A DNA stretch of 64,000 nucleotides from Branchinecta lynchi (Eukaryota > Arthropoda > Branchiopoda > Anostraca > Branchinectidae). Both the position numbers and the translations under genes were made by a program. The notes below the pieces were generated by a model that saw nothing but the letters and a program-made list of their open reading frames with translations, ran no database searches and was not told the DNA's origin. Location of the stretch: positions 16,446,849 through 16,510,848 of the forward strand of contig JAKZAP010000001.1 in NCBI GenBank assembly GCA_023053575.1. The letters run 5' to 3'. Positions 1 to 64,000 of the stretch are shown here, in pieces (within the stretch, counting starts at the first letter, position 1; each line of letters opens with the position of its first letter).

Positions 1-130
1 TTTGAAGCCAGCTGTTTTTTTTCTCACCTGTTCTGTTCCGTTTTGGTGTATCCTGTTTTGCCCTGTTCCTGTTTTTTTTTACCTGTTTAAACAGCCAAAT
101 CTGTTTTTTTGGGGCAACCCGCCTTATCAG
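1..130. repeat. CTGTTT-rich low-complexity block
   Basis: Runs of CTGTTT and CCTGTT separated by T tracts. The segment reading ACCTGTTTAAACAGCC near 80-96 recurs as ACCTGTTTTAAACAGCC near 2721-2738 in the same orientation, so the two blocks may bound one insertion or be copies of one dispersed repeat. Similar blocks lie at 50012-50130 and 53160-53275. Confidence 0.6.
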
Positions 131-498
131 TACAACGCATCTTTTCACTCAAGATTTCGATCATTTCGAAATGCCACATTCCAAAAGAAGCCAATTTGTC
201 AACCTTACCAGTGACCCACGCGAACTGTGGATGCGAAAACGGCTATCAAAAATATTGAGCAAAAATCAAGCAATAGTAGGAACAACAGCAAAAAATGGGA
301 ACTTCAGATACTGTAATATTTGTTCAGCTCAAGCTGACGGCAAATTGCATTTGACAGAGCTAAATGGATACGTAGTCAGCCAAGTCTCAGACTATACTGT
401 TGCAGCTTTCCGACCCTTCGTGGCAGAATCAGTCTTCGGGTCCAATATGAAACGCGCTCAAACGTGATTGGTAAAATTAAAACGTATATCATATCAGA
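131..498. other. Unclassified, no gene seen
   Basis: A 98-codon open frame (171-467, plus) has no recognisable domain, no supporting splice context and no second copy in the window. I do not call it a gene. Confidence 0.4.
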
Positions 499-900
499 GA
501 TGGGCGAATCCGATCATGAAAGGATTCGAATCCGAATCCAGGGCTAGGTACGAATCCGAGTCCGAACCCGAATCCACCATATCATGCTGAGGATTCGAAT
601 CCGAAATCGAATCCGACCTTAACAAAAATTAAATCATGTTCATAGGTTATAGTTCAAAAATCAGAGGGGACAAAAAACACTGATATTTCAGGTAATCAGA
701 TAATGTGATAAACTACTTAACATATTTGGTGGCGGACACCAAACGATTTGATTGTCTAAAGCCCACTGTGTAAAAATTAGGAAAACGGAAACTGAAAGGA
801 TGTAGAATAGAAATTTGAGCGGGTTCGTAAGATTGAGGGTTTGGAATCCGAGTCCGTATCCGAATCCAGCCTGAGAAGCAGAAGATTCGAATCTTCATCT
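499..900. repeat. Degenerate GAATCCGA hexamer-like repeats
   Basis: Two clusters (about 500-617 and 836-890) of GAATCCGA, GAGTCCGA and ATTCGAATC words. The open frame over the second cluster (841-1098) gives a Ser/Glu/Arg-rich peptide, which is the expected translation of this repeat and is not evidence of a gene. Confidence 0.55.
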
Positions 901-2717
901 TCTTCATTCAGATTCGACATCTCTGTATCATATATTGTGAACGAACAGCCTAATAACCATTCGCCCTTGACGTTTAATTCATCGGTCAATATGGGCCCAG
1001 TTGCCAGCGTTTGGATGTGGGGGGGGGGGGGGGAGTATCACCGAAAGATACATCTAGATGTGTCTTTGGGGGGGTCCAAAGACCCATCTGGACAATGATG
1101 TTCACGCATTCCAAATTTCCACCTTAGTACCAGGCATGTTTAGCAAGTTTGCGAATTTGGTCAGGCAATTTACTCTGGGCGATCCGGGCCCAGTTGCACA
1201 TACTTCGCAAAACGGTGGTAAGCCTTTAAAATTTAACTGAAAAGCCAACTAATTTTTGTGTCATTCAATTACACATACTGAATTATTGGGATTCTACAAA
1301 GGGAATGTTTTATTTCCACTATCTGCTCTAGTTATGACGTTCAGAATATGTGCGGCCGTCCCCACAACGCAAATTCTTCTATGACTCGGGAAATTTTTAT
1401 CTAAACACAAACGCTGTTTGGTCAGTGGTGAGATTGGTGAAGATTGTTTAGTGCCGGAACAAAAGGAAAAATCATAAATCTCTCTCGTAAGGCGTGCAAC
1501 AAAAATACAAGCGTATAGAGGTACCACAAATCACACGGAAATTCACTATTTGGAAACGATTATTCGTGAATAGTGGAAGAACGAAGTAACGCATTTCCAG
1601 CGGCCATTCAAGCTGTTTTAAGTGAATAAGTGATGGGTAACTAGATAATACTAGATTGTCCTATCCCAGCCTTTTTAGGTTAAACTTTAAAGGAAAGATT
1701 GGTCACTGGGAGAATTGTAACCAATTGCCCTTGAACCAAGAGTGTATCGGGGGTTGAATCCCAAAAGTCACAACTAGACCCCAAGGCCCACAAGTACACC
1801 GAGTTTCAAATTAGCATCTGTCATGGTTCACGAGATAAGAATGCCAAAATAAAACGGTGAAAACCGAGAACGGAAAACCGGCTATCACGGCCGCAAGAGT
1901 GGAGTGTTCATAAATGAACTTTCCACTAAAACCGAACATGTGATCACCAAGAAGGGCTCAGACGTCGTATTATCTGTTCAGCGAAGTTAAATGTGATTTC
2001 AAAAGACTAGTACTTTCAACTTAAAAAAGGCCAGAAAGGCTGAAATTAGCTTAGCGACATCACAAAATCAGCACCGGTTCATGATGTAAACAAACGATAA
2101 CTGGAATTCCTGACAGCATTTTTGGCACAACCTCAGTTCTATACGGAAAAGTTGAGATTTTTTCAACTTGATGATGAAAGTGAAACTCCGTTTCACGGAT
2201 TTTCGCAGAATAGTAGACCCACATTCAGCCGAGAAATCCGCGCGTTTTGAGCCTTGTATGACCATGCTCAAAAGAAACCACCGAGGAAACGCTATTCGGT
2301 ATTCTGATTGAACATGCATCTCTCGCGACTCCCCTCACAAAAAAAATAACCATCATCACCAACCACTGTCACGAAGTGAAGCTTGCTTAACTTTGAGTTT
2401 GTATGATCCGTAAACTTTAGTTTATTACCGATCACTATCACAAACAATCCAAGTGGAAAGGTAGGCTACGCGAACATTTCTTGTTAAGACAAACGAAACT
2501 TCCATGGCTCATTTTTTTTTGAAAAATTGTAATTCATTGATAAAGGTAGCTGGAATTCTGGACCAAGATATGTCTTGTTCTATGAAAAGAACTCGAAGAA
2601 AGGCATCTGTGCGGTGCAAGCAAGAACTATTTAAGATACTTCTTGGTACAGGGCAAACTATACGTGAACTGAACTATAAAAATTATAAAAAAAAACGGGA
2701 AATCAAATAATAAAGAT
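901..2717. other. Unclassified, no gene seen
   Basis: No domain-bearing frame or clear repeat family. Poly-G runs occur at 1020-1034 and 1068-1075. The text around 1225-1250 (AAAATTTAACTGAAAAGCCAA) recurs inverted at 48355-48385, so at least part is dispersed repeat. Confidence 0.4.
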
Positions 2718-2896
2718 AACACCTGTTTTAAACAGCCGGTTCTGTTTTTTTTCGCCTGTTTAACAGCTGTTTCTGTTTCGAAGTCATCATTTCTGTTAAA
2801 ACAGAACAGGACCTGTTTTCAAGATTCCTGTTTTCTTTCTGTTTCTGTTCTTATGTGACCTGTTTCTGCCTGTTCCTGTTTGAATGCAAAAACAGA
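2718..2896. repeat. CTGTTT-rich low-complexity block
   Basis: Second CTGTTT block, changing to the complement (AAAACAGAACAG) at its right edge. It shares an almost exact 17-bp core with 80-96. Confidence 0.6.
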
Positions 2897-4096
2897 ACAG
2901 TGCCCATGCCTAATCACAGCAAACCCTCGAATTGGCAAATTCCTACTTTCATCCTTTGACCCAGCCTTTCAAGTGCCAAATGCGCTTCTAGCTCTTGTGT
3001 TGAAGCCTTTCTTATTTCTCTTGCAGACCAGCTGGAGGCGACGTACGGGTAACAGAACACACATTCCTAAAATGTCACATCGGACTTGCGCAATACTCCA
3101 TTCCTGCCATTGGCTGAACCACAGGCCAATCAAGGATCACACACACAAACACAGTGATTAATGTGATGAACAATACGTAGTGATTGGGAAGAAAAAAGGC
3201 CACCAGTGTCGAAGTGGATCACTCTGGGCATATCTCTGGATCTCATACTGAGCGCGCATGCCTGGGGTCCTCAGTGAGAGTATTGCATCCCCATCCCACG
3301 AGTTCTAGTACCTGTACATCGAAGAAAACGTTTTTGTGCTATTTTTGTGACACCCACACCAGCAACCAGCAGCTTTGCGACAGCAGTGACATCTCAGTCT
3401 GTTACTTGCCATTCTTTTTTTCATTTCGTAGATGCGCGCCGGAGGGATGACCTGGCGGGAAATGAAAACACCAGGGAGACTGTAAACCTTACCGGAGACA
3501 CGTGCTTTTTCTCATTGCAGAGACAATTGATTTCCAGAATTTGAATTTGAATTTGAATTAACAGCACAAATTCGTATTGCCAGGCGCCCCTTTAAAAGCT
3601 TCTTGTTATGAAGTCCAGACCAAATGGAATTCGTAAGAGACTTTAGGTTCCGCTTTTTGATTCCAGGTTTCGTTTGCCTCGAAAAAATCTGGTTGTAGGG
3701 ATAATTTAGTCCCTCGTTCAGTAATTTTTGTGGGAAAATTACATATATCTAATAAAAGCAGTAGGCTATAATGTTAAAGGATAGGCCAATAGGTTTCTCT
3801 TGAGAGAATACAACAAAACTTATGCGTTTTACCGGCCGCATGATGTGAGTTGCTAAAAAAAATGTCAATCTATGCCCTTTTGAAGGCATAGATATATTAT
3901 CTGGGGTTACATAATAAAATCACCATTTTGTAGTTGAACAAAAAAAAATGCCGGTGGATCCATTTGCGATTTCACCACCGACAAAAAAATTCCGGGACTA
4001 TAACTTTGGATGCGGAAATTTCGGAAAAGATTACTTGAATGTGATTGCGAAGGTAACTACCACTAGGAGAAAGGGCGGTTCGTCGATCTCGGTTCA
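2897..4096. other. Unclassified, no gene seen
   Basis: Short overlapping open frames between 2880 and 3544 show no conserved motif. A few pyrimidine-tract plus AG sites (for example before 3029 and 3432) could be splice acceptors by chance. Nothing here supports an exon. Confidence 0.35.
3538..3560 (+). repeat. (GAATTT)n hexamer tail, possible LINE 3' end
   Basis: Three to four tandem GAATTT/TTGAAT units. Short simple repeats of this kind often terminate non-LTR retrotransposons. The upstream sequence gives no protein homology, so this is a suggestion only. Confidence 0.3.
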
Positions 4097-5093
4097 CGGG
4101 GGGGGGGGCCTTCTTAACGGTGTGTTCGCTGATCATTAGTAATATGAATGGAGCTAGTTTGCATTATTGTGGGCGGAACTAAGATTCTGAAACTCTGGCT
4201 TGCAATTTCGGGCGACAGCAGCTGTACGAGACTACGTTCACCAAAGGCCCATGGTTATCCACAGTCATTCACAAGGGCCTTCGAGTCCCGTGGTTTATCA
4301 GCGGTCTTCTCCCGCTATATGCGTCTTCGATTTCCGCTAGGTGGCGGTCAGGTACGACAGAATGTGAATGCTCCTCTTTCGGATGATCCTCCGGCGACGC
4401 CTGTATCCCTCCCCAGTGTTTCAGGGGGAACTTATTTTCCTCGGCCCTTTGTCGTTTTCTGTTTCTCCCAATGATGCGAATTGCATGCCCCAGACTTCCA
4501 TGACGTTCTGTATAGTGTTGGCTTTGTATTGTTAGATGCTACAGCCGCAATATTTTTAGACCCCTCCCATGTACTTGTACCGCAAGTACCGTCTCCTTTA
4601 ATTGTCTCATTCATCAACCCATGTCTCCCTCCACCTTGTACTTGTAAGCCAAGTAATTTTTGGAAGAAAAATATTTTAATATGCGCTTTTAAAGCGGTTG
4701 TTTGCCAATTTAGGTAAAGCAAGCCTACTAGTTAATGAAAATTTTGCTGCTGCTGTGATTTTTATATTGCTGTTGTGAGGATGGACAGAAAGAAAGGCTC
4801 AGTAATTAGTAGCTTGTCTTTTTGTAGGTATCGATTTTTTGTCTCCGTTTTTATGGACTTCTTGTTCCGTATCTTTGCCGATGGCTAGCTACCAACTAAA
4901 CTGCGCAACTTGGGAGCTCATTTGGATTACTGCTATAAAGAGAATTTCCATTAAAAAAAAAAAAAAAAAAAAGACTTGTCAATCTTACGAAATCGTGTTG
5001 CTCGCCGTTTACTACGACATTCTTTCAGTATCATAACCTTCAATTCTATGCTAATGGCTGTTCGTAACCTTGATATCTTCTTGTTAAGACTGT
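4097..5093. other. Unclassified, poly-G and poly-A tracts
   Basis: Contains a poly-G run near 4098-4108 and a poly-A run near 4952-4971. Overlapping open frames on both strands between 4148 and 4722 lack recognisable domains. Confidence 0.35.
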
Positions 5094-5377
5094 GGTTGCG
5101 TTCCCCCAACTTAACAGTTGTTAACAATCGTTACCTTTACTTCGGGGAGGGGCTAACTGCAGTTTTAACGATCGTTAACTTTTCCCAGTTCTACAATTGC
5201 TAATTATTTTGTAACGATGCTCACCGACCATCGTTGCAAAATAGTTAACAATTGTTAAGCTCTGGAACGGAAATTGTAGGTGGGTGGAACTTAACTTTCG
5301 AAATTAGAAACGTGGAACGCAAAAAGTTAACGATTGTTAACAATTTGTTAACAATCATTAAGCGGCGGAACGCAACC
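5094..5377. mobile_element. 284-bp MITE with GGTTGCGTTCC inverted ends
   Basis: The left end GGTTGCGTTCCCCCAACTTA pairs with the right end read on the minus strand, GGTTGCGTTCCGCCGCTTAA. Both arms carry repeated GTTAACAATCGTTA/TGTTAACAATTG words, so the whole element can fold on itself. The trinucleotide TGT flanks both sides (5091-5093 and 5378-5380), a 3-bp duplication that fits PIF/Harbinger-type insertion. No coding capacity. Confidence 0.6.
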
Positions 5378-5845
5378 TGTGTTTTACAGTCGAGCATGTG
5401 ATGTCATGTTGGTTAAACGGACTGTTCTTTGCCGATGGCAGGAGAATGACTTGTTGTAAGCATAGAACATATCTCTTTTGCCAGTTTCGAAACGATAGTA
5501 GTTGCCTGGGGCCTTCCTGAAGTATATGAACCAAGGTAAGACTGCCAAACAAGAACGGGTTAGAAAGTATGAAAATTATGGGTTCCGGCAAAAACTTGTC
5601 TGCCATCTGGATGTCGAGAAGATAAAAATCACTAAAATTTCATGCTTGTACACCAAACACTATGAGCATAATCAGTAAGGACCGCCTCTGATACTACCCC
5701 TTTGTTTCGGAAGTGAACCTGTTGCGCAGTTTAGTCGATAAAGGGTATGCAGTACTGTTGATATTTCGGTGGGTTTTCTTTTATCATTCATTCCTCCGTT
5801 CTCCGGATTCGCTACAAAAAGCCCTGGTTTCTAGGACTTCCTATA
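5378..5845. other. Unclassified, no gene seen
   Basis: An 82-codon minus-strand frame (5358-5606) overlaps the MITE end and has no recognisable motif. Confidence 0.35.
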
Positions 5846-6288
5846 CTGTCAGAAGTTTGATAGCGTTTAGTACAAGGATGCGCAATTTCAGAATGTTATC
5901 TGCGAGTGTTCAGAATATTCCGGTGTGACATTTTAAATGTTATTTTTTCTTTGTTTTTAAACATTATTAAGCTTCTGAAAGTGTTGGTGGCAGCCACTTT
6001 TCTTTAAGCTTGCTCACTCACTTTTACGATGCCCCGTTTTCAAACAAGATTATTAAAATATTTTTAATAGTTTCTGTGTTAACACTGCAAACTGATTATC
6101 AGTTAATCTTTATTGAGAAAGGGATAACAGCGCCACTGCGTTGGAACTTTAATCAAGTTTAACATATAGATGCGCATCCTCGTGCTAAATACTGTAACGG
6201 ATGCCGAGAATATTTATCTTATGACCCTTTTAATTATTCTTTCGACAAAAGATAATACTTAAAAAGGGTACTTTTAAACTTCTGACAG
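5846..6288. mobile_element. Mariner-like MITE, CTGTCAGAAGTTT inverted ends
   Basis: The left end CTGTCAGAAGTTTGATA pairs with the right end AAACTTCTGACAG. A TA dinucleotide flanks each side (5844-5845, 6289-6290), as in Tc1/mariner elements. Length 443 bp, with no transposase frame. Same family as 6397-6675. Confidence 0.55.
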
Positions 6289-6396
6289 TAGGCCTATAGT
6301 AGTAGCATTGACAGTGTATGGTCGGCTTAAGATAGCAGTCGAAATATACAGGTTTAGCGGGTCGTGAGAAAGGAGGAACAAGCTGGTGAAATATTA

Positions 6397-6675
6397 CACT
6401 GTCAGAAGTTTCATAACAGATAACACAAGTATGCGCGGTTTCAGCAGATAAACACTTGGAATGTTTTTATCATTTTGCAAGCGTTATGCATATTAAGCTT
6501 TGCCAGGAAGAGCAGAATAACTGCCGAAAAAACATTGCTGACTTTTTGTTTGTTATCATGGTATCGGAAAAGTCAGCAGTTGCTTTTTCTGCAGTTGTTT
6601 TGCTCTTTCTGGCAATGCTTGGTATCTGCTGAAACTGCGCACCTTTTGTTATCTGCTATGAAACTTGTGACAGTG
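6397..6675. mobile_element. Mariner-like MITE, 279 bp, long inverted ends
   Basis: Starts CACTGTCAGAAGTTTCATAA and ends in the near complement TTATCTGCTATGAAACTTGTGACAGTG, flanked by TA on both sides. The arms extend over roughly 55 bp and include GCGCGGTTTCAGCAGATA and its complement. Related ends occur at 7124-7226 and 41085-41180. Confidence 0.6.
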
Positions 6676-6677
6676 TA

Positions 6678-8236
6678 GGGGCACTTGGTTATGTACAGGT
6701 GCAGTTCAAAGTATTATTAAATGTGTATGCGAAGTTTCATAGTGTTAAGAGAGTATAATGTTGCGTTTTCTGTCCTTTTCTCATCTGTCTTGCTGTCCAC
6801 ATTCTCGTTCCTTTTTTGTAGAAATCCAAATCATCGAGACGATACAAGCTATTTAGCGGAAACGCGTTTAATAAGAGCTGGAACTGTGCCGGAAACTGCC
6901 GTCGTGACTCTAATCTTTCGATGTGGTTGTAAATATGAAGCCAAGAAGTAGGTATGGACACCCTCATAAGTTTCGTAAAATGCGTAATTTTAACAGATAT
7001 GGGACAACATGTTGACGATACATAACACCTCCACTATACTCTTCTAAGTGGTTATTTTTTCGCTAAAGGAACATTGGGAACCATGCCTAAGATCTATGTT
7101 TTTACGGAAACGTAACACTTAAAGGCTCATGACACAAATATTCTGTGATTTCAACAGATATTTTGTTATCTCATATTTGTTGAAGCTGTGCATCCTTATG
7201 TAAATATTATGAAACTTCTGGCAGTGTAGAGCCACGTTTCGTCGCCTATGGACCTGCTGCGAGGGCGTCAGGATTGGCTATACTCAAGTCCTGAAATGGC
7301 GTGTCACATTGCGTTAAATTTCGCAAAATCCACTCTGGATGTGGTGCAAAGTTTTTCGGAAAGCAGCACTGTTTGATCCGTCTGCCATCTACGTGTGCAG
7401 AACGTACTTAAATAACTTAACTTTAGAACTGACGCGTAGTCACGAGATTGTTGAGGAGAAAAAATTGCGAAGCTATGTAGCAACCGGTTGCTGTCACGAT
7501 TCTTCTTCCAACAGAGTCACACCGCCAGATTATCAACCTTTAATACGCAGTTCTGCCCCCTCCCTCCCCCCCCCCCCCCCCCCCCGCCGGCGCCGCTGAG
7601 ACAACAAAAAAATATGCTGTTGCTTTAGTCCGTAACTACCAGGGTGTATTTCCTTCGTTAAGCTAAGAAAATATCACGAAACATAAAAAGGCAAACTAAA
7701 AACCTTGTAGAATACGCTGCCTTCAGCTGTTTCCGTTCTCGCAACAGGAGATATGCTCACGTCCATGCCAGACAAAAATTCCGCAGACATGACGCAGTTT
7801 AAGTGTAAGATTAGAACAGAACATTAAATTTGTGACCATCATCAACGGTCGGGTCTTGAGGTGCATTAGATAAATACGGACAGCCTTTACTCTGGCCCTT
7901 GAAATGGTGGGGAGAGCGTAAAAAAGTGTTTTCGCATGATTTTTAAGAAAGTAAATAAAAACTCAGGGAAAATTTACAGCTCTTGTATCGTCTTTCGCTT
8001 TATTGATATTTTGTCCGGTTTCTTCAGATCCTGTGTAGAAATTTATTTTTAATTCTGTCAATACTATACTCGTATCTGTTTTATTGTGTTCTATAATTTT
8101 CTACAATTGATTTTGTAGTAAAGCTGTTTATCAATTATTTTTCGTGTATTTGTCTCAAATTGTCAGTTGTTTTTTTACTCGGGTAAAAGGGCCCTCGAAT
8201 GCACAGTTGATCAGATACTGTTTCTGCTTCTTTTTT
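6678..8236. other. Unclassified, with a MITE end and a poly-C tract
   Basis: 7124-7226 resembles the inner arm and right terminus of the 6397 MITE (GAAACTTCTGGCAGTGTA). A C run lies at about 7566-7585. The 86-codon frame reaching into the C run (7339-7599) has no recognisable motif. Nothing else is classifiable. Confidence 0.35.
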
Positions 8237-8457
8237 TTACGGTACAAGACGGATAAGTCAGCTACATTTTATTAGAGCTATATTTCATCCCTTTAACAAG
8301 GGTCCTCTTCAGGCTCAAGCCGGTCAAGCTGGAAAATGAACTTGTGGAAAAACAATTTGAGATTCTTCCTTAAATATCTGATTTTGTTAACTTCTTCTCT
8401 GAAAATTGGTTGGAGTTAAAGCTGGTGCTTTGATTTCATTCTGGACACGGGCTGCTG
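8237..8457 (-). repeat. Dispersed repeat U, left arm, first part
   Basis: Closely similar, in inverse orientation, to about 17950-18150. Shared words include GGTCCTCTTCAGGCTCAAGC and GATTTTGTTAACTTCTTC. It is cut at 8458 by Family A copy A1 and resumes at 13331, as the uninterrupted right arm shows. Confidence 0.65.
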
Positions 8458-9099
8458 TTTTTGGGATCCCAAAACGTAAGTGGAGGGATACTATGACATC
8501 GTAAAAGCTGTCCGTCTGTTAGCACGATAACTCTCGAAGGGAATGAGATTCTGATGAAGCTTGGTGTGAGGACTCTTTGGGTAGAGGGTAAGGTCAAGTT
8601 CGTAGATGGGCTCTGTAGCCTTACATTTAGGGGTGGGGTAGGGGGTTGAAATTAAGGGGCAAACAAAATATTCTTAAACAACTAATTTGATGGTCGATTA
8701 TGAGGTAAGAAGACATGCTGGAAACGAATAGGCAAAACATTTTCTCGTCCGACAAGTAGTTCGCCCGGAATCCGGCAAAAACCGAAAAGTTGGTTAAAAG
8801 TAAAAGTTTCATTTGAAGTTGATTAAATGTTCGATTTAGGGGTAAGAAGACATGTTGGTCACGACGGTGAAAACCATTTTCTCGCAGGACGAGTAGTTTG
8901 TCTGGAATCCGGCAAAAAACGGAAAGTTGGTTAAAAGTAAAAGTTTGATTTGAAGTTGATTAAATGTTCGATTTAGAGGTAAGTAGACATACTAAACACT
9001 TGTGTGAAAAGCACTTTCTGCCCGGACAACCAATTCGACCGGAATCCGGCCAAAACCGAAAATTTGTAAAAAGTAATAAGTTTTATTTGAAGCTGATTA

Positions 9100-9771
9100 T
9101 GTTAAGAGGATGGACGAGTGGAGGCGAGGTTTAATGAAGATAAGGCTCCTGGGGTGTGGGCTGAAGACATTCTGACACCGTAGGTGCCCACTAGCCCCAG
9201 GACCAGTCAGGAAACCGGACAAAAGAGACAAGGGAAAGTCTCAGGGAATTCTATAGCTCAGCCGCAGTCAATCCAGAAATCCCTAATCAAGCTGGTTCAC
9301 ATATCCTAGCGAAGCTGGAATTCACATATCCAGTCAAGCCCGAGGCCTACTAGCCGAGATGGACCATAACGTCTATAGTTAATTTATCTATGTAAATCGT
9401 GTACAAGAGTGTGACACATATAATATAGCACTAATGGGTCCCTAACTAAATATGTAAACTGGTTCTTACCATAAATTATAATACAGAGTAACGGAGGTCT
9501 TACTCCGACCAAGGATGAAAGAGAACTACTTTTGGCTGCCGATTCATTACGCAGCCAAAATACTTAGAATGAAATGGATCAAAGCCTGACCTCGGATTAG
9601 CGAGCAGCTAACTGAAGCTAGGATAAAGACCGAGTGACCTATTGTCACGATGCCGGGAAATTAATGATGGTGATGGAAACCGAAGAGATATATAGAAAAG
9701 TAGGCGATAGATGGAGGGAATAACTAGGAGGACTATTGCAGAGCAAAGTGCTATGGGATGTCTCCATAACA
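9100..9771 (-). repeat. 3' LTR
   Basis: 672 bp, TG...CA bounded with 5-bp inverted tips TGTTA/TAACA. I see no difference from the LTR at 12247-12918 when the two are read side by side. On the minus strand a TATA-like stretch (CTATATTATATG, about 9417-9428) could be part of the promoter. Confidence 0.9.
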
Positions 9772-9785
9772 CACCTCCCCCCCTT
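9772..9785 (-). other. Polypurine tract of the LTR element
   Basis: On the minus strand the bases abutting the LTR read AAGGGGGGGAGGTG, an almost pure purine run in the position used to prime plus-strand DNA synthesis. It fixes the element's orientation together with the primer-binding site. Confidence 0.75.
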
Positions 9786-9960
9786 GGGCAGAGTGGTGTA
9801 CGGGCAACAAAAGATTCTACAATGTTTCCATTCCAGCCCCACCTACTAACATACCATCGATAGCTAAGCCATCGCGGCAACCCAGGTTTCTGACAGAGGG
9901 GGCAATCAAATAAGTGTGAAAAATCAAAGCCCACTCTCTGTTCAGTTAGTTCAGGGTCCT

Positions 9961-10365
9961 TTATTGAGCTTCAGTCCTACTGACCTTACCCTGACCACAC
10001 GAACCAAACCAAGCATAAAAGTGGTCATGGTATTCTTGTGGTTGGTGAAAATCAGCTCGATGGGCCGGGTATTGGTAGGCGGGATATTGCGGTACTTGTG
10101 GTCGGTAATCAGGCATACACTGAGACCACCGAGACAAAGGTTCTGCCGGAGGATTGTCAAATTGTTGCGAACATTCATCTTCAAAAAATAACCGAGATGC
10201 GAGGGGTCGCGATGTCTGGGGTCGAGGGGCAGGGAAACGAGAAGGATCAAAAAAGTTTTCCATTTCCGAGAAAAAAAAAACAAGACCAGAATAATCAAGG
10301 GTATGAATGTCCGCAATAACAAAAACCAATCCAAATTGCCAAAAACACCAAAAATATTCGCTCAA
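9961..10365 (-). CDS. 134-codon ORF in LTR element, unknown function
   Basis: The only sizeable sense-strand frame of the LTR element. It sits just upstream of the polypurine tract, where full-length elements carry the end of pol or an extra ORF. The first 34 residues are hydrophobic and aromatic. From the internal Met at residue 35 the product is rich in Pro, Gln, Tyr and His (for example PQYPAYQYPAHRADFHQPQE). I see no zinc knuckle, protease triad or polymerase motif. It could be a relic of gag, a small accessory protein, or a chance frame. An overlapping minus-strand frame at 9951-10334 is equally unrecognisable. Confidence 0.3.
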   Translation of the reverse strand: MSEYFWCFWQFGLVFVIADIHTLDYSGLVFFFSEMENFFDPSRFPAPRPQTSRPLASRLFFEDECSQQFDNPPAEPLSRWSQCMPDYRPQVPQYPAYQYPAHRADFHQPQEYHDHFYAWFGSCGQGKVSRTEAQ

Positions 10366-11309
10366 AAATTCATGAGAGAAAGTTCTGACAAAAAAAAATA
10401 TCGAAAAATGTGAAAATAACGCTTACAAAAGTATATGGTTTACAAAGACAATGGGAACAAGCTCGACTGGACGTGTAAACTCAGACTAAACTAAGACGCG
10501 GAACCAACTTGATATCTAACCAATGTTTTTACTTCATGAGGGAAAAAAAATATGTGGCATGAATTAATGGCATCAACCTTAAATTTATTATCAAAAGAAA
10601 ATAGGCCAGAGGCTTCATGCGAAATCACCGCATCCGGATGGCGAATAAACACACATACGCTAGATGGCGATCGAAACGCAAGAAAACCTGAAAAAAAAAT
10701 GTGGTGGTGGGGGAGGGATGACAGAGGGAACGACTGGCGAAACGCACACTACGTCTATGTGGCAAATTACTACACACATTTAGACCGAAACCAGTCGAAA
10801 TTCGACGAAAATGTCACGAATGAAGTGCGATGTACATTCTTGAGAGAGTATCTATCTCCGCAAGAAAAATATACAAACAGATCACCACCAAACAAAAAAA
10901 TAAACTGGCCGATAGGGGAAAATGAAAAATTAAGGATAAGCCGAAAAAAATGCCACAAATAAAAATACGACGTCCCTGAATCACTCCATAGGGCTTGAAA
11001 ATAGTGCCATATAGACAACGTCGAAAACGAAAGGCGAGAAAGGTTGATCTTATTCCGAATAACCATAGCTTTCACGAAAAGAAAATTTTATGTCGGGGAA
11101 CTAAACAGAATAATCGTCATGGAATAATCGCATGCAAAATTACGTTTCCAGGTACGTGAAATATGAAATCATACGCGAATGCTAATTTATTAATGGTACC
11201 GCAAGCACGCATTGTCAGTGTTGAGAGCACTGATATAAAATAGACACGGCGAGATGACGCAATGATGTACCCCGGAGAATAAATTATTTTGCCGATGCGA
11301 TGACGATTA

Positions 11310-11845
11310 ACAGGATTTGCAGTCTGTGGCGCGAAAAACACTCACTTGACGACAAGTAGACAATAACAAATACTGAAGGGATGGACAAATCGCGATCTGT
11401 AGTGCGGCGATACACATACAACGACGACCGGAAAAATCCTGGAAGGCAAAGGGGCAAGGAAAAGAAAATCTGCAATCAGTGGCGCGACACACACACACAT
11501 GAAGACTGCAAAATTCCTGAAAAGGCGAAGAGGGCAGGAGAAAAGAAAATTCGCGGTCAGTGGCGCGAAATACACTCACATGGCGACCGGAAAAATCCTT
11601 AAAAGGGAAGGGGGAGGGACAAGAAATTTCTCAATCAGTGGCGCGAAACACACTCACATGTAGATCGGAAAATTCTTAAAAAAAAAAAGTAGGAGGAAAG
11701 GGGCAACGAAAATTCACAGTCAGTGGCGCGACACAAACTCACATGTAGACCGGAAAATTCTTAAAAAAAAAGTGGGAGGAAAGAAGGAAGGAAAATTCAC
11801 AGTCAGTGGCGCGACACACACTCACATGGCGACCGGAAAAATCCA
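11310..11845. repeat. About 80-bp tandem repeats in the LTR element leader
   Basis: Seven diverged units carry CAGTGGCGCGA...ACACTCACATG...CCGGAAAAATCC, starting near 11319, 11391, 11472, 11552, 11632, 11718 and 11800. A worn related unit lies near 10635-10700. The spacing varies (72-86 bp), so the array is not a coding repeat. It lies in the 5' half of the element, where packaging signals normally reside. Confidence 0.7.
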
Positions 11846-12223
11846 AAAAACTGTACAAGGGAAAACAAAAACAAAAGGATAAACCCGACATAAAATAATT
11901 TTCATATGTGAAGAAAGCCGACGGAAATATCAAAGAGCAAAAATGGAAAAACCTAAACCTACATTTTTGTTCTGGACTGACCGAGCTGAACCATAAAAAA
12001 AAATGAAATAAAATAAATAAGGGAGTTATTTTTATTTTGCTAAATTAAAGAGTAGGGCGGGTGGGTGGAAAAAAATTTAATTGTCGTGACCACGAACAAA
12101 AAATTTGGACGTGGGTCCTCCTTATTATGAAAAAATAAGGGCTTACAAAAATAAACTTCCCACTTCTGATACCATTGTTAAGAAGTTATCCCTGTTCTTA
12201 CACCTTGTTGAGAGGATGTGAGA

Positions 12224-12245
12224 TCGAATCCCACTTCTGACACCA
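12224..12245 (-). promoter_or_regulatory. Primer-binding site, complementary to tRNA-Leu
   Basis: On the plus strand TCGAATCCCACTTCTGACACCA lies one base from the LTR. This matches the T-arm and acceptor 3' end plus CCA of metazoan tRNA-Leu(CAG). On the element's strand it reads TGGTGTCAGAAGTGGGATTC. A second partial copy, CCCACTTCTGATACCATTGTTAAG, lies upstream at about 12160-12184 with LTR-edge sequence attached. Confidence 0.85.
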
Positions 12246-12246
12246 T

Positions 12247-12918
12247 TGTTAAGAGGATGGACGAGTGGAGGCGAGGTTTAATGAAGATAAGGCTCCTGGG
12301 GTGTGGGCTGAAGACATTCTGACACCGTAGGTGCCCACTAGCCCCAGGACCAGTCAGGAAACCGGACAAAAGAGACAAGGGAAAGTCTCAGGGAATTCTA
12401 TAGCTCAGCCGCAGTCAATCCAGAAATCCCTAATCAAGCTGGTTCACATATCCTAGCGAAGCTGGAATTCACATATCCAGTCAAGCCCGAGGCCTACTAG
12501 CCGAGATGGACCATAACGTCTATAGTTAATTTATCTATGTAAATCGTGTACAAGAGTGTGACACATATAATATAGCACTAATGGGTCCCTAACTAAATAT
12601 GTAAACTGGTTCTTACCATAAATTATAATACAGAGTAACGGAGGTCTTACTCCGACCAAGGATGAAAGAGAACTACTTTTGGCTGCCGATTCATTACGCA
12701 GCCAAAATACTTAGAATGAAATGGATCAAAGCCTGACCTCGGATTAGCGAGCAGCTAACTGAAGCTAGGATAAAGACCGAGTGACCTATTGTCACGATGC
12801 CGGGAAATTAATGATGGTGATGGAAACCGAAGAGATATATAGAAAAGTAGGCGATAGATGGAGGGAATAACTAGGAGGACTATTGCAGAGCAAAGTGCTA
12901 TGGGATGTCTCCATAACA
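12247..12918 (-). repeat. 5' LTR
   Basis: Identical-looking partner of 9100-9771, followed by the target duplication ATTA and then by the rest of the interrupted Family A unit (GATGACAGATTTAGGCGTAAG). Confidence 0.9.
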
Positions 12919-13330
12919 ATTAGATGACAGATTTAGGCGTAAGAAGAGATCCTGACTCTGTATATGACAATCATTTTAGTGCCGGACATATATTTCGTCC
13001 GGAATCCGGTTGTAACCGTTTTTTTTTTGTAGAAGCTAAAGTTTAATTTGAAATTGATTAGATGTTCTTTATAGGGATAAGGAGATGACGGAATTCGATT
13101 CTGAATTTTCTTTTTTTGCTGGACAAGTAGTTCGCTTCGAATTCGGCCGAAACCGGAAATTTGCCAGAAATAAAGCAGGAAGTTTCGTTCAGTCTCCTCA
13201 AAATAGATATGGCTTATAGAGGTATATCTGAACTTGGTTTTCTCTAATGATAAGCCTGGCGAAGACAAGACCCAGTTGTCTGGATCAAATATCAGATTCT
13301 TGGGATCTCATCGGAACCTTAGGTCGTGTT

Positions 13331-13562
13331 GCTGATTGATTGGATCGTCCAAAGGGTAGGAATTCTTCTGCAGTTTGGTTTTGGAGTCACGTGTCTCTTC
13401 TTTTTCTTTCCAGCTAAGATGGATACTTGGCGGCATGTATGGGCGATTTGAAGTCGTACTTTGGTGATACATATTCCTTCAGCCCAAGCTGACTGCGAAT
13501 CATATTTGACGGTGCAAAACGGATAAGTCATCTACATTTTATTATAAATAACTATCAATATC
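13331..13562 (-). repeat. Dispersed repeat U, left arm, second part
   Basis: Continues 8237-8457 after removal of A1. It is similar, inverted, to 17807-17945 and again, from 13485, to 18119-18175 (GACTGCGAATCATATTTGAC, GCAAAACGGATAAGTCA). It includes a splice-acceptor-like CTTTCCAGCTAAGATGG. The following frame stops after eleven codons here but is open in the right arm. Confidence 0.65.
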
Positions 13563-13678
13563 CAGGGGCGTCACTATAGGGGGAGGGGAACTCCCCCCCC
13601 CCCCTAAAGGTCATGAGAAAGTACTTGGTCGGGAGAAACCCGGCGAAAGTTTACTAGTTTAAACTAAATCCCGTATAC

Positions 13679-13826
13679 TTTTGTCGGTCGACTCGTCGGC
13701 ACATCGGGTTCTTTTTACAAGCAAGAGATTGAATTCTGCACATAGTATTCTCTTGGCAAAAGAACAAATCGAATACTCTATGCTTTTGTCGGGCCTTGGG
13801 CGTTCTCGTCAGCACTTTGGGTTCTT
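13679..13826. repeat. 185-bp satellite (Family D), first unit
   Basis: Starts TTTGTCGGTCGACTCGTCGGCA and runs to TTTGGGTTCTTTT, where A2 begins. The missing remainder (TATACAAAGGAAACAC) reappears at 15041, showing that A2 inserted into this array. Confidence 0.7.
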
Positions 13827-13828
13827 TT

Positions 13829-15040
13829 TTGGGATCCCAAGACGTAAGTGGAGGGATACCTATGACATCGCAAAAGTTGTCCGTCCGTCTGTGCGCACTG
13901 TAACTCTCGAAGGGTATGAGATATTTTGATGAAACTTGGTGTGAGGATTCTTTGGGTCAAGAGTAAGGTCAAGTTCGTAGATGGGCTAGCCCTACATTTA
14001 GGGGTGGGGGAGGGGGACAAATAAAATATTTTTAAACAGATAATTTGATAGTCGATTATGGGGTAAGAAGACATGTTGAACACGATGCTGAAAACTATTT
14101 TGTCATCGGAAAAGTAGTGCGCCTGGAATCCGGCCAAAACTGGAAAGTTTGTTAAAAGTAAAAGTTTTATTTGAAGTTGATTGTATGTTCGATTTAGGGG
14201 TAAGAAGACATGCTAAACACGGTGGTGAAAACCGTTTTATCGCCGGACAAGTAGTTAGCCCAGAATCTGGCCAAAACCGGAAAGTCTGTTAAAAGTAAAA
14301 GTCTTATTATGAAGTTGATTAGATGTTCGACTTAGGGGTAGGAAGCCATGCTGAACACAATGGTGAAAACCATTTTCTCGCCGAACAAGTAGTTCACCCG
14401 GAATCCGGCCAAAACCGGAAAGTTTGTTAAAAGTAAAAGTTTTACTTGGAGTTGATTAGATGTTCGATTTAGGGGTAAGAAGACATGCTGAACACTTAAG
14501 TGAAAACAATTTTCTACCCAGACAAGTAGTTCGCCCGGAATCCGGCCAAAATCGAAAATTGTTAAAAGTTAGAGTTTTAATTGTAGTTGATTAGATATTC
14601 GATTGAGGGGTAAAGAGATGGTGAATCCATGTATGACAATCATGTTTTACCCGGACATATAGTTCGGAGGGAATCCGGCTGGAGCCGGAAAATTTGTTAT
14701 AAGTTGAGTTTTTATTTGAAGTTGATTAGATGTTCAATATTGGGGAAGAAGATACGCTGACTTCGTTTTTGAGCTTTCTTTTTTCGTCGGAAAAGTAGTT
14801 CCGGAATTCGGCCGAAACCGGGAAATTGGCAGACGTGGCGGGAAGTTTTCGTCAAAACAGAGATGGCTTATAGGGGTAAACACACATGCTGATTAAATAC
14901 TGAACTTGTTTTTCTCAGATGATTAACCTGTTTTTGAATTTTAATAGTAAAAATGTTCAAGGAGTCTGGCGAAGTCAAGACCCAATTGTCTGGATCAAAT
15001 ATTGAATTTTCGGGATCCCATCGAAACCTTTGGTATTGTT
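13829..15040 (-). mobile_element. Family A element A2
   Basis: TTGGGATCCCAAGACGTAAG at the palindrome end (palindrome slightly damaged), tail, then six to seven 137-bp-type units of decreasing similarity, then the inverted 5' terminus ending CTTTGGTATTGTT. The junctions inside the Family D unit leave GTTCTTTT | TATACAAAGG, so the target was a T run. Confidence 0.75.
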
Positions 15041-16310
15041 ATACAAAGGAAACACAGTTTTTTATGCTTTAGTCGGGTGCCGGTCGACTCGTCGGCACAT
15101 CGGGTTCTTTTTAGACGCAAGAAATTGAATTCTACACATATTATTCTCTTGGCAAAAGAATAAATCGAATGCTTGCTTTTGTCGGGCCTTGGGTGTTCTC
15201 GTCGGCACTTTGGGTTCTTTTTATACAAAGGAAACACAGTTTTTTAAGCTTTTGTCCTGTGTCGGTCGACTCGTCGGCACACCGGGTTCTTTTTAGACGC
15301 AAGAAATTGAACTCCGCACATATTCTCTTGGCAAAACACAAGAATAAATCGAATTCTCTATACTTTTGTCGGGCCTCGGGTGTTCTCGTCGGCACTTTGG
15401 ATTCTTTTTATACAAAGGAAACACAGTTTTTTAATGCTTTTGTCGGGTGCCGGTCGACTCGTCGGCACATCGGGTTCTTTTTGGACGCAAGAAATTGAAT
15501 TATGCACATATTTACTCTCTTGGCAAAAGAATAAATCGAATGCTCTATGCTTTTGTCGGGCCTTGGGTGTTCTCGTCGGCACTTTGGATTCTTTTCATAC
15601 AAAGGAAACACACTTTTTTATGCTTTTGTCGGGTGCCGGTCGACATCGGGTTCTTTTTAGATGCAAGAAATTGAATTCTGCACATATTATTCTCTTGGCA
15701 AAAGAATAAATCGAATGCTCTATGCTTTTGTCGGTCCTTGGGTGTTCTCGTCGGCACTTTGGGTTCTTTTTATACAAAGGAAACACAATTTTTTTGCTTT
15801 TGTTCTGTGTCGGTCGACTCGTCGGCACACTGGGTTCTTTTTAGACGTAAGAAATCAAGTTCTGTACAGTCTTGTGGGGTAGAAGACAGAAGAAATCAAT
15901 GGTGTGGTTTTGTCGGGCGTCGGTATTCTCGTCGGGACATCAGGTTCTTTTTCATGTAAGAAATCTAATTCCGTAAATGCTTATCCGGGCGCATCCTGAA
16001 AGTTTAAGTTTCGTCGGCACATCGGCTTCTGTTACGACGTAAAGTTCGTTATAGTCTTGTCGGGCAAAACACACAGAAGGAATTGAATGCTGAATGATGT
16101 TGTAAGGCGTAGGTATTCTTGTCGGCACATCAGGTTCTTTTTATGCGTAAGAAATCAAATTCTTGGAATGTTACTCGGGTGCAACCGGAAAGTTTAATTC
16201 TCGTCGGCAGATCGTGATCTTATTCCACTTAACAAATCAAATTCCGCAAACTTTCGTCGGGCCAATCCTGGAAGTTTTAAGTCTCGTCGTTAAAGCTTTC
16301 TATTCCTACA
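15041..16310. repeat. Family D satellite array, alternating sub-units
   Basis: Units begin near 15072, 15256, 15442, 15627 and 15801 (about 185-bp period). Each contains two related halves. One has GGTCGACTCGTCGGCACATCG and TAGACGCAAGAAATTG. The other has GGGTGTTCTCGTCGGCACTTT and TATACAAAGGAAACAC. Worn units continue to about 16310. Open frames here repeat the same peptide in shifting frames and are not genes. Confidence 0.8.
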
Positions 16311-16676
16311 CATAAACTGCCCTTTTTGGCTGATCTGGCTGCACATCCTTCTTTCTTTTCTCGGTCGAGTCTTGGTGCGGTCATAATCAGGAAGAGTAAA
16401 TGAGGGGACGTAGTGCAATGGCGATGCGCAGTACACAGCATGTCTTTTTAACGTGAAGACTACTTCTTTTGCCGTAAATTCAGAACAATTCTACTTTGTA
16501 CCTACTTTATTGTGAATACCCACTACTTTTTTTGACGGAGAGATCTGTCATTTCACAGCTAGCCTTACTTTTATTTCGGATCGCAAAAAGGCGCTGTGCT
16601 CACCAGCGTTTCCACAAAACTTCGCCTGCGACGTATTTCCTAGTATTCTCTGTTTGGAAGAACGGTAATTCATTTA

Positions 16677-16899
16677 GAGCGTGTTCCACCCTTCTAACAA
16701 TAGTTACTATTTCCGTACCATCCTCACGAAAAGTTGCTACGCTGACCGTTCCAACCTTGTCGGAATAGTAACTAATAGTTACTATTTGCTTATCATACTC
16801 GGGAGCGTAGTAACTACGCATCTCTGTAGCGTTATTGGTCGGATTCGCCCGTGGCGTGAGATCCTGATTTTACTACGGTAAGTAGGGTGGAACACGCTC
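16677..16899. mobile_element. Harbinger-like MITE, 223 bp, TTA TSD
   Basis: Ends GAGCGTGTTCCACCC and its complement GGGTGGAACACGCTC, flanked by TTA at 16674-16676 and 16900-16902. Removing it restores CATTTAGTTGGCGTTTTA, a block also seen uninterrupted in related hAT copies (for example near 47145), which confirms the insertion. No coding sequence. Confidence 0.75.
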
Positions 16900-17054
16900 T
16901 TAGTTGGCGTTTTAAGTTTGAAACTCTGGGGTTGAAGCACACTAAAAGCTAGAGTTTCTATGGCACGTATAGATCAATGTTTTTTTTTTTAGGAGAAAGG
17001 CAGATTTAAAAATTTCCCTCCGGCGCTTAGTTTACCTCAATCTGAGCCTCGTCA

Positions 17055-17342
17055 TTGTTGCAATATCGCTGCTGCAGCACTTTTTTGCTTTTGCACATGC
17101 GTTTTTGGAGCTTGGTTGACGCGGCAGCTGCAGCACCTTGCAGGGAAGCACGGACTTGGTCGGTGAGCAAGTCCCTGATTCTCGAGAAACGCTGTCGTCT
17201 TCCTTCGAAGTGCTGCAGTGCTAAAACGGATGTAGAAAGAATCAGTCTGGAAGCGGCCGAGAAGTGGACCTGCAGCGTGCAACAAAAACTGGCTTTGGAT
17301 AGGCTTCAGTCGTTGGAAGCGTCGCTTTTTATTGAAAGATGA
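17055..17342 (+). pseudogene. Possible captured exon fragment inside hAT element
   Basis: A GC-richer stretch (about 17063-17340) interrupts one copy of a duplicated internal block of the hAT element. The other copy at 17570-17680 lacks it (TCATTTTTGCGAAACCTGAACG). The frame gives a Cys/Ser/Leu-rich peptide that becomes more protein-like toward its end (residues 45-95, with DVERISLEAAEKW and ALDRLQSLEASLFIE) and stops at TGA. Base composition and codon choice differ from the surroundings. No family is recognised. It could be host exon sequence acquired by the transposon, or unrelated filler. Confidence 0.35.
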
Positions 17343-17679
17343 AACGAAAAGCCGAATATGTGAATTTAAATTTACGAACTTATATTAAAGGAATAATAAC
17401 AATTGATGCATTACAGTTAGTTTTACACAAAATTTCGCCTGCGGCGCATTTCGTAGTAGGCCTATTCTCTATTTGGAAGAATGTTGTTTCACTTAGTTAG
17501 CGTTTTAGGATTGAAGTTCTTGGGGGTTTGAAGCAGAGTAATATGGTAGATATAGCAAAACTTTTCAGGAAAGAAGGCAGATTTGAAAAAAATTTCCTAC
17601 GGCGGTTACTTTAACTTTTTCTGGGTATAGTCGGTGTCATTTTTGCGAAACCTGAACGGAAAAGACGAAAATACGAATT

Positions 17680-17752
17680 TGTATTTTATATATATACATA
17701 TTTTTATATATTTACATATATTTATATTACATATATTTACATATTTTTTAGT
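17680..17752. repeat. AT-rich simple repeat
   Basis: TATATATACATATTTATATT-type low-complexity sequence near the right end of the hAT element. Confidence 0.7.
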
Positions 17753-17806
17753 ACGTCGACACAAACTGCCCCGCCCTCCAAAGGTAACAGGCTAGTGACG
17801 CCCCTG

Positions 17807-18175
17807 TCAATATATCTACGAAATCCGTCACCAAAGTAGGGAACTTCGCCCATACGTGCCGTCGACAAGTATCCATCTTGGCTGGAAAAAAGAAGGCGAG
17901 ACAGGTGACTCCAAAACCAAAGTGCAGAATCGAACGATCCAATCGAACAGCAAAAATGGCAGCCGTGTCCAGAATGAAATCACAACACCAGCTTTAACTC
18001 CAACCAATTTTCAGGGAAGAAGTTAACAAAATCAGATTTTTAAGGAAGAATAGTTAAATCCTTTTTGCACAAGTTCATTTTCCAGCTTGAGCCTGAAGAG
18101 GACCCTTGCCAAGAAGGGCCGAATGTAGCTGACTTATCCGTTTTGCACCGTCAAATATGATTCGCAGTCAGCTTT
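17807..18175 (+). repeat. Dispersed repeat U, right arm
   Basis: Inverted partner of 8237-8457 plus 13331-13545. On the minus strand it shows TTTTTTCCAG followed by CCAAGATGG and an open frame starting MDTCRRHVWAKFPTLV that runs into the hAT element. A first-exon-like context is therefore possible, but the left arm has a stop in the same frame and no family is recognised. Confidence 0.6.
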
Positions 18176-18759
18176 GGCTGTTTCTGCTTTTCGTGACAGA
18201 AATTTGGGAAGTGTTTACAGATTGGTTTACGACGCCTTCAGTGTTTCAGCTCCTACATCATACGCTGGTTAGAAGACTACTGCGATCAGTGTTGCCACTT
18301 TTCTCTGACGGAACTTGTGACTTGGTCACAAAAATCTTGTGGCCTAAAGTCCTGGCGCCCTTGAGTTTCTACGAAAAACTCGTAGATTCTAAGAATCCAG
18401 TTTGCTCTTGTAAGAGGAGCTAATGTTAGTAAAACAAATTAAACCCTTTTCCAGAAAAGACTTGCCTTCAAATTGGCCAAGATGCTTTGAAATCGCTGAA
18501 TTTGCGAAATTTCTGCGATTTCCTGTTACAAATTTTTCACAGCTGTGAAGCTGCGGAAGAGTCGAAAACCTGTGACAACTCCCGGAATTCTACGACCATT
18601 CGTGGCAACACTGACTGCAATTCATGGCTCCATGTTGGTCGAATACGGAAAAATCTTTCCGTGGCATGGGACGTCAACAGTTTAGACAAATTAGCCGCGT
18701 TTTCCTCGAGCAAGATCACCGTTTCGGGGCGACAGCCAGTTAGGAATCGGTGGGTGTAG
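18157..18759 (+). other. Two open frames, possible decayed exons, function unknown
   Basis: 18157-18423 (88 codons) ends in a stretch with protein-like composition (CDLVTKILWPKVLAPLSFYE). 18455-18759 is open on the plus strand (CLQIGQDALKSLNLRNFCDF near its start). A GTAAG...TTTTCCAG pair (18410-18454) between them looks like a 45-nt intron, but joining there creates an in-frame TAA, so I do not propose the spliced product. The last residues extend into the SINE-like head at 18711. Confidence 0.2.
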
Positions 18760-18866
18760 TCGAGTTTCCCAAGCCCCGAAGGTTGCGGGCTCGAACCCCG
18801 GCTGAGGAGCACTTTTGTTTTTCCGTAATAATCGTCCAATGCTCGCCGCGGGTTACCTCTATTATA
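18711..18866 (+). repeat. tRNA-derived SINE, copy 1
   Basis: Contains a B-box-like GGGCTCGAACCCC (18787-18799) followed by GGCTGAGGAGCACTTTTGTT and CCGCGGGTTACCT. Copy 2 (55493-55551 plus 56278-56345) preserves the A-box TAGCTCAGTTGG upstream. Confidence 0.6.
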
Positions 18867-19240
18867 TGGATAGATAGATTAGTGTATTTCAAAAGCCCAC
18901 GGGCCATATACACAAACAAACAAAAACAAAAATATAACTTAAACAATCAGACTCCTTCTTAGCTCTAGAGATTTATCTAAGTACACGCCCACACGAGTAA
19001 TAACGGTAGGGTTACTATTGCTCAAAATTTCAGGAAGTGATAAAATCACACCCTCTAGATAATTTTTCCTTAAATCAGAAAGTTTCGGGCATCTACGGAG
19101 AAAATGGCCCAAATTTTCTTCCTCCTTCTCACAAAGTGGGCAAGCATACCTCCCATCAGGAACCACACTACCTCTGTCAAAAACCTTCTGCCTGCTCTGA
19201 ATTGGAAGGCTCAAATGCTCTGAATTGGAAGGCTCAAATG
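18867..19240 (-). pseudogene. 5'-truncated LINE fragment, C-terminus of ORF2
   Basis: The minus-strand frame ending at 18939 encodes the C-terminal part of a non-LTR reverse transcriptase polyprotein. The Cys/His motif CPLCEKEEENLGHFLRRC (C-X2-C-X8-H-X4-C) is typical downstream of the RT domain in CR1/Jockey/L2-like LINEs. The stop is followed by a short 3' UTR and a GATAGATAGATTA-like end (18868-18885). The duplicate at 56346-56375 lacks this insertion, which marks its limits. The RT domain itself is absent. A 23-bp tandem doubling (CTCTGAATTGGAAGGCTCAA...) lies at its 5' junction. Confidence 0.75.
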
Positions 19241-19369
19241 CGGAGCATCGGGATGAGAAGCGTAAGAAATTTACTTCGAAAATCAATCAAGAATTCTACT
19301 GGTTGTAACCCAAACTGGAATGATCAAAAGACACCAAAATCAACCAATATTATATTGGCGAGCTGTCTG

Positions 19370-19660
19370 TTACTGGTTGAACTTATCGCCGAGTTTCCTG
19401 AGAACACTTCGACCTTCATGGATGACATCTTGTGCACTGTTCGAAAATTCCCTGATTCCTTTCTGAATAGCGTACTCGACATCTCCACCCGACTGGTTCT
19501 GCATCACATAGTAGACAGCGGCGACAACGACGCCGACGACCATCAACATCAGTAGTGTTGACAGCATGCAACAGCAACAACTGCAGAAGCGGGCGCAGCA
19601 GCTTTTGGTTTCGACGACGCGAATGACTTTTACAGATGTGTAAGGGCGTCCGCAGCCCTC
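19370..19660 (-). CDS. 3' exon of small Cys-rich single-TM protein, copy 1
   Basis: Reading on the minus strand, TCTTTTTAG at 19661-19669 is a good splice acceptor, followed in phase 0 by 96 codons and TAA. Order of features: Gly/Arg start, SVKVIRVVETK, a cysteine cluster (SCCARFCSCCCC, residues about 20-31), a hydrophobic TM segment (about 32-52), then a polar tail ending GDKFNQ. The cluster beside the membrane could be palmitoylated. A duplicate exon at 56501-56791 has the same acceptor, length and stop with 80 of 96 residues identical. By rough count about two thirds of the base changes in the last 65 codons alter the protein, so selection is not proved. Upstream exons are not identified. 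Family not recognised. Confidence 0.45.
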   Translation of the reverse strand, partial: EGCGRPYTSVKVIRVVETKSCCARFCSCCCCMLSTLLMLMVVGVVVAAVYYVMQNQSGGDVEYAIQKGIREFSNSAQDVIHEGRSVLRKLGDKFNQ

Positions 19661-20667
19661 CTAAAAAGACCGAAATTAAATCAGGGGAGTGTATTGCTCA
19701 TCCTAAAGGTTAGTTGGCGGGTAAACCATAAAAACAGAGGGGACTATAGCTACAAGTAGATTAGCCTGGTCGAACTCAAGACGGATTAACTCGACGCTCT
19801 TAACACTTATTTCAAATCAGCATCGTGTCATGTGCGTGTCATCCGTAGGCTGGGCGCTTTCCAAACTTGCTCCCATCGATCTTGCAGTCGTCACTACTGT
19901 TCTTGCTACTACACTTTATTTCTGACTAGACTTTGGCTAAAAGAACATTTCTTGGTACCAGAAGAGGTGCACATCGAGGTGGATGTGGACCAGAAATGAA
20001 AACCCCTTGTTTGTGTTTTGTTTTTGCTGCAAGCTAACCAGGTAGTGCAAGAGATTTCTCAGGAACACCTCTGCATTCTTACTGAAGGCAGGCCTTTTCT
20101 GTTCAGTAGTACCTCTGGCTCGACCCCCTAGTGATATAGCATTCGTTTGGCTTAGATAAACCAGTGATAACTTGAGGGGGAATCAATGGACATGTTGGTG
20201 TACAGCTGGAGGCAGAGTCCGAGGAGAGGCGTCATTTCGCCGAAACTAAGGCGACCGGGGGGGGGGGGGGGGGGGGGGGGGGTCACTGGCCTGGACCCCC
20301 TTCGCATTATTTAACGTAAACCTTACATATAGGTGAGAGATAAGTGAATTAAAGATAATATGAATGAACAGTGAACAATATATTAAAAGAGTTGCATCGT
20401 AAGCATTTTAGCACTTGCAATGTCTAGAACACCCCCACCAAAGACCCACGGTGAAGCCACGACTCGATCCGACCACCCGACATGGGGAGGCTGGGATCAT
20501 AGTTGACTATTGATCTAACAAAATAGTTGTTTTTAGCAGATATGGAAAATATGCAGAAAAATTAATTACTAGCATTATCGATTTCTTTTAGTATTTTGTT
20601 TTCTGTTTTTTCTTGTTAATTCCCGTAAGTCCAAAGAAGAAAGGATGTAAACTGGACCATGAGCGTG

Positions 20668-20876
20668 TCCGAAAGCTCAAAATGCAGCATTTCTCGTAGC
20701 ATTTTCAGTTCGGACTAGAATTTCTTCTGTCATTAATGCAGCATTAGTGACGTCAAAAATGCGACGAAAAATGCTGCGAAGTTGCAGCATTTATGTGACA
20801 TTTTTTAGAAGAAGTTAGGAAAACGCCGGCGATCCACTTTGATCAACTGTTTAGGCTTGTCGGGAGAATTAAAAAG
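20668..20876. other. Edge of inserted DNA, GCAGCATT-rich
   Basis: Carries several forms of AATGCAGCATTT/AAATGCTGC. Similar words occur at 27506-27530, on the other side of the 8-kb insert, suggesting one early element whose interior was later filled by A3-A5, a hAT and Family C. Confidence 0.4.
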
Positions 20877-21956
20877 AACGAGACCAAAGGTTTCGATGGG
20901 ATCCCAAAAATTCAATATTTGATCCAGACAATTGGGTCTTGTCTTCGCTAGATCCAGTCTTCGCCAGTCTCCTTGAACGTTTTTACTATTAAATTTCAGA
21001 AACAGATTAAGGCCAAATAGCTTATCATCTGAGATAACCAAGTTCAGATATGGAGTCAGCATGTGTGTTTACCCCTATAAGTCATATCTGTTTTGAACTA
21101 CTTGTCCGGCGAAAAAATAAAAGCTCAAAAACGAACTCAGCGTATTTTCTTTCCCCAATACTAAACATCATATCAACTTCAAATAAAAATTTAACTTATA
21201 ACAAATTTTCCGGCTCCAGTCGGATTCCGGTCGAAATTTATGTCCGGGGAAAAAATGATTGTCATACACGGATTCAGCATCTCTTCATACCCCTAAATCG
21301 GATATCTAACCAGCTACAAATAAGACTTTAACTTTTAATAACTTTACGGTTTCGGCCGGATTCCGGGCGAACTTCTTGTCCGGGTAGAAAATTGTTTTCA
21401 CAGAAGTGTTCAGCATGTTTTCTTGCCCCTAAATTGAACATCTAATCAACTGCAAATAAAAGTTTTACTTTTAACAAACTTTCCGGTTTTGGCCGAATTC
21501 CGGGCGAACTACGTATCCGGCAAGAAAACGGTTTTCACCGTCGAGTTCAGCATGTTTTCCTACCCCCATTAAAACATCTAATCAACTTCAAATAAAACTT
21601 TTACTTTTAACAGATTTTCCGGTTCTGGCCGGATTCCAGTCGAACTACTTCTCCGATGACAAAATGGTTTTCACCGTCGTGTTCAGCATGTCTTCTAACC
21701 CCATAATCGACTATCATATTATCTGTTTAAAAACATTTCATTTGCCCCTTAATTTAAAACCCCTCCCCCACCCCTAAATGTAGGGCTACAGAGCCCATCT
21801 ACGAACTTGACTTTACTCTTGACCCAAAGAATTCTCACACCAAGTTTCATCAAAATATCTCATTCCCTTCGAGGACGGACAGACGGACGGACGGACAGAC
21901 GGACAACTTTTGCGATGTCATAGGTATCCCTCCACTTCCGTTTTGGGATCCCAAAA
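20877..21956 (+). mobile_element. Family A element A3
   Basis: Starts AACGAGACCAAAGGTTTCGA, with foldback to GGGTCTTGTC at 20935. It then has five to six units of about 137 bp (near 21150, 21290, 21430, 21570), CCCCTCCCCCACCCCTAAAT, (GGAC)n at 21873-21903, TTTTGCGATGTCATAGG and the palindrome at 21941-21956. About 1.08 kb, uninterrupted, a good reference copy. Confidence 0.8.
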
Positions 21957-22060
21957 ACCTAATCTTGCATATTCTTTTTGTGTGTAATAAATATGTAAAA
22001 ATAAAACAAAACATCTCGTGAGTGCGTCAGAGTCAAATTTAGCTGTCCTGTAGTCTTTAG

Positions 22061-23435
22061 CAGGGGCGTCGCAAGGGGGGGGTGCGGGGGGTGCAGCACC
22101 CCCCCACCTTTTTGAGATTCGGTAAAATTTTGGGCCGGAGGCCCAAAAGTTTACCAAAATTGTTCGGTATTTTTTCGATTTACGAGAATTCGGTAGTTAT
22201 ACAGAATCCTAAATAGGCTATCTATACAAATCTCTTCAGTATAATGATCGGGATTCGGTATAATTGCCAGTATTCGGTAGTTATCACGAATTTGGTGAGA
22301 GAATTCACTGAAACCATTTGGTAATTTTTCGATGCCGGAACTATTTGGTATATTTATGGTGATTCCGCAGTTACACAGACTCCTGAATAAGCTATTGGTT
22401 CGGAATTATTCGGTGTCATGATTGGGATTCGGTAATTTATTCAGTATAATTTCTAACTTTGTTCCAGTTTCGACGAAAGTATACCGAATATGAATATTGT
22501 TCGGTAGTCTTTCGATACCAAAACAATTCGGTATACTAACCGGTATACGATGGTTATACAGAATCCCGAACACGCTATCGGTCTCAACTTATTCGGTATA
22601 ATAACTGGGATTCGGTAACTTATTCGTTGTAATTGCCAGGATCCGGAAGTTACTACGAACCTCGAAATTCAGAAGAGGTCGAGTGAAGCACTGGTCGCAG
22701 ACAAAAGGGATGATCTGTGATATCATCGATAGTCCTTACTTCTATTTTGGATCCCAAAAACAATATCTAATCATAAATATTTCGAAAATTCCGCCTGCAG
22801 AACTTTTCGTAATGTTCTCCATTTTGTGGAAGGGCATGTCATTTTACGGTTTTAAGCCAGTTTTAGGATTGAGATTTCGAAACATTAAAAGCTAGAATTT
22901 GAATGTAAATTAAATTTGGCAGGAAAAAGCAAAAAAAAATTTCGCCTGCGGCGCTCACTTTATCTTATCATAGGTTGTATATTGACTAGACTACAGTTGC
23001 TGCTGCTGCCGGAGAGTCGCTCCATCCGTTTTCTAGAACTTCTTAAGAGTCTCGGTATTTCATCAACGGAAAATGATACAGTTTGTAAGAGAAGCAGTTA
23101 AATTTTAGCCTACAAAAACAAAAAAAATGGATTTCAAAAATTTTCACCTGCGGCGCTCGATTTAATTTTCTATTGGCTATAATAGATAGCAGCTGTTACT
23201 GCAATCATGACCGGCAACGTATTCTCTATGTGGGCTTCGCCAAAACGCCGCCTAATAGTTGGCTTATCGTCGTTCATCCTGCCTTTTATTGTTACTCTTC
23301 CTACGCAAATTTCTGTTCCATAAATTAAAGCTCGAATTCTTAGTTCTAGGATTCGGTAAAATTTTTGAAAGATTCGGTAAAATTTTGGCTCTGCACCCCC
23401 CCCCCCCCACCAAAAATGCACTTGCGACGCCCCTG
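22061..23435. mobile_element. hAT-like element, 1375 bp, exact 8-bp TSD
   Basis: Perfect 15-bp inverted ends, CAGGGGCGTCGCAAG and CTTGCGACGCCCCTG, flanked by GTCTTTAG at 22053-22060 and 23436-23443. Poly-G/poly-C lies just inside both ends, and GATTCGGTAAAATTTTGG is repeated at both subterminal positions. The interior has three units of about 178 bp (near 22195, 22371, 22550). A Family A end remnant lies at 22712-22760, and TTTCGCCTGCGGCGC occurs at 22940. No transposase. Confidence 0.85.
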
Positions 23436-23623
23436 GTCTTTAGACTTCAAAAGTGGCACAGTTACCTAATTAAGCAGTTAGAAATTTCGAGAAACTCGGC
23501 TATTTGAAGTAAAAAATAAAAATATTTCAAATATTTGTAATGGTATCGAAAAATAAGAAAATAGACTGCAATCATTCAAAATAATAGAATAAGGTCTTGT
23601 TTTCAATGTGGGGTGACTGTAAA

Positions 23624-25041
23624 AACAAGACCAAAGGTTTCGATGGGATCCCAAAAATTCAATATCTGATCCAGACAACTGGGTCTTGTCTTAGCCAGAT
23701 CCAGTCTTGGCCAGACTCCTTGAACATTTTTACAATTAAAATTCAGAAACAGATTAAGGCCAAATAGCTAATCACCTGAGAAAACCAAGTTCAGATTTGG
23801 ATTCAGCATGTGTGTTTACCCCTATAAGTCATATCTGTTTTGACGTAAACTTCCTGACACTTCTGCCAATTTCCCGGTTCCGGCCGAACTCCAGAACTAC
23901 TTGTCCGGCGAAAAAAGAAAGCTCAAAGACGAAATTAGGGTATCTTCTTTCCCCAGTCATGAACATCTAATCAACTTCAAATAGAAATTTAGCTTATAAC
24001 AAATTTTCCGATTCCAGCCGGATTCCGGTCGAACTATATGTCCGGGTAAAATACGATTGTCATACAGGGACTCAGCATCTCTTCTTACCCCTAAATCGCT
24101 TATCTAATCAACTAGAAATAAAACTTTGACTTCCAACAATTTTTCGGTTTTGGCCGGATTCCGGACGAACTACATGTCCGGGTAGAAACTTGTTTTCACA
24201 TAAGTGTTCAGCATGTCTTCTTGCCCTAAATCGAACATCTAATCAACTCCAAATAAAACTTTTAATTTTGACAAACTTTCCGGTTTGGGCCGGATTCCGG
24301 TCGAAATACTTGTCCGTCGAGAAAATAGTTTTCACCATCGTCTTCAGCATGTCTTCCTACCTCTAAATCGAACATTTAATCAACTTCAAATAAAACTTTT
24401 ACTTTCAACAAACTTTCCGGTTTGGGCCGGATTCTGGGCGAAATACTTGTCCGTCGAGAAAATAGTTTCCACCGTCGTCTTCAGCATGTCTTCCTACCCC
24501 TAAATCGAACATCTAATCAATTTCAAATAAAACTTTTACTTTCAACAAACTTTCCGGTTTGGGCCGAATTCCGGGCGAAATACTTGTCCGTCGAAAAAAT
24601 AATTTTCACCATCGTCTTCAGCATGTTTTCCTACCCCTAAATCGAACATCTAATCAACGTCAAATAAAACTTTTACTTTCAACAAACTTTCCGGTTTTGG
24701 CCGGATTCCGGGCGAATTAATTGTCCGATGACAAAATGGTTTTCACCATCGTGTTCAGCATGTCTTCTTACCCCATAATCGACTATCACATTAGCTGTTT
24801 CAAAATATTTTGTTTGTCCCTTAATTTGAATCCCCTCCCCCATCCCTAAATGTAGAGCTACAAAGCCCATCTACGAACTTGACTGGTCCGACGACCCAAC
24901 GAACCCTCACACCAAGTTTCATCAAAATATCTCATTCCCTTCGAGAGTTATCGTGCTTACAGACGGACGGACGGACGGACAGACGGACAACTTTTGCGAT
25001 GTCATAGGTATCCCTCCACTTACGTTTTGGGATCCCAAAAA
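23624..25041 (+). mobile_element. Family A element A4
   Basis: Starts AACAAGACCAAAGG. Especially regular 137-bp units begin near 24227, 24364, 24501 and 24637 (CTAAATCGAACATCTAATCA). It ends with a (GGAC)n tract at 24963-24986 and TTTTGGGATCCCAAAA. The foldback pair ACAAGACC/GGTCTTGT is present at the 5' end. Confidence 0.85.
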
Positions 25042-25417
25042 CTGTTGGAATTAGTAAAATACGGAATTAATTCTACCTTTTTTCCGAAATTATAGAGTAA
25101 TCCTGGGAAGCTTGATAAATATCATTCTATGTTCACATTCGTCTGACAGAATTTAAACTGGATTGACCTGAAACTGCTAAAGTATGACCTAATTCCCCAA
25201 GCTACAGTCTGTTTACTGTCCCCAGAGTCATCAAATGACAAATTCCAAAGGATTTATTTATCCCCGTTGGTGACCCCGTTGAAAATATGGGCCTATTTTG
25301 GACGATCAGCAGCCTTTTCTGGATGCTAACGATGAATAGGACCAACGAAATAGCAACTCGTATTGAAGTTCTATTCAGTTCAATCCAATATAATCTAAAC
25401 AAGAGCTACGAGCTCAT
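25042..25417. other. Unclassified, no gene seen
   Basis: AT-rich sequence between A4 and Family C. The 66-codon minus frame (25202-25402) has no recognisable motif. Confidence 0.35.
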
Positions 25418-27248
25418 ATGGCACTTGTTACGAGTAGGCACGGCTCGGTTATGTCAATGATATATCTAGTGTTTGCTAGGTGTCTTCCCACCAAGTTTCA
25501 TCTCGATCCCTCCACTCATAGCGTTTTCCAATATTTCCGGTTCTCCCCTCAAGCTCCCCCCAAAAGTCACCGGATCCGGTCCAGATTTTAAGTGGGTCGT
25601 CTGAGGCATGAGGTCTTTCCAAATATCAATTTTCGTCGAGATCCGGTCACCCGTTCAAAAGATATAAATACCTCAAGATTCCGGATTCCCCCTCCCTCCA
25701 CTCCCCCCACAGTGCCCGAATTGGCTCGGTCATGTCAATGATGTATCTAGTGTTTTCTAGGTGTCTTCCCACCAAGTTTCATCTCGACCCCTCCACTCAT
25801 AGCGTTTCCCAAGATTTCCGGTTACCTCCTCCAGCTCCCCCCAAAAGTCACCGGATCCGGTCCGGATTTTAAGTGGGTCGTCTGAGGCATGAGGTCTTTC
25901 CAAATATCAAGTTCCATCGAGATCCGATCACCCGTTCAAAAGTTATAAATACCTCAAGATTCCGGATTCCCCCTCCCTCCACTCCCCCCACAGTGCCCGA
26001 ATCGGCTCGGTTATGTCAATGATGTATCTAGTGTTTGCTAGGTGTCTTCCCACCAAGTTTCATCTCGATCCCTCCACTCATAGCGTTTCCCAAGATTTCC
26101 GGTTGCCCCCTGCAGCTCCCCCCAAAAGTCACCGGATCCGGTCCAGATTTTAAGTGGGTCGTCTGAGGTATGAGGTCTTTCCAAATATCAAGTTCCATCG
26201 AGATCCGATCACCCGTTCAAAAGTTATAAATACCTCAAGATTCCGGATTCCCCCTCCCTCCACTCCCCCCACAGTACCCGAATCGGCTCGGTTATGTCAA
26301 TGATGTATCTAGTGTTTGCTAGGTCTCTTCCCACCAAGTTTCATCTCGATCCCTCCACTCATAGTGGTTCTCAAGATTTCCGGTTGCCCCCCTCCATCTC
26401 CCCCCAAAAGTCACCGGATCCGGTCCGGATTTTAAGTGGGTCGTCTGAGGCATGAGGTCTTTCCAAATATCAAGTTCCATCGAGATCCGATCACCCGTTC
26501 AAAAGTTATAAATACCTCAAGATTCCGGATTCCCCCTCCCTCCACTCCCCCCCACAGTGCCCGAATCGGCTCGGTTATGTAAATGATGTATCTAGTGTTT
26601 GCTACGTGTCTTAACTTAATTTAAACTTAATTTGTTTTTATTTCTTCTGTATTCCTTCTGTATAAAAAGAACCTGATGTGCCGACGAGAATACCGAGGCA
26701 CGACAAAAGCATGCAGAATTCAATTTCTTCAGTGTTTTGCCCGACAAACGTTTGCAGGATTTTATTTCTTGCATATATAAACACCCGATGTGCCGACGAA
26801 TCGACCGATGCCTGATAAAAAGCATACAAAATATTATTTTTTTCCCATCAAGTTTCATCTCGATCCCTCCACTCATAGCGTTTCCCAAGATTTCCGGTTG
26901 CCCCCTCCAGCTCCCCCCAAAAGTCACCGGATCCGGTCCGGATTTTAAGTGGGTCGTCTGAGGCATGAGGTCGTTCCAAAAATCAAGTTTCATCGAGATC
27001 CGATCACCCTTTCAAAAGTTAAAAATACCTCAAGATTCCGGATTCCCCCTCCCTCCACTCCCCCACGGTGCTCGGATCGGGGAAGTGACTATTTCCAACT
27101 TAATCATTTGGGGTCCCTGATAAGCCTGCTAAGTTTTATCGTCCTAGCTTATGTGGAAGTGCCCGAACTAGCAAAACCCGGACAGACCGACGGACGGACA
27201 GAAATTGCGATCGCTATATGGCACTTGGCCGAAGGGCAAGTGCCATAA
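25418..27248 (+). mobile_element. Family C element, 281-bp units and terminal hairpin
   Basis: Starts TATGGCACTTGTTACGAG. Five units begin with GGCTCGGTTATGTCAATGAT at about 25442, 25724, 26004, 26283 and 26566. The unit text includes CACCGGATCCGGTCC, GTGGGTCGTCTGAGG and CCTCCCTCCACTCCCCCCAC. It ends with CGGACGGACAG, TTGCGATCGC and a hairpin of 13/14 paired bases around GAA (TATGGCACTTGGCC GAA GGGCAAGTGCCATA, 27216-27246). The terminal words are inverted at the two ends. The architecture matches Family A though the sequence does not. Confidence 0.7.
26617..26850 (-). repeat. Family D fragment nested in Family C
   Basis: Inverted Family D text (GATGTGCCGACGAATCGACC, AACCTGATGTGCCGACGAG) interrupts the fifth unit of Family C. 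The interrupted unit resumes with CATCAAGTTTCATCTCGATC. Confidence 0.65.
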
Positions 27249-27528
27249 AAACACATGACAGACAAGCCGATGGGTTGTTTTTACGTCAAAACATAACATC
27301 ATAACAGAACAATCTACAAATATATATAATTTTGCGACATTTATACCGACGTCTTATGATAAATATGGTCAATAACATGCTAGACTACGATTAATAAAAT
27401 ACAAATAACCTAAAAATTAACATTCAAGAGCGCTCCGAGGTATATAAACGAACAAACGAGGGGACGAAACAAAGAAGAAACGACGAGAGCATCTTTTGGA
27501 CTGATTAATGCTGCATTTCTGGCAGCAT
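27249..27528. other. Unclassified spacer
   Basis: AT-rich, no frame of interest. Ends with TTAATGCTGCATTTCTGGCA, related to 20690-20800. Confidence 0.35.
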
Positions 27529-28787
27529 TTTTGGGATCCCAAAACGTAAGTGGAGGGATACCTATGACATCGCAAAGTTGTCCGTCTGTCCGTCCGTCCG
27601 TCCGTCCGTCTGTGCGCACTGTAACTCTCGAAGGGAATGAGATATTTTGATGAAACTTGGTGTGAGGATTCTTTGGGTCAAGAGTAAGGTCAAGTTCGTA
27701 GATGGGCTAATTAGCCCTACATTTAGGGGTGGGGGAGGGGTTTTAGATTAAGGGGCAAATTAAATATTTTTAAACAGATAATGTGATAGTCGATTATGGG
27801 GTAAAGAAGACATGTTGAGCACGATGGTGAAAACCATTTTACCATCGGAAAAGTAGCTCGCCCGGAATCCGGCCAAAACCGGAAAGTTTGTTAAAAGTAA
27901 AAGTTTTATTTGAAGTTGATTAGATGTTTGATTTAAGGGTAAGAAGACATGCTAAACACGATGGTGAAAACCGTTTTATCGCAGGACAAGTAGTTAGCCC
28001 ACAATCCGGCTAAAACCGGAAAGTCTGTTAAAAGTAAAAGTCTTATTTGAAGTTGATTAGATGTTCGATTTAGGGATAGGAAGCCATGCTGAACACCATG
28101 GTGAAAACCATTTTCTCGCCGAACAAGTAGTTCGCCCAGAATCCGGCCAAAACCGGAAAGTTTGTTAAAAGTAAAAGTTTTATTTGGAGTTGATTAGATG
28201 TTCGATTTAGGGGTAAGAAGACATGCTGAACACTTATGTGAAAACAATTTTCTACCCAGACAAGTAGTTCGCCCGGAATCCGGCCAAAACCGAAAATTGT
28301 TAAAAGTCAGATTTTATTTGTAGTTGATTAGATATTCGATTTAGGAGTAAAGAGATGGTGAATCCGTGTATGACAATCATTTTTTACCCGAACATATAGA
28401 TCGACGGGAATCCGGCTGGGAAAATTTGTTATAAGTTGAATTTTTATTTGAAGCTGATTAGATGTTCAATATTGATGAAAGAAGACACGCTGAGTTCGTT
28501 TTTGAGCTTTCTTTTTTCGCCGGAAAGGTAGTTCCGGAATTCGGCCGAAACCGGGAAATTGGCAGAAGTGGCAGGAAGTTTTCTTCAAAACAGAGATGGC
28601 TTATAGGGGTAAACACACATGCTGATTAAATACCTGAACTTGTTTTTCTCAGATGATTAACCTGTTTTTGAATTTTAATAGTAAAAATGTAGGAGTCTGG
28701 CGAAGACTGGATCTGGCGAAGACAAGACCCAATTGTCTGGATCAAATATTGAACTTTTGGGATCCCATCGAAACCTTTGGTCTTGTT
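27529..28787 (-). mobile_element. Family A element A5
   Basis: Palindrome (27529-27544), CGTAAGTGGAGGGATACC, inverted (GGAC)n as GTCCGTCCGTCC (27592-27612), seven 137-bp-type units, then the inverted 5' terminus ending CTTTGGTCTTGTT. Confidence 0.85.
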
Positions 28788-28805
28788 AGTAAAAGAAGTT
28801 TTATG

Positions 28806-29314
28806 ACACACTCATAAACAAACGCCGTTAATTGTACTAAATTCGTTATAGTGATTTCTTGAAGATTCTCAAATGTAACTAGAGAATATTCAGCTTCCGA
28901 GACCAAAAAATTGTCAAACTGGCCGATGACCAGGGTTGGTCACCAAGAACCAGGGTGTACGAGTTACTTTTGGTTACATTGGGTTACTTTTGGTTACATT
29001 GGGTTACTTTGGGATACATTGCATTGGGTTATATTGGGTTACATTACGTTACATTGGGTTACTTTGAGATACTTTTGGTGGTTACTTTCCAGGGTGTACG
29101 AAGTTACTTTTGGTGACCAACCCTGGGCCGATGATTCCCTTCTTCGACATACTGTAACGTTCACGAGGGGATATATCCAGATGTATTAATCCTCTTACTG
29201 GCCACGAGTTAGGGTACTTTGGTACCTGTTTTGACCTCCGACAGGAGATCACTGAATAGTTAATGAGCAATGTCACCTTGCTTTGAAGAGTGAATTGTGT
29301 TCAAGTAATTTGTG
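28806..29314. repeat. Segmental duplicate, copy 1, middle part
   Basis: Matches 57867-58145 (TACTAAATTC, CCTCTTACTGGCCAC, GAGATCACTGAATAGTTAATG, CACCTTGCTTTGAAGAGTGAA) after removal of the MITE at 28930-29126. On the minus strand AAAACAG followed by GTACC near 29220 is a good donor-like site after the conserved peptide INYSVISCRRSK. Confidence 0.7.
28930..29126. mobile_element. 197-bp hAT-like MITE with 8-bp TSD
   Basis: Inverted ends CCAGGGTTGGTCACCAA and TTGGTGACCAACCCTGG, flanked by GCCGATGA at 28922-28929 and 29127-29134. The interior is a run of GGTTACATTGGGTTAC-like words. Confidence 0.75.
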
Positions 29315-29354
29315 AGGGGTCGACGACTCTCCCGGAATGGTGTACATGTCCCGA

Positions 29355-29622
29355 AGGAATAATCCGGAATGGTCAGGAATAACCCGGAATAATCCGGAAT
29401 GGTCAAGAATAATCCGGAATGGTTAGGAATAATCCGGAATGGTTAGGAATAATCCGGAATAGTTAGGAATAATCCGGAATGGTTAGGAATAATCCGGAAT
29501 GGTCAGGAATAATCCGGAATGGTCAGGAATAATCCGGAATGGTCAGGAATAATCCGGAATGGTCAGGAATAATCCGGAACGATTAGGAATAATCCGGAAT
29601 GGTTAGGAATAATAAGGAATGG
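29355..29622. repeat. 20-bp tandem array, left
   Basis: About a dozen copies of GGAATAATCCGGAATGGTYA, next to GGTGTACAT. Variation is confined mainly to the YA step and single substitutions. Confidence 0.9.
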
Positions 29623-29640
29623 TCTGTAATTTTTTCGGAC

Positions 29641-30016
29641 ATTCGTCATCCAAAATGTCATTTCACAACAGAGGTCTTCGGTATTCGTGACTTTCAAGAA
29701 AGACGAAGGTGTTGAAAGGCCTGCGGCCTAAAAAGATAAAGGACGTGCACGAATAGTGTTATATTACAGTGGAGACCAAACCTCTTTTGCGGTTGTCTCT
29801 ACAATAAGCAATGGTTATTTATCTCAATAAGCAATGGTGATTTGTCATGCAAATGGTTCCCCTATCTTGTAATGTTAAACAGCACTATAGAGCCGGCAGA
29901 TGACACAAAATGCCGTTGTTGGAAGGCAGTTATGTCGCACCAGAAACCTAATATCACTCACAAAAAAATACAGTAGGCTGGCAAGACCTATTACCGCTCA
30001 CACTTGTCCGGTGAGA
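29641..30016. other. Unclassified interior of the Mutator-like element
   Basis: No frame of interest. GGCCTGCGGCC and a CAATAAGCAATGGT doublet (29800-29845) are the only notable words. Confidence 0.35.
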
Positions 30017-32139
30017 ATAAGACCAAAGGTTTCGATGTGATCGCAACAGTTCAAATTTGATCCAGACAATTGGGTCTCGTCTTCGACATATCCAGTCTTT
30101 GCCAGATCCAGTCTTCGCCAGACTCCTTGAACACTTTTACTATTAAAATTTATAAACAGATTAAGGCCAAATAGCTAATCATATGAGAAAACCAAATTCA
30201 GATGTGGATTCAGCATGTGTGTTTACCCCTTTAAGTCATATCGATTCTGACGAAGCAGATCGAAACTTCCTGCCTTACTTCTGACAATTTCTCGGCGACA
30301 AAATAAAGCTCAAAAACAAATTCAGCATGTCTCCTTACCCCTACATCCAACCTCTAATATACTTCAGATTAAACTTTTACTTTTAATAAATTTTCCGGTT
30401 TCAGCCTGATTCCGAGCGATCTATACGTCCGGTGAAAATGATTATCATATGCGAGTTCAGCATGTCTACTTACCCGCAAATAGAACATCTTATCAAATTT
30501 AGATAAAACTTTTACTTTAAACAAATTCTCCGGTTTTGGCCGGATTCCGGCCGAAATAATTGTTCGGAGAGAAAATAATTTTCATATTCGGACTCAGCAC
30601 GTTTCCTTGTCCCTAAACCGAACCTCCAATAAACTGCATATTAAACTTTTACTTTTCAAAAAATTTCCGGTTTTCGCCGGATTCCGGGTGATCTATTTGT
30701 CCAGCGAGAAAATAAATTTCCTGTTCGGATTCCGCATGTTCCTAATTCGACTATTTCACTAGCTTTAAAACAATATTTTTTTTCCTTAATTTCAAACCCA
30801 TCCCCCACCCCTAAATATAGAGCTGCATAGCCCATCTTCGAACTTGACATGTACTTTGACTTTAGCTTTTGGGATCCCAAAACGTAAGTGGAGGGGTACC
30901 TGTGACATCGCAAACGTTGTCTGTCTGTCCGTCCGTCTGTAAGCACGATAACTCTCGAAGAGAATGATATATTTTGATGAAACTCGGTGTAAGGATTCGT
31001 TGGGTCGTCGGACCAGTCAAGTTCGTAGATGGGCTTTGTAGCCGTACATTTAGGGGTGGGGGAGGGGGTTCAAATTAAGGGGCAAACAAAACATTTTAAA
31101 ACAGCAAATTTGATAATCGTTTATGGGGTAAGAAGACATACTGAACACGATGGTGAAAACCATTTTTTCATCGGACAAGTGGTTCACCCGGAATCCGGCT
31201 AAAACCGGAAAGTTTGTTAAAAGTAAAAGTTGTATTCGAAGTTGATTAAATGTTCGATTTAGGGGTAGGAAGACATGCTGAGGACGATGGTGAAAACCAT
31301 TTTCTCGACGGAGAAGTAGTTCGCCCGGAATCCGGCCCAAACCAGAAAGTTTGTTAAAATTAAAAGTTTTATTTGGAGTTGATTAGATGTTCATTTAGGG
31401 CAAGAAGACATGCTGAACACTTAAGTGAACACATTTTCTACCTGGACATGTAGTTCCCCCCGAATCCGGCCAAAACCGGAAAACTGTCAGAAGCTTAAGT
31501 TTTATTTCTAGTTGATTAGATAACCGATTTAAGGGTAAGAAGAGATGCTGAATCCGTGTTTGACAATCATATTTTACCTGGAAATTTAGTTCGACCGGAA
31601 TCCGGCTGGAGTCGGAAAATTTGTTATAAGTTAAATTTTTGTTTGGAGTTGATTAGATGTTCATTATTGGGGAAAGAAGATACCCTGAGTTCGTTTTTGA
31701 GCTTTCTTTTTTCGCCGGACAAGCAGTTCTGGAGTTCGGCCGAAACCAGGAAATTGGCAGAAGTGGCAGGAAGTTTTCGTCAAAACAGATATGACTTATA
31801 GGGGTAAACACACATGCTGAATCCATATCTGAACTTGGTGTTTTTCTCAGATGACTAGCTATTTGGCCTTAATCTGTTTCTGAATTTTAATTGTAAAAAT
31901 GTTCAAGGAATCTGGCGAGGACTGGATCTGGCTAAGACAAGACCCAGTTGTCTGGATCAGATACTGAATTTTTGGGATCCCATCGAAACCTTTGGTCTTG
32001 TTTATTGAGTTGGGGCGACGCTGTAAAGAGTCCTCGTCCCAAGTTTGATCAAAATATCTCAACCCCTTCGAGATTTATCGTGCTAACAGACGGACGGACG
32101 GACAACTTCTGCGATGTCATAGGTATGGGATCCCAAAAA
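30017..32139 (+). mobile_element. Family A element A6, split by A7
   Basis: The plus-oriented 5' part runs 30017-30866. The tail (CAAAATATCTCAACCCCTTCG, GGACGGACGGAC, CTGCGATGTCATAGGTATGG, GGATCCCAAAA) resumes at 32003 and ends at 32139. The reading only makes sense if A7 jumped into A6. Confidence 0.7.
30867..32002 (-). mobile_element. Family A element A7, inserted in A6
   Basis: Complete minus-oriented copy from TTTTGGGATCCCAAAACGTA to CCTTTGGTCTTGTT, about 1.14 kb, with five to six repeat units. Confidence 0.8.
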
Positions 32140-33109
32140 CTGATATTGACAGAGACGTCTTCGGCTTTTGGTAAAGATGAAATGTCCGTAAGGACCATTA
32201 AAATGTCCCTGTGCCTGGTATCGCAAGTTCTGGCTAATTCCTTGTCTTAGTCTACTGGTGGGTGGTAATAGTTTTCAGTGAGTGGTAATTGCCCGCCTAT
32301 CCTAGATATTGACAGAGAAGTCTTGTGGTCCTGGAAACTAGGAAATGTCTGAAGTGACAAGCAAACCTGCTAGATGACCTGGTATTCCAGGTTCTGGCTA
32401 ATTCCCAGTCTTACTGGCAGGGGCGCCCCGAACGGAACGAATGCCCGCCTCCTACGTTTTGGGCATTCGAAGGCGAAAAATTCGGTCAAACGGGCATCGC
32501 GGCGAAGCCGTGATGCCCTTTTCATAAAATCTTTTGTCCCGGCATTTCGAAATAGGGTGATTTAACGTGTTCATTGGTTCCACTTTCTTTATCTAATTAG
32601 CTAAGTCATCCAACTCTTGTTCACTCTGCATCGATTTCACCGTGTTCGGTCTGCCCCTTCGTAGATTTGGTAGTTTAACCTGTTTATTTCGTCTCGTTCG
32701 TTAGCGAATTCGGTATTTCACCGGACTTCTCTCAAGTCCGTATCCGTTTTATCGCACTCGGTAAGTCCATTTCATAATTCGGTCATTAATCAGATTCATT
32801 GGTTCTGATTCGTGACCGAATTCGATAATTTATCCAACTTTTGTTCAGTCCGCATCGAGTTCGCCGCATTCGGTCCGTCCTTGCGTGAATTCGGTGATTT
32901 TAACCTGTTTATTTCGTCTCATTCTTTTACCGAATTCGGTAATTCGATCGCATTCTGTCAGTCCATTTCATAATTCGGTCGTTAATCAGATTCGTTTGGT
33001 TCTGATTCGTGACCGAATACGACAATTCATCCAACTTTTGTTTCAATCCGCATTGATCTCGCTGCATTCGGTCAGTCCCTGCGTAAATTCGTCGATTTAA
33101 CCTGCTTAT

Positions 33110-36100
33110 TGTGTTGCGAGAGCAACACTTTGGTTTTGTCCTCGTTTTTTTTTTTTTTTTTTTTTTTCCTATGACTCCGATTTCATTTTATTCCTGGTAA
33201 CTGAGAAGGGTCTAACCTGTGCGGTTTTTACGGAAAGTGTGGACCTTAGGCCGGATTGATGAATATGACATTACATTTTGGAAAGCTCCGTAGAACTCTT
33301 GCCTGGGGCCAATAAGGATGGTTTTTGCTTGTCATCGAGCCAGAGCCTACGGTTTGCGAAGTGAAGTGGATTTGTATAGCCTATGTCAGAGAGGACTATC
33401 TGAAGTTGTGTAGCGAACCTTTCGTTTCATCAAAAGATGTTTCTGCTTTCGAGTGGAAAGCTCCGTTCTAGCACGCAAGCAGGCAGGCACTAGTTTCAAA
33501 TTGAAGATGGACTAAAATCTATAAGTGTTAAATATATGCGGCAGTTACCCGGCCCCACAGCCAACATATCTTCTTTGAGTGATAAATAGAAAAATCTACA
33601 GAGACAAAAAAGTGGCTTTTTCCCACGGGTCCGAAAGTGCTGCCATCTATTGTTTCTGTCCATGTCTGCGACGATTTCAGCTGAGTTTATAATTTTTTTT
33701 TTTTGCACTTTGGTTTGTGGTAGAGTAACGGTATCAGATGTGCCTCTTAAACTTTAAAAGTTCTCTCATTGCTAAAGAAACTAGAGCTTATCCTTTGCTC
33801 CTTTCTAAGTCGTGACGTTAGAAAGTTGGCCTACGGCAAAAAAGTCAACTTTTGAACTAAGACAGGTAGAATTTTTTTTTCGACGGCAATCGATAGCCAT
33901 TGATGAGCCGATCAAAGTATATGGCATCCATTTTTTGGTACAAAAATTCCTTCATGAGATACACCAGTTTGAAAATTTCAAAGGGGTTGACAACTTCATA
34001 GTAAGGTACATTGAAACCAAAAATAGGCGACACCAGTTATGATACATATAGGGGACTTTTAAGCAACAGTCGACTGTTAGCCCATAATCATCTTCGGTAA
34101 TGAGGGGTTTGCAGCTTTTGCTAGTTGGTATACCTGTTATTTGTTTCCGGTGTATTCGATGGTAAGAACAATTTGGTTCCCAATGGTAAGATATGCAAGG
34201 GACTTCTAAGTAATAATCGGCTGTTATGCTACAATCATCTTCTGCGATGATGGGTTTGCAGCTTTTGCTACCTGGTGTACCCATTATTTGTTTCCGGTTA
34301 ACTTAATGTATATCACGGGAGAGGGACTTGTAAGTAGGAATCGGTTCACGAGGGGCTAGGAATTTTTGCAAATGGGTGCACATTGTATTCGATTTCTATA
34401 AATCTGACGGTACGAAAGTTTGTGTCGATGGTCTATCAATGTAACCGAGGATTAACTGTTTACACAACGGATACAAACGAAAATGTAAAGCAATGAGGTA
34501 GTTTCATAATAATTAATAGGGTCATCTATAGTATTTTAATCCTGAAAAGTTACGGATAGCTTTCTATTACCAACTAGATTATATAAGATATTGTTCCAAG
34601 TTTTCATCCGTCACGATGTCTACGATTGAAAAGGATAAAGTACAACTGACTGCAAAGTTAATTTAGTCCCTTCTTCCTATATTTTTTTGTTGTTGTTTTT
34701 ACAACGCTGAAGAATACCTTTTGATCATATGATTATTTTTTTTAGAACATCCCGTTTAAAAAGATTATGCTATAATCATCTTCAGCGATGAGGGGCTTGC
34801 AACTTTTGATAGCTGGTATATCCATTATTTGTTTCCGATGAATTTGATGTCAATCACGGGAGACGGACTTGTAAGCAAGAATCGGTTCACGAGAGGCTAG
34901 AAATTTTTGAAAATTGGTGCACATTGTATTCGATTTCTGTAAATATGACAGTAAGAAAGTTTGTATCGATGGTCTATCACTATAACCTAGGATTAACTGT
35001 TTACGCAACGGGTACAAACGATACGGTAATGTAAAACAATAAGGTAATTTTGTAATAATTAATAGTGTCATCTATGGTATTTTAATCCTGAAAAGTTACG
35101 GATAGCTTTATAATATCAACTAGATTATATAAGATATTGTTCCAAGTTTTCATCCGTCACGATATCTACGATTGAAAAGGATAAAGTTCAACTTCGACGG
35201 CAATCGATAGCCGCTGATGAGCTGATCAAAGTATATGACATCCATTTTTTGGTAAAAAAAATTCCTTTATGAGATACACCAGTTTGAAAGTTTCAAGGGG
35301 TTGACAACTTCAGTAGTAAGGTACACACTGAAACCAAAAATAGGCGATACCAGTTGTGAGACATTTAGGGGATTTGTACGCGACAGGCAACTGTTAGCTC
35401 ATAATCATCTTCGGCAATGAGGGGTTTGCAGCTCTCGCTAGTTGGCGTACCTGTCATTTGATGAACAATTTGGTTCCCAAATGTAAAACATGCAAGGGAC
35501 TTGTAAGTAATAATCGGCTGTTATGCTACACAAATCTTCAGCGATGAGGGGTTTGCAACTTTTGCTAGTCGGTATACCCATTATTTTTATCCGGTGAACT
35601 TGATCACGGGAAAGGGACTTGTCAGTAGAATCGGTGCACGAGGGGCTAGAAATCAGTGCAAATTGTTGCACATTGTATTCGATTTATATAAATCTGACGG
35701 TAAGAAAGTTTGTATCGTTGGTCTATCGCTGTAACCTAGGATTTACTGTTAACGCAACGGGTACAAACGATACTGTAATGTAAAACAAGGTAGTTTCGTA
35801 ATAATTAATAGTGTCATCTATGGTATTTTAATCCTAAAAAGTTACGGATAGCTTTATAATACCAACTAGATTATATAGGATATTATTCCAAGTTTTCATC
35901 CGTCACGATGTCTACGATTGAAAAGGATAAAGTTCAACTGACTGCAAAGTCAATTTAGTCCCTTTTTCCGATATGCTTTTGTTGTGGTTAGGGCAATCGA
36001 TAGCCCTTGAAGAGCTGATCAAAATATATGCCATCAAATTTTCTGAACAAAAATCCTTCATGAGATAAGCCAGTTTGAAAGTTTCAAGGGGTTGACAACT

Positions 36101-36922
36101 TCAGGAGTAAGGTACACACTGAAACCAAAAATAGGCGATACCAGTTGTGAGACATGTAAGGGACTTGTAAGCAACATTCGACTGTAAGCAACAGTCGACT
36201 GTTAGCTCATAATCATCTTCGGCAACGAGGAGTTTGCAGCTTTTGCTAGTTGGTATACCTGTTATTTGTCTCAGGTGTATTCGATGGTAAGAACAATTTT
36301 GTTCCCAATTGTAAGACATGCATGGGACTTGTAAGTAATAATCGGCTTTTATGCTATAATCATCTTCAGCGATGAGGGGTTTGCAACTCTTGATAGCTGG
36401 TGCATCCATTATTTGTTTCCGGTGAATTTATTGTCAATCACGGGAGACGGACTTGTAAGTAAGATCGGTTCACGAGGGGCTAGAAATTTTTGAAAATTGG
36501 TGCACATTGTATTCGATTTCTGTAAATATGACAGTAAGCAAGTTTGTATCGATGGTCTATCGCTATAACCTAGGATTAACTGTTTACGCAACGGGTACAA
36601 ACGATACGGTAATGTAAAACAATAAGGTAGTTTTGTAATAATTAATAGTGTCATCTATGGTATTTTAATCCTGAAACGTTACAAATAGCCTTCTTCCGAT
36701 ATTGTTTTGTTGTTGGTTTTACAACGCTAAAGAACAGCTTTTGATTATGTGATTATTCTTTTTAGAACATACCGTTTTAAAAGCTTCGATAAGTTGACAA
36801 TTTCAGCATTTAACCGACAGCGAAGAAACAAAACCAAAGTGTTGCTCTCGCAACACTTTAGCCGGCGAAGCCGGACAAAGGTTGCCGCAACACTTCACGT
36901 TGCCCGGGCAACGTAGGTCTAG
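33110..36922. mobile_element. Helentron-like element, copy 1
   Basis: A 28-bp sequence at the 5' edge (33111-33138, GTGTTGCGAGAGCAACACTT...) recurs exactly inverted at 36829-36856, about 66 bp inside the 3' edge. This asymmetric arrangement is typical of Helentrons/HINEs. Three hairpins follow: CCGGC-GAA-GCCGG, GTTG-CCG-CAAC and CGTTGCCCGGGCAACG. The element ends GTAGGTCTAG. The empty hAT relative (TTTATTTGGTCTC, near 46560) places the insertion in a T run. The interior is three to four diverged 0.8-0.9-kb units (from about 33870, 34760, 35196 and 35993). No Rep/helicase frame. Confidence 0.6.
33952..36409 (-). pseudogene. Recurrent peptide frame within Helentron units
   Basis: Minus-strand frames at 33952-34284, 35438-35671 and 36101-36409 all contain the pattern SKSCKPLIAEDD followed about ten residues later by LQVPCM. 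Two modules of about 48 residues occur per unit. Between units the nucleotide sequence has drifted, yet this stretch stays open, so a once-coding repeat protein is possible. No family recognised, no start or splice evidence. Confidence 0.3.
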
Positions 36923-37462
36923 TTTTGGTCTCATTCTCTACCGAATCTACCGAATATGGTAATTGACCGGATTTTTCTTTAGTCTGTTTCTATTACTAGA
37001 CTTGCCGAATTCGGTTGTTTTAGGTGGTTCTAACAAGAGTTTTATTCCATTTGAATAGCTAATCTTGGGATCGCAGAGAGGCACTTTATCATCTGTGTTT
37101 CCACAAAATTTCGCCTGCGGCACATTTTGCAGCTTTGACTAGTTAGACAAAGGTTTCCTTATTTAGTTGGCGTTTGAGGCTTGGAAGTTTTGGGGGCTTG
37201 TTAAAGCTAGGTTGTTATGTTAAAAGCTAGGATTTGCACGGGAAGTAGCTAAAAGTTGCAAGAAAAAAAAAAGGCGGATTCGAAAAATTTCGCATGCGAC
37301 GCCTTAACTAATCATGACCACGGCCATTAGCGACGTTGTCGCTATGCAGCAACACCGTTTTTAGCCATTATTTCAAGTCCTGTTAGCAAAACTAAATGGC
37401 TAGTGACGGCGTATCCAGGGGAAAAAAAAACATAAGCGGAAAAGCGTGGAAAAGCTCCAGTT

Positions 37463-38568
37463 TTTTGGGATCCCAAAACGTAAGTGGAGGGATATCTATG
37501 ACATCGCAAAAGTTGTCCGTCTGTCCGTCTGTAAGCACGATAACTCCCGAAGGGAATGAGATATTTTGATGAAACTTGGTGTGAGGATTCGTTGGGTAAC
37601 CGGACCAGTCAAGTTCGTAGATGGGCTTTGTAGCCCTACATTTAGGGGTGGGGGAGGGGGTTTAAATTCAGGGGCAAACAAAATATTTTGAAACAGCTAA
37701 TTTGATAGTGGATTATGGGGTAAAAAGACATGCTGAACACGATGGTGAAAACCATTTTGTCATCGGACAAGTAGTTCGCTCGGAATCCGGCGAAAACCGG
37801 AAAGTTTGTTAGAAGTAAAAGTTTCATTTGAAGTTGATTAAATGTTCGATTTAGGTGTAGGAAGACATGCTGAGGACGATGGTGAAAACTATTTTCTCGA
37901 CGGACAAGTAGTTCGCCCGGAATCCGGCCCAAACCGGAAAGTTTGTTAAAATTAAAAGTTTTATTTGGAGTTGATTAGATGTTCGATTTAGGGCAAGATG
38001 ACATGCTGAACACTTATGTGCAAAAAATGTCTACCTGGACATGTAGTTCCACCCGAATCCGGCCAAAACCGGAAAATTGTTAGAAGCTTAAGTTTTATTT
38101 CTAGTTGATTAGATAACCGATTGAAGGGCAAGAAGAGATACTGAATCCGTTTTTGACAATCATATTTTACCCGGAAATTTAGTTCGACCGAATTCCGGCT
38201 GGAGTCGGAAAATTTGTTATAAGTTAAATTTTTATTTGGAGTTGATTAGATGTTCATTATTTGGGAAAGAAGATACCCTGAGTTCGTTTTTGAGCTTTCT
38301 TTTTTCGCCGGACAAGTAGTACTGGAGTTCGGCCGAAACCAGGAAATTGGCAGAAGTGGCATGAAGTTTAGGGGTAAACACACATGCTGAATCCATATCT
38401 GAACTTGGTTTTCTCAGATGACTAGCTATTTGGCCTTAATCTGTTTCTGAATTTTAATTTTAAAATGTTCAAGGAGTCTGGCGATGACTGGATCTGGCTA
38501 AGACAAGACCCAGTTGTCTGGATCAGATACTGAATTTCTGGGATCCCATCGAAACCTTTGGTCTTGTT
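37463..38568 (-). mobile_element. Family A element A8
   Basis: Minus-oriented, with an intact palindrome and an inverted 5' end finishing CTTTGGTCTTGTT. The relative at 47440-47470 shows the pre-insertion text CCAATTTTTCTCTCTAG, again a T run. Confidence 0.85.
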
Positions 38569-39225
38569 CTCTTTAGGCTTGTTTGTATATACTCTGCAAC
38601 TTTTTACGTTGTAGCTTCATGAAGGCAACTCGCTTTGTTTTTACAATTTTTTGTCATAAATTCAGTAAAAATCAGGTACCGATTGGGTCAATTTTACAAG
38701 GTGCGCCCCCCATCCCCCCAATGAAGAAAGGCTCGGGACGCCCCTGCTTACTGGTGGGTGGTACTAGCTAGTTTCAATTGGTTTCAGTGAGCAATATTTG
38801 TGTGCTAACTGTAGCGCATTACATCTTTGTAGGTGCCATGTTGAGATTTTGTCTCGCAAGTACTTGCATTGCAGTTAACAGATATCTGCAGGGACATACT
38901 TCTAGCATCTACCATTTTCCCAGTCGATCCCATGAACTACTGAAAACCATCGAATTTCTAAGAAAAGAATATGGTCAAATCTCGAGTGCCATAGAAAGTT
39001 GTGCATGGTCGATAACTGAAGGGCAATTAAATAATAATTGGTCCCCCCCCTCGATCCGTATTGCAGTGTAATGTCGCTGTAGTTCTGATAAGAAACCGAA
39101 GACCACGCAGTCTGCGGTAAAGTCTCGTGAATCGTCGAGAATATACCCAAATGGTTGAGAAAATTCGGGAATGGTTGGGGATACTCCTCAATGGTTTACA
39201 ACTGGTCAGGAGTATACCAGAAGAA

Positions 39226-39562
39226 TTGTCAGTAATATTTCGGAATGGTTAGGAATAATCCGGAATGGTTAGGAATAATCTGGAATGGTTAGGAACAATC
39301 CGAAATGGTTAGGAATAATCCGGAATGGTTAGGAATAATCCGGAATGGTCAGGAATAATCCAGAATGGTTAGGAATAATCCGGAATAGTTAGGAATAATC
39401 CGAAATGGTCAGGAATAATCCGGAATGGTCAGGAATAATCCGGAATGGTTAGGATTAATCCGGAATGGTTAGGAATAATCCGGAATGGTTAGGAATAATC
39501 CGGAATGGTTAGGAATAATCCGGAATGGCCAGAAATAATCCGGAATGGTCAGGATTATTCCG
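39226..39562. repeat. 20-bp tandem array, right
   Basis: About fifteen copies of GGAATAATCCGGAATGGTTA/CA in the same orientation as 29355-29622, ending CCGGAATGGTGTACAT beside the right inverted end. The same-orientation arrays contrast with the inverted termini. Confidence 0.9.
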
Positions 39563-39609
39563 TTATTCCGGAATGGTGTACATAAAAAATGAGAGTCGTC
39601 GACCCCTCG

Positions 39610-39745
39610 GTAATTTGTGGATAATGTTGGCTACCGTGAGATTTTGAAGAAAGCAAAGATAAAAGTGTGTTCGTAAAAATCTGACCCATCGAAAGATAGT
39701 GGTGTGTCCCACCTTCTAAGCCCACACGAATCAAATTCTTTAAGA
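39610..39745. repeat. Segmental duplicate, copy 1, distal part
   Basis: Matches 58127-58262 (GTGGATAATGTTGGCTACCG, AAAATCTGACCCATC, CAAATTCTTTAAG). A 1-bp deletion (GTGAGATTTT versus GTGAGGATTTT) breaks the frame that is open in copy 2. Confidence 0.75.
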
Positions 39746-40960
39746 AGACTTAGGTACAGATTCAGTAAATCGACCGTTTAATTTGCTGTAAAAAAAAAAT
39801 TCGGCCCTTACTTTAAATCCCCCCCCCCATCCCTAAATGTATCGCTACAGAACACATTTACGAACTTGACCAAAGACTACTTACATCAAGTTATCGTTCT
39901 AACAATATTCCCCGAAGCCGCGACGAATTTGAACTCAGCAGCAGTCCCTTATGCACCGCCCATTTTCGGCGTTTGCTGTTTTTTTTTGCAACTTTTCCGT
40001 TATTTTTTGTTAGTTAACCGACAGCGTTTTTATGCCCCTGTGTCTAATTTGTGCTAGTAGGAGCACTTCTACGTAAGCTAGGACGATGAAACTTCACAGG
40101 CGTACGAAGGACCCGACTACACGATCAGCGAAAACTTATTTTTGTGGATCCGATCATCCGTGTGGGGTGGAGGGAGTGGGAATACGGAATATTTTAACCC
40201 GCGTGTGTTGCAAACAGATGATCGCATCCGAACGAAAATCGATTGGTTGCGATCGACAGTCCGCTGATATGTCCGATCTGCATCTGACCAAGGTGGGGGA
40301 GTTGGAGCTGGGACTCCGGAACTTTGGGAACATACACAAGGACCAAACGAATGCAGGGATTGAGATGAAACTCGGACGATACAAAGATCATTGGCCGTAG
40401 ATGTGTGATTTTGAGGTCTGGACCCGATATATTCACTGAAACCTTTTTTTCCGATACAACGATCCGGATGCGGGTTGGTGGTGGGGGATCGGGGATCCAC
40501 GTAAGTGACGTAAGTCACGAACGGTGATGCGATTCGAATGAAACTTTATAGGTGGTATGAGCAGATACCCGACATGCTCCGAACTACATCCAACTATGAT
40601 GGGGGGGGTGGAGGAGGGATCGGGGAATTTCGTAACATGCGAAGGGGCCAAACCAAGGGAGGCATTGGGATGAAAGTTGGACAATACAAAGATCATGGGT
40701 CGTAGACCTGCAATTTTGAGGTCGCCTGGGTGGGTGGAGGTGGAAGGGCTACCTGCAAATTTCCGGCAGTATTCCGACTGAAGTGAAACTTGGTGTGTGG
40801 TAAGAGCAAATGTCCCAGATGCGACATTTGTGTGTCCGAACGGCATGGTGAGAAGGATGCCCGGAAATCCTTCTGCATGTAGATACCACTGGGATGAAAC
40901 TTGGATCGTACAATGGTTGGGTCCTATATAATGTTATCTGAGAACAGCTATGATGACTCT
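39746..40960 (-). repeat. Diverged Family C-like element, copy E1
   Basis: GATGAAACTT, GATCCGATCATCCG and GACCAAACGAATGCAGGGAT recur at 62620-63250 in the same order. The unit style (GATGAAACTTG.., GGGTCGTAGACCTGC, GTGGGTGGAGG) is the complement of the Family C style. Open frames on the minus strand shift between units. Confidence 0.55.
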
Positions 40961-41307
40961 CATTAAAGACAAATGACATACAACAGCATACAAGAAGAGT
41001 CGAAACACTGACGAAAAAACTCAGCAGATGCTTTTACTGCTCTTCTTTGGAATCCTTGTTATGCATATCCTTTAATGCACAACGTTTACAAAATCATAAC
41101 AGACAACACCTCAAGTGTACCCGTTGATACGCGTATCCTTGTGATATCTGTTATGGAACTTCTAACAGTGTCTATGTCGAAAAACCCAACAACTGACTAA
41201 TGCACGGAGTCACAGCCTGAGGCACAGGAACCTGTGCGCCTTGCGAGGCCAATGATTCCCCGCTCGTGATAACTAATTCGTGAGAAACGTCATTAGATGG
41301 TACAAAT
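40961..41307. other. Unclassified, with mariner-MITE fragment
   Basis: 41085-41180 carries AACAGACAACAC and ATCTGTTATGGAACTTCTAACAGTG, an arm of the 6397-type MITE. The remainder is unclassified. Confidence 0.45.
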
Positions 41308-42115
41308 CAGGGGCAGTTCGAGGGAGGGGCGTGACTCACCCCCCCCCCATTCTCCAGAGAATCTACTCTCAGTCGTATGTTTCGGGCTTGTCTATATAAC
41401 AGTCGTATGCTTTGAGCTTTTCAGAATAACATGTAGGCAGTTACCAAACGTGAATTTCACCCACAAATCACATTTTTTAGTCGTATGGCTACGAAGAAAT
41501 TTCTATTCGTATGTTCTCAGATTCGAAGTTGTGTGTTTTGAGTTTTCCATAATGAAAGTCGTATGTTTGAGCTCGCCAGAATGACATAAACCGCGAATTT
41601 CGCCTGAAAAGACACGTTTCTTATCGTACTTTGCGAAAGGATTTTCTAGTCGTAAATTAGAGACGGTCATAGTTTTGAACTTGTCAGATAAAGGCAGACA
41701 AAGCAGTTAGCTAATCGTGAACTTCGCCTTCAAATGACCTGTTTCTGGCTGTATTGTTCAACTGAGATTTTAGTAGTATGTTTTAAGCTTTTCAGATTCA
41801 CAGTTTTGTGTCCTAAGTTTGTCAAAATGGAACTTGCCAGAATGACATAAACCGCACATTTCCCCTCAGAATGACCGTTTCTTGTCGTATTTTAAGAAGA
41901 GATTTTCTAGTCGTCTATTAGAGCCAGTCGTAAGTTTTGAGCTTGCCATCTGAGGCAGTTACGTGAATTTCGACAGCAAATGACCAATTTCTGGCCGGAT
42001 GGTTGTATAGAGGTTTTCTATACGTCACTACGTTAGGAAATTTCGTGTATTTTGATCTTGTTCGAATGACAATCGTATGTTTCGAACTTGTTAGAGTGAC
42101 ATAAATGCCTTTACC
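41308..42115. repeat. hAT-type end followed by about 135-bp internal repeats
   Basis: Starts CAGGGGCAG with poly-C nearby. Repeated blocks read TAGTCGTATGTTTGAGCTTG, AGAATGACATAAACCG and GAATTTCGCC (near 41380, 41556, 41690, 41829, 41935). No matching right terminus or target duplication was found. Confidence 0.45.
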
Positions 42116-44207
42116 AAGTTGTGATTTTCACTCTGTGGCGCTTAAAACTAGCTGATTTTCGAAATTTTCGCTTGCGGCGCGAAGTTTCAACATTATCCTT
42201 CCTGTTTTTTTGCAAAAATCTCCTTATCTTAAAAAGTAACAGGCACAACCGCCTGATGATTACACTATTATTTTTGTAGTCTAAATTCAAAGTGGAAGCA
42301 CTACCACGTACTAACTTCTGGGAAAATGTACCCACTCCGTTTGCGAGTTATCAGGGCACGGACATATATGTGATATAGTACGCAGCCTTTAAAATGTTTC
42401 GCAAAACTTTACCTGCGCCGTCTTTCCTAGTCGCCTACTCGCTATATGGTTGAATGGCCCGTAATTTAGGTGAGGTGTTATGCCTAAGATTTCAGCAACC
42501 TGAAAGGTTAGAAATGCCAGGAAAATATCGGAAAACCAAAAAATCGCATGCGGCGCTGAGTTTAAATCTGTCTTAGGTACATACGGTAAAAGCTGCTGCT
42601 TGGGATCTGCGCCACGATAAAAGCAAGACTTTGGGTTGGAAATAGTCGAATATTGCCGAATAAAGGCCGATTTAGCAAATTTTGGCTGCAGCTCTTTCGT
42701 AGTTCTATCCTATTTCTATTTAGTTGAAGTGTGCACCATTTATGTGCAGTTTTGAGCTTGAGATTTACCGTAGTTGAATTTTGCTCGGACTGAAAAAAAT
42801 TTCGCCGGGGGCGCTCACTTTAATTTGTCTTGAGTAGATATGTCAGAAGCTGATGCCGAGCCGAGGTCCAGCGAAATTTGATATGAACGGCACCGTCTAA
42901 TTCCTGTTACTTATTTTTTATGATTTTAGTTCTACAATGGCATTATCCGTAAAAGCCCCATGCCCAAGCCCTTCGGACCGCACCTAGTACAAATTACGCA
43001 CAGAATTACGATTTAGATGAAACTTACTGCATCAATTTGGGCGTAGTTTGGAGGATTCATCACTTAGCAGCTTCAAATACTTCACTTCACGTGTACACAA
43101 ATACTTATACCGTCCTGTCATTTGCGAACACTCAAATACTGTGACCGTGTCTCTGTCACTGTCCAGACAGCAGACACGTCCAGTTACCAGTATCTGCCTG
43201 CCTGCGCGCACCCACCACTCCAGTGTTGCCAGATGCTTGGCACAAGCTCGCGCAGCAAGAGATTTGTGTTATTTTCCTTTTTGGGATGAAACTATTCTTT
43301 TCGGCCAGCCGGAAATAAGATTCGGCGCGAATCGCCAGGATTTTTTGGATTTTTTGTTTGTTTAAATAGTCTTTTGTTTTGAAAGTCGGAAATAATAACT
43401 TGTCAGTCTTTAAAGACCATGACCCCTCCCCCCTCCAATCCATTTTGGCTAAAAATGCCTCCCGCTCTATTGTGAGCAAGAAAGGAGAAAAGTCAATCAG
43501 GTCTATCAATTTTTTTTAAAAAACCACGTTTCCTAAGTGCTAACTGCGTACCAGCAAATTCTGCTCTATGTCGTAGCACTCAGCTTGCGGTTAAGTCGCT
43601 AGCATACATGCAAGATATGAAGCAGTATAGAGAGATATAGAATTTTGAACCAACATGCTCATTACACGGTATTCTTGAATGAAATTTTGTAACAGTCGAT
43701 AAAGATTTGGAATCTCGGAATCACTCGACGGCCATGAGCTCTAGTTATTAAATGACTAAGTGGTATTTACTTACATGTCCATATCTCCAGTTTTTAGTTA
43801 TAAGATATTTGGATAGCAAAAAGCGCCCCATTTGCGCTGAGATTTAGGGAAATGCGCAAAAATGGCGCAGTGCACGCACCTGAAAAACTTGAAGCGCAGC
43901 CACATCGAAAAAAGCGCCCAAATGGCGCAAATGCGCACCATCTGGCAACATTTTAATACGTCCTTCATAAAATCCGATGACGATTGCCGCCAGACGCGCT
44001 AGAGGAACAATAACAATCACACATGAGATCTGGGAATAAGTTATCTGACAAGTGAATAAGTCATTAGGCTTCACTTCATATCGAGTCGCGCATTAGCCCC
44101 CTGGAAAAGTCAGCCAGCACTCAGCAGACTGAAGTCGGAAGCCAGAAATGACAAACTTGATGACGCGAACAGAGTTGAGTAAAGCAAAAAGAGGGGAAGA
44201 GGCTTTT
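42116..44207. other. hAT-interior-like and unclassified DNA
   Basis: 42167, 42410, 42540 and 42800 carry forms of TTTCGCCTGCGGCGC, so 42116-42960 is probably decayed hAT interior. 42961-44207 contains many GCGC words (43830-43940) and a GTTGCCAGATG/CATCTGGCAAC inverted pair (43225-43235, 43939-43949). No gene is supported. The 105- and 117-codon frames near 43048-43509 lack motifs. Confidence 0.35.
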
Positions 44208-45365
44208 AAAATGGTATCCGATGTGGCTCTTGAAATTTAAAAGTTCTCTCATTGCTAAAGAAACTAGAGCTTATCCTTTGCTCCTTTCTAAGTGATGACG
44301 TTCGAAAGTTGGCCTACTGCAAAAAAGTCAACTTTTGAACTAAGACAGGTAGAAATTTTTTTTTTTCGACGGCAATCGATAGCAGTTGATGAGCTGATCA
44401 AAGTATATGCCATCCATTTTTTGGTACACAAATTCCTTCATGAGAAACACCAGTTTGAAAGTTCCAAGGGGTTGACAACTTCAGTGGTAAGGTACACACT
44501 GAAAACAAAAATAGGCGATACCAGTTGTGAGACATGTAGGGGACTTGTAAGCAACAGTCGACTGTTAGGTCATAATCATCTTCGGCAATGAGGGGTCTGC
44601 AGCTTTTGCTAGTTGGCGTACCTGTTATTTGTTTCCGGTGTATTTGATGGTAAGAACAATTTGGTTCCCAATGGTAAGATATGCAAGGGACTTCTAAGCA
44701 ATAATCGCCTGGTATGCTACAATCATCTTCAGCGATGAGGGGTTTTCAACTTTTGCTAGCTGGTGTACCCATTATTTGTTTTCGGTCAACTTGATGTCTA
44801 TCACGGAGGGACTTGTAAGTAGGAATCGGTTCACGAGGGGCTAGAAATTTTTGCAAATTGGTGCACACTGTATTCGATTTCTATAAATCTGTCGATGGTC
44901 TATCGCTGACCTAGAAGTAACTGTTTACGCAACGGGTACAAACGATAATGTAAAACAATGAGGTAGTTTCATAATAATAGATTGTGTCATCTATGGTATT
45001 TTAATCCTGAAGGGTTACGGATAGCTTTATAATACCAACTAGATTATATAAGATATTGTTCCAAGTTTTCAGCCATCACGATGCCTACGATTGAAAAGGA
45101 TAAAGTTCAACTGACTGCAAAGTCAATTTAGTCTTTTCTTCCGATACTCTTTTGTTGTTGTTTTTACAACGCTGAAGAATAGCTTTTTGATCATGTGATT
45201 ATTCTTTTTAGAACATCCGTTTTAAAGCTTCGATAAGTTGACAACATCAGCATCAACCGGCAGCGAAGAAACAAAACCAAAGTGTTGCTGTCGCAACACT
45301 TTAGTCGGCGAAGCCGGACAAAGGTTGCCGCAACACTTCACGTTGCTCAGGCAACGTAGGTATAG
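44208..45365. mobile_element. Helentron-like element, copy 2 (5' truncated)
   Basis: Matches 33722-34757, then joins the 3' terminal block (inverted 28-mer at 45272-45299 with one mismatch, TCGGC-GAA-GCCGG, GTTGCTCAGGCAAC), ending GTAGGTATAG. It carries a single unit where copy 1 has several. The 5' terminal inverted block was not found. Confidence 0.6.
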
Positions 45366-45805
45366 TTTGTGCTACCTCTGTCGCTTGTATGTGTGTTGCG
45401 TGATTGACAGAAAAGAAATAAGAAAAGTAGTTTTCAGGTAATGAGCCAGCTTCCTCGAGCTGATCACTGACCACTGAAAAAGCTGCGTTTCTGTTAAGAT
45501 TCGAATTTTCGGTAAGCGTCATAGTAGAATTTTGCGTTGTGGGACAGCCGTAGATTTTCTTAACGTCATACTAGAGCAAACAGGAAAAAACAAAACAAAA
45601 ACCCCTTGAAGGACCTGTCTTATAATACTCGCACAACCTACTTTCATAATCACTGCATATATTTCTAAACCCGGAGACCCCAATTTCGTACGGTACTTTC
45701 TAACCCCTCTAACAAAACCACGCTCATTTTCTCCATTGCCGTCTTTTGCTACCTTCGATGTGTATCACGCTGTCGACAGTTGTCTCTGAGAAGTTTTTCC
45801 ATCAG
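45366..45805. other. Unclassified, no gene seen
   Basis: A 73-codon minus frame (45301-45522) overlaps the Helentron tail and has no recognisable motif. Confidence 0.35.
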
Positions 45806-45939
45806 AAAAGACCAAAGGTTTCGATGGGAGCCCACAAATTCAAATATATGATCCAGATAATTGGGTCTTGTCTTCGCCAGATCCAGTCTTCAGCACGACT
45901 CCTTGAACATTTTTAGTATTAAAATCAGAAACAGATTAA

Positions 45940-46030
45940 GGTCAGGTTCAGGTTCAGGTTCAGGTTCAGGTTCTTTTTAATAACAAAGTAAATAACAAAA
46001 TGTCCAGAGCCCGGCTGAGAATACAATCGA
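45940..46030 (-). mobile_element. Short LINE 3' end with (GAACCT)n tail
   Basis: Inserted between AACAGATTAAG and GTCTGAGAAAACC of A9, where other copies read straight through. On the minus strand it ends with about five GAACCT units after a TTATTAAAAA stretch, the form of a 5'-truncated non-LTR insertion. Confidence 0.55.
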
Positions 46031-46081
46031 CAATCGTCTGAGAAAACCAAGTTCAGATATTGATTGAGCATGTGTGTTTAC

Positions 46082-47635
46082 CAGGGGCGCCCCCCCCCCC
46101 TACGTTTTGGGCATTCGGTCAAATTTTCGCCGAAGGCGAAAAATTCGGTCAAAACGGGCATCGTGGCGAAGCCGTGATGCTCTATACATAAAATCTTTTG
46201 TCCCCGCATTTCGAAACTGGGTGATTTAACGTGTTTTTGGCTTCCCATTTTTTTTTAATCGAATTTGCTAACTCATCCAACTTTTGTTCACTCCGCATCG
46301 ATTTCACCGCATTCGGTCTGTCCCTTCGTAAATTCGGTGATTTAACCTGTTTATTTGGTCTCATTCGTTAGCGAACTCGGTAAATTCACATATCTGTTCT
46401 ATCACTCGGTCAGTCCATTTCATAATTCTGTCATTAAGTCAGATTTATTTGGTTCTGATTCCTGACCGAATACGATAATTGATCCAACTTTTGTTCAGTC
46501 CGCATCGATTTCGCCGCATTCGGTCCGTCCCTGCGTAAATTCGGTGATTTAACCTGTTTATTTGGTCTCATTCTCTACCGAATTTGGTAATTCTGTCAGT
46601 CCATTTCATAATTAAACACCATGAGATTCATTCGGTTCTGGTTCGTTACCGAATGCGGTAATTCACCGGATTTTTCTTTAGTCCGTTGGTGGTTCTAACA
46701 AGAGTTGTATTCCATTACGAAATTCGGTTGTAATACCGCTCTCGATCTGTTCCTTAGTTTTTTAGTTAGTTTTTCGGTATACTACGAATTCATTATTTGC
46801 TTCACCCAGTTACTGAGTTCGGTAATTTAAGTGGCATTTATTTAGCTCTCGGTCTTTACCATTTACGGTAGCTTCAGCTGGTTGCTGTTCATTTTTTTAC
46901 TTCAGGATTACTGCAGGAATACTTACTCAACACCACTTCACGAATAAGCACGTCTCTTGACGTGAAATCTAGCCTACTTTTGTTTGCTCTAAATTCCGAA
47001 AAAATGTACTTTGTATCCACTTTACCGTGGAATAGGTAATCTTGGGATCGCAGTATAAAGGCAATTTTATCATTAGTCTTTTCAAAACATTTCGCCTGCG
47101 GCGCATTTCGCAGTCTTCACTAGTTACACAAAGGTTGCCTCGTTTAGTTGGCGTTTTAGACTTGGAATTTTGAGGGGCTTGAACTATGTTAAAAGCTAGA
47201 ATTTGCATGGGAAGTCGTTAAATATTGACAAAAAAAAAAAAAAGCGGATTCAAAAGATTTCGCCTGCGGAGCCTTGATTAATCATGGACACAGCCGTTAG
47301 CGACGTTGTCTCTACGCAGCAACACCATTTTCTGCGATTATTTCAAGTCCTGTTGGCAAAAGTGCAAAGGTCTTGCACAGGTAGAAAGCCAGTGACGGCG
47401 TATCTATGAAAAAGAAACAGAAGCGGAAAAGCGTGAAAACGCGCCAATTTTTCTCTCTAGACTTGTTTGTATATACTCTGCAACTTGTTATGTTGTAGCT
47501 TCATGAAGTCAACTCGCTGTGTTTTTACAATTTTTTTTAATAAATTCAGTAAAAATCAGGTACCGATTCGGTCAATTTTACCAGATACACCCCCCCCCCC
47601 CCCCCCCCAATGAAGAAAGGCTCCGGACGCCCCTG
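46082..47635. mobile_element. hAT-like element, 1554 bp, exact 8-bp TSD
   Basis: Ends CAGGGGCGCCCC and GGACGCCCCTG, flanked by GTGTTTAC at 46074-46081 and 47636-47643. Removing it restores GTGTGTTTACCCCTATAAGT of Family A. Subterminal hairpins: TTTTCGCC-GAA-GGCGAAAA (46124-46142) and GCATCGTGGC-GAA-GCCGTGATGC (46158-46180). No transposase. Confidence 0.85.
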
Positions 47636-48138
47636 GTGTTTACCCCTATAAGTCATTTCTGTTTTGACGAAAACTTCCTGCCACTTCTGCCAATTTCTCA
47701 GTAAAAAAATTTCCGGCTCCAGCCGAATTCTGGTTAAACTATATGTCCGGGTAAAAAATGATTGTCATACACAGATTCAGCATCTCTTCTTACCGCTAAA
47801 TCGGATATCGAATCAACTACAAATAAAACTTAACTTTTAACAATTTTTCGGTTTTGGTCGGATTCCGGGCGAACTAATTGTCCGATGACAACATGGTTTC
47901 ACCATCGTGTTGAGCATGTCTTCTTACCCCATAATCGACTATCTATCACATTATCTGTTTAAAAATATTTTATTTGCCCCTTAATTTAAACCCCCCACCC
48001 CTAAATGTAGGACCTCCCCCTTGACCCAAAGAATCCTCACACCAACTTTCATCAAAATATCTCATTCTCTTCGACAGTTATCGTGCTCACAGACAGACGG
48101 ACATTTTTGCGATGTCATAGGTATCCCGCCTCCAAAAC

Positions 48139-48645
48139 CGGTGATGTAAATTGTTTCCCTGTTTTCGCTACAAGTCAACGGGTCTAGCAAAGGCTTAAAA
48201 CAGCCAAAACCGTCGGTTATTTGTTGAAAGCACAGCCTTGTTTTAAAGTATTCAAATATTTTAAAATAATCTAAATTGAAGAGTAAATAGTGCGAGGGGT
48301 CCTTTAACACAATCAAAATAATGCAGTGTAGTCAGTTAAATGATACACAAATAAGTTGGCTTTTCAGTTAAACTTTAAAGCTGCTCCATAGTAGAATCTG
48401 ATGTGCCCAAAACTCCGACCCTTTTTATTAATCACACCTAGGCTAATTATCTTGAAAAAAAAAAACATTCTAGCTCGTTTAGATTCCCTGTTTTCACGGA
48501 AAAATGTCTCACTTTCAGAAGATCACATACGCACGTGCAGTGCTCCTGTCCCTTCTGTTTTCACATAAATTGTACAGTCGAAAATCACAACGCACTGCTA
48601 AATTTGATCAGAAAATCACTACCGCACTTTCGGTCCTCGAAATCA
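48139..48645. other. Unclassified; could hold downstream exons of 48646-48786
   Basis: Contains an 84-codon minus frame (48062-48316) that begins in A9 and lacks motifs. 48355-48385 is inverted to 1225-1250. Nothing is firm. Confidence 0.3.
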
Positions 48646-48786
48646 CTACGTTTGGTGGTTTATCACTACACCTTGCAACACCGCCCGATTTGTGTACAAA
48701 TAAAAGCAGGACTCCAGCCAAAGATAATCAAATCTAACGTTCGTCCATTTGCGGCTGACTCGACTAAAACGACCGGCAGCTGCCAT
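48646..48786 (-). CDS. 46-codon ORF, possible first exon, function unknown
   Basis: On the minus strand AGAAGATGGCAGCTGCC gives a strong eukaryotic start context. The peptide begins MAAAGRFSRVSRKWTNVRFD and continues with YLWLESCFYLYTNR, a composition that looks like protein, not repeat. CAAG|GTGTAG about 24 nt before the TAG stop could be a splice donor. No downstream exon was found. The start context includes the palindrome GGCAGCTGCC. It could be a real short gene, a 5' exon, or chance. Confidence 0.3.
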   Translation of the reverse strand: MAAAGRFSRVSRKWTNVRFDYLWLESCFYLYTNRAVLQGVVINHQT

Positions 48787-49054
48787 CTTCTGCTAGATCC
48801 AGAACGTTCTTTTATAGTTACGTAGGTGGCGACGCTATATTTTAGTTATTGATGTAATGTTGTAATAGTTGGCAACCGAGTCCGTGGATGCAATATCGTC
48901 CTTCAAGGGAGACCATCTTAACGGATTTTCAAAAGTTGTAAGGCTTCAAATGTAGCCAGAAATATCTTGTATTCATGGCTGATCTTTTCGTCAGGTGCAG
49001 ACACTGCCAGAAATTTAAATGGCGGGCGTCGGTGTGGCCTGTGATAACAGCCAG
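48787..49054. other. Unclassified, possible 5' flank of 48646-48786
   Basis: No TATA box at a convincing distance on the minus strand. No repeat recognised. Confidence 0.3.
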
Positions 49055-49188
49055 CAGAGGCATCGCAAAGGGGGAGGGGGGTGGAGCACCTCCCCAACTC
49101 CTCGAGATTCGGTAAAATTTCGGGCTGGAGGCCCACAATGTACTAAAACTGTTCGGTATTTGTTCATAGCAGAACTGTTCTGTATATT

Positions 49189-49554
49189 AGTTGCGTTTTT
49201 GCAGATACCATGGTATATGATACCACGGTCTAAAGTCGTTTTTGCAGTTATCGTGTTATCTGATACCACGGCCAAAAGGCGTTTTCGCAGTTAGCGTGGT
49301 AACTGGTCGTGGTATCTGAAATAGTCATCTCACTTTCATCAATTTGTGTCAAATTGTGGGAAAAGAAGTTAGGTACTTGGTGATGTGTCTGGATATCTGT
49401 CTTTCTTTTGTGATGACTTCGAACAGCAGAATTTCGGCAATTGTCGTTTTCTCAGAGCAACCGAATATCAGATACCACGATAACTGCAAAAACGACTAAT
49501 TGCAGATCCTGTTACCGTGGTAACGGATACCATGGTATCTGCAAAAACGCAACT
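49189..49554. mobile_element. 366-bp MITE with AGTTGCGTTTTTGCAG ends
   Basis: Ends AGTTGCGTTTTTGCAGATAC and the exact complement, flanked by ATT at 49186-49188 and 49555-49557. The inner arms repeat GATACCACGG, GTTATCGTG and GCAGTTATCGTG. The 3-bp duplication suggests a PIF/Harbinger relation. Confidence 0.65.
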
Positions 49555-50011
49555 ATTATTGACGGGGATTCGGTAGTAGTATGAAATCCCAAATAGGCTA
49601 TCTATCTATTTGGTATAATTGCCATTATTCGGCAGTTATCACGAATTCGGTGAGAGAATTTACTGAAGTAATTCGGTAATTTTTCGATGACACAACTATT
49701 CGGTATATTTATCGAGATTCAGTACTTACACAGAGTCCCGAATAAGCTATCGGTCCAGGATTATTCGGTATCATGACTGGGATTCGATATAATTTTCGGG
49801 ATTCGGTATTTACCACGAATATTATTATATATATATATTATTCGGTAGTTTTTCGATACCAACACAATTCGATATAATAACCGGGATTCGGTAGTTATAC
49901 AGAATCCCGAATAGGCTATCGGTCTAAACTTATTCGGTATAATAACTGGGATTCGGTAGTTACCACGAAATTCGAAGAGGTCGAGTAAGCACTGGTAGCA
50001 GACAGAAGGCT

Positions 50012-50130
50012 GATTCGCAAAACAGAACAGAAACAGGTGACCTCGTTCTGTCTGGCCTGCGTCTGTTTCTTTTCTGTTTTTTCCTCCATCTGTTTCTGTT
50101 TTTCTTTCACCTGTTTTTATCTGTTTTTGG
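50012..50130. repeat. CTGTTT-rich block
   Basis: AAAACAGAACAGAAACAGG changing to TCTGTTTCTTTTCTGTTTTT. Together with 53160-53275 it brackets about 3 kb of inserted repeats. Confidence 0.6.
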
Positions 50131-50195
50131 GACCACAAAACTTTGTGAAGCTTGAATGTTTTTTTTCAAAGTCTGTCCTTCGATTCACCTCTAAG

Positions 50196-50459
50196 CAGGG
50201 GCGTCACGACTGGGGGGGGGGGGGGGGACGCCCCCTCCCAATGTTGTCGGCCAGTCGGTAAAAAATAACCGAGTCGTCACGGAGCGCCGGCGATTTTTCT
50301 TCAAAACAGTTAATTTTTTCACGAAAACAGTAGTTTTTTCTGAAAATCAGTCGATTTATTTTTCAAAAATGTTTTTTTTTTCTTGAAAACGGTCGTTTTG
50401 TCTGCAAAACAGTCGGTAAATTTCTCCCCCCCCCCCCAAAAAAAAAAAAACATTTTGTA
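50196..50459. mobile_element. hAT-type terminus with poly-G and CAGTCG words
   Basis: CAGGGGCGTCACGACT followed by a G run (50212-50227), ACGCCCCC and GGCCAGTCGGTAAA, then several AAAACAGTCG-like words (50300-50420). No partner terminus was identified with confidence. Confidence 0.4.
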
Positions 50460-51080
50460 ACTCTCAAAGGGGTTAAGAATTGAGATATCTTGTTCAGACT
50501 TGATGCAAGGGACGAGGGTTGTTTGGGCAAACGTACACGTCAAGTTCCCAGATGCGTTCCATAGCGCTATATTTACAAGTGGGGAGTGTTTCAAACTAAG
50601 GGCAAAAAAAATAGTTTATAAAAGCCAATAAAGTAGTTGATTTAAGGGAAAAGAGATAGGCTTTAACACATCTAAATTTGATTATCTTGCCAGGAAAATA
50701 GTTAGTCCGGAATCCGGTCAAACCGTAAAAGTAAAAGTTTTGTTTGAAGTTCATTAGAGGTTTGATACTGGGTAACGGGGCATGTTGAGTCCGTTTATGA
50801 CTTTATTTTCTCGCCGGACAATGAGTTTACCCGGAATCCGGCCAAAATTAAGATTGCAAATTGGATCCCAATTTCATTACAGATTCGATCCAGAAGTATG
50901 GAGACATGCTGGACCCGTTTCTGAACTTTATTTTCTTGCAGAGGAAACAATTCGCCCGGATTCCGTTCAAATCCCCCAAAAAGAAATTTTGCACCAAGTA
51001 AAAGTTTTTTCTGAAAACAATTAGAAACTCGAAACAGGGGTAAAGAATGCATGCTGAATCTATATCTGAACTTTATTTTA
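50460..51080 (-). mobile_element. Worn Family A copy
   Basis: Diverged units with CCGGAATCCGG, GTTTGAAGTTCATTAGAGG and CAAGTTCCCAGATGCG in Family A order. Termini are not recognisable. Confidence 0.5.
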
Positions 51081-51766
51081 TCATCAACAGGTAACTCTGC
51101 TTGAATTTGACAAAATCCAGAAATTTCGTAGACTGGAAAAGTAAATTTAGTAAAGTCCAGTACGTTGTGTTTTGTAAAGCTGACAATTCTCGACTACACA
51201 CAGAGCAGCGTAGATCAATCGATAGAGTGTTGGACTTCGGGTGCGAATGTTCGATATATACATGTATTATATGAATGAAACACAAATGAGGGTTTATATT
51301 GTTCGGCTAGTTTTACTCAAACGTATTAAACGAGTTTGTTAATTGGTTGAACGAGGTTGTGTTATTTTTGGATATTTTGGTCGCAATTCGGCAACCGTAT
51401 TCAGCGAAGAACAAACTAAATAACGAATTCTAAACCAATACCTGAACAATACCAACAAAAAAGGGACGTGGACAAAAACTAACTAGCTGATCTAGCAAAA
51501 CCCAAAAATCTCGTTTTTATTTTTTTCGTTATGAATTGTCAGCCCCCCCCCCCCCCCCCGAAACATAGACAAATAAATTTTATTATAGGCTTTTCCCTCT
51601 GATCTATGTGTTTTTTGTACTTCTCTGTCCGACCAGCAGGCAACCCCCCCCCCCCCCCCCCCCGAAATAAATTCCTGGATACGAGCCTGACTGGACTACT
51701 TGTCGGTGTATCTATTTATAAATAAACGCCAATAGATTTGGTTGAACTGGAATGGAACTGTTATTA
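51081..51766. other. Unclassified, two poly-C runs and a tRNA-like relic
   Basis: 51206-51256 resembles a tRNA-derived SINE head (GTAGATCAATCGATAGAGTG...GCGAATGTTCGAT). C runs are at 51543-51559 and 51644-51663, each followed by CGAAA. No gene. Confidence 0.4.
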
Positions 51767-51924
51767 CAGTGTAAACAAAAATCTTGCAGTATTTACTACT
51801 GGGATTAATCTTATCTTTATTGAGAAGTGATTACCCATAATTCGGATTAATCTTATCCCAATAAATATACGATCAATCCTAGCAGTAAATACTGCATCCT
51901 CATTCGGAGAAACTTTTTACAGTG
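51767..51924. mobile_element. 158-bp foldback MITE, TA flanks
   Basis: The left arm CAGTGTAAAC...GCAGTATTTACTACTGGGAT pairs with the right arm (inverted) CACTGTAAAA...GCAGTATTTACTGCTAGGAT. TA lies on both sides (51765-51766, 51925-51926). Mariner-like MITE. Confidence 0.6.
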
Positions 51925-52023
51925 TACTTCAGTAGTTGGAGAAAAAGAAAAGAAAATCAGACATCAAAGCCTGCAAATTTTTACAGAAAATTTAGAACTA
52001 AAATTTCTTTATGGATTAGAAGA

Positions 52024-53159
52024 AAACAAGACCAAAGGTTTCGATGGGATCCATAAAATTCAATATTGATCCAGACAATTGGGTCTTGTCTTCACCAGAC
52101 TCTTTGAACATTTTTACTATTAAAATTCAGAAACAGATTAAGGCCAAATAGCTAATCATCTGAGAAATCCAAGTTCAGATATGGATTCAGCATGCGTGTT
52201 TACCCCTACAAGTCATATCTGTTTTGACGAAAACTTCCTGCCACTCCTACAAATTTCCCGGTTTCAGACGAATTACGGAACTACTTGTCCGGCGAAAAAA
52301 GAAAGCTGAAAAAAACGATCTCAGCTTATCTTCTTTCCCCAATACTGAACATCTGATCAACTTCAAATAAAAATTTAACTTATAACTTACTTTCCGGCTC
52401 CAGTCGGATTCCGGTCAAACTATATGTCCGGGTAAAAAATTAGTTTCATATTTTCATACAAGGATTCAGCATCTCTTCTTACCCCTAAATCGGATATCTA
52501 ATCAACTACAAATAAAACGTTAACTTTTTCCGGTTTTGGCCGGATTCCGGACGAACTACTTGCCCGGGTACGAAATTTTTCACAAAAGTCTTCAGCATGT
52601 TTTCTGACCCCTAAATCGAACATCTAATCAACTCCAAATAAAACTTTTACTTTTAAAAAACTTTCCAGTTCTGGCCGAGTTCCAGGCGAACTACTTGTCC
52701 GGCGAGAGAATGGTTTTCACCATCAAGTTCAGCATGTCCTCCTACCCCTAATTCGAACATCTAATCAACTTCAAATAGAACTTTTACTTTTAACAAACTT
52801 TCCGGATTTGGCCGGATTCCGGGATAACTACTAGTCCGATGACAAAATGGTTTTCACCATCGTGTTCAGCATGTCTTCTTACCCCATAATCGACTATCAC
52901 ATTATCTGTTTAAAAATATTGCATTTGCCCCTCAATTTAAATTTCCTCCCCCACCCCTAAATATAGGGCTTCAGAGCCCATCTATGAACTCGACCTTACT
53001 CTTGAACCAAAGAATCCTCACACCAAGTTTCATCAAAATATCTCATTCCCTTCGAGAGTTATAGTGCGCACAGACGGACAGACGGACGGACGGACAGACA
53101 GACGGACAACTTTTGCGATGTCATAGGTGTCCCGCCACATACGTTTTGGGATCCCAAAA
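52024..53159 (+). mobile_element. Family A element A10
   Basis: AACAAGACCAAAGG to TTTTGGGATCCCAAAA, uninterrupted, about 1.14 kb. (GGAC)n mixed with GACAGACGG at 53072-53106. Confidence 0.85.
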
Positions 53160-53275
53160 AACAGAAAAGCTGTTTAAAATAGCTTTTTTTTCAAAAAACG
53201 AGACTGTTTTCTGTTTTTACCAGCTGTTTTGTTCTGTTTCTGTTTTCCCGAAAAACAGAAACAGTGGTTCATGGA
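53160..53275. repeat. CTGTTT-rich block
   Basis: GCTGTTT, ACTGTTTTCTGTTT and AAACAGAAACAG directly after A10. Confidence 0.6.
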
Positions 53276-53748
53276 AATGGTTAAATTTGGCAGGAAAAAC
53301 TCGGAAAACCTGCGGCGCTCACTGATGTGACCATGGTCACAGTAGCTGCCGGGACGTCGCTCCATCTGGTTTCTGGGAATTCTTAGGCTCTCGGTGTAAT
53401 AATCCGCGGCAGATTATAGAATTCGCTAGAGAATCAGTTAAATTTTCGCCTACACGAAAAAAAAAAGGATTTAGAAAATTTTCGCCTGCGGCTGAATTTT
53501 ATTTTGTCTTGGGTATCATAACTGCTATCGTGCCCCGCAATATATTGTCCAAGTGTGCTTCCCTAAAACGACGCCTCTGGCTTATCGTCTTTCATGCTGC
53601 TCTTTAGTGTTAATGTGTGTACATACTCCTTTCATTTCAGTAATGTAAAGGTCAAATTCTCAGTATATAGGATTCTTTATTTCCAACAGAATAGGGATAA
53701 TTTTTAGCTCTGCACCCCCCCCCCCCCGCACGAAAGTGTACTTGCGAC

Positions 53749-53812
53749 CAGAGGCGTTACTAGCCAAAAAGGGGGGGGGGGCAAGGATTTTACCGACTGG
53801 CTGCCATTTCGA
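53749..53812. mobile_element. hAT-type terminus with poly-G
   Basis: CAGAGGCGTTACTAGCC followed by a G run and TTTTACCGACTGGC. It is the same terminus class as 13563 and 50196. The opposite end is not identified. Confidence 0.4.
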
Positions 53813-55373
53813 AACAAGACCAAAGGTGTCGATGGGATCCCAAAAATCTAATATATAGTGTAGATAAATAAATAATTTAATTGTAATAGTTAGGAACAGA
53901 TTAAAGTTGATAGTGGGGGATGGAACAGGTTGGATACTTAAATTCAACTGTCTTTTACAGATTGGTGTGCTTCTGAGATGAGAAGTTCGACATTCTGTTA
54001 ATTTGAGGCATCACTGGATAAGATTTCGATTGTTTGGTGTGATTTGTCTATGATTTTATGCAGTTTTTGGTTATTCATTGGTTATTTATTTATAATTACG
54101 GAAAATTCCCGGTTTCGGACTAATTCCGAACAAACTACCATACTTGTCCAGAAAAAAGAAGTTCAGAAATAAATTCACGGCAGCGTATCTCCTTATCCGT
54201 ATAAAGAACATCTAATGAGCTTCAAGTAGAACTTTAACTTATAAAAAAAAAATCCACTTTAACTCGGTTCAACTTCAAATAAAACTTTTACTTTTAACAA
54301 ACTTTTCGGTTATGGCCGAATTCTCGGCGAACTGCTTGTCCGGCGAGAAAATGGTTTTCACCACCGTGTTCAGCATGTCATCCTACCCTTAAATCGAACA
54401 TCTAGTCAACTTCAAACAAAACTTTTACTGTTAACTGAATTTCTGGTTTTGGCCGGATTCCGGGATAGCTAATTGTCCAGCGAAAAATTAGTTTTCACCA
54501 TCGTGTTCAGCATGTCTTCTTACCCCTAAATCAAACATCCAATCAACTTCAAATAAAACTTTTACTTTTCACAAACTTTCCGGTTTTTGCCGGATTCCGG
54601 GCCAACTACTTGTCCGATGACAAAATGGTTTTCACCATCGTGTTCAGCATGTCTTGTTACCTAATAAACGACTATAACATTATCTGTTTAAAAATATTTC
54701 ATTTGCCCCTTAATTTAAACCCCCTCCCCCACCCCTAAATGTAGGGCTACAGTGCCCATCTACGAACTCCACCTTACTCTTGACCCATAGAATCCTCACA
54801 CCAAGTTTCATCAACATATCTCATTCCCTTCGGGAGTTGTAGTGCGCACTAAATCGAACATCTAGTCAACTTCAAACTAAACTTTTACTGTTAATGGACT
54901 TTCTGGTTTTGACCGGATTCCGGGCTAACAAATTGTCCAGCGAAAAAATGGTTTTCACCATCGTGTTCAGCATGTCTTCTTACCCCTAAATCAAATATCT
55001 AATCAACTTCAAATAAAACTTTTACTTTTCACAAACTTTCCGGTTTTTTCCGGAGTCCGGGCGAACTACTAGTCCGATGACAAAATGGTTTTCACCATCG
55101 TATTCAGCATGTCTTGTTACCCCATAAACGACCAAACGATTATCTATTTAAAAGTATTTAATTTGCCCCTTAATTTAAACCCCCACCCCTAAATGTAGGG
55201 CTACAGTGCCCATCTACGAACTCGACCTTATCTTGACCCATACCCACACCAAGTTTCATCAAAATATCTCATTCCTTTCGGGAGTTATAGTGCGCACAGA
55301 CGGACGGACGAACAGACGGACAACTTTTGCGATGTCATAGGTATCCCGCCACTTACGTTTTGGGATCCCAAAA
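53813..55373 (+). mobile_element. Family A element A11, tail partly doubled
   Basis: Starts AACAAGACCAAAGGTGTCGA, with a diverged first 500 bp. A complete tail (CCCTCCCCCACCCC to AGTTGTAGTGCGCAC, 54719-54849) is followed by two more repeat units and a second full tail with (GGAC)n and the palindrome at 55358-55373. Unequal exchange between tails is the likely cause. Confidence 0.7.
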
Positions 55374-55551
55374 ATCGACTGATTTTCAGAAAAAAACGAC
55401 TGATTTGAAAAAAAAACGACTGTTTTGACGAAGATCACCGTTTCATGGCGACAGTCAGTTAGGAATCGGCGGGTGTATTCGCGGTGCCCAAGGCCCTTGA
55501 TAGCTCAGTTGGTTAGTGCGTCTGTGCGTGAAGACGAAGGTTGCGGGTTCG

Positions 55552-56277
55552 GGAGCATATCACGAGACAAATTTTCACGAGACAATCGGCTTTTCCCAAG
55601 TGTCACTAGGCAAATCCACACGAGGCAATCAGAGCATTAGAAAAAACTTCGAGAGGCAATTATTCCACGAGACAACCCGGATTAAGAAAAGTAGGATTAA
55701 GACAATCATCTTAGAGTGAACTACCGTAGATACAGTAGAGGGTGCATGTTAGGATAGTAGTCAGTTTTGATCTAGGAAACCCAAATCCAGTTCGAAATTG
55801 TGAAAACTGCAAGAGGAGGGACTGCAGTCCATTACGAGGGAAAGAATGTAATGGCAAGTTTACTCTAACTTCCACGGCTGACCACAACCACATATGTAAC
55901 CGCGCAGCAACTGTCAACGACACAGTTCTAGAGTTAGCGAAGAGAAAAATTGACAGTTCGACCAGTATTCCTACCAAGAAAGCCTACAAAGAAGCCCTTC
56001 GAGAAGTATCCGAAACGCCAGCCAAGCTGCTGCAGCGCTGTCCATGACTTGTGCACCGATGAGTTCGTCAACCGCTTATAGAAAGTCTTTATTACAAGAA
56101 AGACTTGTCTCACGGAAATTTGTACTGAGCAAGGTTTGCCTCGTGATACTTTGTCTCCTGGTTGTTTGTCTTGTGAAAACTTGAGAAATGACTGACTTTT
56201 CTCGCGAAAATTTGTCTAGAAATTTGTGTCTCGTGATAAGACTTGTCTCGTGAAAACTTGTCTTGTGATAGGTAGCC
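55552..56277. mobile_element. Mutator-like element, 726 bp, 9-bp TSD
   Basis: Flanked by GCGGGTTCG (55543-55551) and GCTGGTTCG (56278-56286), 9 bp with one mismatch. The ends GGAGCATATCACGAGACAA and (inverted) GGCTACCTATCACAAGACAA share TATCACRAGACAARTTTTCACGAGACAA. Further CACGAGACAA-like copies are scattered within about 130 bp of the left end and 170 bp of the right end. Confidence 0.65.
55742..56047 (+). pseudogene. FLYWCH-like zinc-finger fragment of a MULE protein
   Basis: The open frame contains NCENCKRRDC about 20 residues in, then NGKFTLTSTADHNHIC. This is the C-x-n-C...H-N-H pattern of FLYWCH/WRKY-like fingers, which occur at the N-terminus of animal MULE transposases. It is followed by a helical, charged stretch (VLELAKRKIDSS). 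The DDE catalytic domain is absent and the frame has no ATG at its start, so this is an internally deleted, non-autonomous element. Location inside Mutator-like termini supports the call. Confidence 0.5.
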
Positions 56278-56500
56278 GCTGGTTCGAACCCCGTCTGCGG
56301 AGCACTTTTGTTTTCCCGTAATAGTCGTCCAGGGGTTGCGGGTTACCTGTACTATATACGCTCGATTGCGGAGCACCAAGATAAGAAGTGTAAGAAATTT
56401 ACTTAGAAGATCAATCAAGCATTCTACTGGTTATAACCTAAACTGGAATGATAAAAAAAAAAAAAAAAAATCAACCAATATTCTTTTGGCGAGCTGGCTG

Positions 56501-56791
56501 TTACTGGTTGAACTTATCGCCGAATTTCCTGAGAACACTTCCACCTTCGTGAATGGCTTCTTGTGCACTGTTCGAAAAATCCCTGATTCCTTTCTGGATA
56601 GCGTACTCGAAATCTCCTCCCGACTGGTTCTGGACCACGTAGTAGACAGCGGCAACAATGATGCCGACTACAATTAATATCAGTAGTGTTGACAGCACGC
56701 AACAGCAGCAACTGCAGAAGCGGGCGCAGCAGCTTTTGGTTTCGACGACGCGAATGTTTTTTACAGATGCGTAAGGGTGTCCGCCACCCTC
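56501..56791 (-). CDS. 3' exon of small Cys-rich single-TM protein, copy 2
   Basis: Same design as 19370-19660: acceptor TCTTTTTAG, phase-0 start at GAG, SVKNIRVVETK, cysteine cluster, TM segment with Ile/Val, tail GDKFNQ and TAA. The Met at the start of the TM segment in copy 1 is Val here, so initiation there is unlikely and the protein must begin in an upstream exon. Possible upstream coding on this strand lies at 57116-57301 (EVFLRNLLHYL) and 57978-58382, but the joins cannot be fixed from sequence alone. Confidence 0.45.
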   Translation of the reverse strand, partial: EGGGHPYASVKNIRVVETKSCCARFCSCCCCVLSTLLILIVVGIIVAAVYYVVQNQSGGDFEYAIQKGIRDFSNSAQEAIHEGGSVLRKFGDKFNQ

Positions 56792-57266
56792 CTAAAAAGA
56801 CCTAAATTAAATCATGGAAGTGTATTGCTCGTCCTAAAGGTTAATGGGCGGGTAAACCAGTCTAAGCAGGTTAAGTTTTTGCTGCACCAAATTGCCCTAA
56901 AAACGATGGGGCTAGATGCAAGTAGATTAGCCTCGTCGAACTCAAAACAGATTAACTCGACCCTCCTAGCACTTCTTTCAAATCAGCAGAGTGTCACGTC
57001 CACCTAATAGATCCGTGGGCTGGGCGCTTTCCAAACTTGCTACCATCAATCTTACAGTCGTCACTACTGTGCTTTATTTCTGACTCGACTATGGCTAAAA
57101 CAGCATTTCTTGGTATCAGAAGACCAGACCAGAAGAGGTGCAGTCATCGAGGTGGACGGCTGACCAGGAATGAGAGACCGTCTTTGTGTTTTCTTTTTGC
57201 TGCAGGTAGTGCAAGAGATTTCTCAGAAACACCTCTGCATATTTACTGGAGGCAGGCCTTTTCTGT

Positions 57267-57872
57267 TCAGCAGTAGCAAAGGAAATAGCTTCTGACAACA
57301 TAAAACCTTTCGTGACCTCTTGCTGGACCCCCTAGTGATATAGCATTCGTTTGGCTTAGATGAACCAGTGAACTTGAGGGGGAATCAATGGACATGTTGG
57401 TGTACACTTGGAGGCAGAGTCCGAGGAGAGACGTCATTTCGCCGAAACCTAAGGCGACCTGGGGGGGGGGGGCGTCACTGGCCTGGGCCCTCTTCGCATT
57501 ATTCAACGTAAACCGTACATATAGGTGAGAGCTAAGTGAATTAAGACATATGAACGAAACGTAAACAATATGTTGAAGGAGCTGTTTATCGCAAGGCATT
57601 TTAGCAGTTGCAATGTCTAGAACACCCCTACCAAAACCCACGTACCTGTTTTGACCTCCCACGGTGAAGCCACGACTCGATCCAACCGCTGACAACGACA
57701 TGGGGAGGCTGGGATTTTTTTTTTTTTTTTGCAGGAAAATGTGCAGAAAAATCAAACTAATTAGTTTTATCGATACATTATCGATTTCTTTTAGTATTTT
57801 GTTTTCTATTTTTTCTTGTTCATTCTCGCAAGTCCGAAGAAGAAAGGACGTAAACTGGATCACAACAAACAA
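57267..57872 (-). other. 201-codon open frame, uncertain
   Basis: Long for this base composition. From an internal ATG at 57706 it reads MSLSAVGSSRGFTVGGQN, followed by AG|GTACGTGG, a strong donor-like site (about 57651). In copy 1 the matching DNA is frame-shifted. No domain recognised. It may include a first exon of the small-TM gene, but the phase to the 3' exon does not match without an extra exon. Confidence 0.25.
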
Positions 57873-57977
57873 ATTCTGTAAATTATACTAAATTCTTTAT
57901 AGTGATATCTTAAACATTCGGAAATTTAACTAAATAATATTCAGCTGAGGATTTCCTTTTCTGACATATTTAAACGT

Positions 57978-58382
57978 TCAGTTGGGGATATACTTAGTTG
58001 TATTCATCCTCTTACTGGCCACTCGATCTTCTCGAAGGTTTAGTACCTCTTTTGACCTTCGGCAAGAGATCACTGAATAATTAATGAACAATGGCCACCT
58101 TGCTTTGAAGAGTGAACTGTGTTCAACTAATTTGTGGATAATGTTGGCTACCGTGAGGATTTTGAAGAAAACAAAGGTAACAGTGTGTTCGTAAAAATCT
58201 GACCCATCAAAAGATAGTGGTGTCTCTCCCCTTCTCCGCCCACATAAATCAAATTCTTTAAGGGGGAACGCTAGTCTAAACTCGTTAAGAGCAGGTATAG
58301 CTTTTCCCATCTTAAAAGAAAATTTGTGTTTCAAGTTTGTGAGACCAGCACGACGGTAGCGGCAACATTCCAAGATACCCAT
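57978..58382 (-). CDS. 134-codon ORF, function unknown
   Basis: AAAATGGGT start context, complete to TGA. It has a basic, Cys-containing N-terminus (MGILECCRYRRAGLTNLKHK), a middle hydrophobic patch (TVTFVFFKILTVANIIHKL) and a Lys/Arg-rich end. The copy-1 counterpart is broken by a 1-bp deletion and a transposon. AAAGAG|GTACTA within it is a possible donor in phase 0. No family recognised. Confidence 0.25.
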   Translation of the reverse strand: MGILECCRYRRAGLTNLKHKFSFKMGKAIPALNEFRLAFPLKEFDLCGRRRGETPLSFDGSDFYEHTVTFVFFKILTVANIIHKLVEHSSLFKARWPLFINYSVISCRRSKEVLNLREDRVASKRMNTTKYIPN

Positions 58383-58990
58383 TTTGTAGTATTTTTTTAA
58401 CGGCTAGAAAAAGAACGGAGCAGTTTTTAAAGTCGACACGCCCTTCGTCAGGTAGGGTAGAAATAAGAAAAAGTTTGGCTTTTGCGCCACGAGTTTGTGA
58501 ACGACTTGGGTGGACTGTATCGGGGTGAATGTGGAATCTACCGGTAGTTAAGATGGTAAGGTATCAAATAAACGGAAGGGATTTTTGAATTTCTCTTTAC
58601 TGTAGTTACAGTCCCTTCTTTTGTCTAAATGTCAAATTTTCACAAAACATTCTTCCGAGCATGGGCTGTTATCGCAAGTATGATCGAGACCGCTAAACCC
58701 GTGGGGAAAACAAGGCTCTCAACAGGAGGTGAAGAGGGAAGATTAATGAGATTCATTTGATTTGTTAACGTGTTTGACCAAATTGCATGAACAAATTCAA
58801 ACATGTGACGAAATTCCAGAACGAAGTAAGAGACTAAGGATGGTTGAATGGATTTCATTTAGAGTAATTGCGGTGTGAGCTTAGCTGAGGCAAGAGCGGA
58901 ATGCAATTTCATCAATCATCCCCTTATCAACGTGCTCCGAAAGAAAGGGGTTGTAGGACAAGTGATTTCCGGTTCACCACTCTATCCCCC
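58263..58990. other. Unclassified, single-copy-looking DNA
   Basis: Unlike most of the window it shows no repeat of itself here. A 72-codon minus frame (58640-58858) has no motif. Ends with poly-C then poly-A (58987-59012). Confidence 0.35.
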
Positions 58991-60840
58991 CCCCCAAAAA
59001 AAAAAAAAAAAACATTCATCTGATCCGGTCCTGACTTGAAATGGGACATCTTAGATACGAGTCTTTCCAAAGATCAAGTTTCATTAAGGTCCTATCACCC
59101 GTTCGAAAGTTAAACCATACCTCAAAATTCAGGATTCCCCGCCCTCTACTCCCCGCACGATGGTTGGATCGGTGAACTGACTATTTTTAAACCAATGTTG
59201 TCAAGTCTCTAATGTCCAAGCCAGCAAATCGTGTCCTATCAAATCTGGAAGTACGTCACCAGGACATATTGTTGACATGAGATAGCGTCCCTGACGGAAA
59301 GGCTGATCCCCAGCTTATTTTCAAGCTTTCTGTTGCCACGTACCGACCGCCTTTAATCTCGAGTTAGGTCACGTTGAGGTGGGCTAAGACGGTGAAACTA
59401 GATAGACTTGGACATTGTCGTTCCCTGGATTCGACCATCCAGGAAGGGAATTAAGTGAGGAGGGGGGGGGGGGTCAGGAATCGTGGGGCAAGTATATCTT
59501 TCGAAAGAATTTCCCTATGTAGACGGTACTTGATCATAGTTGGCAGAGCAAGCATCCAGACGACTGGATCAGATAGCTGTGGAGGAAGTTGGATGGAGAA
59601 ATGTCGTGGTGAACTGAGAATGCAGGCATCAGGACGGGACTCGGCTGGAAGGACAAGCATAAGCCCTAGTTGGAACTGTTAAAACCCCGAACGGATCAGG
59701 GGACTTTAGGGGGTAGAGTGGAGTGAGAGGATTTTGACAATACTGACAATGGACAATTTGACAATATTGTCCGCCAAGTATCGTCCCAATCTATCCAGCC
59801 TAAGCTTGTCACAAAATTTCCAAGATCCCTCCTTCCAACTCCCCAACAGTGTCCTGATCTGGGATGGAGTTTAATCATGACATACAGGACATGTGGTCTT
59901 TCCAACGGTCAAATTTCATCCAGATCGGGTAACTCGTTCGAAAGTAATGCTTGCCAAAAACGTCCGGATTTCCCCTCTCTCAACTTCCCGTGGATGATCC
60001 GATCCAGGAATCACCAATTTCCAAATCAATCAGGTCACACCCATAATACACCTAAGAACTTTTTTCGCCCTAGCCCTTCTGGAAGTATCCTAACTCGCGT
60101 GCCAAAATATTTCCGGTACCCCCCCCCCCCCCCCTACAGCTCACCCACAGGTTCCTGATGAAGGGCTCAAACAAGACTCGTCCTAGGATGTGTGATCTTC
60201 CTAACTGTCTTGTTTTATCCGAATCATGTTGCTTGTTTGGAGTTGTGCATGTCACGAGATTTCCGGGACACCCCTCAAGTCAGATCCGATCCGGACACAG
60301 AAATGTGAACTTGAGCTTTTGCTTAGAAACCCATAGAGTTTCTGTCGAACAGAGCAGCTTACAGAAATTTTCCAGGACCCCCCACAACCTCCCCCATGAG
60401 AGGTCGTATCTGGTCCAAACATCTATGGCCCGTGACCTACTCTGTATTGTCAAGTATCATCCCAATCGTTCTAGCGCTTTGGTCCCTACGCATGTTGTAG
60501 AATTTTGCACCCCCCCCCCCCCACCATGGTCGCAGGTGGTTCGGACTTCGGACACATAAACGTCACATCGAGGTGCATTTGCAAGTCACCTGAACAAAAG
60601 CACTTTCGCAAAATATCAGTTAACCCCCTTTTTCGCAACTAACAAGGGCCAGAAGATAACGGGTCTCCCTCCCTCCACTCCCAGCCCAGACTGTATCGAA
60701 TCGGGGAAAGGAAGGTTTTGGTGGGCATTAGTTTCAGGCCATTTATACGCATGCCAAGTTTCATCGTTGTAGCTGCCCCAACGTACTTCCAGAAAAAGCC
60801 CCCCCCCCCCCCTCCAGTAGCCCTCAAGGAAGCCGGTACA
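58991..60840 (+). repeat. Diverged Family C-like region
   Basis: 59020-59260 follows the last Family C unit closely in order (CTGATCCGGTCCTGA, TCAAGTTTCATTAAGGTCC, ACCTCAAAATTCAGGATTCC). 59780-60130 and 60400-60560 are further worn units with CTCCC, CAAGTTTCAT and GGTCTTTCCAA words. Several C runs (60120-60134, 60511-60522, 60799-60812). Frames shift between units. Confidence 0.5.
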
Positions 60841-60846
60841 GTCACG

Positions 60847-61705
60847 TCACGTCAACATGACAAAACATCCCCGTGGTGAAACGTCCTGATGGCAAACCGC
60901 CCTAAGCTAAACGTCCCCGTCGCAAAACGTCCCCAAGATTTTTTAAGTTCGCCTTGTCTTCAACGTCAGAGTTTTACTACAGATGATTCTTTGTAGGCAG
61001 GAAAGAGCGGACGTGGGACCAGCTGCTTCAAATATGCCCCGTTTTCCTTAAAAATACTTAGTGTAATAGGCCTCGTCCTGGGCTTGTAACTGATCAGTAG
61101 TAGGCCAGTTCTAGGTTCTAAGTCGTTTAAAGCAACATACATAACCTGTTTTTTTTTTGTTTTTTTTACCAATAAACTCCTCGGAGGAAACAAGCGTTAG
61201 CCTAACCTAGTTAAAAAAGAGTCAAACAAGGAGAAGCAAAAATCAGTGTAATGCCTTCATGGTGGATAAAAATAGCAATTGAAGCTCAAGATCTTGTATT
61301 GCTCGGGATATTACTTGTAGACCTAGGCGATTTTAGTCTGTTATTCCCATGCTCTGGTTTGAACTAATCCGCTTTGAAAGAATGCCGTGTCTGATGTAAT
61401 ATCGTGTACGAGAGGAATACTGGCAATCAGTTTTCATCCCGCTAATTCTTCTACCTAATTTTTACGTAGTTTCATCCCATCATTTATTTCTGGTCATTTC
61501 TTGTAAGTGTATTAGTTAATTTGTTTCTTGTGTTTCTGTGTATTTTATAAATTGGTATTCCCCTTCTAGCTTTTAGATATTCGGATTAAACTTGATTGAT
61601 TGATTGATTGAATGTAAACCCTAAAATCCCACCCAATGGAACTATCATATTTTTTGGTTATTGACAGCTGGGGACGTTTGGTTCGGGAACGTTTTGCCTT
61701 TGGTA
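60847..61705. mobile_element. Element bounded by AAACGTCCCC-type repeats
   Basis: The left edge has AACATCCCCG, AAACGTCCTG, AAACGTCCCCG and AAAACGTCCCC (60861-60932). The right edge has the complement, GGGGACGTTTGGTTCGGGAACGTTTTGCC (61671-61699). Class and exact limits are not determinable. Interior 60950-61240 is unclassified. Confidence 0.4.
61240..61616 (+). mobile_element. LINE 3' UTR-like segment with (TTGA)n tail
   Basis: T-rich sequence ending GGATTAAACTTGATTGATTGATTGATTGAATG, the usual form of many invertebrate LINE 3' ends. No coding part. Confidence 0.4.
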
Positions 61706-61756
61706 AGCCACGCCTTTAGTAGGTGTTAACTACGTCTGGCTACGGTGGATGTGAGC

Positions 61757-62165
61757 TGGAGAAGGAGTCCGGAAAACGAGAAAGGACCAGAGGATTGAGA
61801 CGGAAAATTTACTCGTTTTATGCTGGGTGAACTTTTCCGAAAAGTCAAAAATACTTGCAACCAGCTTCCGACAATGTTTTTTTTTGTTGTTGTTAAAGTT
61901 GGTGTAGCGACGAGACGGGTTTGGCAATCCGGTCGTAACCTGGGGTAGACCGGAAATGCAGGAGGAGAAGGGGTCCGGAAAACGAGAAAGGACCAGAGGA
62001 TTGAGACGGAAAATTTACTCGTTTTATGCTGGGTGAACTTTTCCGAAAAGTCAAAAATACTTGCAACCAGCTTCCGACAATGCTTTTTTTGTTGTTGTTA
62101 AAGTTGGTGTAGCGACGAGACGGGTTTGGCAATCCGGTCGTAACCTGGGGTAGACCGGAAATGCA
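61757..62165. repeat. Tandem duplication, about 206 bp unit
   Basis: GTCCGGAAAACGAGAAAGGA starts at 61767 and again at 61973, followed by near-identical text through GTAGACCGGAAATGCAGGA. The T run differs (61874-61882 versus 62083-62089). Confidence 0.9.
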
Positions 62166-62619
62166 GGACACACACGATTACCGTGAAGACCTCGTAAAGG
62201 GTAAAGAAGTGATGTCAGCGGAATCTGGCGAAGATAGCAAATTTTCAATGCCGATTCTCTACAAATCCAATGCTTGTTAGGTTTCGAGATCCCATAGCAA
62301 TTGTTAGCCTTGTTACAAGAAAATGACCCGCTTTCTCGTCTGTTCGTTTGTTATGAATTTATGAAGCCCTCTTACTCGACGAGTAAGTAATTAGCAAGCT
62401 TGCTGCTTCAGGCACTTCAAGGATGCAAAAAGCAGTAACATAATCATGATGCAAATGCGATGTGGGGTCAGCGTCACGACCCAATTCCCTTTGATCACCT
62501 CTGTGACTGAGATAGGCATCGCAGAGTAGGAGTCCTTTGACTTTGACTTGTTCACCGACCAAAACCCTCTCTGAATCGGGCATAACGAGTTTAGACTTGC
62601 GTTCCCCCCTAACGAAATT
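62166..62619. other. Unclassified, with Family A end relic
   Basis: 62275-62313 (GTTTCGAGATCCCATAGCAATTGTTAGCCTTGTT) resembles the inverted 5' terminus of Family A. The remainder is unclassified; the 74-codon minus frame at 62359-62583 has no recognised motif. Confidence 0.4.
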
Positions 62620-63250
62620 TGGGTACAGATTCAGTAAATCGACCGTTTAATTGGCTAAATATTTGTCTCGACCCTTACTTCAAATCCACCTCCCCCATCC
62701 CTAATATATGGCTACAGAACCCATTTACGAACTTGATCAAAGAATATTTAGATCAAGTTATCGTGCTAACAGTAGTCCCGAAGCCGCGCCGAACTTGAAC
62801 TCGGTGGCTGCACGCGACAAGTATTGTTTGGCGTCACGCAACCGAAAACTTATGCGCCACCCATTCATCGGCGTTTGCTTTAATTTTAGCAATTTTTCTG
62901 TTATTTTTTGTTAGTTAACCGATACATTTTTCAATTTCCCTCCCCACAAATCCTTAGCGTTTTTATGTCCCTGTGTCTCACTTTTGCTAGTACGAGCACT
63001 TTTACGTAAGCTAGGAAGATGAAACTTAACAGGCCTACGAACTACCCGACTAAATGCTCTTGTTTTCCCGGATCCGATCATCCGTACGGGTCTAGAGGGA
63101 GGGGTAATTCGGAATATTGTAACCCGCGTGCGCTGCAAACAGAGGATTCTATCCGACCACGCCGGGGAGTTCCAGGAATTTCTGGAACATACACAGGGAC
63201 CAAACGAATGCAGGGATTGGGATGAAACTCTGACGATACAAAGGTCATGG
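62620..63250 (-). repeat. Diverged Family C-like element, copy E2
   Basis: Collinear with 39755-40380: GGTACAGATTCAGTAAATCG, GATCAAGTTATCGTGCTAAC, CATCGGCGTTTGCT, TAACCCGCGTGCGCTGCAAA. It is interrupted or followed directly by A12. Confidence 0.6.
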
Positions 63251-63260
63251 GACGTTGAAC

Positions 63261-64000
63261 AACAAGACCAAAGGCTTCGATGGGATCCCAAAAATCTAAT
63301 ATTTGATTCAAACAATTGTCAGATTCCTTGAATATTTTTACTGTTAAAATAAAGTTCAAAAATGGATTCAGCATGTCTCCTTGCCCCGATACTGAATCTC
63401 GAACCGATTTCAGAAACAACTTTGAGCTTCAACCAAATTTCCAGTTTCAGCCGAATTCGTGATGAGCCATTTGTCCAGCAAGAAATATAAGTTCATAAAT
63501 GGATTCAGCGGACCCCCTTAGTCCCTCAATGAATATCTTATTGGCTTATAAAACATACATGTTTTTACCGCCAAACCCATCCTCTGCCTCTAAAGATAGG
63601 ACTAAAGGACCCATCTACGAACTTGACCTGTACTTAACCAGTGAATCCTCATTGAACAACATCCTCGCTTGATATTTCCTCGTTTGAACAATATATATCA
63701 ACCCCTTCGACCTTCGATTACACTAGATCTCGTACACAAAATAAATAAATGAATGCCGACATCCACGCGCAGAGCTATGCTACTTTGAGAATAAAGGGGT
63801 AGGGACTTCTATAGCCGAAAACTTGTCGACTACTGTTGTGTCAGGTTTTCTCCGGATTCCGGGTGAACTACTTGTCCGGTAAGAAAATAACTTTCATATT
63901 CGGATTCAGCATGTCTCATAGCTTTTAAAAGATATAGTTTTTTCCCTTAATTTGAAATCCCCTCCCCACCCCTAAATAATAATAATAATGTAATGCATTG
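63261..64000 (+). mobile_element. Family A element A12, runs off the window
   Basis: Starts AACAAGACCAAAGGCTTCGA. Units are more diverged than in A3-A5. The window ends inside CCCACCCCTAAATAATAATA, before any terminal palindrome. Confidence 0.65.

What the first reader, a model, noticed from the sequence alone, without database searches (positions are those of the whole stretch)
20877..28787. Family A: palindrome-ended, satellite-bodied mobile element, the dominant repeat here
Twelve copies (A1-A12) share a fixed order: a 5' end AACAAGACCAAAGG that folds back (ACAAGACC/GGTCTTGT) around GGGATCCC, about 137-bp tandem units, a C-rich block, (GGAC)n, TTTTGCGATGTCATAGG and TTTTGGGATCCCAAAA. Where the empty site is visible (A2 in the satellite, A8 in a hAT) insertion was into a T run with no long target duplication. 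Known elements with tandem cores and terminal palindromes include mollusc pearl-type elements and Helentron-derived HINEs; Family A resembles these in plan but I cannot match it to either. The mobilising enzyme is not in the window.
Basis: partly seen in the sequence, partly recalled or inferred. Interest (0 to 1): 0.75.

Follow-up and report, generated by a model that had tools for sequence, protein, structure and literature searches.

The report
Helentron-driven passengers carrying satellite arrays
A non-coding jumping element, present in many thousands of copies in this genome, carries a short ordered row of satellite-like repeats and inserts after runs of T; a matching rolling-circle (Helentron) enzyme gene lies in the same genome beside the ends of its sister family, so it is a new family of a known kind.

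Summary
In detail: twelve copies with common ends, a GTCC microsatellite and 137-bp units; the genome has 18,749 exact matches to the TTTTGCGATGTCATAGG box. Read on the opposite strand, the plan is that of Helentron-associated elements (HINEs). Six empty sites show insertion at T runs, with no duplication beyond two or three T. The five bases before the element are TTNTT in 73 of 85 junctions, like its own 3' end TTGTT. A sister family, B1, lies inside the given interval. The genome encodes Helentron-type Rep proteins; two near-identical Rep copies on different contigs part company right after a B-type 3' end, 40 of 40 bases identical to B1's. No Rep element with A-type ends was shown; the Rep element's 5' end was not reached. 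The units keep fixed slots: 33 of 38 copies on another contig show the window's order (shuffles at most 8). The terminal fold-back lacks covariation. Verdict: new HINE family, known kind.

The parts
8459..13330 (+).
   Evidence: empty site 17.8-18.16 kb
13827..15040 (+). Copy A2, in a 187-bp satellite array
   Evidence: empty site
20877..21956 (-). Copy A3 (units a c d e, then partial units)
23624..25040 (-). Copy A4 (units a c c c d e f)
25398..27251 (-). B1: sister element of the same plan, 281-bp units; its last 40 bases equal the 3' end of the Rep element on contig C4
27529..28787 (+). Copy A5 (units a b c d e f)
30016..32138 (-). Copy A6, most diverged, interrupted by A7
   Evidence: units 77-80% identical to nearest
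30867..32002 (+). Copy A7, nested in A6 (units a c d e f)
37463..38568 (+). Copy A8, in a hAT-type element 32418-38746 (units a c d e f)
   Evidence: empty site at 47.44 kb
45805..48133 (-). Copy A9, 5' end damaged, with a nested hAT-type element 46082-47635
52025..53159 (-). Copy A10 (units a c d e f)
53813..55373 (-). Copy A11 (units a b a b c f; inner 3' arm absent)
63261..64000 (-). Copy A12, cut by the window end
50636..51142 (+). Relic: four degenerate units, no recognisable ends
25025..25040 (-). Example (A4): 5' junction and palindromic 5' subTIR, TTTTGGGATCCCAAAA
24961..24988 (-). Example (A4): GTCC microsatellite
23971..24787 (-). Example (A4): six full 137-bp units (a seventh, partial, at 23861-23968)
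23624..23656 (-). Example (A4): 3' subTIR, ACC-TTT-GGT motif and CTTGTT terminus

Best explanation
Family A is a non-autonomous Helentron passenger (HINE). The Rep/HUH enzyme of a Helentron in the same genome cuts after a TTNTT-like pentamer at the target and at the element's own 3' terminus (CTTGTT), copies one strand, and joins it behind a T run without a long target duplication. In that orientation the element runs GGGATCCCAAAACGTAAGTGGAGGGATACC, ATCGCAA box, GTCC microsatellite, spacer, 137-bp units in fixed slots a-f, GGGATCCC, CTTGTT. The array travels with the ends; slots are gained or lost locally. Shown: common sharp ends, T-run target in six empty sites, target pentamer like the 3' end, slot order in two chromosome regions, Helentron-type Rep genes in the genome, one Rep element ending exactly like sister family B. 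Inferred: that this or a related Rep moves A, the cutting rule, strand-copying, and array changes by unequal exchange or slippage.
For: Ends: 0.91 identity in the last 30 bases against 0.25 outside (12 copies); 5' end 1.0 over 12 bases against 0.29 (10 copies). Empty sites: A1, A2, A8, L013, L022, L048: T5 in five, TTTTGTTT in the sixth; for A2 three of four satellite units have T5, one TTTTC. Left pentamer TTNTT in 73 of 85 distinct 5' junctions (TTTTT 66; background TTNTT 1.4%); 3' end CTTGT in 61 of 72, next base T in 69 of 72. Microsatellite: 11 of 11 strict GTCC arrays in the window lie in A copies or B1. Units: 65 of 69 hits in A copies, one orientation relative to the ends; slots; on contig C1 33 of 38 copies in order, shuffles mean 2.3, maximum 8. 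Rep: PF14214 gives 9 matches, three in open frames of 2787, 2783 and 1438 aa; VEFQQRGSPHIH in 3 of 3 of these, with the S that PMC4067079 calls diagnostic of Helentrons. C4 and C13 Rep copies share 3587 of 3588 bases around Rep and diverge within 3 bases of the B-type CTCTTGTT end, identical to B1 in 40 of 40 bases. Eight of eight B-type 5' ends followed by a microsatellite stand behind TTNTT (read off).
Against: No Rep element with A-type ends was shown, and the 5' end of the C4/C13 Rep element was not reached; A-type pieces occur in its shared leader, so its 5' type is open. The 3' palindrome of A is a 3-bp stem; folding of A ends is near random for most copies; neither the fold-back nor the subTIR/IR pairing shows covariation. 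A 2-base TT duplication cannot be told from a TT belonging to the element; A2 and A8 gained three T, not two. 12 of 85 left pentamers are not TTNTT. 5 of 38 copies break slot order.
Confidence: 0.95

Rival explanations
1. A MITE-like cut-and-paste element moved by a DDE transposase.
For: Short, non-coding, multi-copy, palindromic motifs near both ends; pearl elements were once filed as MITEs.
Against: Termini are not inverted repeats: 1 of 14 positions, 6 of 14 with the T run removed. No duplication beyond T in the resolved empty sites. Helentron-type Rep present with sister-family 3' ends.
Confidence: 0.02
2. Remains of one ancient 137-bp satellite broken up by later insertions.
For: 137-bp tandem units throughout.
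Against: Unique flanks start at the same base; empty sites exist; units group by slot across copies and contigs.
Confidence: 0.01
3. A canonical Helitron passenger (TC...CTRR ends, A|T target) rather than Helentron type.
For: Same enzyme class, no long duplication.
Against: Ends and target differ (the canonical definition is recalled); the three Rep frames with motif 2 carry the Helentron residue.
Confidence: 0.02

Closest known systems
Cg_HINE elements of the Pacific oyster (PMC7492417)
   Same: 5' subTIR and IR, GTCC/GTCY microsatellite, spacer, short array in fixed orientation, 3' subTIR and palindrome, T-rich target, no duplication.
   Different: 137-bp units (theirs 138-181 bp); the subTIR is itself a palindrome; 3' palindrome weak. 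Their authors could not relate an autonomous element to the HINEs; here one shares the 3' end of sister family B. Sequences not compared.
pearl / DTC84 / MgE of bivalves
   Same: Modular, short arrays of up to about six units, non-autonomous.
   Different: Unit about 160 bp; sequences not compared.
DINE-1 and mite HINE-Mo (PMC4067079)
   Same: SubTIRs near both ends, palindromic in the mite; IR in DINE-1; T-rich target without duplication.
   Different: Mite HINEs lack the IR; the 3' subTIR is 21 bases from the end here, 38-60 in the mite.
Helentron of this genome (C4:9641102, C13:6010539)
   Same: Ends in CTCTTGTT with B1's last 40 bases; Helentron Rep motif.
   Different: Its 3' subTIR is B-type, not A-type; it carries a ubiquitin-hydrolase-like stretch upstream of Rep.

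Membership tests
HINE (non-autonomous Helentron) | No coding capacity | tested here: met
   Longest closed frame in the window 206 aa, outside the copies; three frames of 120 aa or more overlapping A copies, one in the relic and one in B1: no Pfam match at E 0.05. Not every frame of the A bodies was scanned.
HINE (non-autonomous Helentron) | SubTIRs near both ends | tested here: met
   Exact GGGATCCC at 10 of 11 5' ends and 8 of 12 3' ends; with TTTT before it, 6 of 12 3' ends
HINE (non-autonomous Helentron) | IR complementary to the 5' subTIR | tested here: met
   7 pairs, 98.5% of 66 cells paired against 16-57% when slid; no covariation
HINE (non-autonomous Helentron) | Microsatellite inside the 5' subTIR | tested here: met
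   Strict GTCC arrays in 10 of 11 copies with that end, plus B1
HINE (non-autonomous Helentron) | Palindrome/stem-loop near the 3' end | tested here: inconclusive
   3-bp stem in 12 of 12; energies near random for most
HINE (non-autonomous Helentron) | Insertion at T-rich/TT sites without target duplication | tested here: met
   Six resolved empty sites; a short T-only duplication stays possible
HINE (non-autonomous Helentron) | Shares ends with an autonomous Helentron | tested here: inconclusive
   Met for the B-type 3' end; for A only the CTTGTT terminus and target rule are shared; flanks of the C15, C22 and C1 Rep matches were seen only as held in L071-L077
pearl family (bivalve) | Sequence relatedness of end modules | not tested
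   No pearl sequence at hand
DDE transposon / MITE | Terminal inverted repeats and fixed target duplication | tested here: not met
Canonical Helitron | 5' TC, 3' CTRR, A|T target (recalled) | tested here: not met

The most novel reading that the evidence does not exclude
One Helentron lineage moves several passenger families with unrelated subTIRs (A and B), because what it reads is the shared cut site (TTNTT at the target, CTTGTT at the 3' terminus) and the ATCGCAA-GTCC box, not the subTIR sequence; families could then swap ends and arrays freely.
Probability: 0.3. Interest if true: 0.6.

Novelty: new member of a known kind. Interest (0 to 1): 0.45.

Why it matters
In the oyster work the autonomous partner of satellite-carrying HINEs stayed unresolved. 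Here a young Helentron, present at two loci, ends exactly like one such family (B), which makes trans-mobilisation directly testable. The array of family A is a heritable row of slots that travels with the ends; that paper infers a single origin from fixed orientation, and slot order is a finer line of evidence that could serve to trace lineages of copies.

Tried and rejected
Viral contigs and genome contigs: 0 matches; those collections hold viruses and prokaryotes. Rfam and tRNA scans of the window: nothing. Paper search for six short stretches of A and B1: 12 papers, whose titles and abstract starts concern other subjects. Paper search with two repeat-end motifs from memory: 0 papers; not used. 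A 590-aa frame inside one A copy on C1 (L031) looked like a partner but is a LINE-type reverse transcriptase. Five copies without a 3' end in the stretch first fetched (L008, L009, L011, L018, L026) were read over 9.9 kb (L029-L033): only L031 had a frame over 269 aa. The fold-back as a maintained structure was not supported. A7-in-A6 and L032 were not usable as empty sites; the output was cut, so some matches were not seen. The 1196-aa piece around Rep gave no PDB match at E 0.01.

Full report
What was checked. The window (41% G+C) is dense in repeats; the longest of 24 closed stop-to-stop frames of 120 aa or more is 206 aa, and Rfam and tRNA scans found nothing. It lies in a 575.7-Mb genome of 216 contigs, at C17:16446849-16510848. 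Genome-wide the 17-base box has 9330 forward and 9419 reverse exact matches, control 0. With the median length of 39 complete copies (1197 bp) that would be about 4% of the genome if all were complete, which they are not.

Boundaries and target. Inside and outside identities are 0.91 and 0.25 at the 3' end (12 copies), 1.0 and 0.29 at the 5' end (10 copies). Empty sites resolved base by base: A2 in a satellite, A8 against the hAT copy nested in A9, A1 against a duplicate at 17.8-18.2 kb; on contig C1, L022 against L040, L048 against window 33276-33449 and two loci, L013 against window 36.8 and 45.3 kb (27 joined flanks tried). Five show T5; for A2 one of four satellite units has TTTTC. In L013 the site is TTTTGTTT and the filled left side reads TTTTGTT, so there the left T-rich stretch comes from the target. 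The gain is two T in A1, L022 and L013, three in A2 and A8; L048 has a changed 3' end and seven T and does not settle it. Over all loci and the window 85 distinct 5' junctions have TTTTT (66), TTATT (4) or TTGTT (3) as the last five bases; the other 12 differ; background TTNTT is 1.4%. The element's own last bases are CTTGTT. So target and 3' terminus look alike, as expected if one nuclease cuts both; that is inference.

Plan and orientation. PMC7492417 (Results in full; Discussion part 1) gives: 5' subTIR, IR, microsatellite, spacer, units, 3' subTIR, palindrome. The subTIR/IR pairing holds in 98.5% of 66 cells (16-57% when slid) without covariation. All 11 strict GTCC arrays in the window are in A copies or B1. 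B1 (25398-27251) shows the same plan with other sequences; its 5' hairpin is the only 5' end clearly better than shuffles (z -4.3, 100 mononucleotide shuffles; its 3' end was cut seven bases short there).

Structure claims that did not hold. The ACAAGACC/GGTCTTGT fold-back pairs in 84.4% of cells (30-50% when slid) but shows no change on both sides, and A11 and A12 lack the inner arm. DNA folding of A ends is near random for most; A3, A7 and A8 reach z of -2.2 to -2.4. The ACC/GGT stem holds in 12 of 12, two of three pairs invariant.

The array. 69 hits of a 137-bp profile in the window: 65 in A copies, 4 in the relic. 54 were compared; 15 dropped (8 partial, 3 in A12, 4 in the relic). Only 6 of 54 have their nearest relative in the same copy; identity within copies 0.739, between 0.745; same-index units are more alike, 0 of 1000 shuffles as high. 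Clustering gives the same order in 11 of 11 copies, but cluster names were ordered by mean position, and it resolves mainly the last two slots. The tree groups slot f (8 rows, 100/99), e (10 rows, 98/81), d (8 rows, 98/84), b (4 rows, 98/88), c (10 rows, 97/86) and a (10 rows, 89/86); units 1-2 of A1 and of A6 fall outside. A2 with A5 pair in 6 of 6 slots, A7 with A8 in 4 of 5. On contig C1, 39 distinct complete copies (603-2689 bp, from L001-L048) were labelled by nearest window unit; of 38 with more than one slot 33 are in a-f order, shuffles mean 2.3, maximum 8. acdef (8) and acccdef (6) are the commonest. Two of these loci share flanks with window copies (L016 with A6/A7, L025 with A9) and are not independent. 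L049-L068 were not used in this count. PMC7492417 speaks of homogeneity of arrays and of a single event in repeat formation; slot order is not discussed in the passages read; its supplement was not seen.

The enzyme. In the window, Pfam scans of 15 frames and X-read frames of most DNA between copies gave no match above a curated cut-off; eight weak matches below cut-off were listed, one of them to a Cas3-type domain whose family name includes helicase (E 0.13, 12.9 bits, cut-off 27). Not scanned: parts of A bodies and B1, short gaps, one frame of 22061-23435. In the genome, PF14214 (Helitron_like_N) gives 9 matches, three in long open frames: C4 (2787 aa), C13 (2783 aa), C15 (1438 aa); the others have stops inside or short frames. 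All three carry VEFQQRGSPHIH; PMC4067079 (Results part 1) gives S between G and P as the Helentron sign. Upstream of Rep the frame has a ubiquitin-hydrolase-like stretch (E 5e-11 to USP12). About 5.2 kb downstream of Rep in reading sense, C4 has a B-type 3' end with 40 of 40 bases of B1. C13 is 99.3% identical over the 140 bases up to that end and diverges within 3 bases of it. On C4 a B-type 5' end with microsatellite follows directly, so another B copy lies head to tail. Upstream, C4 and C13 are identical over the 1.58 kb compared, which lies about 1.4 to 3.0 kb before the start of the long frame and includes an A-type 5' part in the same orientation and an inverted A-type 3' part. So the genome holds a young Helentron whose 3' end is B's; A shares its terminus, its target rule and the box-plus-microsatellite plan, not its subTIR. 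That the two Rep copies arose by transposition rather than by duplication of a larger segment rests on the 3' boundary alone.

Age. A6 is most diverged (77-80% to nearest units) and carries A7, whose units reach 97% identity to A8's: activity over a long time. Ends are about 94-95% identical, spacer 91%, slots a, d and e 87-91% in seven copies.

Papers seen: PMC7492417 (abstract, Results, Discussion part 1, passages), PMC4067079 (abstract, Results part 1, passages), PMC5139131, PMC11136912, PMC8268682 (passages only). No claim that the family is absent from print is made beyond the two motif searches.

Noticed in passing
9100-12918: LTR element nested in A1: two 672-bp terminal repeats, 100% identical, TG..CA ends, ATTA target duplication, no Pfam domain inside: very young, non-autonomous.
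   Followed up: partly
22061-23435, 32418-38746, 46082-47635: Three hAT-type elements with CAGGGGCG ends and 8-bp duplications GTCTTTAG, CTTACTGG, GTGTTTAC; the second holds A8, the third lies in A9.
   Followed up: partly
13563-17806: Possible further hAT-type element holding the 187-bp satellite and A2; its flanks look like inverted duplicates of each other.
   Followed up: no
26616-26860: Piece of the 187-bp satellite family inserted in the B1 array, ending in a T run; the satellite may itself be mobile.
   Followed up: no
29355-29624 and 39223-39562: Two arrays of a related 20-bp repeat 10 kb apart.
   Followed up: no
19326-19625 and 56457-56756: A 300-bp segment repeated at 90% identity, overlapping frames of 181 and 133 aa, no Pfam match above cut-off.
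   Followed up: no
L078 1-3001, minus strand: The Helentron protein carries a ubiquitin-hydrolase-like stretch and a long run of charged repeats upstream of Rep.
   Followed up: partly
L031 6774-8546: LINE-type reverse transcriptase frame of 590 aa inside a copy of family A.
   Followed up: partly
L016 (C1:356500-359700) and L025: The A6/A7 nest and A9 have counterparts with the same flanks on contig C1, so they may lie in larger repeated units.
   Followed up: no
L001-L083 and window, A junctions: The base before TTTTT at A insertions is G in 34 of 66: the target may be GTTTTT.
   Followed up: no
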